64,000 nt of DNA from positions 1 to 64,000 of the forward strand of contig JAITKA010000005.1 of NCBI GenBank assembly GCA_031278635.1. Reading direction: 5' to 3'. Origin of the DNA: Deltaproteobacteria bacterium (lineage in GTDB: Bacteria; Desulfobacterota; Desulfarculia; Adiutricales; Adiutricaceae). Below, piece by piece: positions 1-64,000 of the stretch (positions are counted from its first letter, which is position 1; the number at the start of each line of letters is the position of its first letter). The notes under the pieces are model-generated. The model ran no database searches and was not told where the DNA came from. It saw only the letters and a list, made by a program, of their open reading frames with translations. The position numbers were made by a program, and so were the translations under genes.

Positions 1-763
1 TCCGAGATTCCGGCCCATTTCAATCGGCCAGGCAATCACTGCCCCGGCCATCGGTCCTGGCCGCCTCCCGAACCATCGTCTTTCCCGCTTTTCCAGAGCC
101 GCAAAAATCCCATGGAATAGCCCTTCCCTTGGTTTGGCTGCCTAGCCGGTTAGGCTGTGTGTTATGACCAAGGATAGAAGGGCACAAGCGCTTTAATGAT
201 CCTTACCGCCTGTTTTCCGGCCGGTACCTGATCTCGTGAATAAGTGGTACCTGATCTCGCGAATAAATGGTGGCCAAAACAAGGCGTGAACGGGAAGTTT
301 TTTTATGGTAAAGGAACATACTAAGGCGCAAAAATAATTAATTTATGATAAATTAGATCGCTAATCAAAAACATAATCTTTTGACTTTGGGCAAGGTTTC
401 CGGGGATTATTCCCACGGTTTTTAGACATTTTAAATAGCCTATAGCAGGTTGGTATTTTGTGATATTTCTGAATTTTTTTGATAATTATATTGATAATGC
501 CTACTTTGTTTCGATTCTGTAGTAGTCGGAGGGAATTTTCTCTCATTTTCCCATTGACAGTCATCTGCTCTCGTGTTAAGCTTTTGTGAAATTTGCAATT
601 TCCCCTTTTTCACGACGAGCTGACCTCGCTTCGGATATAATAATTTAATTGTATCTATCAACGACTATTTGGCCAGATATTGTCCTCCCATAGTCGGCCA
701 ATATAAATTTCGTAGTTCTCAGTATTCTAAATTTAATTTAATATATATGCTTAGAGAAGTTAA
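1..763. other. Intergenic stretch with hairpin and short direct repeats
   Basis: No convincing coding frame is seen here. Positions 121-182 can fold into a two-tier hairpin: 121-133 pairs with 167-182, and an inner GCCTA/TAGGC stem lies at 140-155. A 23-bp sequence is repeated head to tail at 223-268. From about 280 to 763 the DNA turns strongly AT-rich and leads into the secreted Sel1 protein gene. The left edge could be the end of an upstream unit, but no gene is supported. Confidence 0.5.
223..268. repeat. Two tandem copies of a 23-bp repeat
   Basis: Copies lie at 223-245 and 246-268, each beginning GGTACCTGATCTCG, and differ at two positions. Tandem short repeats like this occur at the ends of some insertion sequences (for example IS21-type ends), but no transposase lies nearby, so a transposon remnant is only a guess. 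Confidence 0.7.
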
Positions 764-1606
764 ATGTCATATAAGATATTATTTTGCCTATTAACAACTT
801 TTTTGGTATTAATACATGCAAGTTCATTGGTGGCTAGTCCCGATGAAATTTCGGAAAAGACGGCCGAGCAATCCCAAGCCATAAGCCCGGAAGTTTTGTT
901 CACGACCTTGTTGGTTAACGCCGAGAAAGGTCAGCCTCAAGATATGATAAATGTTGGATATTTGTATGAAAGGGGTATAGGGGTCACCAAAAATTTTACC
1001 AAGGCGTTGCGTTGGTATGAAAAAGCCGCCCAAGCCGGTGAGCCTGAAGGTTACCATCGACTGGGCCTTTGTTATGAATCCGGTTTGGGTACCGCCGTCG
1101 ATCTGGCCAAGGCCGTTGACGATTTTCAGAAAGCCTCCGAAATGGGTTCGATTTCGGCCAAATATAAGCTAGCCTCTTATTATCTTTTAGGCACTTACTT
1201 ACCCAAAGACGAAACAAAAGGTATGGCTTTGCTCATCAATGCCGCTGAGGGCGGGAATTCCAACGCCGCGAACGAGTTGGCCGCCGTTTATTTAAAAGGC
1301 CTTTTCGGTCAAAAGGCCGATCCAGTCAAGGCCAATGAATGGTTTACCAAAAGCGCCGAGGCGGGCAATCTCCAAGGGATCAAAAACCTGGCCGTCATGC
1401 TCAAAGACGGTCTGGGGGCCAAAGAACCTTCCCCGACCGAGGCACTGCGCTGGTATTTGGTCCTATGGAAGGCCGGGGACAATAGTCCCGCCCTCAATAA
1501 AATGATTTCCGACTTGCGCGAAGGGATAAGCGAAAAACAAGCCAATCAAGCGGATCTGGACGCCGAAAAATGGCTCAAGGCAAGCCGGGAACGCTTGGTG
1601 CGATGA
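764..1606 (+). CDS. Secreted Sel1-repeat (TPR-like) protein
   Basis: A 280-residue protein. Residues 1-25 form a signal peptide (Lys, a hydrophobic core, then small residues with a likely cut near residue 25), so it should act in the periplasm or outside. Residues about 53-240 hold five Sel1-type helical repeats of 36-38 residues, seen as recurring A-x-x-WY-x-K-A-A-x-x-G-x-x-x-A-x-x-x-L-A/G-x-x-Y-x-x-G patterns (for example KALRWYEKAAQAG). Sel1 repeats mediate protein-protein contacts in envelope and signalling proteins; no catalytic domain is present. It sits alone, 231 bp upstream of the giant autotransporter on the same strand, but the AT-rich gap with its own promoter-like sequence suggests separate transcription. 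The ATG at 764 has only a weak GAGAAG ribosome site. The partner is unknown. Confidence 0.85.
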   Translation: MSYKILFCLLTTFLVLIHASSLVASPDEISEKTAEQSQAISPEVLFTTLLVNAEKGQPQDMINVGYLYERGIGVTKNFTKALRWYEKAAQAGEPEGYHRLGLCYESGLGTAVDLAKAVDDFQKASEMGSISAKYKLASYYLLGTYLPKDETKGMALLINAAEGGNSNAANELAAVYLKGLFGQKADPVKANEWFTKSAEAGNLQGIKNLAVMLKDGLGAKEPSPTEALRWYLVLWKAGDNSPALNKMISDLREGISEKQANQADLDAEKWLKASRERLVR

Positions 1607-1786
1607 TGAAAATTGATGGCCATGCGAAAACCACAAATTTATAAAATATCAAATAAATAGCGATTATTTTTTACAAATTCATCAATAAAGACCATTCACT
1701 GCCAATTTTTATTGGCTTTCTATGTTTTCTTGCCTTAATATATTTTAATCAAAATTCTTCTGAGGCAAAAACGTAAATTTCTATTA

Positions 1787-1832
1787 TTGATTCATTGTTT
1801 TTAAATATTTTATAATATATCATTTGTAGAGG
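1787..1832 (+). promoter_or_regulatory. Candidate sigma70 promoter and RBS for the autotransporter
   Basis: TTGATT at 1787-1792 and TATAAT at 1811-1816 are separated by 18 bp, a good sigma70 layout in an AT-rich gap. An AGAGG ribosome site at 1828-1832 stands 5 nt before the ATG at 1838. Prediction from motif only. Confidence 0.45.
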
Positions 1833-1837
1833 CTAAC

Positions 1838-4800
1838 ATGTATCAATCTAAAACCCCAATCACTGAAAATAATCCGGAAGGACGGCGTCATAGGCCAAAC
1901 GGATCTGGCCAGGCTTTTCTGGCTCCAAGGTGGATCAACCTCCTAAGTTTCCCGTTGGCCGCTATTTTGGCTCTCTCATTTTTGAGTAACGCCTTTGCCG
2001 CCGACACCATTCACACGGAAGAATATTATTCAAACATAACTTCCGAGGAATTGAGGGAATTGGGCGGCCCGCTTGGTTATATACTTGCCGATGACGCTTA
2101 CACCATGAATCTTACCGGCTATGGCGTTACGGTTGGAATTATTGAAGGGGGATTTTTAGAAGATAAAAATGATCATATTGACTTCAAAGATAAGTCTTCT
2201 GCCAATCAATCAGGTGATTATTATGTCTATTTACTTCGTAGTCAAGTTGATGAAGATGATTTGACACATGGAATGAATGTGGCAGGCATCATCGGGGCGG
2301 CAAAAAATGACGTCGGTATGCATGGAGTAGCCTATAATTCGACTTTATATAGTGTAGGGATAGGCAGTGAACCAGTAACTGATGGATTAATCGACCTTGC
2401 CTTCTCGAAAATTAAAGAAAATAAGAATATATCAATACTTAATCTGAGCTATGGTCCATCAAAAAGTAATTTAATTGAGAATAAACCTACCGTAGCAGAT
2501 ATTGTTTTCATGAATGGATTTAACGATCTCATAACTAGTAATGATGTTTTGATAGTTACATCCGCTGGAAATGATGGCCGGCTATCTCCAGATTATTCTT
2601 CTAGTATGCTTGCTGTCATTAATGGAACGACTTTATATCGATACGGTGCTACACATAATAATGTTCATGATGTTATCATAGATCCTCTTTATATGCGATT
2701 GTCAAATTATCCTCAAACATTTATTGATGCTGGCCTTAATTTTGATCAGGGTTCTGTTTTATCATATGGGGAAAAATGGAAATATAATCTATTGTCCATT
2801 AGCGCCTTTAATCCCCGATACGAACCTACAAGCATATCATTTCTGGCGCCTATGACTAACCTTGGCAACGGAATGGCAGCTTCAACCTTACTGGCACCGG
2901 GTATGTTTATCTATGGTCCCGATTATTCAGAAAATTCAATTCAAGAATATTCTATTATGGGTGGGACCTCACAAGCGGCTCCCCATGTTAGCGGTGTCGC
3001 CGCCTTGGTTAAAGAAGCCTTTCCTTATTTAGGGGGCAAACAAATTGGTGATGTCTTACTCTCGACAGCCACAAAACTTTCATCGCTTGATCAATTACCA
3101 CGTTTTATATTATTACAAGAAACAACACTTGATGAAGAACAAGAAGAAGTTGAAAAAATTGTAGCTTATACATATGTTAGTAATAGTTTTAGTAGTGTCC
3201 TTTTTAATATTTATGAAGAAAATGAAATTGCAATATATATTGATGAATATAAATCTTATTATGGTTATATACTAGATTCTTCATTTAAAAGTGACATTAA
3301 AAAGGCTATGGATGATATTAGAATACTATCAGATGAAGCTTACATAAGCCTTTTCGGGCAGGGAATCGTTAACGCTGGAGCGGCCATACGGGGTCAGACC
3401 GTTCTTGACGCCAATCGTTTGATGGAAGGCGAAGTTTACATCCCCGCCAACTCCGTGGCAACGACGGCGCTTTACACGTTCGATCTTGGTTCGTATGACA
3501 GTTATTGGGGCCGGAGCATCGGTCAAGTCGTCAACACGACCTCGTCCAGCGCTTTGTATAATCTGCCGGTTGGTTTTCAGAAACTGGGGGTCGGTACGTT
3601 AACTTTAATGGGAAAAAACAAGTACCTTGGTGAAACCATTATAAAAGATGGCACCTTACGTCTGGCCAAAGGGGCTGAAATTTCGGGCCGAGTGGTGGTT
3701 GGCAGTCAAGGCACTTTGGCGGGGTTAGGGACCGTGTTTGTTGGTGCCCAAGGGTTAAATACCACCGAATCGAACATAGTCACGGGCACGCTATCCGTGG
3801 GAGGCGTTGATGCCACGGATTATGGGATAATGTCCTTTTACGGCGGTTTGGTCTTGGAAAGCACCGCTAAGGTTAATTTTGACCTTGGCTCCTTCTCTAC
3901 GTCGATAACGCCGGTAGCCGGTACTCACTACGACAGCATCAGCATACTCTCGGGGTCCCTGGTTCTTGATGGTTCGTTGTACATAAACGTCGCCCAATCC
4001 GGTGTTTACACCCTATTTGACTACTCCTCAGGAAGCTATTTAGGAAACATTAACCAAGATTACACCTTGTCGGATCTTAATATGACCGGTTGGTCCGGAA
4101 CCTTGACAAATGATCCCATCTTGAAGCAAATTTTGCTAAGCGTGTCCAACGAAACGGGCCAAGTCACCCGCGTTTGGCAGGGCACGGGCGAGAACTCAAA
4201 TTGGGACGTTAATGAGGGTAAGTGGACGGACAGCCAAGCCTTCGTGAACCAAAAAGGTAATGTTTTATCTTTTAAAGGTGTTGGAGAGGAAATTCGTCAA
4301 AAAGATCATTTTGAATTTGATACTTTAATATTCGATGCTACAGAATATGTAATTTGGTCAAATTATTACGCTTTAATAGCAAATCTAGCAGAAACCTCTA
4401 CCAGTGCGACCATTATCGTAACGGGCGATAATGCCGCATACATCAACTCTGACTTGTATAGTTACGATATTCCTTTGATTAAATCGGGGGATGGTCTCCT
4501 AGTTATAGGCAGTGGAAGAGCCGAACATCTAGGTCAAACGACAGTTCAAAAAGGGACGTTAGTTTCTTTAGGCAGTCCTGGGGCTTTTTCTAATGGTATA
4601 ATTGTAGAGGAAGGCGCCACTTTAGCAGGCGGGAATGTTATCCATGGACCAGCCGTAATCAAAGGAATTCTCGCTCCCGGGACTCAGGTAATGCATGAAG
4701 GCAGTATATACGCCGAATTTTACTTCCATAACGGGCTGACCCTAACCAGCACTGCCGTGTTAAAGTTGGATCTGGGGACAGACTCGTTGCGGGGGGATAC

Positions 4801-7800
4801 CTATGACACCATAAACGTCAGCAGAGGTAATTTTGTTATCGCCGGAAGCCTTAACGTAAACGCCTCCTCGGCGGGCACCTATAGGATTTTTGATTACGAT
4901 ACGGCGACTTACACTGGCGATATTTTAACCGATTTTTCTTCCACCAACTATGTTCTCGATGGCGTTAACGTTACCGGAACACTATATAATGATCCCATCG
5001 GCCATTATATTACGCTCACGCTAGCTCAATCATCACAAAGTGCTTATATTTGGAAAGGAACGGGCGTGAACGCAAGCTGGGGCTATTCTGATCAAGATGT
5101 TTTAGAGGGTAGATGGGAACATACTACTGGTCCTTCTTTTGAAGAATTAGGTAGTGTGATAACTTTTATCGATACGGGAGAAGAAATTACATTTAAGGAT
5201 AATTTATATTTCAATACCTTATTTTTTAACGCCGATAAATATACAATTAAAATGGATAGCAATAAAAGATTTATACCTGATTCATATAGTAAGATAAATG
5301 TATGTGAAGGTTGTACGGCTACATTATATACTAATGGATCTTATGGAAAAAATGGAGATAATATTGAAATAACAAAGGTTGGATTTGGGACATTAATTTT
5401 AGAAGGCTCCCATTATGGTCAAAACGATAATTTATTGTATAAAATAAACAATGGAACATTGATTACCAAGGGTGAATTCGATGGTTCCATTGAAGTGAGC
5501 GCTGGCGCCACCTTGCGAAACAGCAAGTTTCAACAGACTATAAAGTCGGTGAGTGGTTCTGGAACTTTAATTAGTGATTCTAGTACTACACTTAAAGTCT
5601 CGACGCTTAATTTTTTAGGAACACTCAGTGGTAATGGCACACTTGAAATAAACCAACAAGCAAATTTAGTCGATGCAAATAACTTATTAACTGGATATAC
5701 ATATTTAAAAAGCGCCACTTTGACGGCAAACGCAAAAGGTTTAAGTGGAAACATTATTCTTGACGATTATTCAAGCATTATTTTAAATCAAGGATATAGT
5801 GATACCCTTGATGTGGATATCGCTTATGGGAAATTTTATAAAACAGGTCCTGGTGAATTAGTTTTTACAGGTTCTAGAGGGGGTACCGGCGAGACGCATA
5901 TACAAGAAGGTATTTTAAGACTCCAAGATGGATCCATAAATGGGGGAAACGTATACGTTGGAATCAATAATTCTTCGTCCAATACCCCCGGTTTGGCTGG
6001 TTGGGGCACCGTTCACTACGAAACCACGGTTGAAACCCTTCTTTACGTTGGAACCAATGCTGCTAGCGGTGGTAAACTCTTAACATTCGATGACCTTACG
6101 TTAAAAGCTCAATCAAATACCTATTTTGATTTAAACGACTTGGGTACCGCTGGAGAGGACTATAACTCGGCCAGGGTTCTTGGGACATTTAAGGTTAACG
6201 GTAATCTCCATATAAATGCGAAAAAAACAGGTTTTTATACTTTATTTAGTGACATGTACTCAGTTAACTATCGCATAGACAGTCTTTATGATACTTTTCA
6301 AAGTGTTGAAGCCAAAGTTCTAGACAATATAGTCAATTATTATTTTAACGAATCTAATAATAGTATTAATATAATATTAACCGATAAAGATCTTACCAAG
6401 CGTGTTTGGACAGGTACTGGTCAAACGTATTCCAATGTAAGTTGGTCTAATACCGAAGGAAGATGGGAATTTTATCCTCAATGGGTTGAACATCCAAATA
6501 TGGAACTTGTTTTTAACGGGTTAGGAGAAACAATTAGAGTTTATGGAGCAAAAAACTTTGAAAAAATAACTTTTTCTTCTGATGGATATTATTTAACCGG
6601 CGACAATTTGCAAAATTTCTGGAAAAATTCCGACGGACATCAATCTAAAATTGACGTGGCCAGTAACATGACCGCGGTCATTTTAAACGACATAAACCTT
6701 TGGGATAACGCTTTCATAAAGGGCGGCCAAGGCACTCTGGTCGTAAAAAATATTAACGCCGGCCGTTCCGGTTTCATTTCTATCCAAGACGGCGTCCTTA
6801 TGGTTCAAGATGGAACTTTGAGGGCGCCATTCGTGTCCTCAAGTTTTGGCTCCACCTTGGCCGGGAGCGGAATCATTGACGGTTATGGCAATTTCACGAC
6901 CGGCGGCAAGGTGTCTCCAGGGGGTTCCGATCCTTCCGATTACGGGCGTCTCACTTTCACTTCCGGTTTGGTCGTCAAATACCTGGAATTCGATTTGGGT
7001 AATCCCCTAACGGCAGGGGTAACCTACGACTCGATTTCGGTTACCGGTGGTAGTTTGAATCTGGACTCTTCCACGCTTTTTACCCTAAACGCCTTGTCCA
7101 CTGGGACTTATACCCTTTTCGATTACACTGGTGCCACCTTCTCCGGAACCATCGATTTTGGCGAAGTGCCGGCCAGCGTTTCTCTAAACGGTTCCAACGC
7201 ATCGGTTGTCTTTGAACATGACGAGCTTTTGAAAATCATAACCGCTACCTTCGCCCCTCAGTCGTCCTCCCGCTCTTGGCTTGGCGAGGGAAGACAGAAC
7301 ACGCCCTGGACCAGTGACTCAGGTCATTGGACTGATGGCCAAGACTGGACCAATGATCCTGGCAATATTTTGAGCTTTGTCGGGGAAGGTGACAATATCT
7401 ATTCTGATGGGTCTAAACATTTTGAGTCCCTTTCCTTTCAGGCGGATTCTTTCAAAATAAACGGGGGGTCTCTGGAAATAAATCCCCTAACCGGTGACGT
7501 GGGTTCGGTCTACGTCGCGTCCGGCTATAAGGCTACAATCTCATCCCCGATCACGGGGGTCGATAAAATCCTGGAAAAGCAGGGAACGGGCACCCTGATT
7601 CTCGGATATATCGAAGGAAATCATTCCTATAGCGGAGGCACCGTCGTCAAATCCGGAACCCTACGGCTCGATGAGGTCAATTTACCGTACGGGAATTTCA
7701 CGTTAAGCCCCGGGGCCACGCTGTCGGGGGTCGGAACCATCGCGGGTCCGGCCACGATCGAAGGTATCCTTTCACCCGGTAACGAGGAAGAGAAATCGTA

Positions 7801-10800
7801 CTACCTTAATTTCGGTTCTGGGCTGACCTTGACAGGTTCGGCCACGGTCATTTTCGATTTGGAAAGTGCGGGAAACCCGGGGTACCGCTCTGACCTGATC
7901 AAAATCACCTCCGGTGATTTGATTCTGGCCGGAAACTTAGTGGTGAGGGCGGATTCCTCAGGTTCGTACCAGTTATTCAATTACGGTGGCGCTAACTATT
8001 CTGGCAACATTGACAACGCTTTTTCCTCCATTGTCGCTACGTTGAACGGTTCCTCCATCACCGGGATCTTGGCCAATAACCCCGTGGATTCCATTATCAC
8101 CTATACCATTGCCGCAACCGACCAAACCGCCAAGACTTGGGAAGGAGATGGCAGCGGCGGTACTTGGGGTTACGGTTCCAACGGTTGGAACGACGGAACT
8201 TCCGGGGAAGGTGATACTTCGGGACTCGTGGTCACTTTCTCAGGGACGGGGGAGACGATAACGGTCGTTGCTTCCGGCGCCGAGAATGATTCCATGAACT
8301 TCGATACCCTCACGTTTTTGTCAGACGATTTTACACTTACCGGTGACAAATTGGAAATCGACCCGAGTTATGGCTCAAACGACGTGGGGGTTATCAGCGT
8401 TGGACAGTCATTGACAACGACCATCGAAAACACCATCGTGGGTGTGGGAAAAACCCTGCGGAAGGTCGGCGGAGGAGAACTCGTACTGACCGGACCGAAC
8501 GAGTACGATGGCGGGACTGTCGTGGCGGCGGGAACTTTGAGGGGCGATACGGGCAGTCTGTCCGGGGAAATCGTAAACGACGGTGTTCTCGTTTTTAATC
8601 AAGGGGACGCGGGTGACTTCGATGGAGTTTTGATGGGCTCCGGCACCGTGACCAAAGAAGGTAGCGGGGATCTGGTTCTCACCCAAGCAAACTCACACCA
8701 GGGAACGACCGTCATAGAGTCCGGGCGGATAGTCGCCGCCGCTGACAACGCCTTGGGGTCCGGTTCCTATTCCGTAAGTGAGTCGGCGGGCTTGGCCTTA
8801 CAAGGCACTTCCCAAACCGTAAGCGGCGTTTCCGGCCAAGGCTCGATAGATCTCGGAACCGGAAGCCTCGAGGTGGCTACGGCCAGCGGTAATGATTACA
8901 CTTACGGGGGTGGGATTTCTGGCTTGGGCGCCCTCATCAAAACGGGGCAAGGCACCTTGACCCTGACCGGTGAAAACGGCTACGCTGGCGGAACGAAAGT
9001 CTCGGGGGGTGTCTTAGCCGGTGACACCGCTTCCCTGCGAGGCGACATCGTCAACGACGCCCAGGTGGTATTTTATCAAGAAGACGACGACTCTTACGAC
9101 GGTCTAATGTCCGGCGAGGGAGCGCTAATCAAAAACGACCAAGGCGTTTTGACCTTGACGCAACGGAATACTTTCCATGGGGATAGCCAGGTCGCCGCCG
9201 GAACGCTTAAGGCTGGAACCGAAGGCGCATTGGGCTCCGGCTTTTACGAAGTAAGCGAAGCGGCCACGCTTGATCTGAACGATTTCGATCAAACCCTGTC
9301 GGGTCTTTTTGGCTCGGGCCAGATAAGTCTTGGTAACGCCACTCTTACGGTAAACGGTGACGAAAGCTCATATTTTGTGGGTTCCATCGACGGTGCCGGC
9401 TCTTTGGTTAAAGAAGGCGAGGGCATCTTCGTTTTCTTTGGTCAAAATTCCTACGAAGGGGGGACAACCGTCTCGGAAGGCGCGTTGGTTGGAAATTCGC
9501 TCAGCCTATCCGGGGACATCACCAATAACGCGACGCTTACGTTCAGTCAAGAAACCGAAGGTGTATTTGATGGGACCCTGGACGGTAGCGGGGTGTTGAA
9601 AAAAATCGGCTCCGGTAAACTGCTTCTCGATAATTTAGCCGATACCATGGGCTCGGTTTTGGTGGAAGCGGGATCCCTTATAGTTGGATCAAGTGAGTCT
9701 AATTCAAGCGCCAAATTGTCCGCCGACTCGGTTGAAGTCGGCGAGGGGGCTCTCCTGGGTGGTCATGGAACCATTGAGGCCGATGTCTTTATCTTAAGCG
9801 GAGCGATGTTCGCGCCTGGGAATTCCTACGGCACAAGCCAAGTCGATGGGGATCTTCGTTTTGAGGCTGGCGGGTACTATGACGTCGAGGTAAATCCGCA
9901 AGACCAATCCGTAAGGGACAAGACCGTGGTCAGTGGCACGGCCTACCTAAACGGTGCCATTCTTAGGCATATTGACACCGGGGGAACGGCTGAAGATTAT
10001 CTGAACAAACAATGGAGCATCTTGGAAGCCGGTACCATTGACGGGCAATTCTCCGAGGCGGTCTCCACTTTGGCCTTTTTGAACCCCACCCCCGAATATA
10101 CCGCTACCAAAGTCACGCTTTCTTTCGAGCTAAGACCCGTCTTCTCGGATACGGTGACCACCCAAAACCAAAAAGGCGTGGCCTCAAGCATAGAATCTCT
10201 CCCTGCGGGCAGCGAGCTGTTCGAAAGGGTGGTGACCACGGCTAACATCGATAACGTTGAGGCCATGATGGATCAACTTTCGGGCGAGGTTTTCAGCTCT
10301 CTCCACTCAGTTATCAATCAAATTAGCTCATTGATTACCCAAAGCGTAGTCAATCACGTGGCCAATTTTAGCCATGTAGCCGCCATGTCAAACTACGCCC
10401 CGGCTTCAGGGGAAAGAGTCACGAGTCATAGCCTGTGGGTTTCCCTTGGTGGCTCATACAGCGTCTTGAATGGCACCGACGAAGCCGGCAAAGTATTCAT
10501 AAGTGGCGCTGAGTTCTCCGGCGGCTACGATCTCAATCTGGCCAATGGCTGGTTGGCCGGTTTGGTTTTACATTTTAACGACAAGAAACTTCGGGTTGAT
10601 GATCGTTCGTCGGAAGTAGACGCCAACAGCTTCGGAACCTCGCTCTATTTTGGTCGAAATTTCGATCTTGACCGGGGAAGCTTCCGCCTTTTACTTGGCG
10701 GGAATTGGACCAGGCATAATATCAACAGCGAACGTCGTATCACCCTCCCAGACGTTCAGACTCTCAAGGCGTCGTTTAAAGCAGACTCATACCAAGTCTT

Positions 10801-11251
10801 TTTGGAGGCTTCATATGCGGCCTATCTTTCCTGGGGCGGGGTCGTGGAGCCCTTCGCTTCATTTGGCTGGACCGATTTCCACGTGGACGGATTCCGGGAG
10901 ACCGGCGGCTATGCGGCTTTGACCTCCAGCTCGGAGCGTAAGGACAATACCTTCTCGAATGTGGGTTTACGTGTGTCGGCCCCATTGGGGGAGCGTTTCT
11001 CCATGGACGCCAGTCTGGGCTGGAGCCATCAATTCGAGAACTCGGATCAAAAAAAGTACCTGGCTTTTACCGAAGGGGGGAATCGCTTTTCCGTTAACGG
11101 TGTCTCTTTCAGCCGCGATGAACTGGAAGTTGGACTCCGGGGAAACGTCAAGGTCAACGACAACTGGAAACTGGGCTTGCAATACAACGGTGATTTCGGA
11201 AACAACGGGCAAAACCATTCTGGCTCCCTGGTCGTCACCTCCACCTGGTAA
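1838..11251 (+). CDS. Giant S8-subtilase-type autotransporter (type Va), 3137 aa
   Basis: Residues 1-54 are a long signal peptide (basic n-region of about 30, hydrophobic core 34-53, AFA cut site). Residues about 92-500 are a subtilase (S8) fold: H144 in HGMNVAG, oxyanion N245 in TSAGND and nucleophile S378 in GGTSQAAPHVSG are present, but the catalytic Asp position (GIIEGG) is E103. The passenger follows as beta-helix modules with five long repeats, each opening with a W-x-G-x-G motif (near residues 779, 1071, 1522, 1811, 2098), then GTLxL passenger repeats and FDLG...YDSIxVxxG modules; several PATR-type G-GTLTLTG-N-Y-GGT units lie at 2200-2600. Residues about 2860-3137 are the outer-membrane beta-barrel, ending in Trp rather than the usual Phe. 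Segments 2160-3330 and 5050-6700 are much more AT-rich than the rest. Likely surface-displayed; the substrate, and whether the protease is active, are unknown. Confidence 0.9.
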   Translation: MYQSKTPITENNPEGRRHRPNGSGQAFLAPRWINLLSFPLAAILALSFLSNAFAADTIHTEEYYSNITSEELRELGGPLGYILADDAYTMNLTGYGVTVGIIEGGFLEDKNDHIDFKDKSSANQSGDYYVYLLRSQVDEDDLTHGMNVAGIIGAAKNDVGMHGVAYNSTLYSVGIGSEPVTDGLIDLAFSKIKENKNISILNLSYGPSKSNLIENKPTVADIVFMNGFNDLITSNDVLIVTSAGNDGRLSPDYSSSMLAVINGTTLYRYGATHNNVHDVIIDPLYMRLSNYPQTFIDAGLNFDQGSVLSYGEKWKYNLLSISAFNPRYEPTSISFLAPMTNLGNGMAASTLLAPGMFIYGPDYSENSIQEYSIMGGTSQAAPHVSGVAALVKEAFPYLGGKQIGDVLLSTATKLSSLDQLPRFILLQETTLDEEQEEVEKIVAYTYVSNSFSSVLFNIYEENEIAIYIDEYKSYYGYILDSSFKSDIKKAMDDIRILSDEAYISLFGQGIVNAGAAIRGQTVLDANRLMEGEVYIPANSVATTALYTFDLGSYDSYWGRSIGQVVNTTSSSALYNLPVGFQKLGVGTLTLMGKNKYLGETIIKDGTLRLAKGAEISGRVVVGSQGTLAGLGTVFVGAQGLNTTESNIVTGTLSVGGVDATDYGIMSFYGGLVLESTAKVNFDLGSFSTSITPVAGTHYDSISILSGSLVLDGSLYINVAQSGVYTLFDYSSGSYLGNINQDYTLSDLNMTGWSGTLTNDPILKQILLSVSNETGQVTRVWQGTGENSNWDVNEGKWTDSQAFVNQKGNVLSFKGVGEEIRQKDHFEFDTLIFDATEYVIWSNYYALIANLAETSTSATIIVTGDNAAYINSDLYSYDIPLIKSGDGLLVIGSGRAEHLGQTTVQKGTLVSLGSPGAFSNGIIVEEGATLAGGNVIHGPAVIKGILAPGTQVMHEGSIYAEFYFHNGLTLTSTAVLKLDLGTDSLRGDTYDTINVSRGNFVIAGSLNVNASSAGTYRIFDYDTATYTGDILTDFSSTNYVLDGVNVTGTLYNDPIGHYITLTLAQSSQSAYIWKGTGVNASWGYSDQDVLEGRWEHTTGPSFEELGSVITFIDTGEEITFKDNLYFNTLFFNADKYTIKMDSNKRFIPDSYSKINVCEGCTATLYTNGSYGKNGDNIEITKVGFGTLILEGSHYGQNDNLLYKINNGTLITKGEFDGSIEVSAGATLRNSKFQQTIKSVSGSGTLISDSSTTLKVSTLNFLGTLSGNGTLEINQQANLVDANNLLTGYTYLKSATLTANAKGLSGNIILDDYSSIILNQGYSDTLDVDIAYGKFYKTGPGELVFTGSRGGTGETHIQEGILRLQDGSINGGNVYVGINNSSSNTPGLAGWGTVHYETTVETLLYVGTNAASGGKLLTFDDLTLKAQSNTYFDLNDLGTAGEDYNSARVLGTFKVNGNLHINAKKTGFYTLFSDMYSVNYRIDSLYDTFQSVEAKVLDNIVNYYFNESNNSINIILTDKDLTKRVWTGTGQTYSNVSWSNTEGRWEFYPQWVEHPNMELVFNGLGETIRVYGAKNFEKITFSSDGYYLTGDNLQNFWKNSDGHQSKIDVASNMTAVILNDINLWDNAFIKGGQGTLVVKNINAGRSGFISIQDGVLMVQDGTLRAPFVSSSFGSTLAGSGIIDGYGNFTTGGKVSPGGSDPSDYGRLTFTSGLVVKYLEFDLGNPLTAGVTYDSISVTGGSLNLDSSTLFTLNALSTGTYTLFDYTGATFSGTIDFGEVPASVSLNGSNASVVFEHDELLKIITATFAPQSSSRSWLGEGRQNTPWTSDSGHWTDGQDWTNDPGNILSFVGEGDNIYSDGSKHFESLSFQADSFKINGGSLEINPLTGDVGSVYVASGYKATISSPITGVDKILEKQGTGTLILGYIEGNHSYSGGTVVKSGTLRLDEVNLPYGNFTLSPGATLSGVGTIAGPATIEGILSPGNEEEKSYYLNFGSGLTLTGSATVIFDLESAGNPGYRSDLIKITSGDLILAGNLVVRADSSGSYQLFNYGGANYSGNIDNAFSSIVATLNGSSITGILANNPVDSIITYTIAATDQTAKTWEGDGSGGTWGYGSNGWNDGTSGEGDTSGLVVTFSGTGETITVVASGAENDSMNFDTLTFLSDDFTLTGDKLEIDPSYGSNDVGVISVGQSLTTTIENTIVGVGKTLRKVGGGELVLTGPNEYDGGTVVAAGTLRGDTGSLSGEIVNDGVLVFNQGDAGDFDGVLMGSGTVTKEGSGDLVLTQANSHQGTTVIESGRIVAAADNALGSGSYSVSESAGLALQGTSQTVSGVSGQGSIDLGTGSLEVATASGNDYTYGGGISGLGALIKTGQGTLTLTGENGYAGGTKVSGGVLAGDTASLRGDIVNDAQVVFYQEDDDSYDGLMSGEGALIKNDQGVLTLTQRNTFHGDSQVAAGTLKAGTEGALGSGFYEVSEAATLDLNDFDQTLSGLFGSGQISLGNATLTVNGDESSYFVGSIDGAGSLVKEGEGIFVFFGQNSYEGGTTVSEGALVGNSLSLSGDITNNATLTFSQETEGVFDGTLDGSGVLKKIGSGKLLLDNLADTMGSVLVEAGSLIVGSSESNSSAKLSADSVEVGEGALLGGHGTIEADVFILSGAMFAPGNSYGTSQVDGDLRFEAGGYYDVEVNPQDQSVRDKTVVSGTAYLNGAILRHIDTGGTAEDYLNKQWSILEAGTIDGQFSEAVSTLAFLNPTPEYTATKVTLSFELRPVFSDTVTTQNQKGVASSIESLPAGSELFERVVTTANIDNVEAMMDQLSGEVFSSLHSVINQISSLITQSVVNHVANFSHVAAMSNYAPASGERVTSHSLWVSLGGSYSVLNGTDEAGKVFISGAEFSGGYDLNLANGWLAGLVLHFNDKKLRVDDRSSEVDANSFGTSLYFGRNFDLDRGSFRLLLGGNWTRHNINSERRITLPDVQTLKASFKADSYQVFLEASYAAYLSWGGVVEPFASFGWTDFHVDGFRETGGYAALTSSSERKDNTFSNVGLRVSAPLGERFSMDASLGWSHQFENSDQKKYLAFTEGGNRFSVNGVSFSRDELEVGLRGNVKVNDNWKLGLQYNGDFGNNGQNHSGSLVVTSTW

Positions 11252-11271
11252 ACCTCCCCGCCGCTCGAACG

Positions 11272-11305
11272 AAAGGGCTTCTTCGCTAAGGCGAAGAAGC
11301 CCTTT
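11272..11305 (+). terminator. Strong hairpin terminator after the autotransporter
   Basis: A perfect 15-bp stem (11272-11286 with 11291-11305) closes a 4-nt loop 20 bp after the stop codon at 11251. The stem base is A/T-rich (AAA...TTT) but the following T-run is short. Confidence 0.75.
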
Positions 11306-12007
11306 GCCGTTTTCAAATAATCATATGGCGAATAATTATACTAATACAGGAACGATGAGAAGAATACCCATCCATGCATTATCGGGTATGGTTATAAAAC
11401 AAATTTCTTTCGCAACAAGATAAATTTACATAGTAATAGATAGATTATCTGTACTAGTATCCTTGAATTTATATTTCTCAATATGAAGCATGATCAGTAT
11501 AAATTCTTCATAATGCATAAAGTTCCCTTAAAAGCGTCCAGTTCAACATTCACGGTTTTATCTATTGTCCAAATAAATTAAGCCATCTGTCTTCTGAGTG
11601 AGCGGCACTTGCGTTAAGCATGACTTCATATAGGCTCGTCAACATAAGGCTTACAGCCTGCCTCTCATCGCTGTCAGCTTTCCCGAGATATGAGACAAAA
11701 TATGGCGGTATTGAAGTTTGATCCCCTTATCGTTACCAAAATATGGAACACTAAGGTTCTCGTTTTTATCCATGAACTATATAAACAGTATCTTCAGACC
11801 AATTTCATAATCCACCGTAACGGCCATGTTACCTCTGGACGCAACCGCTTCGTGTTGGCGTTTCAAAGTGGCCAGCATATGATACCCGTTAACGACGATG
11901 GAATGGAATGGTAATGGCATCTTCGGAAATAGAGTGATGCCTTTGCTGAGTCCATCGAAGGTTAGAGTCGAAGGTTAGAGTCGAAGGTTAAAGTCGAAGG
12001 TTAGAGT
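11306..12007. other. AT-rich spacer with a 13-bp tandem repeat
   Basis: No supported gene. At about 11956-12007 four near-identical 13-bp units (GAAGGTTAGAGTC) run head to tail up to the stop codon of the next gene on the minus strand. Nothing else is recognised. Confidence 0.55.
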
Positions 12008-12703
12008 CTATAATCGACCTCCCGCTTGATTTGTGGCTCGGCGATAAGCCAGCAATTTCAAGGCATAATGAATCGCGCAGACATAAACGCCCATAATCGC
12101 CAAGTTGCCGGTGAATAAGAGAACGACTGGCCTGTCTGGGGGCCAGAAGTCGAAGGAATAACCAAGGAACAGTTTAGCGCCCATGTTCCGGTCGAAAGAA
12201 GCGTACACGCCGTAAATGACTATCAATGCGGCAACAATTCGAATAATGATAGTCCAAATAGGTCGCTTTCGGGCACAAGGCGTAATTTTTTGGGTCGCGG
12301 CCATTATCATTTCCCAGCGCATACCGAGGTGCAGGGATATCAGGATCAGGCCCCAATACGCGGCTAGGGTATGCGTCTGCCTGATAGCCATGCCCCCGTT
12401 GAACCCCATGAAGGCAAAGACTGTCCTGGAGAGCAATACCCCGGTGATTAGCAACGTTGCCATCGCGGTCAAAAGAAGAAGATTGATGGCCACGTTCATC
12501 ATTCGCCTGAAATTGCGCGTAGCCTTGAAAGGGGTCCTATACCAGCGCCGGTTAAAGGCGTTATGGACGACGAGCAGGACGAAAACGCTAACCCCGATCC
12601 ATTCATGGGGCGCATCTCCCGTAACCCGGTAAGCCATCGCGAACGGGAGAAGCGCCGTCATGCATAAGTCGATAGCCAGCCTGACGTTCAGACCCAAAGG
12701 CAT
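12008..12703 (-). CDS. DUF4405-type b-cytochrome-like membrane protein
   Basis: A 231-residue integral membrane protein with about five hydrophobic helices. Histidines near residues 33, 47, 110 and 124 fall at helix ends (APHEW, VVHNAF, QTHTLA, SLHLG), the pattern of bis-His haem-b proteins of the cytochrome b561/DUF4405 group. Such proteins pass electrons across or within the inner membrane. It is the last gene of a tightly packed minus-strand group, 8 bp after the exported flavodoxin, which suggests it donates electrons to, or accepts them from, that flavodoxin. This pairing is inference. Family assignment rests on the His spacing and helix layout; the start ATG at 12703 fits the hydrophobic N-terminus. 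Confidence 0.75.
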   Translation of the reverse strand: MPLGLNVRLAIDLCMTALLPFAMAYRVTGDAPHEWIGVSVFVLLVVHNAFNRRWYRTPFKATRNFRRMMNVAINLLLLTAMATLLITGVLLSRTVFAFMGFNGGMAIRQTHTLAAYWGLILISLHLGMRWEMIMAATQKITPCARKRPIWTIIIRIVAALIVIYGVYASFDRNMGAKLFLGYSFDFWPPDRPVVLLFTGNLAIMGVYVCAIHYALKLLAYRRATNQAGGRL

Positions 12704-12711
12704 TTTGCGAC

Positions 12712-13272
12712 TTACTTTCCTAGACCGATTTTGTTAAGCCAAGCGGTTATGTCGCTATTTAACGACCTCCCGCCGGTGTAATGGACCGAAAGAGCCTCAA
12801 GAATCTTGGAATTCGGACTGAGTTTTGCGATCGCCGCGACGCTTTGCCCAAGGAGCCCTCCCCCGTGACTGCAAAAAGGAACGACGGTTTTACCGGTAAA
12901 ATCGTAACTCTCCAAAAAAGTGGCTACGGGCATTGGGATTGAGGCCCACCAGTTGGGGTACCCGATGAAAATCACGTCGTATTGCCCCATGTTCTCGACC
13001 CGATTTTTGAGCGGTGGCCTGGCTTGGTCGCGCTGGCCCCGCAGCGCCTCATCAAGGACAGTGTTGTAGTTAGTGGAGTATGCCCGCGAGGGTACAATCT
13101 CGAAAATATCCCCACCGGTTTGTTGTTGAATTTGCTGGGCTATTCCACGGGTATTGCCGCTCCACGAGAAATAGGCCACGAGAATTTTCGAGTTTTCAGC
13201 CTGAGCCGCTTTCACTAACCCAGCTATCGAAAAAAATAAAGTTGCGAATAATATCAAGGCCATTTTCATCAT
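12712..13272 (-). CDS. Exported flavodoxin-like protein
   Basis: A 186-residue protein whose residues 1-25 form a signal peptide (MMKM, hydrophobic stretch, AAQA cut). The mature part starts with the FMN phosphate-binding loop of flavodoxins: a beta strand ILVAYFSW followed by SGNTRGIA. It continues with IGYPNWW near the isoalloxazine site and FCSHGGG, as in the flavodoxin_4 family of about 150-180 residues. Flavodoxins carry one or two electrons on FMN. An exported one implies a periplasmic redox role with flavin loaded before or after export. It sits between an FGE-fold exported protein upstream and a haem-b-like membrane protein downstream. The start with two adjacent Met codons at 13272 follows AAAGGG. 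Confidence 0.88.
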   Translation of the reverse strand: MMKMALILFATLFFSIAGLVKAAQAENSKILVAYFSWSGNTRGIAQQIQQQTGGDIFEIVPSRAYSTNYNTVLDEALRGQRDQARPPLKNRVENMGQYDVIFIGYPNWWASIPMPVATFLESYDFTGKTVVPFCSHGGGLLGQSVAAIAKLSPNSKILEALSVHYTGGRSLNSDITAWLNKIGLGK

Positions 13273-13294
13273 TTTTCCCTTTACAAAAAAAAGT

Positions 13295-14128
13295 TTATTT
13301 GGCGTTTCGGGCCAGCCGAAAGCCGATATTAAAAACGCCGTTTACTGGCGGCATGGGGGAGCGATACGCTGAACGCACGTGCTTGGGGAAGTCGTTCCAA
13401 CCTCCGCCCCGGACGACGCGATACGTACCAGTCTCTGGGCCGGAGGGCGCGGTCTGTGCCCCCACGGCGTAGGCGCCATACCAGTCCCAGCACCATTCCC
13501 CCACGTTACCGTGCATGTCGAACAAACCCAGCGGGTTGGGGCTGTAGCTGTTCACCGGCGCCGTTTTTCCTATGTAGCTTCCGATAACGCGCCCGCTTGA
13601 GTCATTGTCGTAGCCGTAATGGTTGTAGAAATTGGCCTGCCTTTCCGTGATGGTTTTTCCCGTATTGAAAGGCGTCGTCGTTCCCGCCCGGCAGGCGTAC
13701 TCCCATTCCGCCTCAGTCGGCAGGCGGTAGCCGTCGGCGTCGCGGTTCCAGGTGACCGTTTCGCCATCAATCGTATAAACGGGCTTGAATCCCTCATGCT
13801 CGCTCCGGATATTGCAATACCTCACGGCGTCAAACCACGTCACGTTTTCCACCGGAAGGTCTTCCCCTTTGGTGGCGCTGGGGTTGTTTCCCATAAGGGC
13901 CGCGTATTCACGCTGGGTTACCTCGGAGGGGGCGAGATAAAAATCCCCCACCGTCACCGGGCGCTGGGTCTCGTCTTGCCCTCGCTCTGGTTCTTCCCCG
14001 GGGCTTCCCATTGAGAAGGTACCGCCTTTGACCAGGACAAAACCTTTCGGCGTCTGGGCGTAGGCTGTCCCGGCATGGAGATATGCAGCAAACAGTAATA
14101 AAAGTAGCAGTGATTTATAGATCATCAT
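13295..14128 (-). CDS. Exported FGE-fold (SUMF1-type) protein lacking the catalytic cysteines
   Basis: A 277-residue protein. Residues 1-24 are a signal peptide ending AYA. The rest is a complete formylglycine-generating-enzyme (SUMF1/C-type-lectin) fold: GGTFSMGS near residue 36, the EVTQREY helix, RLPTEAEWEYACR, MHGNVGEWCWD and the closing RVVRGGGW...NIGFRLA. True FGEs carry two copper-binding cysteines just after the RGGS motif; here that stretch reads GGWNDFPKHVRSAYRS with no Cys, so sulfatase activation is not expected. Such proteins often have binding or structural roles; no sulfatase lies in the window. SD GGAGGG stands 8 nt before the ATG at 14128. It lies 22 bp before the flavodoxin gene, probably co-transcribed. 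Confidence 0.88.
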   Translation of the reverse strand: MMIYKSLLLLLLFAAYLHAGTAYAQTPKGFVLVKGGTFSMGSPGEEPERGQDETQRPVTVGDFYLAPSEVTQREYAALMGNNPSATKGEDLPVENVTWFDAVRYCNIRSEHEGFKPVYTIDGETVTWNRDADGYRLPTEAEWEYACRAGTTTPFNTGKTITERQANFYNHYGYDNDSSGRVIGSYIGKTAPVNSYSPNPLGLFDMHGNVGEWCWDWYGAYAVGAQTAPSGPETGTYRVVRGGGWNDFPKHVRSAYRSPMPPVNGVFNIGFRLARNAK

Positions 14129-14213
14129 ATAAATTTACCCTCCTTTGGAAATTTTGGTTTCGCTATTTGATGCATATTTTTATTTGGCTTTTTTATTGCT
14201 TTTTCGCATCATA

Positions 14214-14954
14214 TTAGCGTAAATTATCGTAATCCTCGTTTGTTACCGGTTCTATCCACTCGTTTGTCGCACCCTCAGCCGGTACCTCAATCGAGAGATG
14301 CGAGAACCAACGGTCCGCCGCCGCGCCGTGCCAGTGTCTCACCTCGGGCTTAATGTTTACCGCATCCCCTGGTCGCAGCTCGCGAGCTTTATCGTTAAAT
14401 TCCTGATAGTACCCTCTGCCCCCTGTCACAAGAAGAATTTGTCCACCTTTGTGGTGGATATGCCACCAATTGCGGCAAGAAGGGGCAAAGGTGACGTGCG
14501 CTACCCGAACGCCTTCGGTGGTCAGCCTCATCAGATAGCTTTGACCGGTGAAATACTTGGCATAAGCGTCGTTCGGCTCCCCGAGCGGGAAAATCGCGCC
14601 CGTTCCGATTGCGTTGGTCGCTAAGCCGTTATTCTCGGGCCAGATTTCTTTTGCCACGCGGAAAGCCGCCCATGCCTTCGGCCAGCCGGCGTAAAAGGAG
14701 AGATGGGTGAGAATCTCGGCGATTTCTTCTTTCGTGATGCCATTCTCTTTCGCCTTGCTCAGGTGAAACGCCAGGGATGGGTCAAAAATCCCGCCCGTGA
14801 TCAGCGCCGTGACGGTGATCATGCTGCGATCACGGGGAGACAGCTGCTTTTCCCGCGACCATACCTCCCCAAACAACACATCGTCATTCAGTTGAGCGAA
14901 CTGTGGAGCGAAATTACCTAGCGAGTCCCTGCCCGCCGTTACTTTCTTGTTCAT
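14214..14954 (-). CDS. Carboxymuconolactone decarboxylase-like / cupin fusion
   Basis: A 246-residue cytoplasmic protein of two domains. Residues about 20-100 match the AhpD/CMD fold (SPRDRSMITVTALI then HLSKAKENGITKEEIAEILTHL); the CxxC of true AhpD is absent, so a peroxidase role is unlikely. Residues about 130-230 form a cupin barrel with the metal-site motif HIHH...Q and a second His in PEVRHWHG. Fusions of this kind are often linked to quinone- or aldehyde-type redox stress genes, and the ligand is unknown. First gene of the minus-strand group that continues with the FGE-fold protein; SD GGAGG is 9 nt before the ATG at 14954, and its promoter must lie between 14955 and the terminator at 15096-15130. 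Confidence 0.88.
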   Translation of the reverse strand: MNKKVTAGRDSLGNFAPQFAQLNDDVLFGEVWSREKQLSPRDRSMITVTALITGGIFDPSLAFHLSKAKENGITKEEIAEILTHLSFYAGWPKAWAAFRVAKEIWPENNGLATNAIGTGAIFPLGEPNDAYAKYFTGQSYLMRLTTEGVRVAHVTFAPSCRNWWHIHHKGGQILLVTGGRGYYQEFNDKARELRPGDAVNIKPEVRHWHGAAADRWFSHLSIEVPAEGATNEWIEPVTNEDYDNLR

Positions 14955-15095
14955 TTTCGTATACCTCCGTTGATACGGCCTACATAGTCAACCTTTGGCA
15001 ACATAACCTCGTCAATAAGACTAACCGTGACCAAGCTGGCCGGGTTAACGCCCTGGTTGGCGATTTGAGCTCTTACGGCTTTTTTAGCTCTAAAA

Positions 15096-15130
15096 ACAAA
15101 AAAAACAGGTGCCTCGAATGGAAACACCTG
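15096..15130 (-). terminator. Rho-independent terminator (minus strand)
   Basis: On the minus strand CAGGTG (15130-15125) pairs with CACCTG (15111-15106), followed at once by eight T and a further T-rich tract. Confidence 0.65.
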
Positions 15131-15311
15131 CATTGTGACTTAACAATTTATGTATGTAAAATACTTATTTTTAATCTTGATAAATGCCTTGTAGGCATAT
15201 CAAGGCGAGTACCATCACCGCGACCGTGGGTGCGGCATCGAAATAGTCCAGGGCCATTCAGAAGGTTTGGGACGGTCAAGGTGGAGCGTAATTGTGTCGC
15301 CGAAAATCAAA

Positions 15312-15340
15312 ACCGCCAAGGCTTATCCGTCCTTGGCGGT
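15312..15340 (-). terminator. Hairpin with T-tract (minus strand)
   Basis: A perfect 10-bp stem (ACCGCCAAGG and its complement) with a 9-nt loop; on the minus strand it is followed by TTTTGATTTT. Confidence 0.6.
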
Positions 15341-15392
15341 CCATATGCCGACAAAATTTGGCGTCTGTTAGGTGTTTGCCCGGTGGCGTTTA

Positions 15393-15442
15393 GGAATTTG
15401 GGCAGTTTGGAATTTGGGCCGTTAGGTATTTGGGCCGTTTGG
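15393..15442. repeat. 16-bp tandem repeat, three copies
   Basis: Units of the form GGAATTTGGGCAGTTT recur three times with one to three changes; a more degenerate copy may precede at about 15371. Confidence 0.6.
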
Positions 15443-15607
15443 TAAGCTAGCGATTATCAGAGATTTTTTGGGCATTTTTAGGTATTTACCAAGCCGGGTT
15501 TCTTGTTCCCGTTTCAGATAACTATACAGATACCTATACAGATACATAAAAATTTTGAGTTGTCAAGAGCTTTTTAGAGGCCAAAGTAGACAAAAAAGAC
15601 AAAAGAA

Positions 15608-15639
15608 AAACCCTAAAAACCGTTGATTTTATAGGGTTT
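15608..15639 (-). terminator. Terminator downstream of tRNA-Glu (minus strand)
   Basis: AAACCCT and AGGGTTT arms flank an AT-rich loop; on the minus strand the stem runs into TTTTTCTTTT, 47 bp after the tRNA-Glu 3' end. Confidence 0.6.
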
Positions 15640-15685
15640 CAATGAATCTATTTCGGTCTAGTTAAATTTACCTAAATTAGGTGTT

Positions 15686-15763
15686 TGGCGTCCCCAACCG
15701 GATTTGAACCGGTGTTGCCGGCGTGAAAGGCCGGTGTCCTGGACCAGACTAGACGATGGGGAC
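15686..15763 (-). tRNA. tRNA-Glu(TTC)
   Basis: On the minus strand the acceptor arms GTCCCCA and TGGGGAC pair, the anticodon stem CCGGC/GCCGG closes loop CTTTCAC with anticodon TTC, and the T-arm carries GGTTCAAATCC. Discriminator G and a genome-encoded CCA (15688-15686) follow. All cloverleaf arms are intact. Confidence 0.96.
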
Positions 15764-15959
15764 AAAATTCATGGTGCCAAAAGGGTCGTAACTTATTTTG
15801 GTTAAACCGATTTGGCTGGTCTACCGATAGAGCTTAACGTCACAATGTAACTATTTTCGGGGAAAGTGTCTAGAACTTTTTTCATTATTTCCCAAAGTAA
15901 TTCATTTGGGTAGCCAGATAGCTTGTTTTTTGGCTAAAATTATGTAAAAAGTTTTTTGG

Positions 15960-16035
15960 TGGTGGGCCGTGCGAGACTTGAACTCGCGGCCCCCTGCTTA
16001 AAAGGCAGGTACTCTACCGACTGAGTTAACGGCCC
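15960..16035 (-). tRNA. tRNA-Lys(TTT)
   Basis: On the minus strand acceptor arms GGGCCGT and ACGGCCC pair, the anticodon stem CCTGC/GCAGG closes loop CTTTTAA with anticodon TTT, and the T-arm contains GAGTTCAAGTCTC. Discriminator A and encoded CCA follow. It lies 196 bp upstream of tRNA-Glu and is probably in the same transcript. Confidence 0.97.
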
Positions 16036-17496
16036 CCACAATTTAAGTTCTAGATAGCCGCCGAAAATAGAGCCTTTACGAAAGCATGGCAGTCCGGTTT
16101 GTCCAAACAAAAGCCTAACCCGTAAGGACATTCGCCTATTTTAGCCAAAACGGCACTTACCGTCAAGATAAAAATTACGGTTCGAAAGGTAACCGAGCGA
16201 GAATTCGTTAGGCCAGCTAAAGGGTCTCACGGACAGGCAGAAATGAGTCAATCATCGCCAAGGCCCGTTCCGGGCCCGGCAACGATATTAGCCCTGATTG
16301 AAGATAGTTAAAGAGGAGCGGTATTTTGCGGGGGCGGGCGTTTGCCCGTGGGCCGCCAAGGATCCGCTTGGGTTTGCCAGCGCTCGCGAGGGGCTGGGGA
16401 TGGCTAGGGATCTGCCCGTGGCGGGTTAGCGGGCGCGAAGGCATGGCAGTTAGGGGGTTTCCCGGAGCGTTCGGTCGTGGCCGGTACGGGGCCGGGTATT
16501 TGCTGGCGAGGCCAAAAATATATGGTGGCCTCCTAAGGGTTCCAATTTAGTTCGTTGAGAGATTTTTTCGGCGAAGTTTTGAGGCCGTTTAGACCTTGAT
16601 TAAGGTCATTGCTGGTTTGATATGACATAGAAATTTGGCTCAGTGATTGGGCTGAGCTATGGGAATTTCTGTTTAGGTATTTTAAAGCAGAAGAAATTCT
16701 GCTAAAATGGACCAACTTTTTAACTAAGAGGGATTAAACAAAATTTTTAGCTGGGCTTATCTTTTTTCTTATCCCTGTCTGAGCCTCAGCCAAAATCTTT
16801 GTAATAATACCGGATATATTGACTATTTTTAGGTTTGATATTATATTCTATGATACATAAACGAGAGGTAGCCTTCCAGAGATTATCATACCTGCTAAAA
16901 AATTAAAGCTTTACTTGAGAGTAAATATAGGTTAATATATCGCATGGATTGAATATTTTATAGGGCCCGAGAGATTAAATTATCCTAATATACTAGACAA
17001 GCTCATAAACTATATTTTAAGTACATTGGATTTCAAAATTGTATAATTAATTAAAGTTTATTGTACTCTCATGAAGGCGCTATGGGCTTTAGTTTTTAGT
17101 TACTAACCGTGGTAAATCCATCTCAGGCTTGCTTTAAGGATGCCTTCCGGGCTTGTTAGGAGTTACGACTGGCGAGGGAATGAATTTAGCGAAAAAAGCA
17201 ATGATATTTCAGGCTTAAAATGGTACATAGGACTCCAAGGATTGGCCGGTTCAGATTGTCCGGATAGGCCGGATAGGGGAGGGGGAAAGCCCCCGAAGCT
17301 TTGAACGGCTTAAATTTTTTGTCGCGAATGAAACCCCTTTTTTGGTACCGAGCGATGCCCTCCTCTGTGGATTAAGGCTGGCTTTGGTTTGAAAGCTAAA
17401 GATCGAGCCGGGAATTTTCAGGGATAAAAATCTTTGAACTCATGATTGGCCCCCTTTTCATGGTATGATAATATAAGATTGTCAAGGAGTCCTTCA
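16036..17496. other. 1.5-kb non-coding spacer
   Basis: No protein gene is supported. Positions about 16310-16530 are GC-rich without codon structure; 16629-16670 form a long imperfect hairpin (AGAAATTTGGCTCAG with its near complement) followed by a small perfect hairpin AGCAGAA/TTCTGCT at 16685-16702. The stretch 16740-17090 is AT-rich. A GGGGG/CCCCC palindrome lies at 17281-17294. The promoter of the repeat protein gene should lie in the last few hundred bases. Confidence 0.5.
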
Positions 17497-20400
17497 ATGT
17501 CAAATGAGTTGACAGCATTTCTCAATTTCACGTTTGAGAAAAAGCAGACTGAAACCAAGGTTGTTGAGGATGATGCCATCTCCAGCGTCTTGCGTTGGCA
17601 GCTCAATTGGCGGGAGTACGAGAGCTACCTTAGAAGCCTGGGCATAGACGCAAGCTCCGATACCAGGCCCTCCCTTTTGCGCTACGGAAACCCCCAGCCC
17701 GACGTCAGGGTTTTGGACGATCTCATCGACTTTCAAAAACATCTGCGGGGCACGATCAAGGAAATAATCAAAGATAAAAGGATAACCCCCTCTAACTATT
17801 CCAGGTTTTTCTCCGAGTCCAACGGCGTTTCGACCTACCTACCTTTGCCCGAAAACCTAAGCTACGATATAACCCCTGATAACATCGAAAGTTTAAACCT
17901 CCGGTACGGCTATGACGCCGCCACGTACCGGATTTTCATGTCCGCGGTCATTAGCGGCATGATTGTCGATAAATCCATATTCGATTTGGCCATCGACAGC
18001 GAAGGTCGTTTTTACATGGATGAGTTCGGAAGGGGGAAAACGACCATTTTCGATAGCACCCTAAGCGATCCCCGGCGCGGCCAAGGCGGGGGAGTTCCCC
18101 ATGGCGAGGGGTGGTCACGGCCCGCTAACCAATACCAAACCCTGAGGCCGTTGCCCGGTTCCAGCCAGCCCCAGACCGAGGGGCTTGGGACGGGAGGTTA
18201 TCCCGCTCCCGGGAACGGGGCCTACAACGGGCCTGCGGTAGGCCCGGCTCCCGAAAACCTTGGATTTTCCGCAGGGTTGATAGACATGCTGGCCGCGGCC
18301 ATAACCGAGCGTTTATCCGAGGCGAAAAAGCCCGCCCCGGCCAATGCCGATTCCCCCGTTGGGACGGCCCATACCATCGAGCCCGATGAAGACATCGCCC
18401 AGGATATCAGTAACGTCTCCCTTGAGGAGCACGAGGCCTATTTCTCCAGATCTTCCAAGTTCGTGGGAGCCGACGAGGATTTTGATTTCATCTGTATCCC
18501 GGAGGTGAGCGGGCCGGCGACCGGTGCTGGCCAAGGCCAAGCGGGCTTGGCCGAGACGCCGCGGGCGGATGATTTTTCGCGAGAGGCCCAAACGACCCCC
18601 CAGGGTAGCCAAGGCCTCTCCGCCCAGGGGGAATCGGCCCTGGGCCACGGGTCAATCCCGGACCAGGGGTCAGCCCAGAACCACGAGACGATGGTCCAGG
18701 ATATCCTTTCCGAAATGGCCATGATTTCCTCGGCCAATGTCGCCGATTTCAACACCCGCCTTCAGGAAATGATCAATGGCCCCGGTATGCCGCCGATGGG
18801 TGAAGGTAAGAAAGGCCCCCGTTACGGGACCGGGCCAATGGCCGATTCTACCACGGGTGGCGCCTTCGCCTCGGGGCTGACCGGGGCGCAACGCGAGGAT
18901 CATGAATATTCAAGCCCTGACGCCATTTCTTTCGAGTCCGATGAGAATTTCCAAAACGCGGATTTTATTCTCGAAGAGGTCGTTCAAGGGTCACAGATGG
19001 CGGATTTTGGGGACGACGAGCCCTTACTTTTGGAAGAGATCGTCTATGATAACAAAGTTATCGACGATGAAGATGCTTATAACCCATTCATCATCGAGAT
19101 TCCCCAAAATGATCACTCTCTGGGCTTAAGCGATGAGCCTTTGATCGATAACGCGCCCGGCCCGGAAAAAGACCCGGAGGAACGAACCTTCCCGCCTTTG
19201 ACCGAGCCCCTGATCGAGACTTTCGCCGCCCCCATAATCGAAAGCGAGCCCCCGGAACCCTTCGATACCCTGGCCCCCGCGCTCCAAAATACCGAGCCCC
19301 CGATTACCGACGCCCCGGTATCCGGCCTCCCGGTAACGGACCAGGCCGAGCCAAGCCCCGCGGCCCTGGAAGGGCCAGCGACTGACTCTTTCGACTCCCA
19401 GGGGACCGTGGCCGACCCACCGGCGGTCACCTCAACGGATTTGGGCCCCGAGCCCTCGGCCTTTGACCCCGTCGGCCTTTCGGCCGTGGGCGGGGCCCCG
19501 GAAGGGCCCAGCGCCCTGCCCCAGGACGCTGCCCTGGGGGCCGTGGTTATCCGCCCGGCGATCCCTTCAACCAATTTGGGCCCCGAGCCCTCGGCCTTTG
19601 ACCCCGTCGGCCTTTCGGCCGTGGGCTGGGCCCCGGATGGGCCCAGCGCCCTGCCCCAGGACGCGGACCTGGGGGCCGTGGTTATCCGCCTGGCGATCCC
19701 TTCAACCAATTTGGGCACCGAGCCCTCGGCCTTTGACCCCATCGGCCTTTCGGCCGTGGGTGGGGCCCAGGAAGGGCCCTGGGCCATGCCCCAGGACGCG
19801 GACCTGGGGGGCGTGGTCACGCGACCGGCGATTCCGTTTACTTATTTGACTTCCGAGCCCTCGGATTTTGACCCCATCGGCCTTTTGGTTGGGGGCGGGG
19901 AGCCGGAGGGGTCCTGGGCCATGCCCCAGGACGCGGACTTGGGGGCCGTGGCCGTTAGCCCGGCTATCGCCCCAAAGAAAATGGGTCCGGGGCCCTCGGC
20001 CTTTGACGCCATCGGCCTTTCGGCCGTGGGCGGGCCGCAGGTGGGGACCAGCTCACTGCCCCAGGACGCGGCTCTGGAGGCGGTGGTCATTCGCCCGGCG
20101 ATCGGGTCATCGAGTTTGGGTCCCGATCCCTCGGCCTTTGACGCCATCGGCCTCACGACCGCCGGGGGGGCGCAAGCCGTGGCCTACGCCATGCCCCAGG
20201 ATGCGGACTTGGAGGCCGTCGTTGCCCTCGTGGCTTCGCTGCCGGAAAGCGTTCCCGAGCCGGCCTCAAGGCGGGGGGAGGCCCAGGACGATGAGCCCAT
20301 GGACGAGATTTTGGACCTGGGGGTGGTAGCCGAGACGTTGGAGGTTTTTGGCGTCCCGGTGGCGGCGGGCCAAGGCGTTGCCGAGGAAGGGCCGGAGGGC

Positions 20401-21198
20401 GTCACGGGCGATTATCGCGGCGGGGAAAGCCCTTCAGCGTCCGGGCCAACCGATTTGGGTTTGTCGGACCCGCTGGGCCCTGACACCGGGGAGCCGGCCT
20501 CGGCGGCCGGGGAGGGGGCTTCGAGGAAGGAAAGCGTCCTCGAGAAGATGGCCCGTAAGTACCGGAATTTCGATCCGGCCTACTTTGGCGTTGAGGTCGG
20601 TGGCGACGGGGAGCCCGGCGAGACCCCGGCGACCGAGGCGGGCGGTGGCGAGCCGGCGGTAAGGTATGTCGATGACAGCCTGGATCAATCCCTGGTAAGC
20701 GGGCTGGAGCTGCCTTCCGCGGGCGAACTCCACTTGGAAGAAGGGGCCAACGTTTCGGCCGTGGGGCCGGGGGTTAACGGCCAAGGGACATTGGCCGGGG
20801 AGGCCTTGGAAGGCGCCCCCGAGGCTGTCGCGGAATCCGACCCGGCTGGGGAGGATTACGAGGAGCCGGTGCTCCTTTTGGATCAAGTCGTCGAGGAAGG
20901 CGAGGCCTTCACGGATTACGGCGCGGCGGGGCATGACGAGGCGCCGTACGATGAGACGCCATACGACGAGGTGGCGGAGGCCGCGGGGGAAGCCCCGGTG
21001 GAAGAGATGATCCAGTATCCGCTTGAGCCGTGGCCGGAGGGATTCAAGGGCAGCGACGATCAGCCGGTCGAGCACCTGCTGGCCACCATGGAGGAGAGGC
21101 TTTTCAGGAAGCGCCAATCCAGGACCTATTTGGTCCCGTCGGGGGCGAATGAGGCCAACTGGCAGGCCATGCGTAAAATTAGGCTCAAAGGCATGTGA
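17497..21198 (+). CDS. Unrecognised 1233-aa acidic protein with six 45-residue repeats
   Basis: I do not recognise this gene. The ATG at 17497 is chosen because AAGGAG lies 8 nt upstream; an in-frame ATG at 17446 lacks such a site. Residues 1-190 look globular (mixed helices, LRWQLNWREYESYLRSLG); residues about 200-1160 are low-complexity, rich in Pro, Ala, Gly, Asp and Glu and probably disordered; residues 1170-1233 are again ordered and end with a basic tail (ERLFRKRQSRTY...RKIRLKGM). Between residues 649 and 918 a 45-residue unit (LGPEPSAFDPVGLSAVGG...) is repeated six times. A short hydrophobic-acidic motif recurs three times (ILEEVV near 491, LLEEIV near 510, LLLDQVV near 1125), which could be a docking motif. 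No signal peptide, membrane helix or cysteine-rich region is seen, so it is likely cytoplasmic. Monocistronic, ending in a strong terminator. Confidence 0.85.
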   Translation: MSNELTAFLNFTFEKKQTETKVVEDDAISSVLRWQLNWREYESYLRSLGIDASSDTRPSLLRYGNPQPDVRVLDDLIDFQKHLRGTIKEIIKDKRITPSNYSRFFSESNGVSTYLPLPENLSYDITPDNIESLNLRYGYDAATYRIFMSAVISGMIVDKSIFDLAIDSEGRFYMDEFGRGKTTIFDSTLSDPRRGQGGGVPHGEGWSRPANQYQTLRPLPGSSQPQTEGLGTGGYPAPGNGAYNGPAVGPAPENLGFSAGLIDMLAAAITERLSEAKKPAPANADSPVGTAHTIEPDEDIAQDISNVSLEEHEAYFSRSSKFVGADEDFDFICIPEVSGPATGAGQGQAGLAETPRADDFSREAQTTPQGSQGLSAQGESALGHGSIPDQGSAQNHETMVQDILSEMAMISSANVADFNTRLQEMINGPGMPPMGEGKKGPRYGTGPMADSTTGGAFASGLTGAQREDHEYSSPDAISFESDENFQNADFILEEVVQGSQMADFGDDEPLLLEEIVYDNKVIDDEDAYNPFIIEIPQNDHSLGLSDEPLIDNAPGPEKDPEERTFPPLTEPLIETFAAPIIESEPPEPFDTLAPALQNTEPPITDAPVSGLPVTDQAEPSPAALEGPATDSFDSQGTVADPPAVTSTDLGPEPSAFDPVGLSAVGGAPEGPSALPQDAALGAVVIRPAIPSTNLGPEPSAFDPVGLSAVGWAPDGPSALPQDADLGAVVIRLAIPSTNLGTEPSAFDPIGLSAVGGAQEGPWAMPQDADLGGVVTRPAIPFTYLTSEPSDFDPIGLLVGGGEPEGSWAMPQDADLGAVAVSPAIAPKKMGPGPSAFDAIGLSAVGGPQVGTSSLPQDAALEAVVIRPAIGSSSLGPDPSAFDAIGLTTAGGAQAVAYAMPQDADLEAVVALVASLPESVPEPASRRGEAQDDEPMDEILDLGVVAETLEVFGVPVAAGQGVAEEGPEGVTGDYRGGESPSASGPTDLGLSDPLGPDTGEPASAAGEGASRKESVLEKMARKYRNFDPAYFGVEVGGDGEPGETPATEAGGGEPAVRYVDDSLDQSLVSGLELPSAGELHLEEGANVSAVGPGVNGQGTLAGEALEGAPEAVAESDPAGEDYEEPVLLLDQVVEEGEAFTDYGAAGHDEAPYDETPYDEVAEAAGEAPVEEMIQYPLEPWPEGFKGSDDQPVEHLLATMEERLFRKRQSRTYLVPSGANEANWQAMRKIRLKGM
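19441..20250 (+). repeat. Six in-frame 135-bp tandem repeats
   Basis: Units begin at 19441, 19576, 19711, 19846, 19981 and 20116, each exactly 135 bp. Units 1 and 2 are nearly identical, and 4 to 6 are progressively diverged, which suggests recent expansion at the 5' side. Confidence 0.9.
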
Positions 21199-21214
21199 TA
21201 TAGCCGATGTTTTT

Positions 21215-21246
21215 AAAAAAGCCGCCCCTCGGGGCGGCTTTTTTTA
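21215..21246 (+). terminator. Bidirectional rho-independent terminator
   Basis: AAAAA-GCCGCCCC and GGGGCGGC-TTTTTTT form a perfect GC stem with A and T tracts on either side, 17 bp after the repeat-protein stop; it also faces the end of the radical SAM gene on the other strand. Confidence 0.9.
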
Positions 21247-21288
21247 TGAACATGGGCCTAAAGGGTGAAATTTAAGGCGATATCGTTG

Positions 21289-22329
21289 TCATGGTTTGGC
21301 GGGGGTGAATTTCGTCTGGCATTTTTGGCAGGCCGGGGGCAGGGCCCCGAAGGGGGATTTTTGAAGGCTGTCGCGCAGGGATGATATTTTGGGGCCGTCC
21401 CATATGGCCTGGAGACCCTGGCCGGCCTGGCCCAGGGTTAAGCCCAGCCCGGAGAGGTCGCAGCAGGGAAGGACGCTTGAGTCGTGCCGCACCATGAGCC
21501 TTTTGAAGGGCTGGGCGCAGCGGCCGGAGGGCGGGGCGGGGGAGGATGGGTCGTCGGGAAAGAGGGGCGGGGCCTCGTCGTCGAAGCGGCCGTAGCTTTG
21601 GATGGAGAAAAAGTCGGCCTTGTTTTGCCAGCGCCCGAGAAAGGCGGGTAGCTCTGCCTGGTTAATTTTGGTCAGGCAAAAGCTCAGGCGGACCAGGGGC
21701 AACCTGGAGCCGGCCGCGCGGCGGAGGGCCAGCAGGGTGAGGATGTTTTCTTCCACGAGGCCCAGATCGGAGCCGGGCCTCATGGCGGCGTAGGTCGCGG
21801 GGGTCACCGCGTCAAGGCTTACCATTATCCGGGTCAGGCCCGCCTGGATCAGCTCTTTTGCGACCGTTTCGCCCAGAAGGAGGCCGTTGGTGTTAAACAT
21901 GGCCTCAGAGAGGCCCTTTTCACGCCCGTAGGCGACTATCTCGGGAAGGTCCTTGGACGTGAGCGGTTCCCACAGGCCGCCGAAACCCAGGGAGGCCTGG
22001 CCGTTCTCCGCCCCCTCGTCGATCATGGCCTTCACCTCGGGGAGGCTAAGTCCGGAGGGGGCCGGGGGGTCTTTTCTCGTGGCCATGGGGCACATGGGGC
22101 AACGAAGGTTGCAGACGGACCGCAGCTCGTAGTCGACGTGGAGGGGGAAGGGGGGTATCAGTTTGAAGCTCTTGGCCAGATCCCAGCGCCTTCGGTAGTC
22201 GTCAAACCTTGGCCCCAGTTCCTGGGACAAAACGGCCAGGGGGTCGTTTTTGGCCAGGAATCTCGAGACGTTTCTGGAGTCGCTAAAAACCGGGTCCAGC
22301 GGGGGAGCGGTTTTTTGGGGCGCGGTCAC
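21289..22329 (-). CDS. Radical SAM/SPASM domain protein
   Basis: A 346-residue protein. The radical SAM cluster motif CNLRCPMC (CxxxCxxC) lies near residue 73 after a beta strand, followed by the GGLWEP region and the conserved NTNG and SLDA motifs of the SPASM-type barrel. The C-terminus has PCCD near residue 286 and CQKC near residue 337, the extra cysteines of a SPASM or twitch auxiliary Fe-S site. These enzymes make S-adenosylmethionine-derived radicals and often modify peptides or tRNA; the substrate is not evident and no precursor peptide gene was found nearby. It starts 7 bp after mtaB and is co-transcribed with it. Confidence 0.88.
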   Translation of the reverse strand: MTAPQKTAPPLDPVFSDSRNVSRFLAKNDPLAVLSQELGPRFDDYRRRWDLAKSFKLIPPFPLHVDYELRSVCNLRCPMCPMATRKDPPAPSGLSLPEVKAMIDEGAENGQASLGFGGLWEPLTSKDLPEIVAYGREKGLSEAMFNTNGLLLGETVAKELIQAGLTRIMVSLDAVTPATYAAMRPGSDLGLVEENILTLLALRRAAGSRLPLVRLSFCLTKINQAELPAFLGRWQNKADFFSIQSYGRFDDEAPPLFPDDPSSPAPPSGRCAQPFKRLMVRHDSSVLPCCDLSGLGLTLGQAGQGLQAIWDGPKISSLRDSLQKSPFGALPPACQKCQTKFTPAKP

Positions 22330-22336
22330 GGCGCGG

Positions 22337-23620
22337 TCACAGGTAAGCCTCGGCCAGGCCGTAGGGGTTTTGGGGCAGGCCGAGCCTGACCATGACCACC
22401 TCGCCGGGGTTGGCCTTGGAGTCGGGCTGGAGGAGGGCCGGGATGTAGTTGTCGGTCAGGACTTTCATCCGCCCGCTGCGGTGGAGAGTGTTTTCGATTA
22501 TGGCCCTGCGGGTGTCGCCGATTTGCGGGGCCAGAAATTCGGCCCTTTTTACGGTATCGAGTTTTTTTAGCTTGGATACCCGGGCCCTTTTGACGTCCGA
22601 GGGGATTTGATCGTTGAGGTTGAAGGCTTTGGTGCCCGGCCTTGGCGAAAACGGGAAGACGTGTAGATAGCCGAAGGGGAGGCCCTCCGTCAGCTCAAAC
22701 GTCTCCAGGAAATCCTCCTCCGTCTCGCCGGGAAAGCCAACCAGGATGTCGGTCCCGATATTGACGTGGGGAATCAACACCTTGAGCTTGACTATGAGGC
22801 AGGCGACCTGCTCCCTTGTGTAGGGCCTGCCCATGCGGTCCAGTATGGCGTCGCTCCCGCTCTGGATGGGGGTGTGGACGTGGGGCATCAGCCAGTCGTA
22901 ACCCAAAAGGGCGTCCACTATCGGCGGGACCTCCAGGGGCTCCAGGGAACTAAGCCTGATGCGCATGTCGGTCAGCCTGTGCCCCAGGACCCGGTTCGTC
23001 TCGGCCAGCAAGGTCGCCAGATCTTGGCTGGGCTCCAGGTCGCGGCCCCAAAGGCCCAGGTGGATGCCGGTCAAAACGACTTCCTTCTCGCCCATGGCCA
23101 GATAGGTCTCAAGGCCCGACAGGACCCGGCCGAGGTCGAAACTGCGGGACGGGCCCCTGGCGAAGGGCACCGCGCAGTAGGCGCAATAGGCGTCGCAACC
23201 GTCCTGGATCTTGTGTAGGGCCCTGGTCCGCCAGGGCTTGGGGTCGCCGAGGTCCCCGATGGGTTCCGCCCTGGGGGAGACCAGGGTCGTGCCGGAAGGC
23301 ATTTTCACCAACTCGGCCAGGGAGGATTTTTGGGCCTGGCCCAATACCAAATCGCAAAGGCCCTGGAGGCGGTCGGGGCTTATCTGGGCCAGGCAGCCAA
23401 CCCCGATGACCTTGGCCTGGGGGTTATGGCGCCGGAGCCGGCGGAGTATGCTGATGGCCTCGCTCTCGGCCCGGCCCGTCACGGCGCAGGTATTCAATAC
23501 CACCAAGTCCACGTCTTTGGGGGCTGAGAGCTCATAACCGCTGGTTTTTAGCATCTCAAGCATGGCGGTGGATTCAAACTGGTTGACCTTGCAACCCATA
23601 TTAATAATAGAAGCCTTCAT
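22337..23620 (-). CDS. mtaB: tRNA (N6-threonylcarbamoyladenosine(37)-C2)-methylthiotransferase MtaB
   Basis: A 427-residue methylthiotransferase. The N-terminal UPF0004 domain carries three cysteines for one Fe-S cluster (NMGCKVNQFES near 10, NTCAVTGRAE near 45, GVGCLAQ near 75). The radical SAM motif GCDAYCAYC (CxxxCxxC) lies near 142, and VHTPIQSGSD and GFPGETEEDF are typical of the family. The lack of a full MiaB/RimO signature and the CKVNQFES start favour MtaB, which adds a methylthio group to t6A37 in tRNAs reading ANN codons. Length is normal for MtaB. First gene of a two-gene minus-strand unit with the SPASM protein. Confidence 0.92.
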   Translation of the reverse strand: MKASIINMGCKVNQFESTAMLEMLKTSGYELSAPKDVDLVVLNTCAVTGRAESEAISILRRLRRHNPQAKVIGVGCLAQISPDRLQGLCDLVLGQAQKSSLAELVKMPSGTTLVSPRAEPIGDLGDPKPWRTRALHKIQDGCDAYCAYCAVPFARGPSRSFDLGRVLSGLETYLAMGEKEVVLTGIHLGLWGRDLEPSQDLATLLAETNRVLGHRLTDMRIRLSSLEPLEVPPIVDALLGYDWLMPHVHTPIQSGSDAILDRMGRPYTREQVACLIVKLKVLIPHVNIGTDILVGFPGETEEDFLETFELTEGLPFGYLHVFPFSPRPGTKAFNLNDQIPSDVKRARVSKLKKLDTVKRAEFLAPQIGDTRRAIIENTLHRSGRMKVLTDNYIPALLQPDSKANPGEVVMVRLGLPQNPYGLAEAYL

Positions 23621-24004
23621 TTACTTACTTATAAAACCCTTTAAATAGCTATTTATCATGAGAAAGAGCGTTTAGTTTTGTCGGTGGGCTAACGGGACTT
23701 ACGAAAAACGTCGGCGGGTTAACCAAAACCCGCAATCCTGGCCGGGGGCAACCCCCGGAGTGGGGGCTTAAGTAAACCGTGAACCTTGCCAGGGGCTTTC
23801 CCCGGCTCGCGGCGAGGCCTTTTCGCGCATGGGGGAAAGTGCCTGGCCAAGGTTTATTTTAATTGTTTTTTCGCCTTATCCGAGAATTTTAGTCGCGGTC
23901 AAAGGCTATTTTTTTCGTGACTAAATAACGGCGTTTCTTGGCAAAAACCCGTGCCGAAAAACGTTGCGAATGGCAAAAGCCATAAAAAAACGCCTGGCGG
24001 TTGG
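23621..24004. other. Spacer with REP-like palindromes
   Basis: No gene is seen. Palindromes CCGGGGG-CAA-CCCCCGG at 23742-23758 and CCAGGGG-CTTT-CCCCGG at about 23789-23805 resemble others in the window. Near 23983-24000 a short GC stem followed by seven T on the minus strand may terminate the M99 peptidase operon. Confidence 0.5.
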
Positions 24005-26044
24005 TTATTTGTTGACCGGGAACAGGACCACCTTGCCGGCCAGGTCCTCGTCGGTGAAAACGGCCAGGGAGACGGCGATGGACGGCATGGTCAGGGTTTG
24101 GGGGAGGCTTGGCGAAAAGGAGCGGCCCCCCAGGGTGAATTTGGGCCTGGACAGTTCCAGCCTGTTTTCCAGCTGGACTTCCTTGACGGTCACCTGGGTT
24201 CCGGGGCTTAGGCCCCAGCGTTGCCCCAGGGCCAGGACCTTCTCCGTGCCGTTGGCTTCCAGGGTCACGGATTTAAGCCTGGGCTGGGATATCTCGAGAT
24301 AGGCGGCGGCCAGGAGCTCGGGGCCATGCTCGGCGCCAAGCTGGAAGACCCGGTGTCCTTCCAGGTCCATGGCGAACCTTGCGATCATGTCCTTGGAGGT
24401 GTCGGCGGTGGTGCCCTTGTCGTTCCCTTTGGTGTCGCCTGGGCGCCCTATGAAACCCCTTAGGTTCATGACGGTATCGGAGGGCAGCGGGGTTTGGGTT
24501 TCCAGGTCGACCATGGTTACCTTGGCCCCATGCCTTAGGGTCAGGGTCTCCCCGGGCCGTAGTACGAGCCTCCGGCCATCGACTTCCAGTATGAAACCGC
24601 TCACGCCGTTCACGGTCCCGGCGGGCTCGGGCCCGCCTTGGCCCGTGGCCATTCGATCGAGGGGCGTCATGGTCAGGCTCCCGGCGGAGGCTATGGCCGG
24701 CGGCCCGTTCCTGTCCAGATCGGCGGTCGTCAGGGTCAGTTTTGCCGGCGCCGCCGGGGGATCCATGGGCGGCATGGTCATGCCAGGGAGCCAACCGGCC
24801 CCGGCCTCGACCGGGGCCACCTGGCTGGCCAGGAGAAGCCTGGGGCTGGTCTCGGTCGAGCCGGGCGGCAATAGCTTGAGGGAGATCTGCCCGAAGGTCT
24901 GGTTGTCCTTCCTGGCTATGATTTTAGTGGGTTTCTTTATCGTAAGAGGCATCCTGATGTCGTTGAGGCTTCCGGCGTCAAGGACGTCAACCGATAGGCC
25001 CCGGTCGTAATTGGCCCCGATGTGTACCACTTCCACCGTGTTCCCTGGGGCGATCATGAGGGTCTGGCCGTCGGCCACGGCCACCGGGAGCTCCCCGTTG
25101 ACCGATATGACCAGGTAATGGAGGACGGCCGGGTCAAGGTTTATCCTGGGCTGCTCCGGGATGACCCCGTACAGTTGCATGAAGGCGTTGACGGCCAGAT
25201 TGTGCTGGTGGATTTTCATCTCCAGGGAGGGGAGCTGCTTGGAGGTCTCGATGCCGAAGGCCGGGATGCCCAGTTTGGTCAGGGCGTAGAAGGTGGCGGA
25301 TTTTCTTTGCTCCGGATGGTCGGAAGTATCGCTTAGGGTGTCGTGGTTGGAGAACCTGAATTTATAGCGCTCCTCCGGGATATCCTCGTTTATGATCTCG
25401 GAGGCCCTGCGGGCGTAATCGCCCAGGTTGATGTCCCTGCCCGTTTTGGGGTCGGTGTAGACCTCGGCGTCGGCGATGATGCATTGGCCATAGCGGGAGG
25501 GGTTGGCCATTTCGCTCTCCCAGGCCGTCCTGAAAAACCCGTTGCCGTCGTGAAGGTTCAAGAACAAATCGCTTTCGGCCATGAGGTTTTTGATGATCTC
25601 GATGCGGTCCCGGTCCGGGTCCATGTCCTGGACCCCGTCGAACTTGCGGTTCATGTCCCCGTCCGGTCCACGGTCGAAGAGGATGATCGACTTGAAATTG
25701 GCCCTGGGGACGACGATGAGATTGCCCCTTTTCAGGGCCATGTCCACGTACAGGTCGGCGGACAGGAAGCCGCCCGGCTCGTCGCCCTGGATCCCACCCA
25801 TAACCATTATGGTGGGCCCCTCGTAGCGACCGTAGATTTTGTATATTTCCAGTTCCTGGGGGGTTCCCTCAAAATAGACGATATGCTGGCGATCCGACTG
25901 ACCCTGGGCCGCGAGGGGGACAGGGAGGGTCAAAAACACGAAGGCCAAAGCCCCAAAAAAATAACCTATGGCGATTCCCAAGCCTTTACGAATATTTTTG
26001 GGGGCTTCGGTCGCGGTGGATTTCATTCCGCGCCAAGGCATCAC
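24005..26044 (-). CDS. M99-family (Csd4-like) periplasmic peptidoglycan carboxypeptidase
   Basis: A 679-residue protein with an N-terminal signal/anchor (residues 20-46). The catalytic domain (about 50-290) belongs to the M14-like M99 group: Q86 and E89 in GGIQGDEPGG and H165 in LNLHDGNG form the zinc site. Helicobacter Csd4 is known for exactly this atypical Gln ligand in place of His; it trims peptidoglycan tripeptides to dipeptides and controls helical shape. FGIET near 270 is a likely catalytic-Glu region. Residues 300-679 hold repeated small beta domains (for example VNGELPVAVADGQTLMIAPG and LEVDGRRLVLRPGETLTLRHG), similar in kind to the Csd4 accessory domains. Start is GTG 26044 or ATG 26041, overlapping the upstream stop; GAGG lies just before. 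Last gene of a four-gene operon. Confidence 0.85.
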   Translation of the reverse strand: MMPWRGMKSTATEAPKNIRKGLGIAIGYFFGALAFVFLTLPVPLAAQGQSDRQHIVYFEGTPQELEIYKIYGRYEGPTIMVMGGIQGDEPGGFLSADLYVDMALKRGNLIVVPRANFKSIILFDRGPDGDMNRKFDGVQDMDPDRDRIEIIKNLMAESDLFLNLHDGNGFFRTAWESEMANPSRYGQCIIADAEVYTDPKTGRDINLGDYARRASEIINEDIPEERYKFRFSNHDTLSDTSDHPEQRKSATFYALTKLGIPAFGIETSKQLPSLEMKIHQHNLAVNAFMQLYGVIPEQPRINLDPAVLHYLVISVNGELPVAVADGQTLMIAPGNTVEVVHIGANYDRGLSVDVLDAGSLNDIRMPLTIKKPTKIIARKDNQTFGQISLKLLPPGSTETSPRLLLASQVAPVEAGAGWLPGMTMPPMDPPAAPAKLTLTTADLDRNGPPAIASAGSLTMTPLDRMATGQGGPEPAGTVNGVSGFILEVDGRRLVLRPGETLTLRHGAKVTMVDLETQTPLPSDTVMNLRGFIGRPGDTKGNDKGTTADTSKDMIARFAMDLEGHRVFQLGAEHGPELLAAAYLEISQPRLKSVTLEANGTEKVLALGQRWGLSPGTQVTVKEVQLENRLELSRPKFTLGGRSFSPSLPQTLTMPSIAVSLAVFTDEDLAGKVVLFPVNK

Positions 26045-27006
26045 TTATCCTCGATTAAAATTTTCTTTCTAAAGACCAATCGTTTCGTCTCCTCCTGCCA
26101 GGAAACCACCTCGGCGTTCAATATCTTGGCCCCTTCCGGGATCTGGGCCTGGGCCCTGACCAACTTTGAGGCGACGATGTTGTACTTGGACCCCAGCTCC
26201 CAGCCCTGCTGGGGTTTGGTCAAATCTATGGCCGGGGCCGAGACCAGGGATATTTTCCCGTCGGGATCGCTTAGGGCCAAAATGACCAAAACGCGCCCCT
26301 TGACCCTCTGCCCGGGCGTCCCGTCCTGGCGCAAGAGAAAGGTGACGTTCCCGCTGGCTGAGACCTCAAAATCATCGATGTCCAGGGCGACGGGATTGTT
26401 AACGCTCCCGGTGGCCTTATGCCATGCCTGCCAGGCGGCCTGGAGGGGGTCGCCCTCGTCCCCCTCGGCCTCGGTCGCCGGTTCCCGCGACGGGTCGGCT
26501 TCCGGGGTCACGGCGGCCTCGGCGGGGTCGGCGGGTTCACCGGTCTCCGCCGCCATGTCACCCAGGGCGGCCTGGACGACCGGGTCGGGCGGGGTTTCCC
26601 CCTCCGTCTCCGTGGGCTCGGGCACGCCGACCAGCCCAACCTCGGACTCGTCGGTCTCGGACATGACTATGGCCCTATCGAGGATTTCCAGGATTCTCCT
26701 GGCCTCCTCCGGTGCCATGGCCACCGTTTCCTTGTACTCGCGCAGCTCGTTATATTTGGTCACGATGTCCAGCTTGGAGCCGAGCGAATCCCTCTCCAAG
26801 GTTAGGTCCACGAACCGGTGGGTCAGGTAGGCCAAGGCGACCAAAATCAATACCGAGAGAATGCCCAATATCCAGAAAAAAATCGGGGAAAAGCTTAGCC
26901 TGCGAGTTTGGCCGTCGGCGCTAAGGACCAATATATGTAGTCTCTTGGGTCCCTGGTCCCGGCGGGCGAAGGCCTTGAGCGAGTTAGTGTTGGGGAATTC
27001 GGACAA
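26041..27006 (-). CDS. Membrane-anchored coiled-coil protein of the cell-shape locus
   Basis: A 321-residue protein with no family I can name. Residues 1-47 are cytoplasmic, residues about 48-66 form one transmembrane helix, residues 70-125 are likely coiled coil (LTLERDSLGSKLDIVTKYNELREYKE), residues 126-195 are an acidic Pro/Glu/Ala linker, and residues 205-321 form a beta-rich domain (ALDIDDFEVSASGNVTFLLRQ...). This layout fits a periplasmic scaffold. It overlaps the M99 peptidase start by 1-4 bp and follows the YkuD gene by 13 bp, so translation is probably coupled. A role in positioning the two peptidoglycan enzymes is inferred from context only. Confidence 0.75.
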   Translation of the reverse strand: MSEFPNTNSLKAFARRDQGPKRLHILVLSADGQTRRLSFSPIFFWILGILSVLILVALAYLTHRFVDLTLERDSLGSKLDIVTKYNELREYKETVAMAPEEARRILEILDRAIVMSETDESEVGLVGVPEPTETEGETPPDPVVQAALGDMAAETGEPADPAEAAVTPEADPSREPATEAEGDEGDPLQAAWQAWHKATGSVNNPVALDIDDFEVSASGNVTFLLRQDGTPGQRVKGRVLVILALSDPDGKISLVSAPAIDLTKPQQGWELGSKYNIVASKLVRAQAQIPEGAKILNAEVVSWQEETKRLVFRKKILIEDK

Positions 27007-27019
27007 ATGGCCTCCTTTA

Positions 27020-28921
27020 TTATGGCGTCGCTTGGAAAGATTCGGAGACGATCCGCCATTGTCCGTCCCTGGCTCCCAAAGCCAGGGTTTTCAGCCCCTG
27101 ATCGCCATGCCTGTCGCTTTTATAGCTCTGGACGAAGGTGACCGTGGCCTGGTCGCCGGAAACGTTCACGACCACGTCGCTGGCCTCGACCGAGATGTTG
27201 CCGGCTTCTTGGAACCTACGGCTACGGTATCGTTTAAAAGAGTTTAAATGCAGGTTTAAGTCCTTAAATAAAAAGTCTTTGGCATAAAAAGAAAAATAAG
27301 CCTCCTCGTCCTTGGCCGACCAAGCCCGAAGCCAGGCCCCCAATAGCTCGGAGGCCGCCTCGGCGGTCAGGGCCGAAGGCGCCGCCGGTGGTTCGCCCGC
27401 GTCAAGGGCGGCGACCTGGGCGGGTTCCGGCTCGGCCGGCTCGGTCGCTGGCTCGGCCGTGGCCGCCGCTTCCTGGGGCTCCGGCGGGGCCGTCTCGGGC
27501 TCAGTCACGATTTCGGCCTCGGCGGGGGCGGGCTCGGCCGGCGGGGGCGGGGCTTGGTTTTCCTTGATCAACTGGGACCCGACTATCCCCAGGGTCACGG
27601 TGGAGCTGGCCGCCACCATCGTGGGCGTGGCCATGCTACCCGGGCCCGCGTCCCTGGTGACCGGCAGGGGTTCCTCCTGGGCGCTTAGGCTGGCCAAAAC
27701 CGTGACCTCGGAGGCCTTGGCGTTCTGGCTGCTCCTCTGCTCCAGGGCGGCCCTGGCCGCCTCGTCGGCCGCGGCCTGGGCTTGGGTCTGGCCCTCGGGG
27801 GCTTTATTCTCGGCCACCAACGTGGGCGCCGCCGGGAGGATCGCCCCGGCCGATGCCGAGGCGGCAGGCTCGGACAGCTGGGCCACGGCCAAGGGCGGCG
27901 TGGTCAGGGCCTCGGACTTTTGCTCGGCCGTCAGCCACTTCACCGGCGGGGGGCCGGGAAGCGGCCCGTATTCCTCGGCTATGATCCGCCACGCGCCTAC
28001 CCGCCCCTTGAGATACAGCCTTTTGAAGCCGAGAGACCTAAAGCGCCCGTCGCCCCGGTAGTCCTGGGTGAAGCTGGCGATGACCGTGTCCCTGTGCCTA
28101 TAGATCCTGAGATCGGTGATGTCGATCTCGATTTTCTTGTACCCGGCGGCCACCCTTGTCTTTCGGTCCATCCAGGCCTTGTGGTTCATGCCGTCGGAAT
28201 TGTAGAAAGGATCGTCGTAATGGGAGGCGTACGCGGGGATGTTCTTTGACGACCATGCCTTTCGCCAATCCTCGACGAAAGCGCTCACGTCGTCGGCTTC
28301 TTTTTTTAGATCCTCTTTGGGTACGAAATTTACCTGCTCGTAGACCAGAATGGGCGTATCGTTAAGCTTAATCTCGTCTTCCAGGGCGGCGATATCATGG
28401 TTTTGTATCTCGATGCAACCCTCGGAATCGTAATCGACCAACGGTTTGTTGATGCCATGGGCCCAGATGCCGTCCCCGCCCCGGCCGATTTTCCGGTCAT
28501 AAAAATTCGGGTAGTCCATGGGATAGGCCAAAATCCCATAGATATCGGGTAGCTCGGAGGGCAAAAGCTTTTGGTTGAAAATGTAATACCCCTCGGGGGT
28601 TTTTTTGTCCCCCCGGATTAGCTTATCGCCTTTGATCATGCCCGTGGAACAGGGAAGGATTTTCTCGAGCCAAACGTTTCCTTGACCGTCGTGCCTATAT
28701 ATGAAAAGGAGCTGCTCGGCCTTGTTGACCACCATGATAAGCCCGGCCCTCTGGCCTGGGTAGATAATGGCATCGGGCAGGACCGGGTCGGTTTGCTGGG
28801 CCATGGCCCCAAAGGGGACGGCAAGCATGGCCAAGGCCACCACCACCCCAAACAGGGCCAGCGACGGGAACCGGCATAAGTAGGCAAAAACGTTGCTATT
28901 ATTCGCTAGGCGTCGACTCAA
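27020..28921 (-). CDS. YkuD-type L,D-transpeptidase-fold protein with two NTF2-like domains (Csd6/Pgp2-like)
   Basis: A 633-residue exported protein. Residues 1-42 contain a signal peptide (hydrophobic 20-38, AMA cut). The YkuD domain (about 58-195) has the catalytic motif with H155 (WAHG) and C169 (SEGCIEI). An NTF2-like domain follows at about 215-322 (EDWRKAWSSKNIPAYASHY), then a long Pro/Ala/Glu linker, then a second NTF2-like copy at about 525-633 (GAWLRAWSAKDEEAYFSFY). Helicobacter Csd6 and Campylobacter Pgp2 join the same two domain types and act as L,D-carboxypeptidases; the doubled NTF2 domain is an extra here. TTG start at 28921 preceded by AAAAGGG, overlapping the lipoprotein stop by 4 bp. 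Whether it cross-links or trims cannot be told from sequence. Confidence 0.86.
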   Translation of the reverse strand: MSRRLANNSNVFAYLCRFPSLALFGVVVALAMLAVPFGAMAQQTDPVLPDAIIYPGQRAGLIMVVNKAEQLLFIYRHDGQGNVWLEKILPCSTGMIKGDKLIRGDKKTPEGYYIFNQKLLPSELPDIYGILAYPMDYPNFYDRKIGRGGDGIWAHGINKPLVDYDSEGCIEIQNHDIAALEDEIKLNDTPILVYEQVNFVPKEDLKKEADDVSAFVEDWRKAWSSKNIPAYASHYDDPFYNSDGMNHKAWMDRKTRVAAGYKKIEIDITDLRIYRHRDTVIASFTQDYRGDGRFRSLGFKRLYLKGRVGAWRIIAEEYGPLPGPPPVKWLTAEQKSEALTTPPLAVAQLSEPAASASAGAILPAAPTLVAENKAPEGQTQAQAAADEAARAALEQRSSQNAKASEVTVLASLSAQEEPLPVTRDAGPGSMATPTMVAASSTVTLGIVGSQLIKENQAPPPPAEPAPAEAEIVTEPETAPPEPQEAAATAEPATEPAEPEPAQVAALDAGEPPAAPSALTAEAASELLGAWLRAWSAKDEEAYFSFYAKDFLFKDLNLHLNSFKRYRSRRFQEAGNISVEASDVVVNVSGDQATVTFVQSYKSDRHGDQGLKTLALGARDGQWRIVSESFQATP

Positions 28922-29529
28922 AGCTTGGCCCTTTTAAGGAGGCTGATCTCCCGGCTACCATAGGGGCAATCCAAGACCAGTATAGGATTTTGGTCCCATA
29001 GACCGTCAAAAGATACGGCTAAAACCTTTTCCCAAGGGTTAAATATGGGGAAATAATCTACTACGAAATTACCCTTAAGCAGCTCTTTATTGGTAGAGTC
29101 AGTCTTAAGGCCGCCGCCGGTTCTAAGCGATAGCCTAAACCGGTTGTTCTTTAAAATATCCTCGTCCTGAATATCGCGGGTATAGAGACCGACCAATACC
29201 ACGATCCTGCCCTTTGACAGCCATGTATTGATCTTCTCCATAAAACGCGGGTCCACGCCCCACTGGTTTCTGGCCTCGGCCAAAACCCTGTCGTCCAGGG
29301 CCAGGGCGTTTAGCATAATGGGCAGGACGTCACCCCTATCCGTTAGCTCATAAATCTTGTCGGAGACCGCCGTGTTCTGGATTAAATCTATCCAGTTCCT
29401 GTGCTTGGCTTCCAACTGCCGGCGACCGGGATCCATGGGACCCACGGCGCAACCCGCAACGGCCACGACAAATCCTACTATCGCCAACGCTTTAAGGGTC
29501 AGGGGAAAAATACGTTTAACCATTTCCAT
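28918..29529 (-). CDS. Lipoprotein of the cell-shape locus
   Basis: A 203-residue protein. The signal peptide ends in a lipobox (VAVAGC, Cys27), so Lgt would acylate it; residue +2 is Ala, which favours outer-membrane delivery by the enterobacterial rule. The mature part resembles short BON/YraP-type or LPS-assembly accessory domains in length and pattern (AVSDKIYELTDRGDVLPIMLNALALDDRVLAEA then GRIVVLVGLYTRD) but I cannot name a family with confidence. First gene of the operon that continues with the YkuD and M99 genes; AGAAGG lies 8 nt before the ATG at 29529. The operon position suggests an envelope partner for the peptidoglycan enzymes. Confidence 0.8.
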   Translation of the reverse strand: MEMVKRIFPLTLKALAIVGFVVAVAGCAVGPMDPGRRQLEAKHRNWIDLIQNTAVSDKIYELTDRGDVLPIMLNALALDDRVLAEARNQWGVDPRFMEKINTWLSKGRIVVLVGLYTRDIQDEDILKNNRFRLSLRTGGGLKTDSTNKELLKGNFVVDYFPIFNPWEKVLAVSFDGLWDQNPILVLDCPYGSREISLLKRAKL

Positions 29530-30339
29530 ACGATAAGCCTTCTAAAAATGAATGCCTAAACTGTTATATTGTACTAATTAAGGCGGTTGCATACAAGTGC
29601 TCATGATAAGTACAAAGTATTGGCCGACAATCGAGAATCCTCGATACATGATCCATAACGATCACGGCCCTTTTTTGCCGCCAAGCCGATACCCCTTCCC
29701 TAAACGGCCTTCCCCGGCCGCCAGCCTAAACTCCCAAGCCAGGCGCCCCGCGATTCCCCGACCATGGCCCTATACCGTTTCCCCAGGTTCGCGCGAAGGT
29801 CAACCGAAGCCTTGCCCTTGGTTAGCCGGTCAAATGACTGCGTATTTGAGACATCTTATCAGAAATGACTAGATAATGCCAGTATCTTGACAGTAAAACT
29901 AAGCTTCTAAAATTAACTGACAAAATAATACGCCTTTATAAGTAATTATATATAAAAATATAATTTTATAGTGAAGTAAAATTTCGAGCCAAGTAAAAAA
30001 CGTGTTTAAAGAAAATAGCATTATATTTATATGTTTTAGAAATTTTGAAAATAAATTGTCAGCATTAAATAAATTATCAGTGATTATTGGCTTGTAATAT
30101 TAATAAAGTTAAAACACTTATATAATAAAATAGGATTATAGACCTAAATTTGCCATCTTAGGTTAGCGCCATTGATTTGGCGTATTTTTTTGCTTTGGCG
30201 TAAGCAAGCGAAAGGGTACGTGATTCTCAATCAAGGTTGGGCTTTGAGAATTTAGGGCAACAAAACGATGGTGCACCGTCAAGGGGCTTGAAGCGACTTC
30301 AGAAGGATCTGAGCCACGTGTCATGAGCCTGTCTCGTGG

Positions 30340-30720
30340 GTATGGACTGGGCATTATGCTTAAGAAGGCGGTGTTGGGTGGGCATTTTGTTTAAGTAAAA
30401 AATGACGTGATTTAAAGATAACGTACCTTGGATTGAAATTTATGGATTGGAAGAACTAAAAGTTGCGACAATAATAAAAGAGTTAATGATGAAGTAGAGT
30501 ATTTGTCAAGGCCATCTTTAGGGATGTGACTGGTCAGTATGCATAGTAGTTAGGTTTGAAAATGTGCATTATGCATAAGCAAAAAAAGAGAGTTTTAAAA
30601 GATAGAGGACCGTGGAATTTAATTTTAAGCTTAGAAAGGCCTAAACGATACGGAATTATGAAAAGCGTTAATGATGAAGTAGCCGATTAATTTATTTCTT
30701 TCTTGGGGGTATTAGCTCAA
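30340..30720. repeat. Degenerate ~185-bp tandem repeat, two copies
   Basis: The 16-bp block GTTAATGATGAAGTAG occurs at 30482 and 30667, and a GCATT-TAAG-AAAAAA block at 30382 and 30566, giving the same spacing of 184-185 bp. The rest of the unit is strongly diverged. Another GCATTATGCTTAAG copy lies at 30351. Confidence 0.5.
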
Positions 30721-31249
30721 TATTTTTGGTGACAGGCTAGGTTTTTTAGTGTATCGTAGAGTTACCTCAAAATGTACCCAAATAATGCGCCTTTTGGTAG
30801 CCAAGGTATTGGCTGTCGTGGTGGGCGCGGATTTCTTGCGTGGTAACGACGTTGTAGATTTTAGTTGTTTGTGGTGACTATGTAAGTGGTCTTGATGGGA
30901 ATATTAACGACTGATATGCGACTGATATTAGATAGAAAGCTAGATTATAGTCAACGGCAAGCATGTTGGGCAAAAAAAATGCTAGGGAGTTAATTTCGAT
31001 GAACACATTTTTTTAGTCCGCCTATCCACGCAAGTAAAGATTGACGTTCAAAATTAGGTGACTTTAGTGATTAAGTCAGGGTCCTAAAAAATGTAAGAAG
31101 GTACAATATGGTTAAAGGAGTTAATGAGGACCTAGACGATTTGTTTTACGGGGATTCGGATTCATAATTCCGATTTTTACAAGACAGGCTTTGATTGATC
31201 CCGTAAGATAAGCTTAATCAAAAATCTCCTGGGCAAACCGAAATTAAAA

Positions 31250-31600
31250 GCCATAGCTTTGGTTTGTTGCCATGACAAAGTGACACGCGCGCGAGGGTTT
31301 CTTCAGGCTCTGACCGTCTGCGGCCAGAGGCGAAATTCTCAGGGGAAGCTTGCCGATGGGGTGCGATCGGTAGCGCGTAGGTTGCTTTGGCCACCAAGGG
31401 TATCGTTTGTCCACGGAAAAGGACGTGGCCGGGAGACCGACGAGAGCGAAAGCCGTGGGTTTGTCATGGGGTCAGGACGGGTCCCTATGAAGGCGCGAAC
31501 CTCGGCGCGCCAGCTGGCATGGATCCTACCATTATGCAAAAAGGTCCGGACCCGTTTTGGCTTCCCGAATAAGGCTGAGGAAAAAACGAAAGTAAAGTTA
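31250..31600. other. GC-rich hairpin-rich island, possible structured RNA
   Basis: In an AT-rich spacer this block has balanced GC and several local stems: CTCTG...CAGAG near 31309-31329, CCGAT...ATCGG near 31353-31371, CCACG...CGTGG near 31411-31428 and GGCGCG...CGCGCC near 31492-31511. GAAA-type loops such as GAGCGAAAGCC also occur. No family (RNase P, tmRNA, SRP, group II intron) could be assigned. A 114-codon frame covers part of it but shows no recognisable protein. Confidence 0.35.
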
Positions 31601-31680
31601 TAGTACTTTAGATATTAAGTTAAGATCCTAACATTCCTCAGAACGATTCATAAATTCAAAATAAGTAATGAGTTTCACCA

Positions 31681-32200
31681 TAATTTTGTCTGTCCTGCTA
31701 TGATTTTATAATTCCGTTTTTTACAAGACACGTTTTGTCATTTGAAGTATCCTTGCAGGACAACGAAAAAATTTTCCAACCACAATTAAATAGCGAATGT
31801 CCATAATACTACGAAAAATTTATATTTAGGGCTCTTGATCAAAAGATCATTTGAATTAATTAAAAATCTGACATTGCGCTGTTTGATCGAATAGGTGCTG
31901 GCCTTAATTAACTGCCGTATTATTTAGGCAATAGATCCTATAATTTTATTTGTCCTGCAATGAACTTATAATTCCGTTTTTTACAAGACAGGTTTTATCG
32001 TTTGAAGTATCATTCCCGGACATCGAAAAAAGTTTCCAAAAATAAATAAATCGCAAAAGAACATTTTACGCTAAGACTTTATATTTATCGCTTGTGATCA
32101 AAAGATTATTTGATCCAATAAATAAAACCTTACCTTTTGCGTTTTGATCAAATAAGTGGCGTCTATAATAAAGACCCATATTGTTTGTGTATAGATAACT
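31681..32200. repeat. 260-bp tandem duplication upstream of the catabolic operon
   Basis: Copy 1 is about 31681-31940 and copy 2 about 31941-32200. Matching landmarks are 259-260 bp apart: ATAATTCCG at 31708 and 31968, and GATCAAAAGAT at 31837 and 32096. A core of about 28 bp occurs a third time at 31164. The copies differ at many positions, so the duplication is old. Confidence 0.8.
32144..32169 (+). promoter_or_regulatory. Candidate promoter region with TTGATCAA palindrome
   Basis: A TTGATCAA palindrome (32144-32151) lies 12 bp ahead of TATAAT (32164-32169), 119 bp before the aldehyde dehydrogenase ATG. The half-sites recall FNR/CRP-type TTGAT...ATCAA boxes, as does TGATC-AAAA-GATTA at 32095-32108, but no regulator can be assigned. 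The local AraC-type protein is another candidate. Confidence 0.35.
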
Positions 32201-32288
32201 TTAACTCTATCTATGACTAGTCTGGTCATGACTTTCGTGTCCAGATTTAACTTTCGGACGTGATGCGTCTGAATACAAGGGAGCTAGT

Positions 32289-33659
32289 ATGTCAGTTCAA
32301 GAACAAATCGACACGATGATCGAAAGGTCCCGCGCGGCGCTAAAGGTCCTGGCCACGTATGACCAAGAAAAGATTGACGCGTTGTGTAAGGCCTGTTGCA
32401 TGTCCTACAGGGAACACGCGATCGAGATGTCCAAGGAAGTCATCGAGGAAACCCGGCTGGGCAACTATGACCACAAGATTATGAAGAACATGGGGACCCC
32501 GGACGGTCTCTGGTTGGAAATCAAAGGCAAAAAGAGCGTGGGCATCATTGAGGACGATCCCAAAACCGGCTTGATGAAGGTCGCCCACCCCAAAGGCTTG
32601 GTCGTCGTCGTGGCCCCCACCACCAACCCCAACATGACCGCTTTGGTTAACAGCGTGCTGTCCATCAAGGGCCGCAACACCGTCATAATTTGCTCTCACC
32701 CCAGGGCCAAGAAAACCACGGTTAACACGGTCAAGATCATGAGCGATGCCATGGAAGCCCTTGGCGCGCCCAAATACATCATTCAGGCCATCGAGGAGCC
32801 CTCGGTCGAGCTCACCCAGAAAATGATGTCCCTGGCCGACATCATCATCGCCACCGGCGGCATGGCCATGGTCAAGGCGGCTTATTCCTCCGGTAAACCC
32901 GCCTACGGGGTCGGCTCCGGCAACGTCCAGTCCATCGTCGATCGCGACTTTGACCTGAAAGCGGCCATCGGGATGATAGTCATGGGCCGCTCCTTTGACA
33001 ACGGCCAGGTTTGCGCCTGCAACCAAAGCGCCATCGTCCCCGAGGAGAAGCTCCCGGAAGTCATCCAGCTGCTCAAGGAGAACGGGGCCGCCTATTTCGA
33101 TGATCCCGCCGACATCGACAAGATCCGTCAGACCGTCTTCAAAAACGGCGTCCACAACTCCGCGGTCGTCGGTCAATTCCCAAAGACCATCGCGGACCTG
33201 GCCGGGGTTAAGGTCGATGAAAAAGCCTCCATTATCGCCGTGTTGGGCGACCCGAACAAGGTTGGCGCCAACGAGCTCCTGTGCGGCGAGAAGATGTGCC
33301 CCGTTTTGATCGTGATCCCGTACAAGACTTACGATCAGGCCCTAGAGATCGCCAAGGCTAACCTGCTTTACAGCGGGGCGGGCCACAGCTGCTGCGTCTA
33401 TTCCAATACCCAGGAAAACATCAATAAGGTCGGTCTGACCATGCCGGTTTGCCGGGTTCTGGTCAACCAGCCGGGCATGGGCGCGGCTAACGCCTTCGGG
33501 AATAACGCCCTGTGCTCCACCTCGACGCTGGGTTGCGGTACCTACGGCAACAATAGCTTGGACGAAAACCTTAACTACCGGCACATGATCAACGTCACCC
33601 AGGTGGCCAAGGTCAATCCCAGTTTCGTGCCCGTCCCCGAGGATCAAGTCTACAAATAA
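32289..33659 (+). CDS. CoA-acylating aldehyde dehydrogenase (SucD/SauS-like)
   Basis: A 456-residue enzyme of the acylating aldehyde dehydrogenase group, which oxidises an aldehyde to acyl-CoA with NAD(P)+ or runs in reverse. The catalytic Cys242 sits in SFDNGQVCAC, where relatives read SFDNGxxCAS; GSGN near 215 and ATGG near 195 are nucleotide-site elements. Length matches stand-alone family members such as succinate-semialdehyde or sulfoacetaldehyde dehydrogenase rather than fused AdhE. A microcompartment N-terminal targeting tail is not seen. SD AAGGGAG precedes the ATG at 32289. First gene of the operon with phosphotransacylase and acyl kinase downstream, which fits an aldehyde to acyl-CoA to acyl phosphate route. 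The true substrate is unknown. Confidence 0.9.
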   Translation: MSVQEQIDTMIERSRAALKVLATYDQEKIDALCKACCMSYREHAIEMSKEVIEETRLGNYDHKIMKNMGTPDGLWLEIKGKKSVGIIEDDPKTGLMKVAHPKGLVVVVAPTTNPNMTALVNSVLSIKGRNTVIICSHPRAKKTTVNTVKIMSDAMEALGAPKYIIQAIEEPSVELTQKMMSLADIIIATGGMAMVKAAYSSGKPAYGVGSGNVQSIVDRDFDLKAAIGMIVMGRSFDNGQVCACNQSAIVPEEKLPEVIQLLKENGAAYFDDPADIDKIRQTVFKNGVHNSAVVGQFPKTIADLAGVKVDEKASIIAVLGDPNKVGANELLCGEKMCPVLIVIPYKTYDQALEIAKANLLYSGAGHSCCVYSNTQENINKVGLTMPVCRVLVNQPGMGAANAFGNNALCSTSTLGCGTYGNNSLDENLNYRHMINVTQVAKVNPSFVPVPEDQVYK

Positions 33660-33668
33660 CCACGCTAA

Positions 33669-33692
33669 GCCGGGGCCCGGCCGGGCCCCGGC
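33669..33692 (+). other. Intercistronic GC hairpin
   Basis: GCCGGGGCCC and GGGCCCCGGC form a perfect 10-bp stem with a GGCC loop between the aldehyde dehydrogenase and phosphotransacylase genes, without a T-run. It may slow decay of the upstream message or lower downstream expression. Confidence 0.6.
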
Positions 33693-33721
33693 CCGCCTAA
33701 ATAAAAGAAGGATATTCGAAG

Positions 33722-34627
33722 ATGGAATACTACAAAGATTGGGACGAGGTCATAAAAAGCGTCAGGGGCGGCGACAAGGTCAAAAAAGTCGTCGTGGCTT
33801 CTGGCCAGGATGACCATAGCATCGAAGCCGTGGCCAAGGTGGCCCAAGACGGTTTAGTCAGTCCCGTTCTGGTGGGCGATATCAATTTGATTAAGCCTTT
33901 GCTTGATAAATACGGCCTCAAGGTTGACCCGGAAAATATCCACCATCAACCGGACCCGAACGAGGCGGCTAAGACGTCGGTCAAACTTATCAAGGAGAAT
34001 AAAGGCGACTTTTTGATGAAAGGGAGCCTGGAGACGAGCCAGCTTCTTAAAGCGGTGGTCGATAAGGAGAACGGTCTAGGCAAAGGTAGGCTTATGAGTC
34101 ACGTTGCTTACCAGCAAATGCCCGCTTACCACAAAATGCTGGTCTCTACCGACGGGGGTATGGTCGTTAACCCGGATCTGTTGCAAAAAAAAGAGATCCT
34201 ACAAAACGCAGTCGATACGCTGTTGGCTTTGGGTTACGACAAACCGAAAGTCGCCGTGTTGGCGGCGGTTGAAAAGGTCAACCCGAAAATGCCCGAGTCG
34301 GTTGACGGCGAGGCCTTAAAAATCATGAACCAGAAGGGGGAAATCACCGGCTGCGTGGTCGAGGGCCCCATTTCCATGGATTTGGCCTTGGTCAAAGAAA
34401 AGGCCGTGATCAAAAAGTATGAGAGCCCGGTGGCGGGCGACGCCGACATTTTGCTGGTGCCAAACATAGTCACCGGGAACTGCGTGGGCAAGGCTTTCAT
34501 CGAGATGGCCGGGGCCAAGATGGCCGGGCTAATCGTGGGGGCCAAGGTTCCCATAGTGGTCACCTCGAGGGCCTCGTCGGCAGAGGAAAAGTACCTCTCC
34601 CTGATATTGGCTGCCGCTGGCGCGTAA
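33722..34627 (+). CDS. Phosphate acyltransferase (phosphate butyryltransferase family)
   Basis: A 301-residue protein of the Pta/Ptb fold. Length and pattern (VVASGQDDHSIEAVAKVAQDGLVSPVLVG at the N-terminus, GPISMDLALVKEKA near 220, ADILLVPNIVTGN near 240) match phosphate butyryltransferase rather than the longer acetyl form. It converts acyl-CoA and phosphate to acyl phosphate and CoA. Between the acylating aldehyde dehydrogenase and a butyrate-kinase-like gene it provides the middle step of substrate-level phosphorylation. No crotonase, thiolase or butyryl-CoA dehydrogenase genes are nearby, so butyrate itself is not implied; the acyl group follows whatever aldehyde the cluster uses. Ribosome site GAAGGA upstream of the ATG at 33722. 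Confidence 0.9.
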   Translation: MEYYKDWDEVIKSVRGGDKVKKVVVASGQDDHSIEAVAKVAQDGLVSPVLVGDINLIKPLLDKYGLKVDPENIHHQPDPNEAAKTSVKLIKENKGDFLMKGSLETSQLLKAVVDKENGLGKGRLMSHVAYQQMPAYHKMLVSTDGGMVVNPDLLQKKEILQNAVDTLLALGYDKPKVAVLAAVEKVNPKMPESVDGEALKIMNQKGEITGCVVEGPISMDLALVKEKAVIKKYESPVAGDADILLVPNIVTGNCVGKAFIEMAGAKMAGLIVGAKVPIVVTSRASSAEEKYLSLILAAAGA

Positions 34628-34639
34628 TAGGATAAGGAA

Positions 34640-35704
34640 ATGAGCGAGAAGATCTTAGTCTTAAACCCAGGCTCCCAGTCAACCAAAATCGCCATGTATA
34701 ACGGTGGCGAAAGAAAGTGGCAAAAAAATATCGAACACTCCATAGAGGAACTAAAAAAATACCCCAATGTCTATGATCAGACGGACATGCGTTACGAACT
34801 GATCATAAAATCGGTGGCCGAGAATAATGACACCCTGTCCGATCTCTCGGCCGTGGCCTGCAGGGGTGGCCCGGTGACGGTATACAAAAGCGGTGGCTAC
34901 GAGGTTACCGACGAGTTGATTAGGCTCGCCAGGGAAAAGCCGATGTCCATTCACGTTTCCAACGCGGCGATGGGGATTGGCAAAAAGATAGCCGATTCCT
35001 TGGGGGTCAAGTGCTACATATACGACGGCGTCACGGTGGACGAGATGATCCCCATCGTCAAAGTCACCGGGCTAAAGGAAATGAGCCGTCGGGGCCAGGG
35101 GCATACCCTGAACATGCGGGCCGCGGCCATAAAACTGTGCGAGCAAAACGGCTGGGACTATTACGCCAAAAATATAGCCGTGGCCCACCTAGGGGGCGGC
35201 ATCACCCTCAGCTTGCACAGCAACGGGGTGATCATCGACATGATCTCCGACGACGAAGGGCCTTATTCCCCTGAACGCGCCGGGGGCCTGCCAGGGTTCC
35301 AGCTGATAAATGAATGCTTTTCGGGGGCCTATACCGAGGAATCCATGTTTAAGCGCATCCAGAGGGCCGGGGGCTTGATGGCCCACCTGGGCGTCACCGA
35401 CATAAGGGAGGTTGAAAAGAGGATCTCGGACGGCGACCAAAAGGCCAAGCTTGTCTATGAAGCCATGGCCCTAAACGTGGCCAAAAACCTAGCCAAGCTG
35501 GCCGTAACCGTGAAGGGTCAGATTGACTCCTTTGTTTTAACTGGCGGTATCGCCTATTCCGAATATTTCTGCGGAATGGTGATCGACTACATTCAGTTTT
35601 TAGCGCCTGTTTCGGTTCTTCCTGGGGAAAATGAGATGGATGCTTTGGCCTTTGGGGTAGCAAGGATCCTTAAGGGTGAAGAAAAGCCTAATAAGTTTAA
35701 CTAA
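34640..35704 (+). CDS. Acyl kinase of the butyrate kinase family
   Basis: A 354-residue ASKHA-fold kinase. It starts with the family phosphate-1 motif LVLNPGSQSTKIAMY, has VACRGGPV near 75, HLGGGITLSLH near 187 and the adenosine-site LTGGIAYS near 300. Butyrate kinases are 350-360 residues with this start, while acetate kinases are near 400. It transfers phosphate from acyl phosphate to ADP, giving ATP and the acid. It follows the phosphotransacylase by 12 bp (AAGGAA ribosome site) and ends the three-enzyme core. Substrate length or side group cannot be told; the two transporters and DUF1537 neighbour suggest an acid with extra functional groups. Confidence 0.92.
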   Translation: MSEKILVLNPGSQSTKIAMYNGGERKWQKNIEHSIEELKKYPNVYDQTDMRYELIIKSVAENNDTLSDLSAVACRGGPVTVYKSGGYEVTDELIRLAREKPMSIHVSNAAMGIGKKIADSLGVKCYIYDGVTVDEMIPIVKVTGLKEMSRRGQGHTLNMRAAAIKLCEQNGWDYYAKNIAVAHLGGGITLSLHSNGVIIDMISDDEGPYSPERAGGLPGFQLINECFSGAYTEESMFKRIQRAGGLMAHLGVTDIREVEKRISDGDQKAKLVYEAMALNVAKNLAKLAVTVKGQIDSFVLTGGIAYSEYFCGMVIDYIQFLAPVSVLPGENEMDALAFGVARILKGEEKPNKFN

Positions 35705-35711
35705 CCTAAAT

Positions 35712-35741
35712 CCCTTAGGATCACAAAAATGATCCTAAGGG
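35712..35741 (+). other. Intra-operon hairpin after the acyl kinase
   Basis: CCCTTAGGATCA and TGATCCTAAGGG form a perfect 12-bp stem with a CAAAAA loop 8 bp after the kinase stop. There is no T-run, so it may be a partial terminator or mRNA stabiliser between enzyme and transporter genes. Confidence 0.6.
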
Positions 35742-35819
35742 CTGGGAGAGGCTAAACTCTTTGGCTAAAACCAAATCACCGGACGCTTCCCTTGGGCGGC
35801 ACCGAGAAATAGGATTCAT

Positions 35820-37049
35820 ATGAGTCAAAACACGCCGGCAATAACCGCGGGCTCTGGACCTAGCGGCTTACGATACCTCTACTTGGCTTTAGGGATAGTG
35901 CTTCTTCTAGCCATGGGTCTCGTTTACGCTTGGTCGATTTTCGTTCCGCCCTTGGCGGCCGAGTTTGGTTGGGACCCCTCCAAAACTTCCATGGGTTTCA
36001 CCATACTCATGTCCATGTTCTGTTTAGGCGGTATCGCGACAGGGCTTATAACAAAAAAATACCCGGTCGGCTTGGTGGTTTTTTTAAGCGCCCTTTTGGT
36101 CGGTGGGGGCTTTTACGCTTCTTCAACCCTCCAGAGTTTGGCCGGGTTATATCTCTTTTTTAGCGTCATGGTCGGCTTAGGCGTCGGGATGACGTATAAC
36201 GCCGTATTAAGCTCGATCCTCAAGTGGTTTCCCGACAAAATCGGTTTGATTTCCGGTTTATTGATGATGGGATTTGGCTTGGGGAGTTTCATCTTAAGTA
36301 CCGTCGGCACTTCCTCGATCCAAAATTATGGTTGGCGCGCGACATTCGTAAGGCTGGGCATAGTTTACTTCTTTGTCATTTTAATCTGCTCATTTTTTGT
36401 TAGACCTCCAGGGCCCGGAGTCGTTTTCAAAAAACCAAGCCAGGTGAAAAAGAAGGCTGAAGATGGCTTAGAGCTTCCAGCCAGCCAAATGTTGAAACGT
36501 CAAGCTTTTTGGTTCTTTTTCCTATGGGCCGTTGTCTTAACGGCGGCATCGCTGATGGTTATCGGCGCCGCCACACCCATAGCCAGAAGTTTAGGGGCCG
36601 ATAGTATTAAGGCCGGGTTCTTAACCGGGATGATAGCCATATCCAATGGTTGCGGCCGAGTCATTGCCGGTGTCTTACACGACAAACTGGGCCGTAAAAT
36701 AGTCCTCCCCATATATAGCGTTCTTTTCACGGTAACCGGTTGCGTTCTGTATCTGGCAATAACCAGCCAGAGCTTAACCCTGATCACCGTTGGTTTTCTG
36801 ATGACCGGCTTGGCCTACGGCGGTATCCCGCCCTCAAGCTCTACCGTGATCAGTCGCTTTTATGGGCAAAAAAATTACTCCTTAAATTTCAGCTTGGCCA
36901 ATACCAGTATTTTGGCGGCATCCTTCCTAGGCCCGGCTTTGGCCGGTCAAATGCAGTCAAAAAGCCAAAGTTATGGCAGTACTTTTATGGCCATCATCAT
37001 TTTTGGGGTTCTTTCGATAGCATTTTGCTTCAAGATTAGAAGACCATAA
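35820..37049 (+). CDS. MFS transporter, oxalate:formate antiporter (OFA) type
   Basis: A 409-residue protein with twelve predicted membrane helices (first near 20-42) and a central loop at about 200-225. The start GLVYAWSIFVPPLAAEFGWDPSKTSMGFTI and the FSLANTSILAASFLGPALAG motif near the end are typical of the OFA branch of the major facilitator superfamily, which moves small mono- and dicarboxylates. It likely imports the substrate or exports the acid product of the cluster. It lies 115 bp after the acyl kinase behind a hairpin and is less GC-rich than the second MFS gene at 39310. The exact cargo is unknown. Confidence 0.88.
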   Translation: MSQNTPAITAGSGPSGLRYLYLALGIVLLLAMGLVYAWSIFVPPLAAEFGWDPSKTSMGFTILMSMFCLGGIATGLITKKYPVGLVVFLSALLVGGGFYASSTLQSLAGLYLFFSVMVGLGVGMTYNAVLSSILKWFPDKIGLISGLLMMGFGLGSFILSTVGTSSIQNYGWRATFVRLGIVYFFVILICSFFVRPPGPGVVFKKPSQVKKKAEDGLELPASQMLKRQAFWFFFLWAVVLTAASLMVIGAATPIARSLGADSIKAGFLTGMIAISNGCGRVIAGVLHDKLGRKIVLPIYSVLFTVTGCVLYLAITSQSLTLITVGFLMTGLAYGGIPPSSSTVISRFYGQKNYSLNFSLANTSILAASFLGPALAGQMQSKSQSYGSTFMAIIIFGVLSIAFCFKIRRP

Positions 37050-37129
37050 CCCCTTAAAACAATTTTTGTCCCAAAACCAAGCCAGGAAAAGCAAACGCGA
37101 GGCTATATAGGTTTTAGATAGGAGACGAC

Positions 37130-38293
37130 ATGTTCAATTTTCTCTTGCATCAGTCAGTCAGAATTCTCTTTGGCGCCGGTACGAGCCAACAGGTCGGCGA
37201 TCTAGTCAAGTCCCTGAACAGGAAGAAGGTCTTTATCGCTACCGATAAAGGCATCGTTCAGGCCGGCATAGCCGAAAAAATCATTGGCGCCGTCAAGAAG
37301 GCCGGTCTGGACTACATCCTTTTCGACGAGATCCTGCCTGACGCCCCGGCCAAGTTCGCCGAGGAAGGCTACAAGGTCTTAAAGGACTCCGGGGCCGATG
37401 CCGTCGTCGCGTTGGGCGGGGGCAGCACCATTGACACCACCAAGGCCATCAACCTCCTCAGGTTTAACGACGGCCCCCTGATGAAGTACACCGAGGGCCC
37501 GCCGGCTTGGGCGATGGTTAAGGCCGCGCCTGGCCTTATCGCCATCCCGACCACGGCCGGGACCGGTTCCGAGATGTCCGACGGCGTTATCATCGCCGAC
37601 GAAAACCACGTCAAAAGGACCATCCTTAGCCCGCTGGTCATGCCGGAGTACTCGATCCTGGATGCCGAGCTGTTGCTGGGCGTTCCCCCGCACATCCTGG
37701 CCTCCACCGGCCTCGACGCCCTTTCCCACAACATCGAGGGTTACCTGGTTAACCTGTCCGTCCATCTCACCGACGTCATCTGCCTGGCCGCCGCCGCTTC
37801 CATCCTGAAATGGCTGCCGATCGCCTTTAACGACCCGAAGGACATCGAGTCAAGGTCCCACCTGATGGCCGCCTCGGCCCTGGGTGGCTGGATGTTGGCT
37901 AACGTCCACTGCAACAGCGGCCACTCCTTCGCCCACGTCTTGGGCTCCCTCTTCGGCATGCCCCACGGCTTTGGTTGCGCCTACGCCATGCCGCCGGTCA
38001 CCGAGTTCAACGCCCCCGTCGTTCTCGAAAGGACGAAGACGGTCGGCGAACTCTTTGGGCTGAAGTTCGGCGCCAACGAGAGCCCCGAGGAGGTCGGCAA
38101 GAAGGTCAAGGATGCCATGATCCACTTTAGGGACGTGACCTTGAAGCTCAAAAAAGCCAAAGAGTTCAACTACGATCCGGCCCGTTTTGAGGAAGCCAGT
38201 AATTTGGTCCTCAAGGAAGCTTTCCAGATGTTCAACCCGAGGGAGATGGATCAAAAACAAGCTCTCGCCATCATCAAAGAGATCTACGCCTAA
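37130..38293 (+). CDS. Iron-type alcohol dehydrogenase
   Basis: A 387-residue group III (iron-activated) alcohol dehydrogenase. The NAD site GGGSTIDTTKA lies near residue 97, and the metal ligands fall in DALSHNIEG (Asp and His near 195-199) and HCNSGHSFAH...MPHGFGCA (His near 264 and 278). Such enzymes interconvert alcohols and aldehydes; known relatives act on 4-hydroxybutyrate, 1,3-propanediol and sulfoacetaldehyde. With the acylating dehydrogenase it completes an alcohol-aldehyde-acyl-CoA path. AGGAG precedes the ATG at 37130, and a hairpin terminator follows. Coding is GC-rich, unlike the MFS gene before it. Confidence 0.93.
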   Translation: MFNFLLHQSVRILFGAGTSQQVGDLVKSLNRKKVFIATDKGIVQAGIAEKIIGAVKKAGLDYILFDEILPDAPAKFAEEGYKVLKDSGADAVVALGGGSTIDTTKAINLLRFNDGPLMKYTEGPPAWAMVKAAPGLIAIPTTAGTGSEMSDGVIIADENHVKRTILSPLVMPEYSILDAELLLGVPPHILASTGLDALSHNIEGYLVNLSVHLTDVICLAAAASILKWLPIAFNDPKDIESRSHLMAASALGGWMLANVHCNSGHSFAHVLGSLFGMPHGFGCAYAMPPVTEFNAPVVLERTKTVGELFGLKFGANESPEEVGKKVKDAMIHFRDVTLKLKKAKEFNYDPARFEEASNLVLKEAFQMFNPREMDQKQALAIIKEIYA

Positions 38294-38304
38294 CGACGTG
38301 GACA

Positions 38305-38334
38305 AAAGCCGTGGGTTACCAAACCCACGGCTTT
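38305..38334 (+). terminator. Hairpin terminator after the alcohol dehydrogenase
   Basis: AAAGCCGTGGGTT and AACCCACGGCTTT form a perfect 13-bp stem with a 4-nt loop, 11 bp after the stop. The T-run is only three bases. Confidence 0.65.
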
Positions 38335-38356
38335 AAAGTCTCCGGAGGCAGTTTCC

Positions 38357-39271
38357 ATGCAATACAATCACCAAGTGTCGATATTGTTGCCAGAGCAGCC
38401 TGGTTTTTTCTTTAGGGACAGCCGAATCCGAACCGACGTTTGCCTTTGGAATCCGTTGGTAAAAAAGAATTTGGGCTGCTTTTTTGAATTCACCACTGGC
38501 GCGAATGATGAAGTCCTCCAGCTTGTACCGGATAACTGCCTAAGCTTCTATTTTTTCCTAAACGACGCTCCTGAAGGGTTTATCGCCGGACCTCACACGA
38601 GCTCTAAAACAATCAATTTGCCGGCCCACACAACCATTCTTATTTTCAAACCTTTGACCATCCTAAAAACGAAATTCACCGCCAGCTTCAGCCAGGATAG
38701 CATCGAGGATGTTTATCCACTGGACATATTCTTTAAAAATAGCCCCCTTCTGGCCAAACTTACCGAAGCCCATGGTTATACCGAGCGAAAGGAGATATTT
38801 CTCTCCGAGGCTAGGAAGCATCTATTGGTTCCACAGTACGGTTCGTCTAAGTATGGATCGGATCTGGTAGACGAGATGCAACTTTTGATTTGTCGCACCA
38901 AAGGACAAAAAAAGGTTAAGTATATTGCGCAAAAGATGGGTTATTCTGAAAGATACTGTCATTTGCTGTTTAACGAAGCGATTGGTATGTCCTTGAAACT
39001 ATATTCAGAGGTTATTCGTTTTCAGAACGTGATTAAGATGTTCTTTCACCAAACCACTAACTTTTTGGAAGTGGCCTTGGCCAACAATTTACATGACCAA
39101 GCCCATCTTTATCATGTCGTTAAAAGGTTTACCTCTTACGCTCCCAGCGAGTATTTGAGGACTTTTTATAAATATGAGAATTTTGGCCTGCCCGTTAACG
39201 CAGTTCAGCGCGACTACAAAAACTCACCTGAGCAAGGTGAAAGTGAAATGCCAAAAGCGTTTCAAATTTGA
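38357..39271 (+). CDS. AraC-family transcriptional regulator
   Basis: A 304-residue protein. Residues about 1-150 form the effector-binding part (cupin-like pattern with FFEFTTGANDEVLQLVPDNCLSFYFFLN). Residues about 195-290 carry two helix-turn-helix units: KYIAQKMGYSERYCHLLFNEAIGMS and VALANNLHDQAHLYHVVKRF followed by APSEYLR, the usual AraC ending. It is placed between the alcohol dehydrogenase and the second MFS gene, same strand, with GGAGG 9 nt before the ATG at 38357. The likely role is substrate-dependent control of this cluster. The gene is AT-richer than its neighbours, which may indicate separate origin. Confidence 0.9.
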   Translation: MQYNHQVSILLPEQPGFFFRDSRIRTDVCLWNPLVKKNLGCFFEFTTGANDEVLQLVPDNCLSFYFFLNDAPEGFIAGPHTSSKTINLPAHTTILIFKPLTILKTKFTASFSQDSIEDVYPLDIFFKNSPLLAKLTEAHGYTERKEIFLSEARKHLLVPQYGSSKYGSDLVDEMQLLICRTKGQKKVKYIAQKMGYSERYCHLLFNEAIGMSLKLYSEVIRFQNVIKMFFHQTTNFLEVALANNLHDQAHLYHVVKRFTSYAPSEYLRTFYKYENFGLPVNAVQRDYKNSPEQGESEMPKAFQI

Positions 39272-39309
39272 TTGTTCGAACTCCCACTCCCAGGAGGTTT
39301 CAATATAAA

Positions 39310-40524
39310 ATGACCGAATCGAATAATACCGCTCCCCAGGAAAATCCCCAAAACAAAGTACCCGGCTACGCTTGGGTAATATTGTTATTGGTATATTTCG
39401 CTTCCATCGCAGCCCCGCTTAATCAGTTTAAGGTCCCGCCGGTCATGGGCCTGCTCATCGACAGCTATACCCTGACCCTGGCCGTGGCGGGCATGCTCAT
39501 GGGCATTTTCGCCCTGATCGGGGCCATACTGGCCTTGCCCTCCGGCTTCATCATGGGCCGGATCGGCGTGAAGAACGCGGGCCTCACGGCCCTGTTCTTC
39601 CTGATGGCCGGGAGCGCCCTGGGCGCCGTGGCCACCACCACGACGGTCCTCATGACCAGCCGCGTCCTTGAGGGCGTGGGTATGTGCCTCATTTCCATCG
39701 TGGCCCCGACGGCCCTGGCCCACTGGTTCCCGCCCAACAAGCACGGCCTGGCCATGGGCATCTGGGGTACGTGGGTGCCGCTGGGCAGCATCATTTCCTT
39801 CGCGATCTTCCCGTCCATAGCCGCCAAAAGCTCCTGGCCGGGCGTCGCCTGGGCCAGCTTCGGCTACACCGCCGTCCTGTTCGTCCTCTTCGCCATCCTC
39901 TTCCGCATGCCCAAGCCAGCGGACGGCTCCGGCCCCCCGGCCAAGCCGACCTTCCAGGCAGAGATGTCGAACATGGTCAACGTGGTCAACAAAAGCGGCC
40001 CCTGGCTCCTGGCCTTCTCTTTCTGCGGCTACATGATGCTGACCATCTCGCTCATTTCCTTCCTGCCCACCTATTTCGGCACGGTCAGGGGCATGGCTCC
40101 CCAGCAGGCAGCCAACGCCTCCCAGCTTTACCTCATCGCCAACATGCTGGGCATCTTCCTGGGCGGGGTCCTCTGCGACAAGTACGGTAGCCGCCGCGTG
40201 ATCATGTACCCCTACATAATCGCGGCCATTATCATGATCTTCCTCTTCGCCCCGGGGAACCTCCTGTACGTAACCATGATCGCCGTGGCTTTCATCGGCC
40301 CCTTCGGCGTCACCCCCTCCTTCGCCGCCGCCCCCCAGCTGGTGGCCCCACAGGACGCCGGCCGCGCCATGGCCGTGCTGGCCCTGGGCCAAAACCTGGG
40401 CATGGCCGTGGGTCCCCCGATTTTCGGCAAGCTGGCCGAGACCTCCTGGACCTACGCCGCCTATTTCACCGTCCCGGTGGTCCTAATCGCCGCCTTCCTG
40501 GCCTCGCGCCTTAAAATCCGCTGA
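39310..40524 (+). CDS. MFS transporter
   Basis: A 404-residue, twelve-helix major facilitator. The start is set at ATG 39310 because AGGAGG lies 12 nt upstream; an in-frame TTG at 39268 would overlap the regulator by 4 bp and adds an unlikely hydrophilic head. Helix-2/3 loop GRIGVKNAGL and the repeat CDKYGSRRVI near the middle are MFS A-type motifs. The general pattern is of CynX/NarK- or anion-symporter-like members. It is markedly GC-richer than the other MFS gene in the cluster, so the two were probably acquired separately. A strong terminator follows. Cargo is unknown but probably the cluster substrate or product. Confidence 0.88.
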   Translation: MTESNNTAPQENPQNKVPGYAWVILLLVYFASIAAPLNQFKVPPVMGLLIDSYTLTLAVAGMLMGIFALIGAILALPSGFIMGRIGVKNAGLTALFFLMAGSALGAVATTTTVLMTSRVLEGVGMCLISIVAPTALAHWFPPNKHGLAMGIWGTWVPLGSIISFAIFPSIAAKSSWPGVAWASFGYTAVLFVLFAILFRMPKPADGSGPPAKPTFQAEMSNMVNVVNKSGPWLLAFSFCGYMMLTISLISFLPTYFGTVRGMAPQQAANASQLYLIANMLGIFLGGVLCDKYGSRRVIMYPYIIAAIIMIFLFAPGNLLYVTMIAVAFIGPFGVTPSFAAAPQLVAPQDAGRAMAVLALGQNLGMAVGPPIFGKLAETSWTYAAYFTVPVVLIAAFLASRLKIR

Positions 40525-40556
40525 CGGGCCACCCGTCCCCTAGGCGCGCGAACGCG

Positions 40557-40587
40557 AAAAGCCCCCGTCCAAACGGCCGGGGGCTTT
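40557..40587. terminator. Bidirectional terminator between converging genes
   Basis: AAAAGCCCCCG and CGGGGGCTTT form a GC stem with A and T flanks between the MFS gene and the convergent DUF1537 gene. Confidence 0.85.
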
Positions 40588-40611
40588 CTCTTTGGGCAAG
40601 GCGGGCTGGCC

Positions 40612-41868
40612 TCAGTCGCTTTTGGGGAGCCACCAGTCATCGTCCCGGGTCAATTCCTCGAAAAGGCGGCTCAGGATATCCGGGGTGCCGAAATCGGCCG
40701 TTTTGGTAAGGACCGATAACTGCCCGGCCGAGGCGAAGACGATGCCTTGGGTCAGGTCGGAACGGATCCAGAGCTCGTCGAGATTCATGGCCATGAGGGT
40801 TTGCATGGCCAGATCCCCGCCGGAGATGAAGATGGATTTGTATTGGCGGTTCTTGACCAGATCGGCGGCCAGGATACCAAATTTCTCGTTTATGACCCTC
40901 AAGGGGTACTTTTCCTTAAACTCCTCGTCGTCGCCTTTGTCCGGCAGGGTGATGATCAAAGGGCGGGAATGGACCAAAAGGGGTACGGTCAAGCCGTGGT
41001 CGTTAAGGAGGTTTTCCACGTTTACCGTTAATATCTCGCCGTCGTGCTCGTCGGCCAAGATCTTGAACTGTTCGTTCAGTTTTTTGGAATAGGAGCCGCC
41101 GAAGAATATGATCGGCGTCTGGGGAACGGGCGGGTGGAACTCGTCCTCCAACCAGTTGCGGTTTCTGGTCGCGTAAAGGTCGGCCAGGATCCCGGCGAAG
41201 CCCAAAGACCCGGAAAACAAGACCCGGTCGGCGAATTCCCTCGACCCTTTAACCAAAAGGTCCAGGTCGTAGTCGAACTCGGCGTCGCAGGCCACGATGA
41301 ACCGCGTGCCCTTGGAGAGAAACTCGTTTAATTTTTGTTCTATGGCGTCGGGACCGTTCCGGATCTCGTCGATTTCCAGCGACTCGACCCTGAGATCGTG
41401 ATCCTCGGACATGACCATTTTCAGGCGGGAATCCAAGACGGGTTTGACGGGGTCCTGGGAGTATTGGGTGGTGTGGATGGGTTTATCCTCTACCATGTGG
41501 ACGCCTTTTATGGTGGTCCGGCCCAATTCCGGGTCCGCCGGGGCGACCAGGGCGAAATCAAGCTCGTCGAAGGTTTTTAGGGCCGTGGCGATTTCATGCC
41601 CCACGCATCCCCTAAGGCAACTATCGATCCTCTTATATATAATTCTAGGTCTATGATCGTTTAAAAGAGACTTTATTTTCCCAAGGGCCTCGGGGATTTT
41701 GGACGGTTCGACCGCCCGCGTGTTGGCGTTTACCGCCAAAACTCCTTTTATCCCCGACCAATCGGCCTTTTTGAGGCTAACCAGTTTGACCGGGCCGCTT
41801 TTGGTGAATTTGGCCGCCGTATCGGTACAGCCGGTTAACGTGTCGGCAATAATTAGCGTTTCGATCAT
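40612..41868 (-). CDS. DUF1537 (four-carbon acid sugar kinase-like) protein
   Basis: A 418-residue protein with both halves of the DUF1537/OtnK family: N-terminal IADTLTGCTDTAAKF and YKRIDSCLRGCVGHE, C-terminal FFGGSYSKKLNEQ and the nucleotide-site SGGDLA near 362. Family enzymes phosphorylate four-carbon sugar acids such as threonate or erythronate. Two changes stand out: the usual ADD(F/L)TG motif reads ADTLTG, and the usual IDSTLRG reads IDSCLRG, so activity or substrate may differ. No PdxA2, aldolase or epimerase partner of a threonate pathway is nearby. It faces the catabolic cluster from the opposite strand across a shared terminator. A link to that pathway is possible but unproven. Confidence 0.85.
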   Translation of the reverse strand: MIETLIIADTLTGCTDTAAKFTKSGPVKLVSLKKADWSGIKGVLAVNANTRAVEPSKIPEALGKIKSLLNDHRPRIIYKRIDSCLRGCVGHEIATALKTFDELDFALVAPADPELGRTTIKGVHMVEDKPIHTTQYSQDPVKPVLDSRLKMVMSEDHDLRVESLEIDEIRNGPDAIEQKLNEFLSKGTRFIVACDAEFDYDLDLLVKGSREFADRVLFSGSLGFAGILADLYATRNRNWLEDEFHPPVPQTPIIFFGGSYSKKLNEQFKILADEHDGEILTVNVENLLNDHGLTVPLLVHSRPLIITLPDKGDDEEFKEKYPLRVINEKFGILAADLVKNRQYKSIFISGGDLAMQTLMAMNLDELWIRSDLTQGIVFASAGQLSVLTKTADFGTPDILSRLFEELTRDDDWWLPKSD

Positions 41869-42791
41869 GGACTCGACTCACTTAGAAGCCTAGAGGCAAC
41901 GAAAAAGTAACTTAAAACAAAATATAATTGTATTTTAAGTTTAAAATTAATGGCCAAAAAATATTTTCAAAAATATTAAAAATAGTTATTAACAGGCTTA
42001 TATTTTACAACAAGTCTGAAAAATTTTTGGCGATTGTTTTAAGATCTCGATAAGCGATATTAAAATAAAAAATTAATCGTAAAAGTAAATCGCTATACGA
42101 AACCTTCTATTAGACTAATTCAAAAAGATTTTTCTGTTAATTTTAGGTGATTATTGAAGTCATTTTGGAATGGATAGGTTTTACGTGGTCACCAACAAGG
42201 AAAGGGTAAAATGGCCATGGTTCAAAGATCTTCCTGACACTTTCCAGCCGGGATGTGGCTGAGCGATCAAGGGGGCGAAAATCGTCGCTCAGAGAGAGGT
42301 TAAACTGATACATTATCTCTTTTGATTATACAGATTTTTGGCTTAAAGATCCAGAGCCATATAACTACCCGAATTTTAAGCTCTTCCTTTCCGACGATTG
42401 ACAATAATACATGGACGCGCCGGCTCTTGAACCCCCGCCAACCCTTCCCGCGGCCCACTCGCCGGCCTTCATTGAAACGCCTATCCCCGCCCCGGCGAAA
42501 GATTGGCGGGGATAAAGAGGGCGTTGGGACTTAAAGCGGGAAATTCGCAAAGAAAGGTGGGTTTAAGGGGCCAAAATCTTACGTCTTTTGGAAAGGGGCG
42601 AGCCTTATCGGCGAAAAAGATTTTAGGGGTGGGTGGTTTTCGGTCGGCCCGGGGCGGTACCCCGTATGGTCAGAGGGCGGAAAACGGTACCGCGCGGTAA
42701 TTCCCGGGGCAAGGGGAAGGCCGGCAGAGCCTAGGGCAAGCGGACTTTTGGCATGGTCAGGGCGCAATCCCCGCGTGTTTGTTTCGGGCCA
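41869..42791. other. Non-coding spacer
   Basis: Positions 41869-42400 are AT-rich and should hold the DUF1537 promoter. Positions about 42410-42780 are GC-rich but show no convincing coding frame or known RNA. Nothing else recognised. Confidence 0.45.
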
Positions 42792-43301
42792 TCAGTTCCC
42801 GGCCGAAAGGACGGCGGTTACGTCGCCCCTACCGAGAACGTCTCTCAACCCGTCGGGGGTAATGCCCATTATTTTCCCCAATCGAGTGTAACCCCAAGTG
42901 TTGGTTCCATAGAAAATCACCATTTGGTTTCCTTGATACAGCATAATGTCCCCGATGACGGCCCTAATTCGCGTGTCGCCGGCGGTCAGGCTCTGGCCCA
43001 GCGAACCGACTTTTTCAAAGCCGCCATGGTCACGCATTTGAACGGTCAGGGGTTTGCCCGATAATAATACGGACAATTCCCTCGCCGCGGCGGTGTCCGC
43101 GTACGTGGCGGTGAGTGACGCGTCCCCGACCTTGAGATTAAAAGTCGCCATTTCGGATGTCTCCGTTTGGGATGGCGCCCCGGCCGGCGGCGCGCCTGAC
43201 ATATTGGCGGCCGCCCCCGTAGCGACGCTTTCGCGGACGTTTAGCGTCATGACCGAGAAGGCGAGGGCCGTTACCAGCGGAATCCATGGGCGCCTTCTCA
43301 C
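42792..43301 (-). CDS. Exported cyclophilin-like fold protein
   Basis: A 169-residue protein. Residues 1-25 are a signal peptide (MRRRPWIPLVTALAFSVM) and a short Ala/Gly/Pro stretch follows. Residues about 53-165 match the small cyclophilin-like family: ATYADTAAARELSVLLSGKPLTVQMRD, a GDIMLYQGNQMVIFYG strand and the closing YTRLGKIMG. These are common in anaerobes next to flavodoxin and oxidoreductase genes; prolyl isomerase activity is not established. Here it is the last gene after the SDR, 12 bp apart, under the divergent LysR regulator. Function is uncertain. Confidence 0.87.
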   Translation of the reverse strand: MRRRPWIPLVTALAFSVMTLNVRESVATGAAANMSGAPPAGAPSQTETSEMATFNLKVGDASLTATYADTAAARELSVLLSGKPLTVQMRDHGGFEKVGSLGQSLTAGDTRIRAVIGDIMLYQGNQMVIFYGTNTWGYTRLGKIMGITPDGLRDVLGRGDVTAVLSAGN

Positions 43302-43313
43302 GTCTGGGCCTCC

Positions 43314-44060
43314 CTACCAAGGTTGCGTCGTCGGCCCGACCGTAAACTCGCTTACGTTCGTACCCTCGGGCTGGTCGATGGCGAACGCGACGATATTGGC
43401 CACGCTGACCGGATCGATCGCGAATTTTTGATAGAGCGCCTCGAAGTGTTTCAACGTGTCCCCGTCGGTGATGGTGTTCAAAAGCTCGGTGTCGATCGCG
43501 GCCGGATAAATAGTGGCAGTGCGGATATTCGTTCCCTCCTCGGCGGATTCAATCCGCAGGGCCTCCAAAAGCGCCCGAACGGCCCATTTTGTCGAGCAGT
43601 AGACCGCGCTGCCGGGATAGGCCTTGAGGCCCGCCACCGACGAGGTGGCGATGACATGGCCGGACCTTTGCGCGATGAACCCGGGCAAAACGGCGGCGAT
43701 ACCGTTTATGACGCCTTTGAGGTTGACGTCCACCATCCGATCCCACTCGTCCGTCTGCAGTCTCGACAAAGGGGAGTTGGCCATGATCCCCGCGTTCAGG
43801 AATATGGCGTCCACTTTGCCATACTCCGCTATGGCGAGTTTGACCAGCTCCTGGCTGTCGGCGGGTTTGGTCACGTCGGTCACCCGGTAAACGGCGCGCC
43901 CGCCGTCAGCCCGCAGGGCCTCCGCGAGAGCCTTTAACCTATTCTCCCGGCGGGAACCGAGAACCAGGTTCGCGCCTTTTTTGGCCAGCAGCTTCGCCGT
44001 CGCCTCCCCGATGCCCGACGAGGCGCCTGTGACGATGACGGTTTTGTTTTCGATAGCCAT
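43314..44060 (-). CDS. Short-chain dehydrogenase/reductase
   Basis: A 248-residue classical SDR. The NAD(P) motif TGASSGIG lies near 11-18, NAG near 90, the catalytic Ser near 140 and YCSTK near 154-158. An Arg pair in GSRRENR after the second strand suggests NADP preference. It reduces or oxidises a small carbonyl or alcohol; the substrate is unknown. It lies 3 bp after the acetyltransferase and 12 bp before the cyclophilin-like gene in a minus-strand operon divergent from a LysR gene, an arrangement often tied to stress or detoxification of reactive carbonyls. Confidence 0.92.
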   Translation of the reverse strand: MAIENKTVIVTGASSGIGEATAKLLAKKGANLVLGSRRENRLKALAEALRADGGRAVYRVTDVTKPADSQELVKLAIAEYGKVDAIFLNAGIMANSPLSRLQTDEWDRMVDVNLKGVINGIAAVLPGFIAQRSGHVIATSSVAGLKAYPGSAVYCSTKWAVRALLEALRIESAEEGTNIRTATIYPAAIDTELLNTITDGDTLKHFEALYQKFAIDPVSVANIVAFAIDQPEGTNVSEFTVGPTTQPW

Positions 44061-44063
44061 GAT

Positions 44064-44636
44064 TCATTCCTCCGTTATGGTTCTAATTATTCTTGCCGGT
44101 ACCCCGCCGGCTATGGCGTTGGCGGGCACGTCACCCGTGACCACCGCGCCAGCCGCGATGATGGCGTTTTCGCCAATGGTAACCCCGGGCAAAACGGTCG
44201 CGTTGGCCCCTACCCAAACGTTCTTGCCTATCGCGATTGGGGCGGGCCGCAAATCGTGCCGCTCGCCGAAGGGGACCCCATGGTTTAGCGTGGCCAAAAC
44301 CACGCAATGGCCGATTAGGGCCCCGTCGCCGATGGTTATCCCGCCTTGGTCTTGGAACCGGCAACCGGAATTGATGAACACGCCTTTGCCCAGGCTGATG
44401 TTTTTCCCGCAGTCCGAGTAAAAAGGCGGGAAAAGCCCGAAGTCCCCGTCAACCGGTTTGCCCGTCAATTCGGACATCAGGGCGCGGATTTCACCCGGCG
44501 TGCGGTAGGCGCCGTTCAGCTTCGCGGTTATACGTAGGGCTTCCTGGGCCGCCTCGTCCAGAAACCGGGACAACTCGGACCCCGCCCTGACATACTCGCC
44601 GTTTTTCAGGCGGGCCAAGAATTCGTTCGCTCGCAA
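44064..44636 (-). CDS. Sugar O-acetyltransferase (maltose/galactoside acetyltransferase family)
   Basis: A left-handed beta-helix acetyltransferase of about 190 residues. The N-terminal Mac domain (ANEFLARLKNGEYV) is followed by hexapeptide repeats with the active-site His in VVLATLNHGV, and the end VGANATVLPGVTIGENAIIAAGAVVTGDVPANAIAGG is typical of LacA/Maa. It moves an acetyl group from acetyl-CoA to a sugar-type acceptor. The TTG at 44636 (GGGGG about 9 nt upstream) gives the family length; an ATG at 44735 would add 33 atypical residues and cover the divergent promoter and LysR box, so I prefer the shorter form. First gene of the operon with the SDR. Confidence 0.82.
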   Translation of the reverse strand: MRANEFLARLKNGEYVRAGSELSRFLDEAAQEALRITAKLNGAYRTPGEIRALMSELTGKPVDGDFGLFPPFYSDCGKNISLGKGVFINSGCRFQDQGGITIGDGALIGHCVVLATLNHGVPFGERHDLRPAPIAIGKNVWVGANATVLPGVTIGENAIIAAGAVVTGDVPANAIAGGVPARIIRTITEE

Positions 44637-44711
44637 TGGGATACCCCCGTATTTCCGCGTAAAGAAAAATTTTAAGTCCCGGCCTAAAAAATAGCAAATA
44701 CTTATATTGAA

Positions 44712-44730
44712 TGATAAAATATGTTTATCA
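44712..44730. promoter_or_regulatory. Symmetric LysR-type operator in the divergent promoter
   Basis: TGATAAA and TTTATCA form a perfect 7-bp inverted repeat around ATATG, containing an exact T-N11-A core. It lies 50 bp before the LysR start and 75 bp before the acetyltransferase TTG start, the usual place for an autoregulated divergent LysR promoter. Confidence 0.65.
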
Positions 44731-44780
44731 GGCATACTTAGTCATGCGGCAACGATGACTCCATAACGCGGTAGGGTATC

Positions 44781-45662
44781 ATGGAACTACGGGTTTTAAG
44801 GTATTTTCTTGCGGTAGCGCAGGCGAGGAGCGTTTCCGGCGCGGCGGCTATCCTGCACCTCACCCAACCCACCCTTTCGCGCCAGCTTATTGACCTGGAG
44901 GATGAGCTTGGCGCGAAGCTGTTCGTCCGGGGCCGCAAATTCGCGCTCACGGAAAAGGGGGCCTTGTTGCGAAAAAGGGCCCAGGAAATCATCGAACTTG
45001 CCGACAAGGCGGCCGGGGAATTCTCGGCGCCCGGCGAAGCGGTAAGCGGGGCGATTCACATAGGCGGCGGCGAAACGGACGCCATGCGCCTGATCGCCAA
45101 GGCGGCGGTGAGTTTCAGCCGAAAACACCCGCGTGTGAGCTACCACCTGCACAGCGGGAACGCCGAGGACGTATCGGAGCGGCTCGACAAAGGGCTTTTG
45201 GATTTTGGTCTGATAATAGCCCCGACGGATTTACGCAAATACGACACGATCCGTTTGCCCGCCTCGGATACCTGGGGCCTTCTAATGCGCAAGGACAGCC
45301 CGCTAGCCAAGCTGGGCGCCATACGACCCGAGGACGTCAGGGACGTCCCCCTGATAAGCTCACGGCAGCGACTGGTGAGCGGCGAGTTGTCAAAATGGAT
45401 TGGGCGGGATTTTGACGCCTTGAACGTCGTGGCTACCTACAACCTGATTTTCAACGCCGCCCTTATGGTCGAGGAGGGACTCGGCTACGCTTTTTGCCTC
45501 GACAAGCTCGTGAGCGCGGCGGGAAGCGAGGCGATGTGCTTCAAACCCCTTGACCCACCCCTTGAGTCAACGGTGAACATCGTCTGGAAAAAATATCAGG
45601 TATTCTCGAAGCCGGCGGAGAAATTTTTGCAAAGTTTGAGGGACGAATGGGGATGGGAGTGA
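44781..45662 (+). CDS. LysR-family transcriptional regulator
   Basis: A 293-residue regulator. The N-terminal winged helix (MELRVLRYFLAVAQARSVSGAAAILHLTQPTLSRQLIDLEDELGAKLF) is textbook LysR; residues about 92-290 form the two-lobe effector-binding fold (GAIHIGGGETDAM onward). It diverges from the acetyltransferase-SDR-cyclophilin-like operon and should regulate it and itself through the palindrome at 44712-44730. The effector is unknown. The start ATG at 44781 is preceded by TAGGGT. Confidence 0.94.
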   Translation: MELRVLRYFLAVAQARSVSGAAAILHLTQPTLSRQLIDLEDELGAKLFVRGRKFALTEKGALLRKRAQEIIELADKAAGEFSAPGEAVSGAIHIGGGETDAMRLIAKAAVSFSRKHPRVSYHLHSGNAEDVSERLDKGLLDFGLIIAPTDLRKYDTIRLPASDTWGLLMRKDSPLAKLGAIRPEDVRDVPLISSRQRLVSGELSKWIGRDFDALNVVATYNLIFNAALMVEEGLGYAFCLDKLVSAAGSEAMCFKPLDPPLESTVNIVWKKYQVFSKPAEKFLQSLRDEWGWE

Positions 45663-46140
45663 TAAATATGGCCATAGTTAGAGCGAAAGTTCCATTAACA
45701 CCTAGACATGACCACTGTCTAGAACCATACAACCCATAGAGCCACCTTTTTCCCGGCACAGGTTTCGAACGAATAACCCAAGGTGGTACATGAGCCGGAA
45801 TAGGAAAGGGCCGTTGGTTCTCAAGTCGCCGGAGTTAGCGACGCCGAATCTCAACGTTATAGGAGGGGTAGGCCAGATCAAACACAAATAGTGTCAAATC
45901 AGACCCTTAAGCGTGATAAACCGATTGAACGTTAACCAAATACAAAAGGCGGCAACCCATGATGTTAGCGAAGGAACCACTTGCTAACAAAAAGAGAGAG
46001 GAGCTACCGCCTAATGAATGGTTACACTGAATGGTAACAAGAGAGCCTCAAAAAAGACAGCCATAGATCAAGTCGCCGGAGTTCAGCCGGAGTTCACGCT
46101 TCAAGGCTCTCCCATTCCAAAATCTTTAGTGAATGGACCA
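45663..46140. other. Spacer with structured inverted repeats
   Basis: No gene is supported. CAAGTCGCCGGAGTT occurs at about 45822 and 46069. Positions 45950-46010 form a nested inverted repeat: outer AGGCGG/CCGCCT and inner GTTAGC/GCTAAC. GAGAGCCT at 46042 and AGGCTCTC at about 46104 bound another block. A segment starting GTTAGCGAC at 45834 has a diverged copy at 46815 on the far side of the next gene. This looks like remains of a small mobile or repeat element. Confidence 0.5.
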
Positions 46141-46767
46141 TTAATTTTTAAATTTTAGGCTATTGAAATACGATAGGCAGATTGGTTCTTGGGTTAAGTC
46201 GAGATCTTTTCCATAGTCCGGGCCGCCACCCATAATATTGTTGCCACATTCAAGTTTGATAAGTTTGTCTTTATGTAAAGCGAAATAGATCGCCGTCATG
46301 TAGGCTATATCGGCATTGCTTTGATAAGCCCTGAGTTTAACGGCGGGTATACTCCCCGAGCTAATGATTGGGTCTTGAGATAGAACCCCAGGTATCTGAC
46401 TGGCTACTGTTTTCCAGAACTCATCTAATTTCTTGAGATCCCAGGTACCTTCTGTTTGTAATGTTGCTTCAGTAATATCATTGGGTAAGTTTTCAATACC
46501 TACCGTTAGGTAAAAAAAGGCATCCCCACTTCCTTCTTCGTCTTGATATACAAAAGTTTGTATATAATCTTCTTTAGAGAACTCCGAAATTTTTTCGTAG
46601 TCAGGTGGGTATATAAGGGTAAATTCATGACCAGCGGTTTGGGTATTTCTTTCAGAGCTGTACTCAACCCAAGTCGTTCCATCTTGCGAATAAACCGGCC
46701 CTGGGAAAACGACCATGACTAGAAAAAGCAAAGAAATAGCTAGCAAAGGAAGGGTTTTATTAATCAT
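46141..46767 (-). CDS. Secreted protein of unknown function
   Basis: A 208-residue protein. Residues 1-27 are a clear signal peptide (MINKTLPLLAISLLFLVMVV..., cut near VYSQ). The mature part shows an alternating beta pattern with HEFTLIYPPDYEKI, FFYLTVGIENLP, a helix LDEFWKTVASQ, AVKLRAYQSN, YMTAIYFALHKDKLIKLECG, and a final short LSYFNSLKF, which resembles the PsbP/DcrB-like fold in outline only. No catalytic motif. GAGG lies 8 nt before the ATG at 46767. It stands alone, is AT-richer than its surroundings, and is flanked by a diverged direct repeat, which suggests it may have arrived as a unit. Confidence 0.8.
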   Translation of the reverse strand: MINKTLPLLAISLLFLVMVVFPGPVYSQDGTTWVEYSSERNTQTAGHEFTLIYPPDYEKISEFSKEDYIQTFVYQDEEGSGDAFFYLTVGIENLPNDITEATLQTEGTWDLKKLDEFWKTVASQIPGVLSQDPIISSGSIPAVKLRAYQSNADIAYMTAIYFALHKDKLIKLECGNNIMGGGPDYGKDLDLTQEPICLSYFNSLKFKN

Positions 46768-47570
46768 GGGAAAACCTCATATGGGATTGAGGCGTTGATT
46801 TTTCTGTTGTCACGGTTAGCGACATCGTACATCAACGCTATAGGTGGTAAAATTAAACTAATAATAAGCATCAAATAAGATTTATTATTATGATAAGGTT
46901 AAGGGTTGACTAAAAACATTATATCTTTAGATATTAGTAAATAAATTGATTGAACATGTATGAAGGCCTATTTAAATAAATGTAATGAATTTATGAATGA
47001 AATATAGAGATGACTGTTTTTTTAAGTGATTAGTTAATGGCAGATAGTAGTCATGATACCATATAACCATAACTAAGATTCCCGGGCAATGTCAATACGC
47101 ATTGATTGATTATGCCCTTGATACTTATAGGCAGATTGGTTGTTAAATTAGCGTATAAAATTTTGTAACTTATTTGTAATCTAATTGTATCGGTCTGGTT
47201 ACCGTACTTGAAAAATGAATCAAAAAAATGCTTGATACGAAAGATTATAGCTCACCCAAATTAGGTATACAAGATGGGTAAACGGGATGGCCTAATGAGA
47301 TGGCCTAATGGGTGTGGTGCCGCGTATCGGGGATTCACCGGAAACGCTTGAGGGGGCGGGGCCGATAGGGCGCCCTTTGATTGGGGATGGCCAAAAGGTA
47401 AGCGCAAGATGGCGAGGCGCGACCGCCAGGGCCTGGGGGACTAAACGGCCAGGGGTCGGTTTGGGCGGGTTTTTCCGTGGGGGCTATGGGGAAGGTAGTG
47501 GGCCGGCCCCGGTTTGGCTAACGATGGCGTTATCGTCCGTCGCCTCGAACGGGGGCCGGCGGGATGGGGC
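46768..47570. other. Non-coding spacer
   Basis: Positions 46768-47280 are AT-rich; 46815-46880 hold the second copy of the repeat flanking the secreted-protein gene. A GATGGCCTAATG motif is doubled near 47285-47309. Positions about 47310-47560 are GC-rich without a supported gene. Confidence 0.45.
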
Positions 47571-48680
47571 TCACGAGGCGGCCTGGAGGAGGGGGAGGGG
47601 CTCGTCGTTCCCAAGGCGCGATATTTCGCCGAATTTGTCGGTCACCTTGAGGAAGATTTTGACCAAGGCCTCGTCGAAATGGGTACCCGCGCCCTCGACT
47701 ATTATGTTTATGGCCTTATCCAGGGGCATGGGGGGCTTGTAGGGCCTTTCGGAGATTAGGGCGTCGAAGACGTCGGCTATGGCCATCAGGCGGCCCTCCA
47801 GGGGGATGTCGTAACCGGCGAGCCCGTTGGGGTAACCGGAGCCGTCCCACTTTTCGTGATGGGTGCCGGCGAAGATGGCCGCGTGGTGGAGGTAGCTGTG
47901 CTCGGAGGTTTTGGCGGCGATCTTGTTTATGGCCTCGACCCCGAACAGCACGTGCTTTTTCATCTCCTCGAATTCGTGGGGCTCGAGTCGCCCGGGCTTA
48001 TTGAGGATGGCGTCGCTGATGGCTATTTTGCCCACGTCGTGGAGTTGGGCCGACTGGAGCAGGAAGTCCAGGTTCCAGTCACGGACCTCATCGTGGTAGA
48101 GCTTTTCCTCAACCATTTTGTTGAGGAGAACCTCAAGGTACATTTTAGTCCTGGTCACGTGGCCGCCGGTCATGTTGTCCCTAAACTCGACCATCTCGGC
48201 CAGGGTCGACAGGACGGCGTTCTGGAGGTCGAAGACCTCGCTGGTCTTTTGCTCCACCATGATTTGGAGGTTATCGTTGTAGTCCTTGAGCTTGGCCCTT
48301 TGGCTGACCATCAGGAGGTGGTTTTCGATCCTTTTGAGCAAAAGGGGCGCCGAGAAGGGCTTTATGACGTAATCTATGGCCCCGAGGCTGAGGCCCTCGA
48401 GCTCGCTGCTCTCGTCGTTCATCGAGGTCAGGAAGATGACCGGGATGTCGGCGAAGCGATCGTCGGCCTTGAGTTTTTTTATCGCCTCGTAACCGTCCAT
48501 CTCCGGCATCATGACGTCCAAAAGGATGAGGCCGGGGCTCACGTGTTCGAGGAGTTGGAAAAGTTTGGCCGCCGAGGGCACGGGGTAGACCTCGTAGGCT
48601 TCCTTAAGCATGTTCTTGCCCATGGCCAGGTTGGCGATGTTGTCGTCAACGAGCATTATTTTGGTCCGTTTTGAATCCAT
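47571..48680 (-). CDS. Response regulator with HD-GYP domain (c-di-GMP phosphodiesterase)
   Basis: A 369-residue protein. The receiver domain (about 7-120) has the phospho-acceptor D55 in LILLDVMMPEMDG. Residues about 150-345 form an HD-GYP domain: H214-D215 in LHDVGKIA, THHEKWDGSGYPNGL with GYP at 282-284, and IADVFDAL. HD-GYP enzymes hydrolyse cyclic di-GMP, so phosphorylation should tune c-di-GMP levels. It lies 147 bp downstream of a large hybrid histidine kinase on the same strand and is its probable partner. Motifs appear complete, so activity is expected. Confidence 0.94.
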   Translation of the reverse strand: MDSKRTKIMLVDDNIANLAMGKNMLKEAYEVYPVPSAAKLFQLLEHVSPGLILLDVMMPEMDGYEAIKKLKADDRFADIPVIFLTSMNDESSELEGLSLGAIDYVIKPFSAPLLLKRIENHLLMVSQRAKLKDYNDNLQIMVEQKTSEVFDLQNAVLSTLAEMVEFRDNMTGGHVTRTKMYLEVLLNKMVEEKLYHDEVRDWNLDFLLQSAQLHDVGKIAISDAILNKPGRLEPHEFEEMKKHVLFGVEAINKIAAKTSEHSYLHHAAIFAGTHHEKWDGSGYPNGLAGYDIPLEGRLMAIADVFDALISERPYKPPMPLDKAINIIVEGAGTHFDEALVKIFLKVTDKFGEISRLGNDEPLPLLQAAS

Positions 48681-48827
48681 GGGAAAATTCCTTTTATTAT
48701 AAAAACCGGTAATGATCGGTTAATAGTTCGTGTTTAAATAATAATTCAAATCAGCGTATATATTTAGTATCGTCGTTTTGAGCCCGGCCCGCGCTGGGTG
48801 GATAGGCCCGGCGCGGGGGGGCGAAGG

Positions 48828-51785
48828 CTACGCCACGTTGGACAGGCGATCAAGGATCTGCTGGAAGTCCAGGTGGTCTATCTTTTCCCTGAGCCAGGGC
48901 GTTAAGTGGGGATCCTCGGAATACATGAACGACTCTAGCTCGTCGATGGCGTCGTCTATCCCGTCCATGTCATAGGAAGCGCAGGCGTCCTTTAGTTTCA
49001 AGAGGAGATTCGGATCCGGGGTTTCCTTGACGGGCCGGTTGTCCTGGGCCTCGTTGGCGGAAAGGATCTCCTCAAGGCCTTTGGTCAGGCCGTTCACGGC
49101 GTCAAGGAACTGTCGGTTATACGTCTTGACGTAATCGACGTCGCCGTCGGCGGCCTTGTGCTCGAGGTTTTCGGCCAGCTGGCCGACCTCCTTGGCGCAG
49201 ATGCCGTAGCTGCTGCTCTTGACGCCATGTATGGCGATTATGTAGTTCTTAAGGTCGGCGTAATCGGGGTCGGTTAGCTGATCCATCAGCTCGGCCACGC
49301 TTAGGGCGTAGGACCTGACGACCTCCAGGTAGACCTCCTTGTCGCCGGAGAAGCGCTTGAGGCCCTCGCGGACGTCCAGGCCTTTGATCTTGGCCAGGGG
49401 CTCAAGGTCGTCGCCGTCCGGGGCGGGCGGCCCGGGGGCCGCGGTCCCGTCATGGCCGTTCGAACCGGACCCGTTCTTGCCGTTGGCCCCTTTGGGGTCA
49501 CTGGCGGCCTTGGCGCCGGCCCCGCCCCCTTCGGGGGCGGGCTTGAGGCCCATGGCGTCGTCGACGATGTGTTGGACCTCGGCCGCCTCGGCCTCGAGTT
49601 TGGCGAGGTACTCGGCCTCCTTGACCTTGTCGCGGACGAACTGCCTTAGGGCCAGATCCATGCGCTTCATCTCGATGGGTTTGGTCAGGAAGGCCTGGAA
49701 GCCGTTCTCCAGGAACATCTTTTCGTTGCCGACTATGGCGTTGGCCGTCAGGGCGATGACGGGGATATTTCTGGCGTAGTCGGTACCGATGTCCTCGCGG
49801 ATGCGGCGGACGGCCTCGATCCCGTCCATGCCGGGCATCATGTGATCCATGAACACGGCGTCGTAGAGGACCTTTTCCTCGGTGAGCTTATCGATGGCCG
49901 CCTGCCCGCTGGTCACGCAGTCGACCTGCATGCCGTAAGGCTTAAGCATGCCCCTGGCCACGTCCAGGTTCGCCTTGACGTCATCGACCACCAGGACCCT
50001 GGCGTAGGGCAGGGCCGTTATGGCCATGTCGTTTTGGAGCGTGCGGCTTTGCCTGAGCTCGAGGTTCTCGAGGTTATCGGCCACGTTCTTGCCGATGGGC
50101 ACGTCGGTCACGAACTTCTGCTTGATGGTGATGGTGAAGGTCGAGCCCACGCCGTACTCGCTCTGGATTTCGATGCGGCCGTCCATCATCTCGACCAGGC
50201 TCTTGGTTATGGCTAGGCCCAGGCCGGTACCTTCTATTTTCCGGTTACTTTTGGTATCGACCTGGCTGTATTCGGAAAAGAGTTTCGAGAGGTCCTCGGG
50301 CTTTATGCCGATGCCGGTGTCCTTGACCTTGACGGTGAGGAAGAAATCGGAGCCGTCCCGCTCGCCGGTGACCGATAGGTCGACGTTTCCTTCCATGGTG
50401 TACTTAAAGGCGTTGCTCAGGAGGTTGTTGATCAGCTGCCTCAGCCGGAGCTCGTCGCCGAACAGGCGGCTAGGGAGCTTGGAGTCGAGCTCCAGGCCAA
50501 ACTCTATGGGCTTGTCGGTGATGCGGATAAGGTTAACCGTCACCGTGTCGTTTATCAGGCTGGCCAGGTCGTAGTCGACGGGGATCAGCTCGAACCTCCC
50601 GGCCTCGATTTTGGTGATGTCGAGGATGTCGTTAACGATCCCCAGGAGGATTACGCCGGCCGAGTGGATCTTTTGCAGGCTTTCCTCCTGATCGTCCTCG
50701 TCGGTGTGGCCATGGAGGATCAGTTCCGAGAACCCGATGATGGCGTTTAGGGGCGTCCGCATCTCGTGGCTCATGTTGGCGAGGAAAGTGGTCTTGGCCT
50801 CGGAGGCGCTTTTGGCCTCGGAGGAAAGCTCGGCCACCTTGGCGTACTGTAACTCGATGGTCTTAAACTGCCTATCCAGGATGCCGGAGGCCCAGAAGGC
50901 CAGGAGGGCCCCGAGGCTCACGAACAGGATGGTCATGACCATCATGCCCCGGTCAACCTGGGCCGCGGGGGACTCAGAGATGGGCGCGGACACTCCCAAC
51001 ACCCAGCCCACCGGGGCGGTGGTGAGATGGGTAAAGACGACCACCCGTTCCTTGCCCTCGAAGGTGTAGCGCCCGCTCCCCGACTGGTATTTCAGTAGCC
51101 GCCTCATGGAAGCCTGGGTGGACAGGATGTCCTTGCTTTGGCCCGGATCCCAGAGGGGGTTGTAGCGGTTGCCGACGTAATAGCGCCTGTTGTTGGCTAT
51201 AACCGTGCCCTCGCGGTCCACGATGAAGATTGAGCCGCTCTTCCACAGCTTGTAAGGTTCCAGGAGTTTGGTGAAGTGCCAGCCGGAGATGGTCACGCTC
51301 ATGATCATGTTCGAGACGGGCACCAGGATGTAGAAGACCAGCTCGCCCGAGGGGTCATGCCTGGTCGTGGTGATGACCGAGTCGCCGTTAAAGGATCTCC
51401 TGGAGTAGTCGCCGAAAAGCATGTCCGGGCCGGCCTGGGGATAACCGTAGCCGGCCACGACCATCCCGCTTCTGGCCATGACGTTGATGGCCTTGAAATC
51501 GTGGTTTTTGGCGGTCTCGTCTTGCAGGATCCTCTGCCAGTTGTCCATCGGGGCGGCGTAAAGGCGATTCACGATGGCGTTCGCCCTCGACATCAGGAGG
51601 TTTATCTCCGCGGACACGAAGTGCTCGGCGATATCCATTATAACGGTCAGGTTACCCGTGACGGTCTGCTCGACGCCTTGCCTAATGAAATACAGACTGG
51701 TCCCGATGATGGTTATCACCACCATTATGACTATGCCGACGATGATCGAGAAAATTTTAAATCGGAAGGTCATGGCGTCACCCAT
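48828..51785 (-). CDS. Hybrid sensor histidine kinase (dCache, HisKA, HATPase, REC, Hpt)
   Basis: A 985-residue membrane kinase. Helices at about 10-34 and 280-303 bracket an extracytoplasmic dCache-type sensor (35-279). The HisKA domain has H340 in NMSHEMRTPLN; the ATPase shows NNLLSNAFKYT, DTGIGI near 489-494 and GTGLGLAI near 519. A receiver domain follows with D647 in VFMDHMMPGMDG, then a Gly/Ser linker and an Hpt domain with H853 in AIHGVKSSS. This allows a full His-Asp-His relay to the downstream HD-GYP regulator. The ATG at 51785 has GGAGG upstream; an ATG four codons later is also possible. The ligand sensed is unknown. Confidence 0.94.
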   Translation of the reverse strand: MGDAMTFRFKIFSIIVGIVIMVVITIIGTSLYFIRQGVEQTVTGNLTVIMDIAEHFVSAEINLLMSRANAIVNRLYAAPMDNWQRILQDETAKNHDFKAINVMARSGMVVAGYGYPQAGPDMLFGDYSRRSFNGDSVITTTRHDPSGELVFYILVPVSNMIMSVTISGWHFTKLLEPYKLWKSGSIFIVDREGTVIANNRRYYVGNRYNPLWDPGQSKDILSTQASMRRLLKYQSGSGRYTFEGKERVVVFTHLTTAPVGWVLGVSAPISESPAAQVDRGMMVMTILFVSLGALLAFWASGILDRQFKTIELQYAKVAELSSEAKSASEAKTTFLANMSHEMRTPLNAIIGFSELILHGHTDEDDQEESLQKIHSAGVILLGIVNDILDITKIEAGRFELIPVDYDLASLINDTVTVNLIRITDKPIEFGLELDSKLPSRLFGDELRLRQLINNLLSNAFKYTMEGNVDLSVTGERDGSDFFLTVKVKDTGIGIKPEDLSKLFSEYSQVDTKSNRKIEGTGLGLAITKSLVEMMDGRIEIQSEYGVGSTFTITIKQKFVTDVPIGKNVADNLENLELRQSRTLQNDMAITALPYARVLVVDDVKANLDVARGMLKPYGMQVDCVTSGQAAIDKLTEEKVLYDAVFMDHMMPGMDGIEAVRRIREDIGTDYARNIPVIALTANAIVGNEKMFLENGFQAFLTKPIEMKRMDLALRQFVRDKVKEAEYLAKLEAEAAEVQHIVDDAMGLKPAPEGGGAGAKAASDPKGANGKNGSGSNGHDGTAAPGPPAPDGDDLEPLAKIKGLDVREGLKRFSGDKEVYLEVVRSYALSVAELMDQLTDPDYADLKNYIIAIHGVKSSSYGICAKEVGQLAENLEHKAADGDVDYVKTYNRQFLDAVNGLTKGLEEILSANEAQDNRPVKETPDPNLLLKLKDACASYDMDGIDDAIDELESFMYSEDPHLTPWLREKIDHLDFQQILDRLSNVA

Positions 51786-53104
51786 TTTCGCCTCCCGGCC
51801 CTCCGCCGGGAAACGCCTTTAATTCCAATGCCAAAGGATATTTTTGGGCCAAAGGCTATCAATTTCGTTTCGTTTCCCTCGGCTCTGGGCCCCGAAATCG
51901 GGAGCGGGGTTAGGCCGTCGTTTTTGGATCTCATGGCTTTTGGTGTTTTACGGCCAACCGTTGACGCCGCCTTTGGAATCGGCGCCTCGGTTGGGTGTTC
52001 CCGGCGTCCGTCAGGGCCGTTACGCGACCCCAACGCCGGGTGCCTTCGTTAGGTTTCCCGGGGGCTGGGCAACCCCCGGGGGCTCATTCGTCAGGTCCCT
52101 TTGGCGAGCTGTGTCGCCGGGGGCCGTCGGTCGGTTCGGGGGGTCGGGCAAGCCCCCCGTGGGTTTAACGGCTGGACATTAAAAAAAATTCTAGGTAAAC
52201 TAACGTTCATATAGGGTATGGTTGAAAGTTACTCGCCTGTCCTTGTGGGTTTTCCCGGTTTTCGGATTCGGCTTCGGCCGATCAAAACGAATGAACGGTC
52301 GTACATAAAGATTATAAGAAAAAATTTTTAATCGGTCAACAAGAAAATTGTAATAAAAACTACCGTTCAGCCGGCCTAATTTTTGGCTGAATTGACTTCA
52401 GTTATAATTATGGGAAAGTTTATTGGAAGATACATAGATAAGTTAGCCAAGAAATTTGTCAATATATAAACAGATAAAATTTATAAAATTATTTAATAGT
52501 TATGTTTGTTAACAATTAAGTGGGTAATGTCAGTTATATGTTCAATCTTGAGCAGACTACAATCTTCCTCGAGTCAGTCGCCTCACGCACCAAACAAATT
52601 TTCATTTTTTAAAAAATTACTAACGCTTGTTAGGCCACTAAATTTGTCTGCTTTCTGATCGAGCCTTGCGTTCGCAAGAAAATAAGCAATGTGACTAACG
52701 TATGTTAGTTCACTTTTGCCTATGGCCCGTACGCGTAGGGGGTAAAAACCAAACCGGGATCAAGCGGGGTTTTTGGCGGCCGGTTAAGCTTCGGTCTCGA
52801 TTATGCCATTGATTTTCAATGGAAAAGCCATGGCCTTGGCCGCGAGATGGGGGGCCTGGAAGGGTCGGGGGCAAAAAAAGGCTTTGGTCCGGGCGGGATA
52901 GGGCTGTGGCCACGGATGCCTTACGGGCTGCGTTGGGGCACATTCGGCTGGCCAAAACCGGCAATATTTTGTAGTATGGCACATTAAGCTGGTATGGATG
53001 GAGGCTCCGGGACGGGCGAGGTTTTCGTGAGGCCGGGGAAAAAGCGTGGGATAGGCGGGCGTTTATAACCGTAGGGTCAAAATTTAGGACGATCGCGCTC
53101 AATT
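51786..53104. other. 1.3-kb spacer with palindromes
   Basis: No supported gene. REP-like palindromes lie at 52057-52080 and 52137-52159 (GGGGG...GGGCAA...CCCCC). The AT-rich part 52190-52720 contains two CTAAC-N4-GTTAG palindromes at 52620-52633 and 52695-52708, 75 bp apart. The rest up to cmk is GC-rich without a clear gene. Confidence 0.5.
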
Positions 53105-53785
53105 ATGGAAAACAGAGAGAAAATCATAACCATCGACGGCCCGGCGGGTTCGGGCAAGTCCACCCTGGCCAGGAATCTGGCCCAGGCGCTGGGCTGGGCC
53201 AACCTCAACACGGGGTCCATGTACCGGGCCGTGGCCCTGGTGGCCAACGAGCGGGGGATCGCCCCCAGCCAGGAGAGGGAGGCCAAGGAGCTCGTGGATT
53301 CCATGGATCTGCGGCTGTATTGCGAGAACTCGGAGACGCTGGTCATAGTCGGTGACCGGGACGTGACCGGGCTTCTCGGGAGCCCGGAGGTCTCAAGGCT
53401 CAGTTCGCGGTACTCGGCCATCCCCGGGGTCAGGGAGGCCCTGCTGGGCGTCCAGAGGCGCATCGGGGAGAGGGGTTTTCTGGTGACCGAGGGGCGGGAC
53501 ATGGGCACGGTGGTCTTTCCCTGGGCGGCCCTCAAGTTCTTTCTCACGGCCTCCCCGGAGGTGCGGGCCCTGCGGCGCCAGGGGCAGCTGGCCAGGGAGG
53601 GGGTTTACGTCGAGATGGCGGAGATCCTGGCCGACATCGCCGCGAGGGACCACAGCGACAGCACCCGGGACGTGGCCCAACTTAAGCCCGCCTTGGGGGC
53701 CATTCACATCGACAGCTCAAACGTCAGCGCCTTCGAGGTCGAGACCGTGATGATCGGCCAGGCCAAGAAGGTCTTTGGCCTCTGA
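53105..53785 (+). CDS. cmk: Cytidylate kinase
   Basis: A 226-residue nucleoside monophosphate kinase. The P-loop GPAGSGKST lies at about 10-18, followed by LNTGSMYRAVAL for CMP binding, EGRDMGTVVFPWA near 130 and the lid RRQGQLAREG with the RDHSDSTRD region near 180, all typical of Cmk. It phosphorylates CMP and dCMP with ATP in pyrimidine salvage and supply. Length is normal. It stands alone, converging on the RDD gene. The ribosome site before ATG 53105 is weak. Confidence 0.93.
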   Translation: MENREKIITIDGPAGSGKSTLARNLAQALGWANLNTGSMYRAVALVANERGIAPSQEREAKELVDSMDLRLYCENSETLVIVGDRDVTGLLGSPEVSRLSSRYSAIPGVREALLGVQRRIGERGFLVTEGRDMGTVVFPWAALKFFLTASPEVRALRRQGQLAREGVYVEMAEILADIAARDHSDSTRDVAQLKPALGAIHIDSSNVSAFEVETVMIGQAKKVFGL

Positions 53786-53823
53786 GCCCCCGCCTTTCTG
53801 GTTTTTCCCCGGAAGGGCTTGGG

Positions 53824-54870
53824 TCACCGTGGGGGCCCGCCAGGGGGGAACGGCGGGTAGCCGTGCGCCGTGGGCGGGAGTTGGCCGGCCGCGGCGGCCG
53901 AAACGGTGATAAGGCCAACGTGCTGGTTCCATTTCTGGAGCCCGTGTAGGAGCTCCCGCTCCAATACGCCCCTCTGGGCGGCGTAGAATTCCGTGATGAA
54001 CTGGCGCTCGTGGCCAGGCGGGATGGGATCGGGGTAGCCTATGCGGGCTTTTATTTTTTGGGCCACCAGGTCCAGGCCGGACAGGGGGGCCCCTTTGGGC
54101 ATGGGCAGCCCGTCGGCCCGGCGGAGCATGTCCTCCAGTATCCGGAGCTCGTGGTAGCCGTAGATGTCCAGCTGGGCGGGGGTGAAGGCGAAGGCGCCTT
54201 GGGCCGTGGGGGCGGCCTGGCTTAGATCCTCCAGCAGCGTCGGCTCGGGCCGGGTTATGACCATGGTCCCGCCGATGGTGTCGCCCAGCCTAAGGCGGTC
54301 ACGGGTTACGAGCGGGAGGAAGGAGGCCCCGATGACCCAGACGAAAAGGAGCCACGAGTAATCGCCGGTCGCCATCCCGGCCGGGACGGAGAAGAAGAAA
54401 TAAAGGGGGATGTAGTACTCCAGCTGCCTTGTGAGGTTCCTGGCCACGATGGCCGTGGGCGTCAGCTCGCCGCCGCGGCGGTTCACGACCATGATGCGGG
54501 CCATGGCCTTGCCGGGGGTCCTCCCGCGCCAGGCGAGCTCGAAAAAAATGAAGTAGACGTTGAAGACGATGAACGAGAGGAGTTTGGCCAGCGAGGAGGC
54601 CACATCGGGGGAAAAGTCGGTGGCCTCCAGGATGGCGTAAACGATGAACATGGCGAAGAGGATTATCAGCGTGTCGAACAGGAAGGCCGAGAAGCGGGCG
54701 TCGTGCGGGGCCAGGATCATGTGCAGGGTCAGGCCCTCGGGGCTCACGATGGTCCGCAGGAGGCGCGGGGGTTTCGCGGCCCCGGCCTGGGCGGGGGTGC
54801 GGGGGTCCCGGTTCCCGGAAGGGCGGGGGCCGGCCTGACGGGTGGGCCTTATGGGGGCGGCCTGGGTCAT
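53824..54870 (-). CDS. RDD-family membrane protein
   Basis: A 348-residue protein. After a basic Pro-rich head (1-40) residues about 50-200 form the RDD domain with three hydrophobic helices (FSAFLFDTLIILFAMFIVYAIL; LLSFIVFNVYFIFFELAWRGRTPGKAMARI; later LLFVWVIGASF) and the family Arg/Asp positions. Residues 210-348 are soluble and helical. RDD proteins are often ion-antiport or envelope-linked; the exact role is unknown. It overlaps the SpoIIM-like gene by 4 bp and ends the MoxR block. Confidence 0.88.
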   Translation of the reverse strand: MTQAAPIRPTRQAGPRPSGNRDPRTPAQAGAAKPPRLLRTIVSPEGLTLHMILAPHDARFSAFLFDTLIILFAMFIVYAILEATDFSPDVASSLAKLLSFIVFNVYFIFFELAWRGRTPGKAMARIMVVNRRGGELTPTAIVARNLTRQLEYYIPLYFFFSVPAGMATGDYSWLLFVWVIGASFLPLVTRDRLRLGDTIGGTMVITRPEPTLLEDLSQAAPTAQGAFAFTPAQLDIYGYHELRILEDMLRRADGLPMPKGAPLSGLDLVAQKIKARIGYPDPIPPGHERQFITEFYAAQRGVLERELLHGLQKWNQHVGLITVSAAAAGQLPPTAHGYPPFPPGGPPR

Positions 54871-55982
54871 GGGGCGCCGCCCGCGGGGTTGGCGGGGTCC
54901 TTTCGCCCGCTCATGAAGTACAGTAGCCAGAAGGCGCCCGTGGCGAGGGCTATGGCCAACCGGGTGACGGTGTTGTCGATCAGTTGCCGAAAGCAGCCTT
55001 CCAGGATGCCGGCCACGAAGAGCATGATTATGACCCCAATCATGACCGTCGCGGCGTCGCCGCCGCTTTTGCCGAGGTTCTCGAGCCTGGAGCCCTGGCC
55101 GGGCAGGATGATCTTCTCGGCGAGGCTAAGGCCCGCCGCCCCGGCCAGGACGATGGCCGCGAGTTCCGTCACCCCGTGGATGCACAGCCAGCCCATGAAC
55201 TCTATCCCCAGTCCCTTCTCGAAGTGAAGGGCGATGATGGAGCCCATCATCAGCCCGTTGGAAATGATGAGCATGACCGTGGGGATGCCCAGGAGAAAGC
55301 CGAAACTGAAGCAAAAGATGGCCACGATGGTGTTGTGGCGGAAGAGGAAGGTGGCGAAGTGGACCAGCGCCTCTTCCAGGCCGCGCCAGCCGCCATAAAT
55401 TTTTGCGGCCAGTTGCTCCCTCGTGGCCGAGAAATCGCGGCCCATGGCTAGGTCTCTGGAAATGAAAATATCGTAATTGCCGTTATCGATAACCACGGCC
55501 ATGTAGGCGGCTAGGGTCGAGAGGAAGGTCAGGACGAAAGCAATCAGGATATGGTATTTTAGGGCGCGAACGGAGCGGGGGAGACCGGTTTTGAAAAACT
55601 TACCGGCCAGCCCCAGGATGGAGTCCCTGGGCCCATAGACGGCCAGATAGGCCCTGAGCGACAGGGCCTCAAGGTAACCCACCAGGTAGCGGTCCAGGAT
55701 GGTGCCCCTGGCCACGGCCAGCGACGAGAGCTCGGCCTGGTAAAGCAAGGGCAGGTCCATGGCTTCCTTGTCGGTCAGGGAGTCAAGGCCCTTTTTCTCG
55801 AGCTTGGAGACCAGGGCCTCGAGCCTCAGCCAGCTCCCCTCCCGGCCTTTCCTGAAGCGGGCGCTGCGGATATGCGCGTCGGGCTGGTAGCCCTGGGCCG
55901 GGCCCACGGGGCCCCCGGGGCCCATTGGTCCCGCGGGGCCCATTGGGGACGCGGTCGGCGGGGTGTATTGGTTATGGGCCAT
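54867..55982 (-). CDS. Stage II sporulation protein M (SpoIIM/DUF95)-like membrane protein
   Basis: A 371-residue protein with a Pro/Gly-rich head, a helical soluble part (40-140) and about six membrane helices after residue 145. The pattern TFLFRHNTIVAIFCFSFGFLLGIPTVMLIISNGLMMGSIIA followed by IHGVTELAAIVLAGAAGL is the core of the SpoIIM/DUF95 family. Despite the name it is widespread in non-sporulating bacteria beside MoxR and DUF58 genes, as here. Start overlaps the DUF58 stop. Function probably membrane or secretion related, not established. Confidence 0.9.
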   Translation of the reverse strand: MAHNQYTPPTASPMGPAGPMGPGGPVGPAQGYQPDAHIRSARFRKGREGSWLRLEALVSKLEKKGLDSLTDKEAMDLPLLYQAELSSLAVARGTILDRYLVGYLEALSLRAYLAVYGPRDSILGLAGKFFKTGLPRSVRALKYHILIAFVLTFLSTLAAYMAVVIDNGNYDIFISRDLAMGRDFSATREQLAAKIYGGWRGLEEALVHFATFLFRHNTIVAIFCFSFGFLLGIPTVMLIISNGLMMGSIIALHFEKGLGIEFMGWLCIHGVTELAAIVLAGAAGLSLAEKIILPGQGSRLENLGKSGGDAATVMIGVIIMLFVAGILEGCFRQLIDNTVTRLAIALATGAFWLLYFMSGRKDPANPAGGAP

Positions 55983-57300
55983 CAGAGTAGGCCCCTCCGT
56001 TTTATGGCCAGGTACTTGTTCAGGATGGCCGCCGAGAGGGCCTTGGGCGGGACGTTCACGGCCTGGACGCCGAGCCTGGTCAGCCTCTCCAGGACGATGG
56101 CCCTGTCGCGGATGAAGGAATCGGCGATGACGGAGCCGGCGATGTCCAGGGCGCTCCTGGGCTCCCTGTCCCTATGGCTTTCCAGGATGGGGTCGGGCGA
56201 GCAGACGAAAATGACCGAGTGTTTCTTGGAAAGGGAATTGAGGGCCTCGATCATGAACTCGGCGGAAATGTGGTCGATGAACTCGGTGAAAAAAATAATC
56301 AGCGAGCGATGGGGGACCCTCGCCCGGAGATCGGCCATGCAGGCGGCGAAATTCGTCTCTTCGTGGCTGTAATTAAGGCCGGCGGTGAAGGCCTGGAGGC
56401 GCGAGAAGAACGAGCGCCCCTGGCCCGGTTTCAAGAAGGCGTTGAAAGTCATGGCGAAATCCGCCGCCCCGACCATGTCGCCGCTCAGGAGGCCGACCCA
56501 GGCCATGAGGAGGGCGGCCCTGACGTAATGATCGAGCTTGGGCAGGCCGTAAACGGGCTCCCGCATCAGCCTCCCGGTGTCGAAGGCCAATATGACGTGG
56601 TGGTTCCTTTCCTGCCTGAACTCCTTGGCCAAAAGCTTGTGGTGGCGGGCCGAGCGCTTCCAGTCGATGAAACGGTTATCCATGCCCTGGTAATATTCCG
56701 CCAGGGAGTCGAACTCGGTGCCCTCGCCCCTGAAAGGCTGGAGCTTCAGGCCCGGATCGGTCTCCCTCAGGAAAAACGAGAGGGCCTTCTCGTGGAGCCC
56801 CACGACCGACTGGATCGAGTCGGCGGTGAGCCCGCGCATGTCTACGGCCCTTTTGAAATAACACAGCCCGAGCGGGCCCGGCCAGCGAAGCCACAGGGTG
56901 CGGTACTCGATCCTGCCCCTCCGCCCGGGGCGCACGGAAACGGCCAGATCCAGGGACTTGCCAGGCATGGTCCCGGCGACGGCGGGGCCCGCGGCGTCGC
57001 TCAGGGGGCCGGCCAGCTCGAGGGCGGCCTCGAAGCGGGGGCCGTAGCCCAGGGCCTTTTCCGTGGCCCTGAGGCGCACGGTCACCTTGGCCTCCTGGCC
57101 GACGGGTATGGTGGCCGGGTACTCGTGATTGACCTCGATTGCCATGGTTTTGCCGAGGAGGTAATCCAGGGCCAGGAGGGCCAGGCAAGCGAGCGGGTAG
57201 ACGAGGGCCCAAAAGGGCTGGCTCCCGAAACCGGCCAAAAGCAAGGCGGCCAGGGGCACCGAGACGGCGAACAGCCAGGCCAGCCTGACGGTGGGGCGGG

Positions 57301-57304
<4 letters not shown>
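55982..57304 (-). CDS. DUF58 protein
   Basis: A 440-residue protein with two hydrophobic helices at the N-terminus (about 8-45) and a DUF58 core: LAEYYQGMDNRFIDWKRSARHHKLLAKEF near 205, followed by a von Willebrand A-like part with HVILAFDTGRLM (partial MIDAS) near 240. DUF58 proteins are usual partners of MoxR AAA ATPases, perhaps as metal-binding adaptors. It overlaps the moxR stop by 4 bp (ATGA), so translation is coupled. Confidence 0.92.
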
Positions 57305-58257
<953 letters not shown>

Positions 58258-59516
58258 TTTCCAGCTCCTTGCGGAATTTATAAAGTTTGGCCGCGCGGTC
58301 GAGCATGGCTTGCCCGGAATTGCCGGCCCTGGCCTTGGCGCCCATGGCCTTTAGGGAAGAGAGGCCGGGGCTCACGCCCTTGGCCCTGGCCGCCCGGTCA
58401 AGCCAGCGCGTCAAGTCGTCGTCGGGGAGAGCCGGGGCGTGGAGGGCCTTTCCGGCCCACTGGACGGTCATCCTCCGGTAGGCCTCCAGGACCGCCGGCA
58501 GCAAATTGGGCCTGGCCATTAACCTGGAGCTATTTTCTATCAGTTTCGACTTGCCGAAAGCGACCCCCTGGGGGACGGGGACCGCGCCCCCGAAACGTTT
58601 GCCGAGGGCGGCGGCGAAAATGATGGCCGAGCAAACGATCAGGATGGTCACGATTATCAAGGGATACTCGAGAAGCGGCCCGAAAACGGGGGAGCCCGAG
58701 AAATCGCCCTGGGGGTTGCCGGTCAAGGCCTCGAAAAAGGCCACCCGGTCGGACAGGCGCTCCCGCCCGACGACGTAGCCGATCAGGCCCAGGGTGAAGG
58801 CGGCGTTCTCGCCCTGGCCAAGGCCCATGTTGTTGGCCACGTCCGGATCGGAGACGGCGTAAACGACCATTTTTGCCGTCTCGAAGCGCCCGACCAGGAT
58901 GCCCCCGGGCGCCCAGACGATGGGCTCCACGCCCAGGCCGTCGTTGGCGCACCAGAGCTGGATTTCCCCCTGGCCCGCCGGTGCCGGGCCATCGAAGGCC
59001 AACGAAAACCCCTCGGGCCCTGGCCAGGGGACCCTTTCGACCACCGGGACCATGGTCCGTTCCATCATGAGCGAGATGGCCCATTCCGGTAACGACTTGT
59101 CCGCAAGGCTCTCCTCGGCCACCCAACCGGCCACGTCCGGGTGGCTCGAGTAACCCCACTTGTTGGCGAAAACCAAGGCCGTTAGCTTCCCGCCGGAGTG
59201 GCGCTCGTTGGCCTTATCGTAGATGATGGCGGAGATGCCGTTGACCACAAGCGTCAGCTCGCCGACCTGGCCGTGATCGGAAGTCCGCCCCAAGCGCCTG
59301 ACGCCCTGGTCCCCGTTTGCACCCAACATATCGTACAGTCCTGCGAAACCCACGGCAGATGGCGATAAAATAGTGTCCTTCGGGGCATATTTTGAGATGC
59401 CGTTTTTGGGTTTAAGTTGCGGCACCACGAGAAATATCAAAACCAGGCCGACGGCGATGGTCGCGACCAGGATAAGGACGCCGATAAAAGTCGGATCGTA
59501 TTTTTTCCGCTCGCTC

Positions 59517-59636
59517 AAAGGCTTTCCCAAAAATAAACGGCTGGCCCTGGGGCTTGGTTGTGGCCCCCCACGCCCAAAGGCTTTCCCGGAGATAAACGGC
59601 TGGCCTAGGGTTTGGTTGTGGCCCCGGACAAGATGG
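59517..59636. repeat. 60-bp tandem duplication at a gene junction
   Basis: Copies at about 59517-59576 and 59577-59636 share AAAGGCTTTCCC, ATAAACGGCTGGCC and TTGGTTGTGGCCCC blocks at 60-bp spacing. The right copy contains the last codons and stop of the DUF4129 gene, the left copy the start of the DUF4350 gene. Confidence 0.85.
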
Positions 59637-60330
59637 CCAGGAAGCCGTCGAAGGTATCCCTCAGGCCGCGGTACTGGTCCATGTCGGGCCTGAGCCCCCC
59701 AAACCACGTGGGCTCGACGGCCCCGACGATTTGGCCCAGGGATTGGGTGGCGGCGGGGGCCAGGTTGAGGGAATCGACTATCTCCCGGCTGGTGAAGGAG
59801 CTGGGGAGGGCGACGTTGGCCCGTTTTTTTAACTCCTCGATGGTCTCCAGCAAAAGGAGGTGCATGGCCTCGACTATGCGCCCCTGGCCGGCCAGGTCGT
59901 CGGCCTTCAGTCCCGTGTCGATCAGCGCCTTGGTGTCGATGTCGCCATCGGCCGCCTTTACCCCCGGGTCTTTCTTTGGCGCGGCTTTTATCGCCCCCAC
60001 TATGGCCTTGAAGAGCAAATAAAGGAGGATGACGGCCGTGGCCACGGCCATGACGATGAAGGGCTCCCTGGGGATTTTGGCCAAGAAACGTTGACGGGGC
60101 GGGGCCGGGCCCCCTTTCTCGGTCTGGAGGTTATACCGCTTGACCGAGCGCCGGAAGGTCTCGCCGGCCTTGGACGCGTCGGCCCAGGCCGGCGGCGCCG
60201 AAGGCTCCCCCGGAGCCGCCTGGGCCCAAAGGGCCCCCGGGGCCAAAAGCAGGCAGGCCAAAACGAGGGCGGCCCCCGCCCGGGCGGGGGTTTTGAAAAA
60301 ACCCGAAAGGTTGGAGGGCTCGTGGGCCAT
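59605..60330 (-). CDS. Exported/anchored DUF4129 protein
   Basis: A 241-residue protein. Residues 1-37 are a signal peptide or anchor (LVLACLLLAPGALWAQ). One more membrane helix lies near 90-113 (FIVMAVATAVILLYLLFKAIVG). The C-terminal cytoplasmic part (about 140-235) is the DUF4129 domain: GRIVEAMHLLLLETIEEL, LPSSFTSREIVDSL and WFGGLRPDMDQYRGLRDTF. First gene of the MoxR block. Its C-terminal end lies in the 60-bp tandem duplication. Confidence 0.85.
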   Translation of the reverse strand: MAHEPSNLSGFFKTPARAGAALVLACLLLAPGALWAQAAPGEPSAPPAWADASKAGETFRRSVKRYNLQTEKGGPAPPRQRFLAKIPREPFIVMAVATAVILLYLLFKAIVGAIKAAPKKDPGVKAADGDIDTKALIDTGLKADDLAGQGRIVEAMHLLLLETIEELKKRANVALPSSFTSREIVDSLNLAPAATQSLGQIVGAVEPTWFGGLRPDMDQYRGLRDTFDGFLAILSGATTKP

Positions 60331-60451
60331 GTTCCCGCGTTGAGTAAAAATGTAAGGGGCGAAAGGGTTTTTGGCGCGATAACCGTGTGATTGCTGGGAT
60401 GATTCTAGCCCAGAGGGGTGGGCTTGTCAAATAGGCCGGTGGGGTCGGTCA

Positions 60452-62317
60452 TTAGGAGGGGAGGCTTGGGTCGGGCTCGGTGAGGTTCAGGCTTTCCTCG
60501 TAGCGGGGGATGATCTCGGAGGGGGGGCCGGAGGCGACGATGCGGCCGGCGTCCATCCAGTGGATTATGTCGCAGTCGAGCACGGTGGTCAGGCGGTGGG
60601 CGATGACTATGGTGGTCATCTGGCCCTTGACGTTGTGGATGGTGTTCCGGATGGCGTTTTCGTTGGCCTGGTCAAGGGCGCTTGTGGCCTCATCGAAGAT
60701 GATGACCTCGGGCTTGGCGAAGAGGGCCCTGGCTATGGCCACCCGCTGGGCCTCGCCCCCGGAGAGCGAGCGGCCGGAGGATCCGGCCAGCTCGATATCG
60801 AGGTTTTTGGGGTCCCTGACGACGAAATCAAGGGCGGCCAGCTTGCAGGCGGCCAGGACCTTGCCGCGGTCGTAATCCCGGCCCCATTCGCTGAAGGCCA
60901 CGTTGTCGGCGAGGGTCCCCTCCATGAGCAGGGGGTTTTGGGGGACGTAGCCGAGCTTGAGGAGATAGGCCGCCCGGGCCGAGGGGGTCGGTTCCTTTCC
61001 GTCGATCTCGAATATGCCCCCCGTGGGGGAGACCAGGCCCGAGAGGAGGAGGGCCAGGGTGCTTTTCCCCGCCCCGGAGGGCCCTATGAGGCCGACGTTT
61101 TGGCCCTTCCCGATGGTGATGCTGACGTTTTTCAGGATGAGGTCCTGGGTGTCCGGGTAGTGGAAGTAGGCCTTTTTCAGGGTCAGGGTCTCCCGGAACT
61201 CGAAATCCGGGTCCGGCTCGGGCAGGGGCTCGGGATCCTCTTTGGCGAAGCCCTCCAGGAGATCCAGGCACAGCATGCCCCTCTGCCTGTTGCCCCGGAT
61301 GGCCACGCTGTAGGCGAGGCTCCTCGTGACTATCGGGAGTATCCTCCAGGCGGTGAGCATCAGTATCGAGGCGGCGGCGACTATCTCCTCCATGGGGATG
61401 TGCCGCGAGAGCATGTAGATAACCAGGCCGCCTATGGTACAAAAACCCACGCATTCCATGATTATCGAGGGTATGTAGGTACTAAAGGTGACAAAGATCC
61501 TAGCTTTAAGGCCTTTGTTTATGGCATGTTCCATTTTCTGGATGGCCATATCCTGCTGGTGGTAGGTGATTATCTCCCTGACGCCTTTGGTCATGGCCAG
61601 CATGACCATGTTTTCCTCCACCGAGGTCTCGGTGTGGATTTTCCCGGCCCTGTCGAGGTGGTTTTTGATGGAGGTATAGAGGGCCAGGCTCGAGACGGAG
61701 AAGCAGACCACGACCACCAGGGTAAGCTTGGGCTGGGCGATGAACAGGCTGACGAAAAGGAACAGGCAGCAGATGATGTTGGTGTATAGCGATAAAAGCT
61801 GCACCGTTAGGCTGGCTAGGGCATCCCTTAGGAGTATTTTATGGACTATGCCCGAGCTCTCGGCGGATATATGCCAGTAATATGACTTACTCAGGAAGCG
61901 TTTTATGGTCTCCCTGGCTGCGTAATTTGCGACTTTCTCGGAATATGACGTGGTGGAGTGACTGGTAATGGCCGACAAAACGCTCTTGAGGCAGACGAAA
62001 AGGATCATGAAGGAGCTGGTGAAACCGACCATCCTCCTCGGGGTGGAGACGTAATCGCCCAGGGGCGGGACCAAATCGAGAAAGGCCCGGACCAGGAAAT
62101 GGTTCATGGCCGCCTCGGGCGAGGCCACGCTGATGGCGAAAAGGGAGAGGACCAGAAGGGTGAGCGTCTCGGTCATGGCCGAGGTCACCTGGAGGAAAAA
62201 GACGAACCAGTAGGAGAATTTAAGGCGCCTGGGCAAGACCCGGTAGATGCGCAGGCTGTCGCTGACGATGAAGTCCCAGAACATGCCGGGCAACTTATGC
62301 GGCCAGACGAATTTCAT
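60452..62317 (-). CDS. ABC transporter with fused permease and ATPase
   Basis: A 621-residue type IV ABC half-transporter. Residues about 30-340 contain five to six membrane helices; residues about 370-600 form the ATPase with Walker A GPSGAGKST (about 412), signature SLSGGEAQRVAIARAL (about 515), Walker B VIIFDEATSALD (about 540) and the switch His in VIAHRLTT. The layout is of lipid or oligosaccharide exporters (MsbA/PglK type). It overlaps the end of lgt by 4 bp, so both are co-expressed. The cargo is not evident. Confidence 0.92.
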   Translation of the reverse strand: MKFVWPHKLPGMFWDFIVSDSLRIYRVLPRRLKFSYWFVFFLQVTSAMTETLTLLVLSLFAISVASPEAAMNHFLVRAFLDLVPPLGDYVSTPRRMVGFTSSFMILFVCLKSVLSAITSHSTTSYSEKVANYAARETIKRFLSKSYYWHISAESSGIVHKILLRDALASLTVQLLSLYTNIICCLFLFVSLFIAQPKLTLVVVVCFSVSSLALYTSIKNHLDRAGKIHTETSVEENMVMLAMTKGVREIITYHQQDMAIQKMEHAINKGLKARIFVTFSTYIPSIIMECVGFCTIGGLVIYMLSRHIPMEEIVAAASILMLTAWRILPIVTRSLAYSVAIRGNRQRGMLCLDLLEGFAKEDPEPLPEPDPDFEFRETLTLKKAYFHYPDTQDLILKNVSITIGKGQNVGLIGPSGAGKSTLALLLSGLVSPTGGIFEIDGKEPTPSARAAYLLKLGYVPQNPLLMEGTLADNVAFSEWGRDYDRGKVLAACKLAALDFVVRDPKNLDIELAGSSGRSLSGGEAQRVAIARALFAKPEVIIFDEATSALDQANENAIRNTIHNVKGQMTTIVIAHRLTTVLDCDIIHWMDAGRIVASGPPSEIIPRYEESLNLTEPDPSLPS

Positions 62318-63219
62318 CTCTTACCCTTGGCCCTTGGCCGCTGGCCCCGGCCCTTTTTCGGGCCGGCGGGCCCCGGCCCGGCCGGCTTGCGAGGCTCCCG
62401 GCCCTGGACCGGGAGATCCCGGACCGGGCGCTTGAGGCAATAAGCCAGAAGGATTACGCCGATGGCCAGCATCGGGAGCGACAGGATCTGGCCGCGGCTA
62501 AGGAAAAGCTGGTCGTTCGCTCCCTGGCGCTCCTTTATGAACTCCACCAGGAAGCGCCCCAGGAAATAGAGGATCAAAAACAGGGCCGAGAGGACCCCGC
62601 GGGGCCGGTTTTGGCGGCCCAGGAGGCGGTCGGCCGCCCCCAGGGCGGCCAGGACGAAAAGGCCCATGGCGAACTCGACCAGCTGGCTGGGGTAGCGGGG
62701 CGGGCAGAGCTCGGGCGGCAGCTGCTCGTAGACGGGGAACCTGACCCCGAACGGGCCGTCGGTTACCCGGCCCACGATCTCGGAGTTGAAAAAATTGCCC
62801 AGCCTGACCATGGCCGCCCCCAGGGCGGCGGAAAAGGAGAAGCGGTCGGTCACGGCCAAAACGGGCAGCCGGTGCCTTTTGGCGTACCAGATAAGGGCCA
62901 GCGCAAGGCCGATGGTCGCCCCGTGACTGGCGAGGCCCCCCTCCCAGACCCTGAACAGCCAGGCGGGGTCCCTAAGCAGCCGGTCTATATTATAAAAGAG
63001 GACGTGCCCCAGGCGGGCCCCAAGGATAAGCCCGACGAAGCCCGGCAGGATGATGTCGTAGGCGTCGTCGGCGGTCCCCCCGGCCCGTCTCGTCTGGCGG
63101 TAAAAGAGGACGAAGCCCCCCAAAAAGACCAGGGAAAATATGAGGCCGTAATAGCGGACGGCAAGCCCCGTCCCAGGGACCTGAAACAATACCGGATCGA
63201 TGTCCCAAACGAGAGCCAT
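62314..63219 (-). CDS. lgt: Prolipoprotein diacylglyceryl transferase
   Basis: A 301-residue inner-membrane enzyme that moves diacylglyceryl from phosphatidylglycerol to the lipobox Cys of prolipoproteins, such as the one at 28918-29529. Seven membrane helices are predicted. Catalytic motifs are present: WEGGLASHGATIG with the conserved His near 96, and the Lgt signature RLGNFFNSEIVGR near 138. FLVEFIKERQ near 236 also fits. The last 35 residues are a Lys/Arg/Pro/Gly-rich cytoplasmic tail, longer than usual. First gene of the pair with the ABC transporter. Confidence 0.94.
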   Translation of the reverse strand: MALVWDIDPVLFQVPGTGLAVRYYGLIFSLVFLGGFVLFYRQTRRAGGTADDAYDIILPGFVGLILGARLGHVLFYNIDRLLRDPAWLFRVWEGGLASHGATIGLALALIWYAKRHRLPVLAVTDRFSFSAALGAAMVRLGNFFNSEIVGRVTDGPFGVRFPVYEQLPPELCPPRYPSQLVEFAMGLFVLAALGAADRLLGRQNRPRGVLSALFLILYFLGRFLVEFIKERQGANDQLFLSRGQILSLPMLAIGVILLAYCLKRPVRDLPVQGREPRKPAGPGPAGPKKGRGQRPRAKGKR

Positions 63220-63273
63220 GGCGCGAGTCCGCTAACCTCCCCAAAAACCCAAATAAGCCTGGGTAAAAACGCG

Positions 63274-63363
63274 AATGATGTGGGGCTATGCCCCCGTGGC
63301 CGGGCCGGCCGCCCCGAAAATGATGTGGGGCTATGCCCCCGTGGACGGGCCGGCCGCCCCGAA
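63274..63363. repeat. 45-bp tandem repeat, two copies
   Basis: Copies at 63274-63318 and 63319-63363 differ at only one or two bases. Each includes GGGGCTATGCCCC and GGGCCGGCCGCCCC palindromes. Located between lgt and the OmpA-family gene. Confidence 0.85.
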
Positions 63364-63410
63364 ATGGTCACACGGAACGGCCCCCTGATCAAAAACGGGC
63401 CGGGCTAAGA

Positions 63411-63445
63411 AAAAATCCAGGGCCCTTGCGGGACCCTGGATTTTT
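63411..63445 (-). terminator. Terminator of the OmpA-family gene (bidirectional)
   Basis: AAAAATCCAGGG and CCCTGGATTTTT form a perfect 12-bp stem with an inner CCC/GGG extension; T-tracts end both strands. It lies 52 bp beyond the OmpA stop. Confidence 0.88.
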
Positions 63446-63497
63446 CAAGGGTTATCCACGGGGCCCCGGGGGGACCCCTTTGGGAAAACGCGGTCGA

Positions 63498-64000
63498 TTA
63501 CTGGACGTCGGATCCGGTGAAGACGCCAACCACGCGGCGGTTTTCGGCCCGGCCGGCGGCGGTGTCGTTATCGGCGACCGGCCTGGACTCGCCATAGCCA
63601 ACCGAGGTGACCTTGCCGGGGCTGACGCCGAAGTTGGAGACCAGGACGTTGCGGACGGCGTTCGCCCGGCGCTCCGAGAGCCTCTGGTTGTAATCGTCGT
63701 TACCGATGCTGTCGGTGTGGCCCTCGACCACGGCGGTGGAGCCGGGATGGGCGTTCAGGAAGTCGGCGACTTTCTTGACCTCGGGCAGGTAAGCCTTCTT
63801 GACGACGGCCCTGTCGAAGTCAAACTTGATATCCATGCGGATGGTCACGGTGATGGGGCAGCCATCGGCGTCGACCCTGTAGCCGGCGGGGGTCCCGGGG
63901 CACTTGTCGTAGGGATCGCAGACGCCGTCGCCGTCCTCATCGCGGCAAACGGGATTGGCGCCAACCTGGAAGGTCAGACCGGCGGTGATGGCCGGGGCGT
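63498..64000 (-). CDS. OmpA-family outer membrane protein, partial (5' end beyond window)
   Basis: The C-terminal 166 residues are visible; the frame is open to the window edge, so the start lies outside. The first visible part (AGLTFQVG) looks like the last strand of a beta-barrel. Then comes a thrombospondin type 3 calcium-binding repeat with paired Cys (CRDEDGDGVCDPYDKCPGTPAG). The rest is an OmpA C-terminal peptidoglycan-binding domain: DIKFDFDRAVVK, VVEGHTDSIGNDDYNQRLSERRANAVRN and GYGESRPVADNDTAAGRAENRRV. It anchors the outer membrane to peptidoglycan. An internal ATG at 63848 is not the true start. Confidence 0.9.
   Translation of the reverse strand, partial: APAITAGLTFQVGANPVCRDEDGDGVCDPYDKCPGTPAGYRVDADGCPITVTIRMDIKFDFDRAVVKKAYLPEVKKVADFLNAHPGSTAVVEGHTDSIGNDDYNQRLSERRANAVRNVLVSNFGVSPGKVTSVGYGESRPVADNDTAAGRAENRRVVGVFTGSDVQ

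Follow-up and report, generated by a model that had tools for sequence, protein, structure and literature searches.

A four-gene operon from an Adiutricaceae genome encoding putative M99 and YkuD carboxypeptidases, a candidate bactofilin adaptor and a lipoprotein

In Helicobacter and Campylobacter, LD- and DL-carboxypeptidases contribute to the helical shape of the cell. Characterised peptidases of the M99 family have roles in shape-related trimming. Csd4 is such a shape-related M99 enzyme (PMC3310797, PMC4220969), and the paper describing its structure assigned the metal-binding and catalytic residues together with two key arginines (PMC4220969). Bd1075, Csd6 and Pgp2 are shape-determining LD-carboxypeptidases, Bd1075 being the enzyme that gives Bdellovibrio its curvature (PMC8938487). 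For Bd1075, the NTF2 domain is the sole known targeting determinant. In most transpeptidases the second residue behind the catalytic Cys (Cys+2) is Arg, the corresponding residue being Ala in Csd6 and Pgp2 and Val in Bd1075 (PMC8938487). A direct connection between a wall enzyme and bactofilin has been described for LmdC, whose cytoplasmic hairpin binds bactofilin (PMC10945521).

We analysed a stretch of 64,000 nucleotides, hereafter the window, in which relatives of both kinds of carboxypeptidase are encoded in one operon. The proteins nearest to its M99 peptidase belong to deltaproteobacterial metagenome-assembled genomes (MAGs), and MAGs of Candidatus Adiutrix, a termite-gut bacterium (Desulfarculia, Adiutricales, Adiutricaceae), were also present in the set. 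These nearest relatives, which are Adiutricaceae and other Desulfarculia, rule out a Desulfovibrio origin, and they are the basis on which we assign the window to a family. The "Desulfovibrio-type" host proposed in an earlier note on this DNA therefore has to be abandoned; in other respects the earlier interpretation was mostly sound: the operon stood, as did the assignment of both enzymes and the presence of two further envelope proteins. The four-protein trimming complex and the curved or helical shape suggested there are conjectural.

The operon and its two enzymes

Four tightly packed minus-strand open reading frames occupy positions 24005-29529. The first gene of the operon encodes a lipoprotein (28918-29529, ATG start, 203 aa) and overlaps by 4 nt with the gene for a YkuD enzyme (27020-28921, TTG start, 633 aa), which is followed after a gap of 13 nt by the gene for a single-pass coiled-coil protein, here called CC (26041-27006, TTG start, 321 aa), which in turn overlaps by 4 nt with the M99 peptidase gene (24005-26044, GTG start, 679 aa). 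These open reading frames agree with the previous description of a four-gene operon with overlapping or nearly touching genes, in which a lipoprotein and a single-pass coiled-coil protein accompany both enzymes. With ATG predicted for the lipoprotein gene alone, and GTG or TTG for the other three genes, exact start positions are uncertain. A terminator-like hairpin followed by a T run (23714-23733, minus strand) was picked up between M99 and the next same-strand gene by a consensus scan only, and the region as a whole contains about as many such sites as expected from shuffled sequence. The next gene (22337-23620, minus strand) encodes an MtaB-like tRNA methylthiotransferase that scores over the cut-off of the NCBIfam subfamily model TIGR00089 and just under that of the MtaB-specific model. 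This gene, a neighbour at 22 of 70 well-flanked M99 loci, is conserved beside the operon in Adiutricales, and it is probably merely a neighbour outside the trimming system. MtaB and a radical SAM gene had also been considered as functional partners, and both were set aside and treated as neighbours only.

The M99 protein matched PF17033 in Pfam with 128.4 bits (cut-off 27) and aligned to Csd4 structures with an E-value of about 1e-31. In this alignment Q86, E89 and H165 correspond to Gln46, Glu49 and His128 of the Csd4 metal site (QxxE...H), and R125, N132, R133 and E266 are the equivalents of Arg86, Asn93, Arg94 and Glu222, so that none of the seven key Csd4 residues is missing; all seven are also invariant across 11 diverse members. 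The Gln-x-x-Glu plus His site of the Helicobacter Csd4 type, previously read from the sequence, is thus real. The M99 domain and the seven residues are shared with Helicobacter pylori Csd4 and Campylobacter Pgp1. However, the window protein has 679 aa instead of about 438 aa, with an extra C-terminal region; for residues 320-679, in which the C-terminal Ig-like domains typical of Csd4/Pgp1 would be expected, Pfam gave zero matches. Unlike Csd4 and Pgp1, it is encoded in an operon with a YkuD enzyme and CC. It is the product of the only M99 gene in the window's genome and, judging from its sequence, is probably a Csd4/Pgp1-type DL-carboxypeptidase with a long C-terminal extension.

The YkuD protein is composed of a signal peptide, a YkuD domain (residues 63-192, PF03734), a Cds6_C NTF2-like domain (212-317, PF24125), a linker rich in Pro, Ala and Glu, and a second NTF2-like module (525-627, Pfam), which was absent from the earlier note. 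Its top match in the PDB was Bd1075 (7o21, E-value 2e-50), followed by Csd6 (4xzz) and Pgp2 (6xj6). Pfam and PDB matches are thus both in line with the combination of YkuD and NTF2-like domains already recognised as that of Csd6/Pgp2, with Bd1075 as the nearest relative. The YkuD domain, an NTF2-like domain and the catalytic His and Cys (His155 and Cys169, both intact) are common to Bd1075, Csd6, Pgp2 and the window protein, whereas the long linker, the presence of two NTF2-like modules instead of a single NTF2 domain, and the Glu at Cys+2 (Glu171) set the latter apart. Because the second NTF2-like module is an addition to the core architecture, we count the protein as a variant. Across 87 YkuD homologues the Cys+2 position is occupied by Glu, Val, Ala, Thr or Ser, and by Arg in none, and the window protein is probably an LD-carboxypeptidase.

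The single-pass coiled-coil protein

CC has no covering Pfam family. Its AlphaFold2 model, built from an 84-row alignment (mean pLDDT 83), comprises a beta-hairpin (strands 23-28 and 34-39), a helix that includes the transmembrane segment and the coiled coil (41-117) and, beyond a disordered linker, a beta-sandwich (208-317); the hairpin is predicted to be cytoplasmic and the beta-sandwich periplasmic. Foldseek searches with the full model returned weak beta-sandwich matches and nothing stronger, probably because the long helix dominates.

A CC profile also picked up the N-terminal parts of M23 peptidases that have an LmdC-like build and a length of about 290-320 aa. In HHalign, the N-terminus of CC against those of LmdC-type M23 proteins, a comparison set itself selected through CC matches, gave 97.3%, while neither 60 full column shuffles nor the N-termini of M99, YkuD and the lipoprotein exceeded 1.9%. 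Shuffling of the hairpin columns alone left a mean of 77%, which means that a large share of the signal comes from the membrane helix; the CC hairpin against the LmdC-type hairpin only gave 92.5%. In the M23 protein of the window's own genome (L179), selected through Pfam only, a similar motif can be seen by eye, and the HHalign value for this single sequence was no more than 45.5%. CC shares its predicted hairpin, membrane helix and coiled coil with the LmdC-type M23 endopeptidases of Hyphomonas and Rhodospirillum, and the operon link to bactofilin found in LmdC-type systems recurs with CC in the window's relatives. In contrast, the modelled beta-sandwich of CC sits where LmdC has its M23 peptidase, Pfam matched no M23 domain in CC, and the enzymes of the CC system are separate proteins. 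CC is consequently no LmdC, yet its working mode may be LmdC-like.

In H. pylori, a single membrane helix of Csd5 connects the bactofilin CcmA in the cytoplasm with the periplasm, and the same arrangement is proposed here for CC. Pfam detected no Csd5-type SH3 domain in CC, and Csd7 has several membrane helices whereas CC has one; CC is therefore neither Csd5 nor Csd7. Two loci, L121 and L177, encode a fusion of the CC beta-sandwich with the YkuD-NTF2 enzyme, maybe owing to a single event, since both fused proteins are alike. From linkage, hairpin resemblance and this domain fusion we infer that CC is a trans-membrane adaptor through which the enzymes would be targeted.

Gene order, bactofilin and the lipoprotein among relatives

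Among 70 distinct, well-flanked M99 loci, both YkuD and CC lie upstream of M99 at 60, and a bactofilin, identified by Pfam, lies directly downstream at 28; the lipoprotein is found at 24, lipoprotein and adjacent bactofilin together at none, and M99 stands alone without operon partners at 5, all conservation counts given here and below being inflated by the relatedness of the genomes. Because these loci had been found through M99, a second sample was drawn, consisting of 198 genomes of the phylum not chosen for the cluster. CC was detected in 43 of them, M99 over the cut-off in 40 and both in 29, and CC adjoins M99 in 23 of the latter and is apart from it in 6. The gene order is conserved far above chance.

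In most genomes of the window's family the order is lipoprotein-YkuD-CC-M99-mtaB, and in Desulfarculaceae, other families of the class and Desulfobacterales it is YkuD-CC-M99-bactofilin. Seven genomes of one genus (g17) have no M99; among the four loci read there, YkuD-CC-bactofilin is found in three (L152, L157 and L161), and CC and bactofilin were detected in the fourth. All four loci selected through CC (L175-L178) have YkuD-CC-M99, with bactofilin adjacent in three.

No bactofilin gene was found adjacent to the operon, either in the window or elsewhere in its order, Adiutricales. The sole bactofilin of the window's genome is encoded on another contig (G000:C8:2663-2947) and falls in a non-operonic clade; the tree, based on few columns and containing a number of long branches, gives no support to this gene being a relocated operonic copy. 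The bactofilin link is therefore weakest in the window's own lineage, which lacks an operonic bactofilin and retains one of another clade.

The lipobox Cys27 is present in 28 out of 28 homologues of the lipoprotein, and in none of them does Asp directly follow it. According to the sorting rule of E. coli lipoproteins, the membrane destination is read from an Asp after the lipobox Cys. Applied here, this rule indicates the outer membrane, where the lipoprotein is probably located. The protein had no match in Pfam or NCBIfam, and its confident AlphaFold2 model (mean pLDDT 92.7) gave no Foldseek match in the PDB at E<=0.001. Its distribution is confined to Adiutricales and one Desulfobacteraceae contig; it is not a general component of the system, bactofilin being the more widespread fourth gene.

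Some loci depart from these arrangements. At two (L173, 75-3438; L174, 2688-5994) a YkuD-CC pair has neither M99 nor bactofilin next to it; the YkuD protein of L173 has, by eye, apparently three NTF2-like modules, and in both genomes M99 proteins with much higher PF17033 scores are located elsewhere. At three loci in MAGs labelled Desulfovibrio (L086, L090 and L094) M99 is alone, with neither YkuD nor CC detected nearby. The LmdC-like M23 gene of the window's genome (L179, G000:C110:13545-13832), whose product has an N-terminal hairpin-like motif, is not on the contig of the bactofilin, and its product could be the partner of this lone bactofilin.

Proposed mechanism and alternative readings

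We postulate, with a probability of roughly 0.6, that the operon belongs to the Csd/Pgp/Bd1075 shape systems as a variant linked to bactofilin, with CC as adaptor and stepwise trimming from tetrapeptides to tripeptides and dipeptides, as would follow from the families of the two enzymes. The YkuD enzyme, acting as LD-carboxypeptidase, would strip D-Ala from tetrapeptides, and the M99 enzyme, acting as DL-carboxypeptidase, would then strip meso-DAP from the resulting tripeptides to leave dipeptides. This carboxypeptidase model is supported by the fact that both enzymes keep their key residues and that the YkuD enzyme, as Csd6, Pgp2 and Bd1075, is without Arg at Cys+2. Trimming would alter the cross-linking potential along part of the sidewall and in this way cell shape, a role that is our best inference and that is strengthened by the bactofilin gene which relatives have in this operon. 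CC would hold the YkuD enzyme by its periplasmic beta-sandwich and dock by its cytoplasmic hairpin onto a bactofilin polymer, whose gene many relatives carry in the operon itself. In Adiutricales this gene would have been lost from the operon, with CC retaining its hairpin and possibly using the unlinked bactofilin, and the operon-encoded outer-membrane lipoprotein might anchor or position the enzymes from outside. Counting against this model are the 5 lone M99 loci out of 70, the 6 of 29 genomes in which CC and M99 lie apart, and, in the window's genome, a distant bactofilin of the non-operonic clade that could have the LmdC-like M23 protein as its partner.

The same enzymes might serve general peptidoglycan trimming or recycling, or control the attachment of outer-membrane proteins to the wall, instead of shape, the lipoprotein being a client or an envelope anchor. 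Such a role would fit the lipoprotein that is the first gene of the operon here and a weak match of the YkuD domain, far under the cut-off, to DpaA/YafK, which detaches Braun's lipoprotein; in addition, the papers that we consulted gave no data on cell shape or muropeptides in Adiutricaceae. We nevertheless consider it unlikely, given that the YkuD protein is far nearer to Bd1075, Csd6 and Pgp2, that characterised M99 enzymes, Csd4 among them, act in shape-related trimming, that relatives show the bactofilin linkage, and that the lipoprotein is restricted to Adiutricales and one other contig.

It could also be supposed that in the window's lineage the module is free of bactofilin, CC being an inner-membrane anchor only and the lipoprotein an outer-membrane spatial cue. 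Lipoprotein and adjacent bactofilin indeed never co-occur in the 70 loci, the genome's own bactofilin is from another clade, and there is a precedent in Rhodospirillum rubrum, with a porin-lipoprotein complex as spatial cue (PMC11369160). However, the exclusion counts as few independent events because it opposes mostly one clade to the rest, and the hairpin is retained in the AlphaFold2 model of the window's CC, so that this variant appears doubtful to us. A true L,D-transpeptidase forming 3-3 cross-links, with M99 trimming the remainder, would agree with a YkuD fold carrying His and Cys, but it is very improbable in view of the lack of Arg at Cys+2 in every homologue and of closest solved relatives that are carboxypeptidases.

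New here are CC as a proposed adaptor, the linkage to bactofilin seen in relatives and, in Adiutricales, a lipoprotein in the place of bactofilin. A literature search, with subscription journals mostly outside its coverage, found no paper on bactofilin with M99 and one, on Caulobacter stalks, that mentions bactofilin and YkuD. Both enzymes, a single-pass adaptor and bactofilin in one operon offer a concrete, testable link to steering from inside the cell in the bactofilin-linked shape system postulated above. More tentatively, such operons might represent a second, widespread route of bactofilin-steered wall hydrolysis, in which an enzyme-free adaptor with an LmdC-type hairpin and a new beta-sandwich carries two carboxypeptidases, and in which the cytoskeletal partner has been replaced in termite-gut Adiutricales by an outer-membrane lipoprotein without a solved structural relative.

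Other features of the window lie on the plus strand. A 3137-aa autotransporter (1838-11251) combines PATR repeats with a subtilase domain at the N-terminus and a beta-barrel at the C-terminus, and a 1250-aa acidic protein without Pfam match (17446-21198) is encoded by a gene containing about six tandem repeats of 135 bp (45 aa), about 80% alike, at 19420-20219. A cluster at 32289-39271 encodes an acylating aldehyde dehydrogenase, which falls short of the cut-off in both the acetaldehyde and the sulfoacetaldehyde model, a phosphate butyryltransferase-like protein, a butyrate kinase, an MFS transporter, an Fe-alcohol dehydrogenase and an AraC-type regulator.
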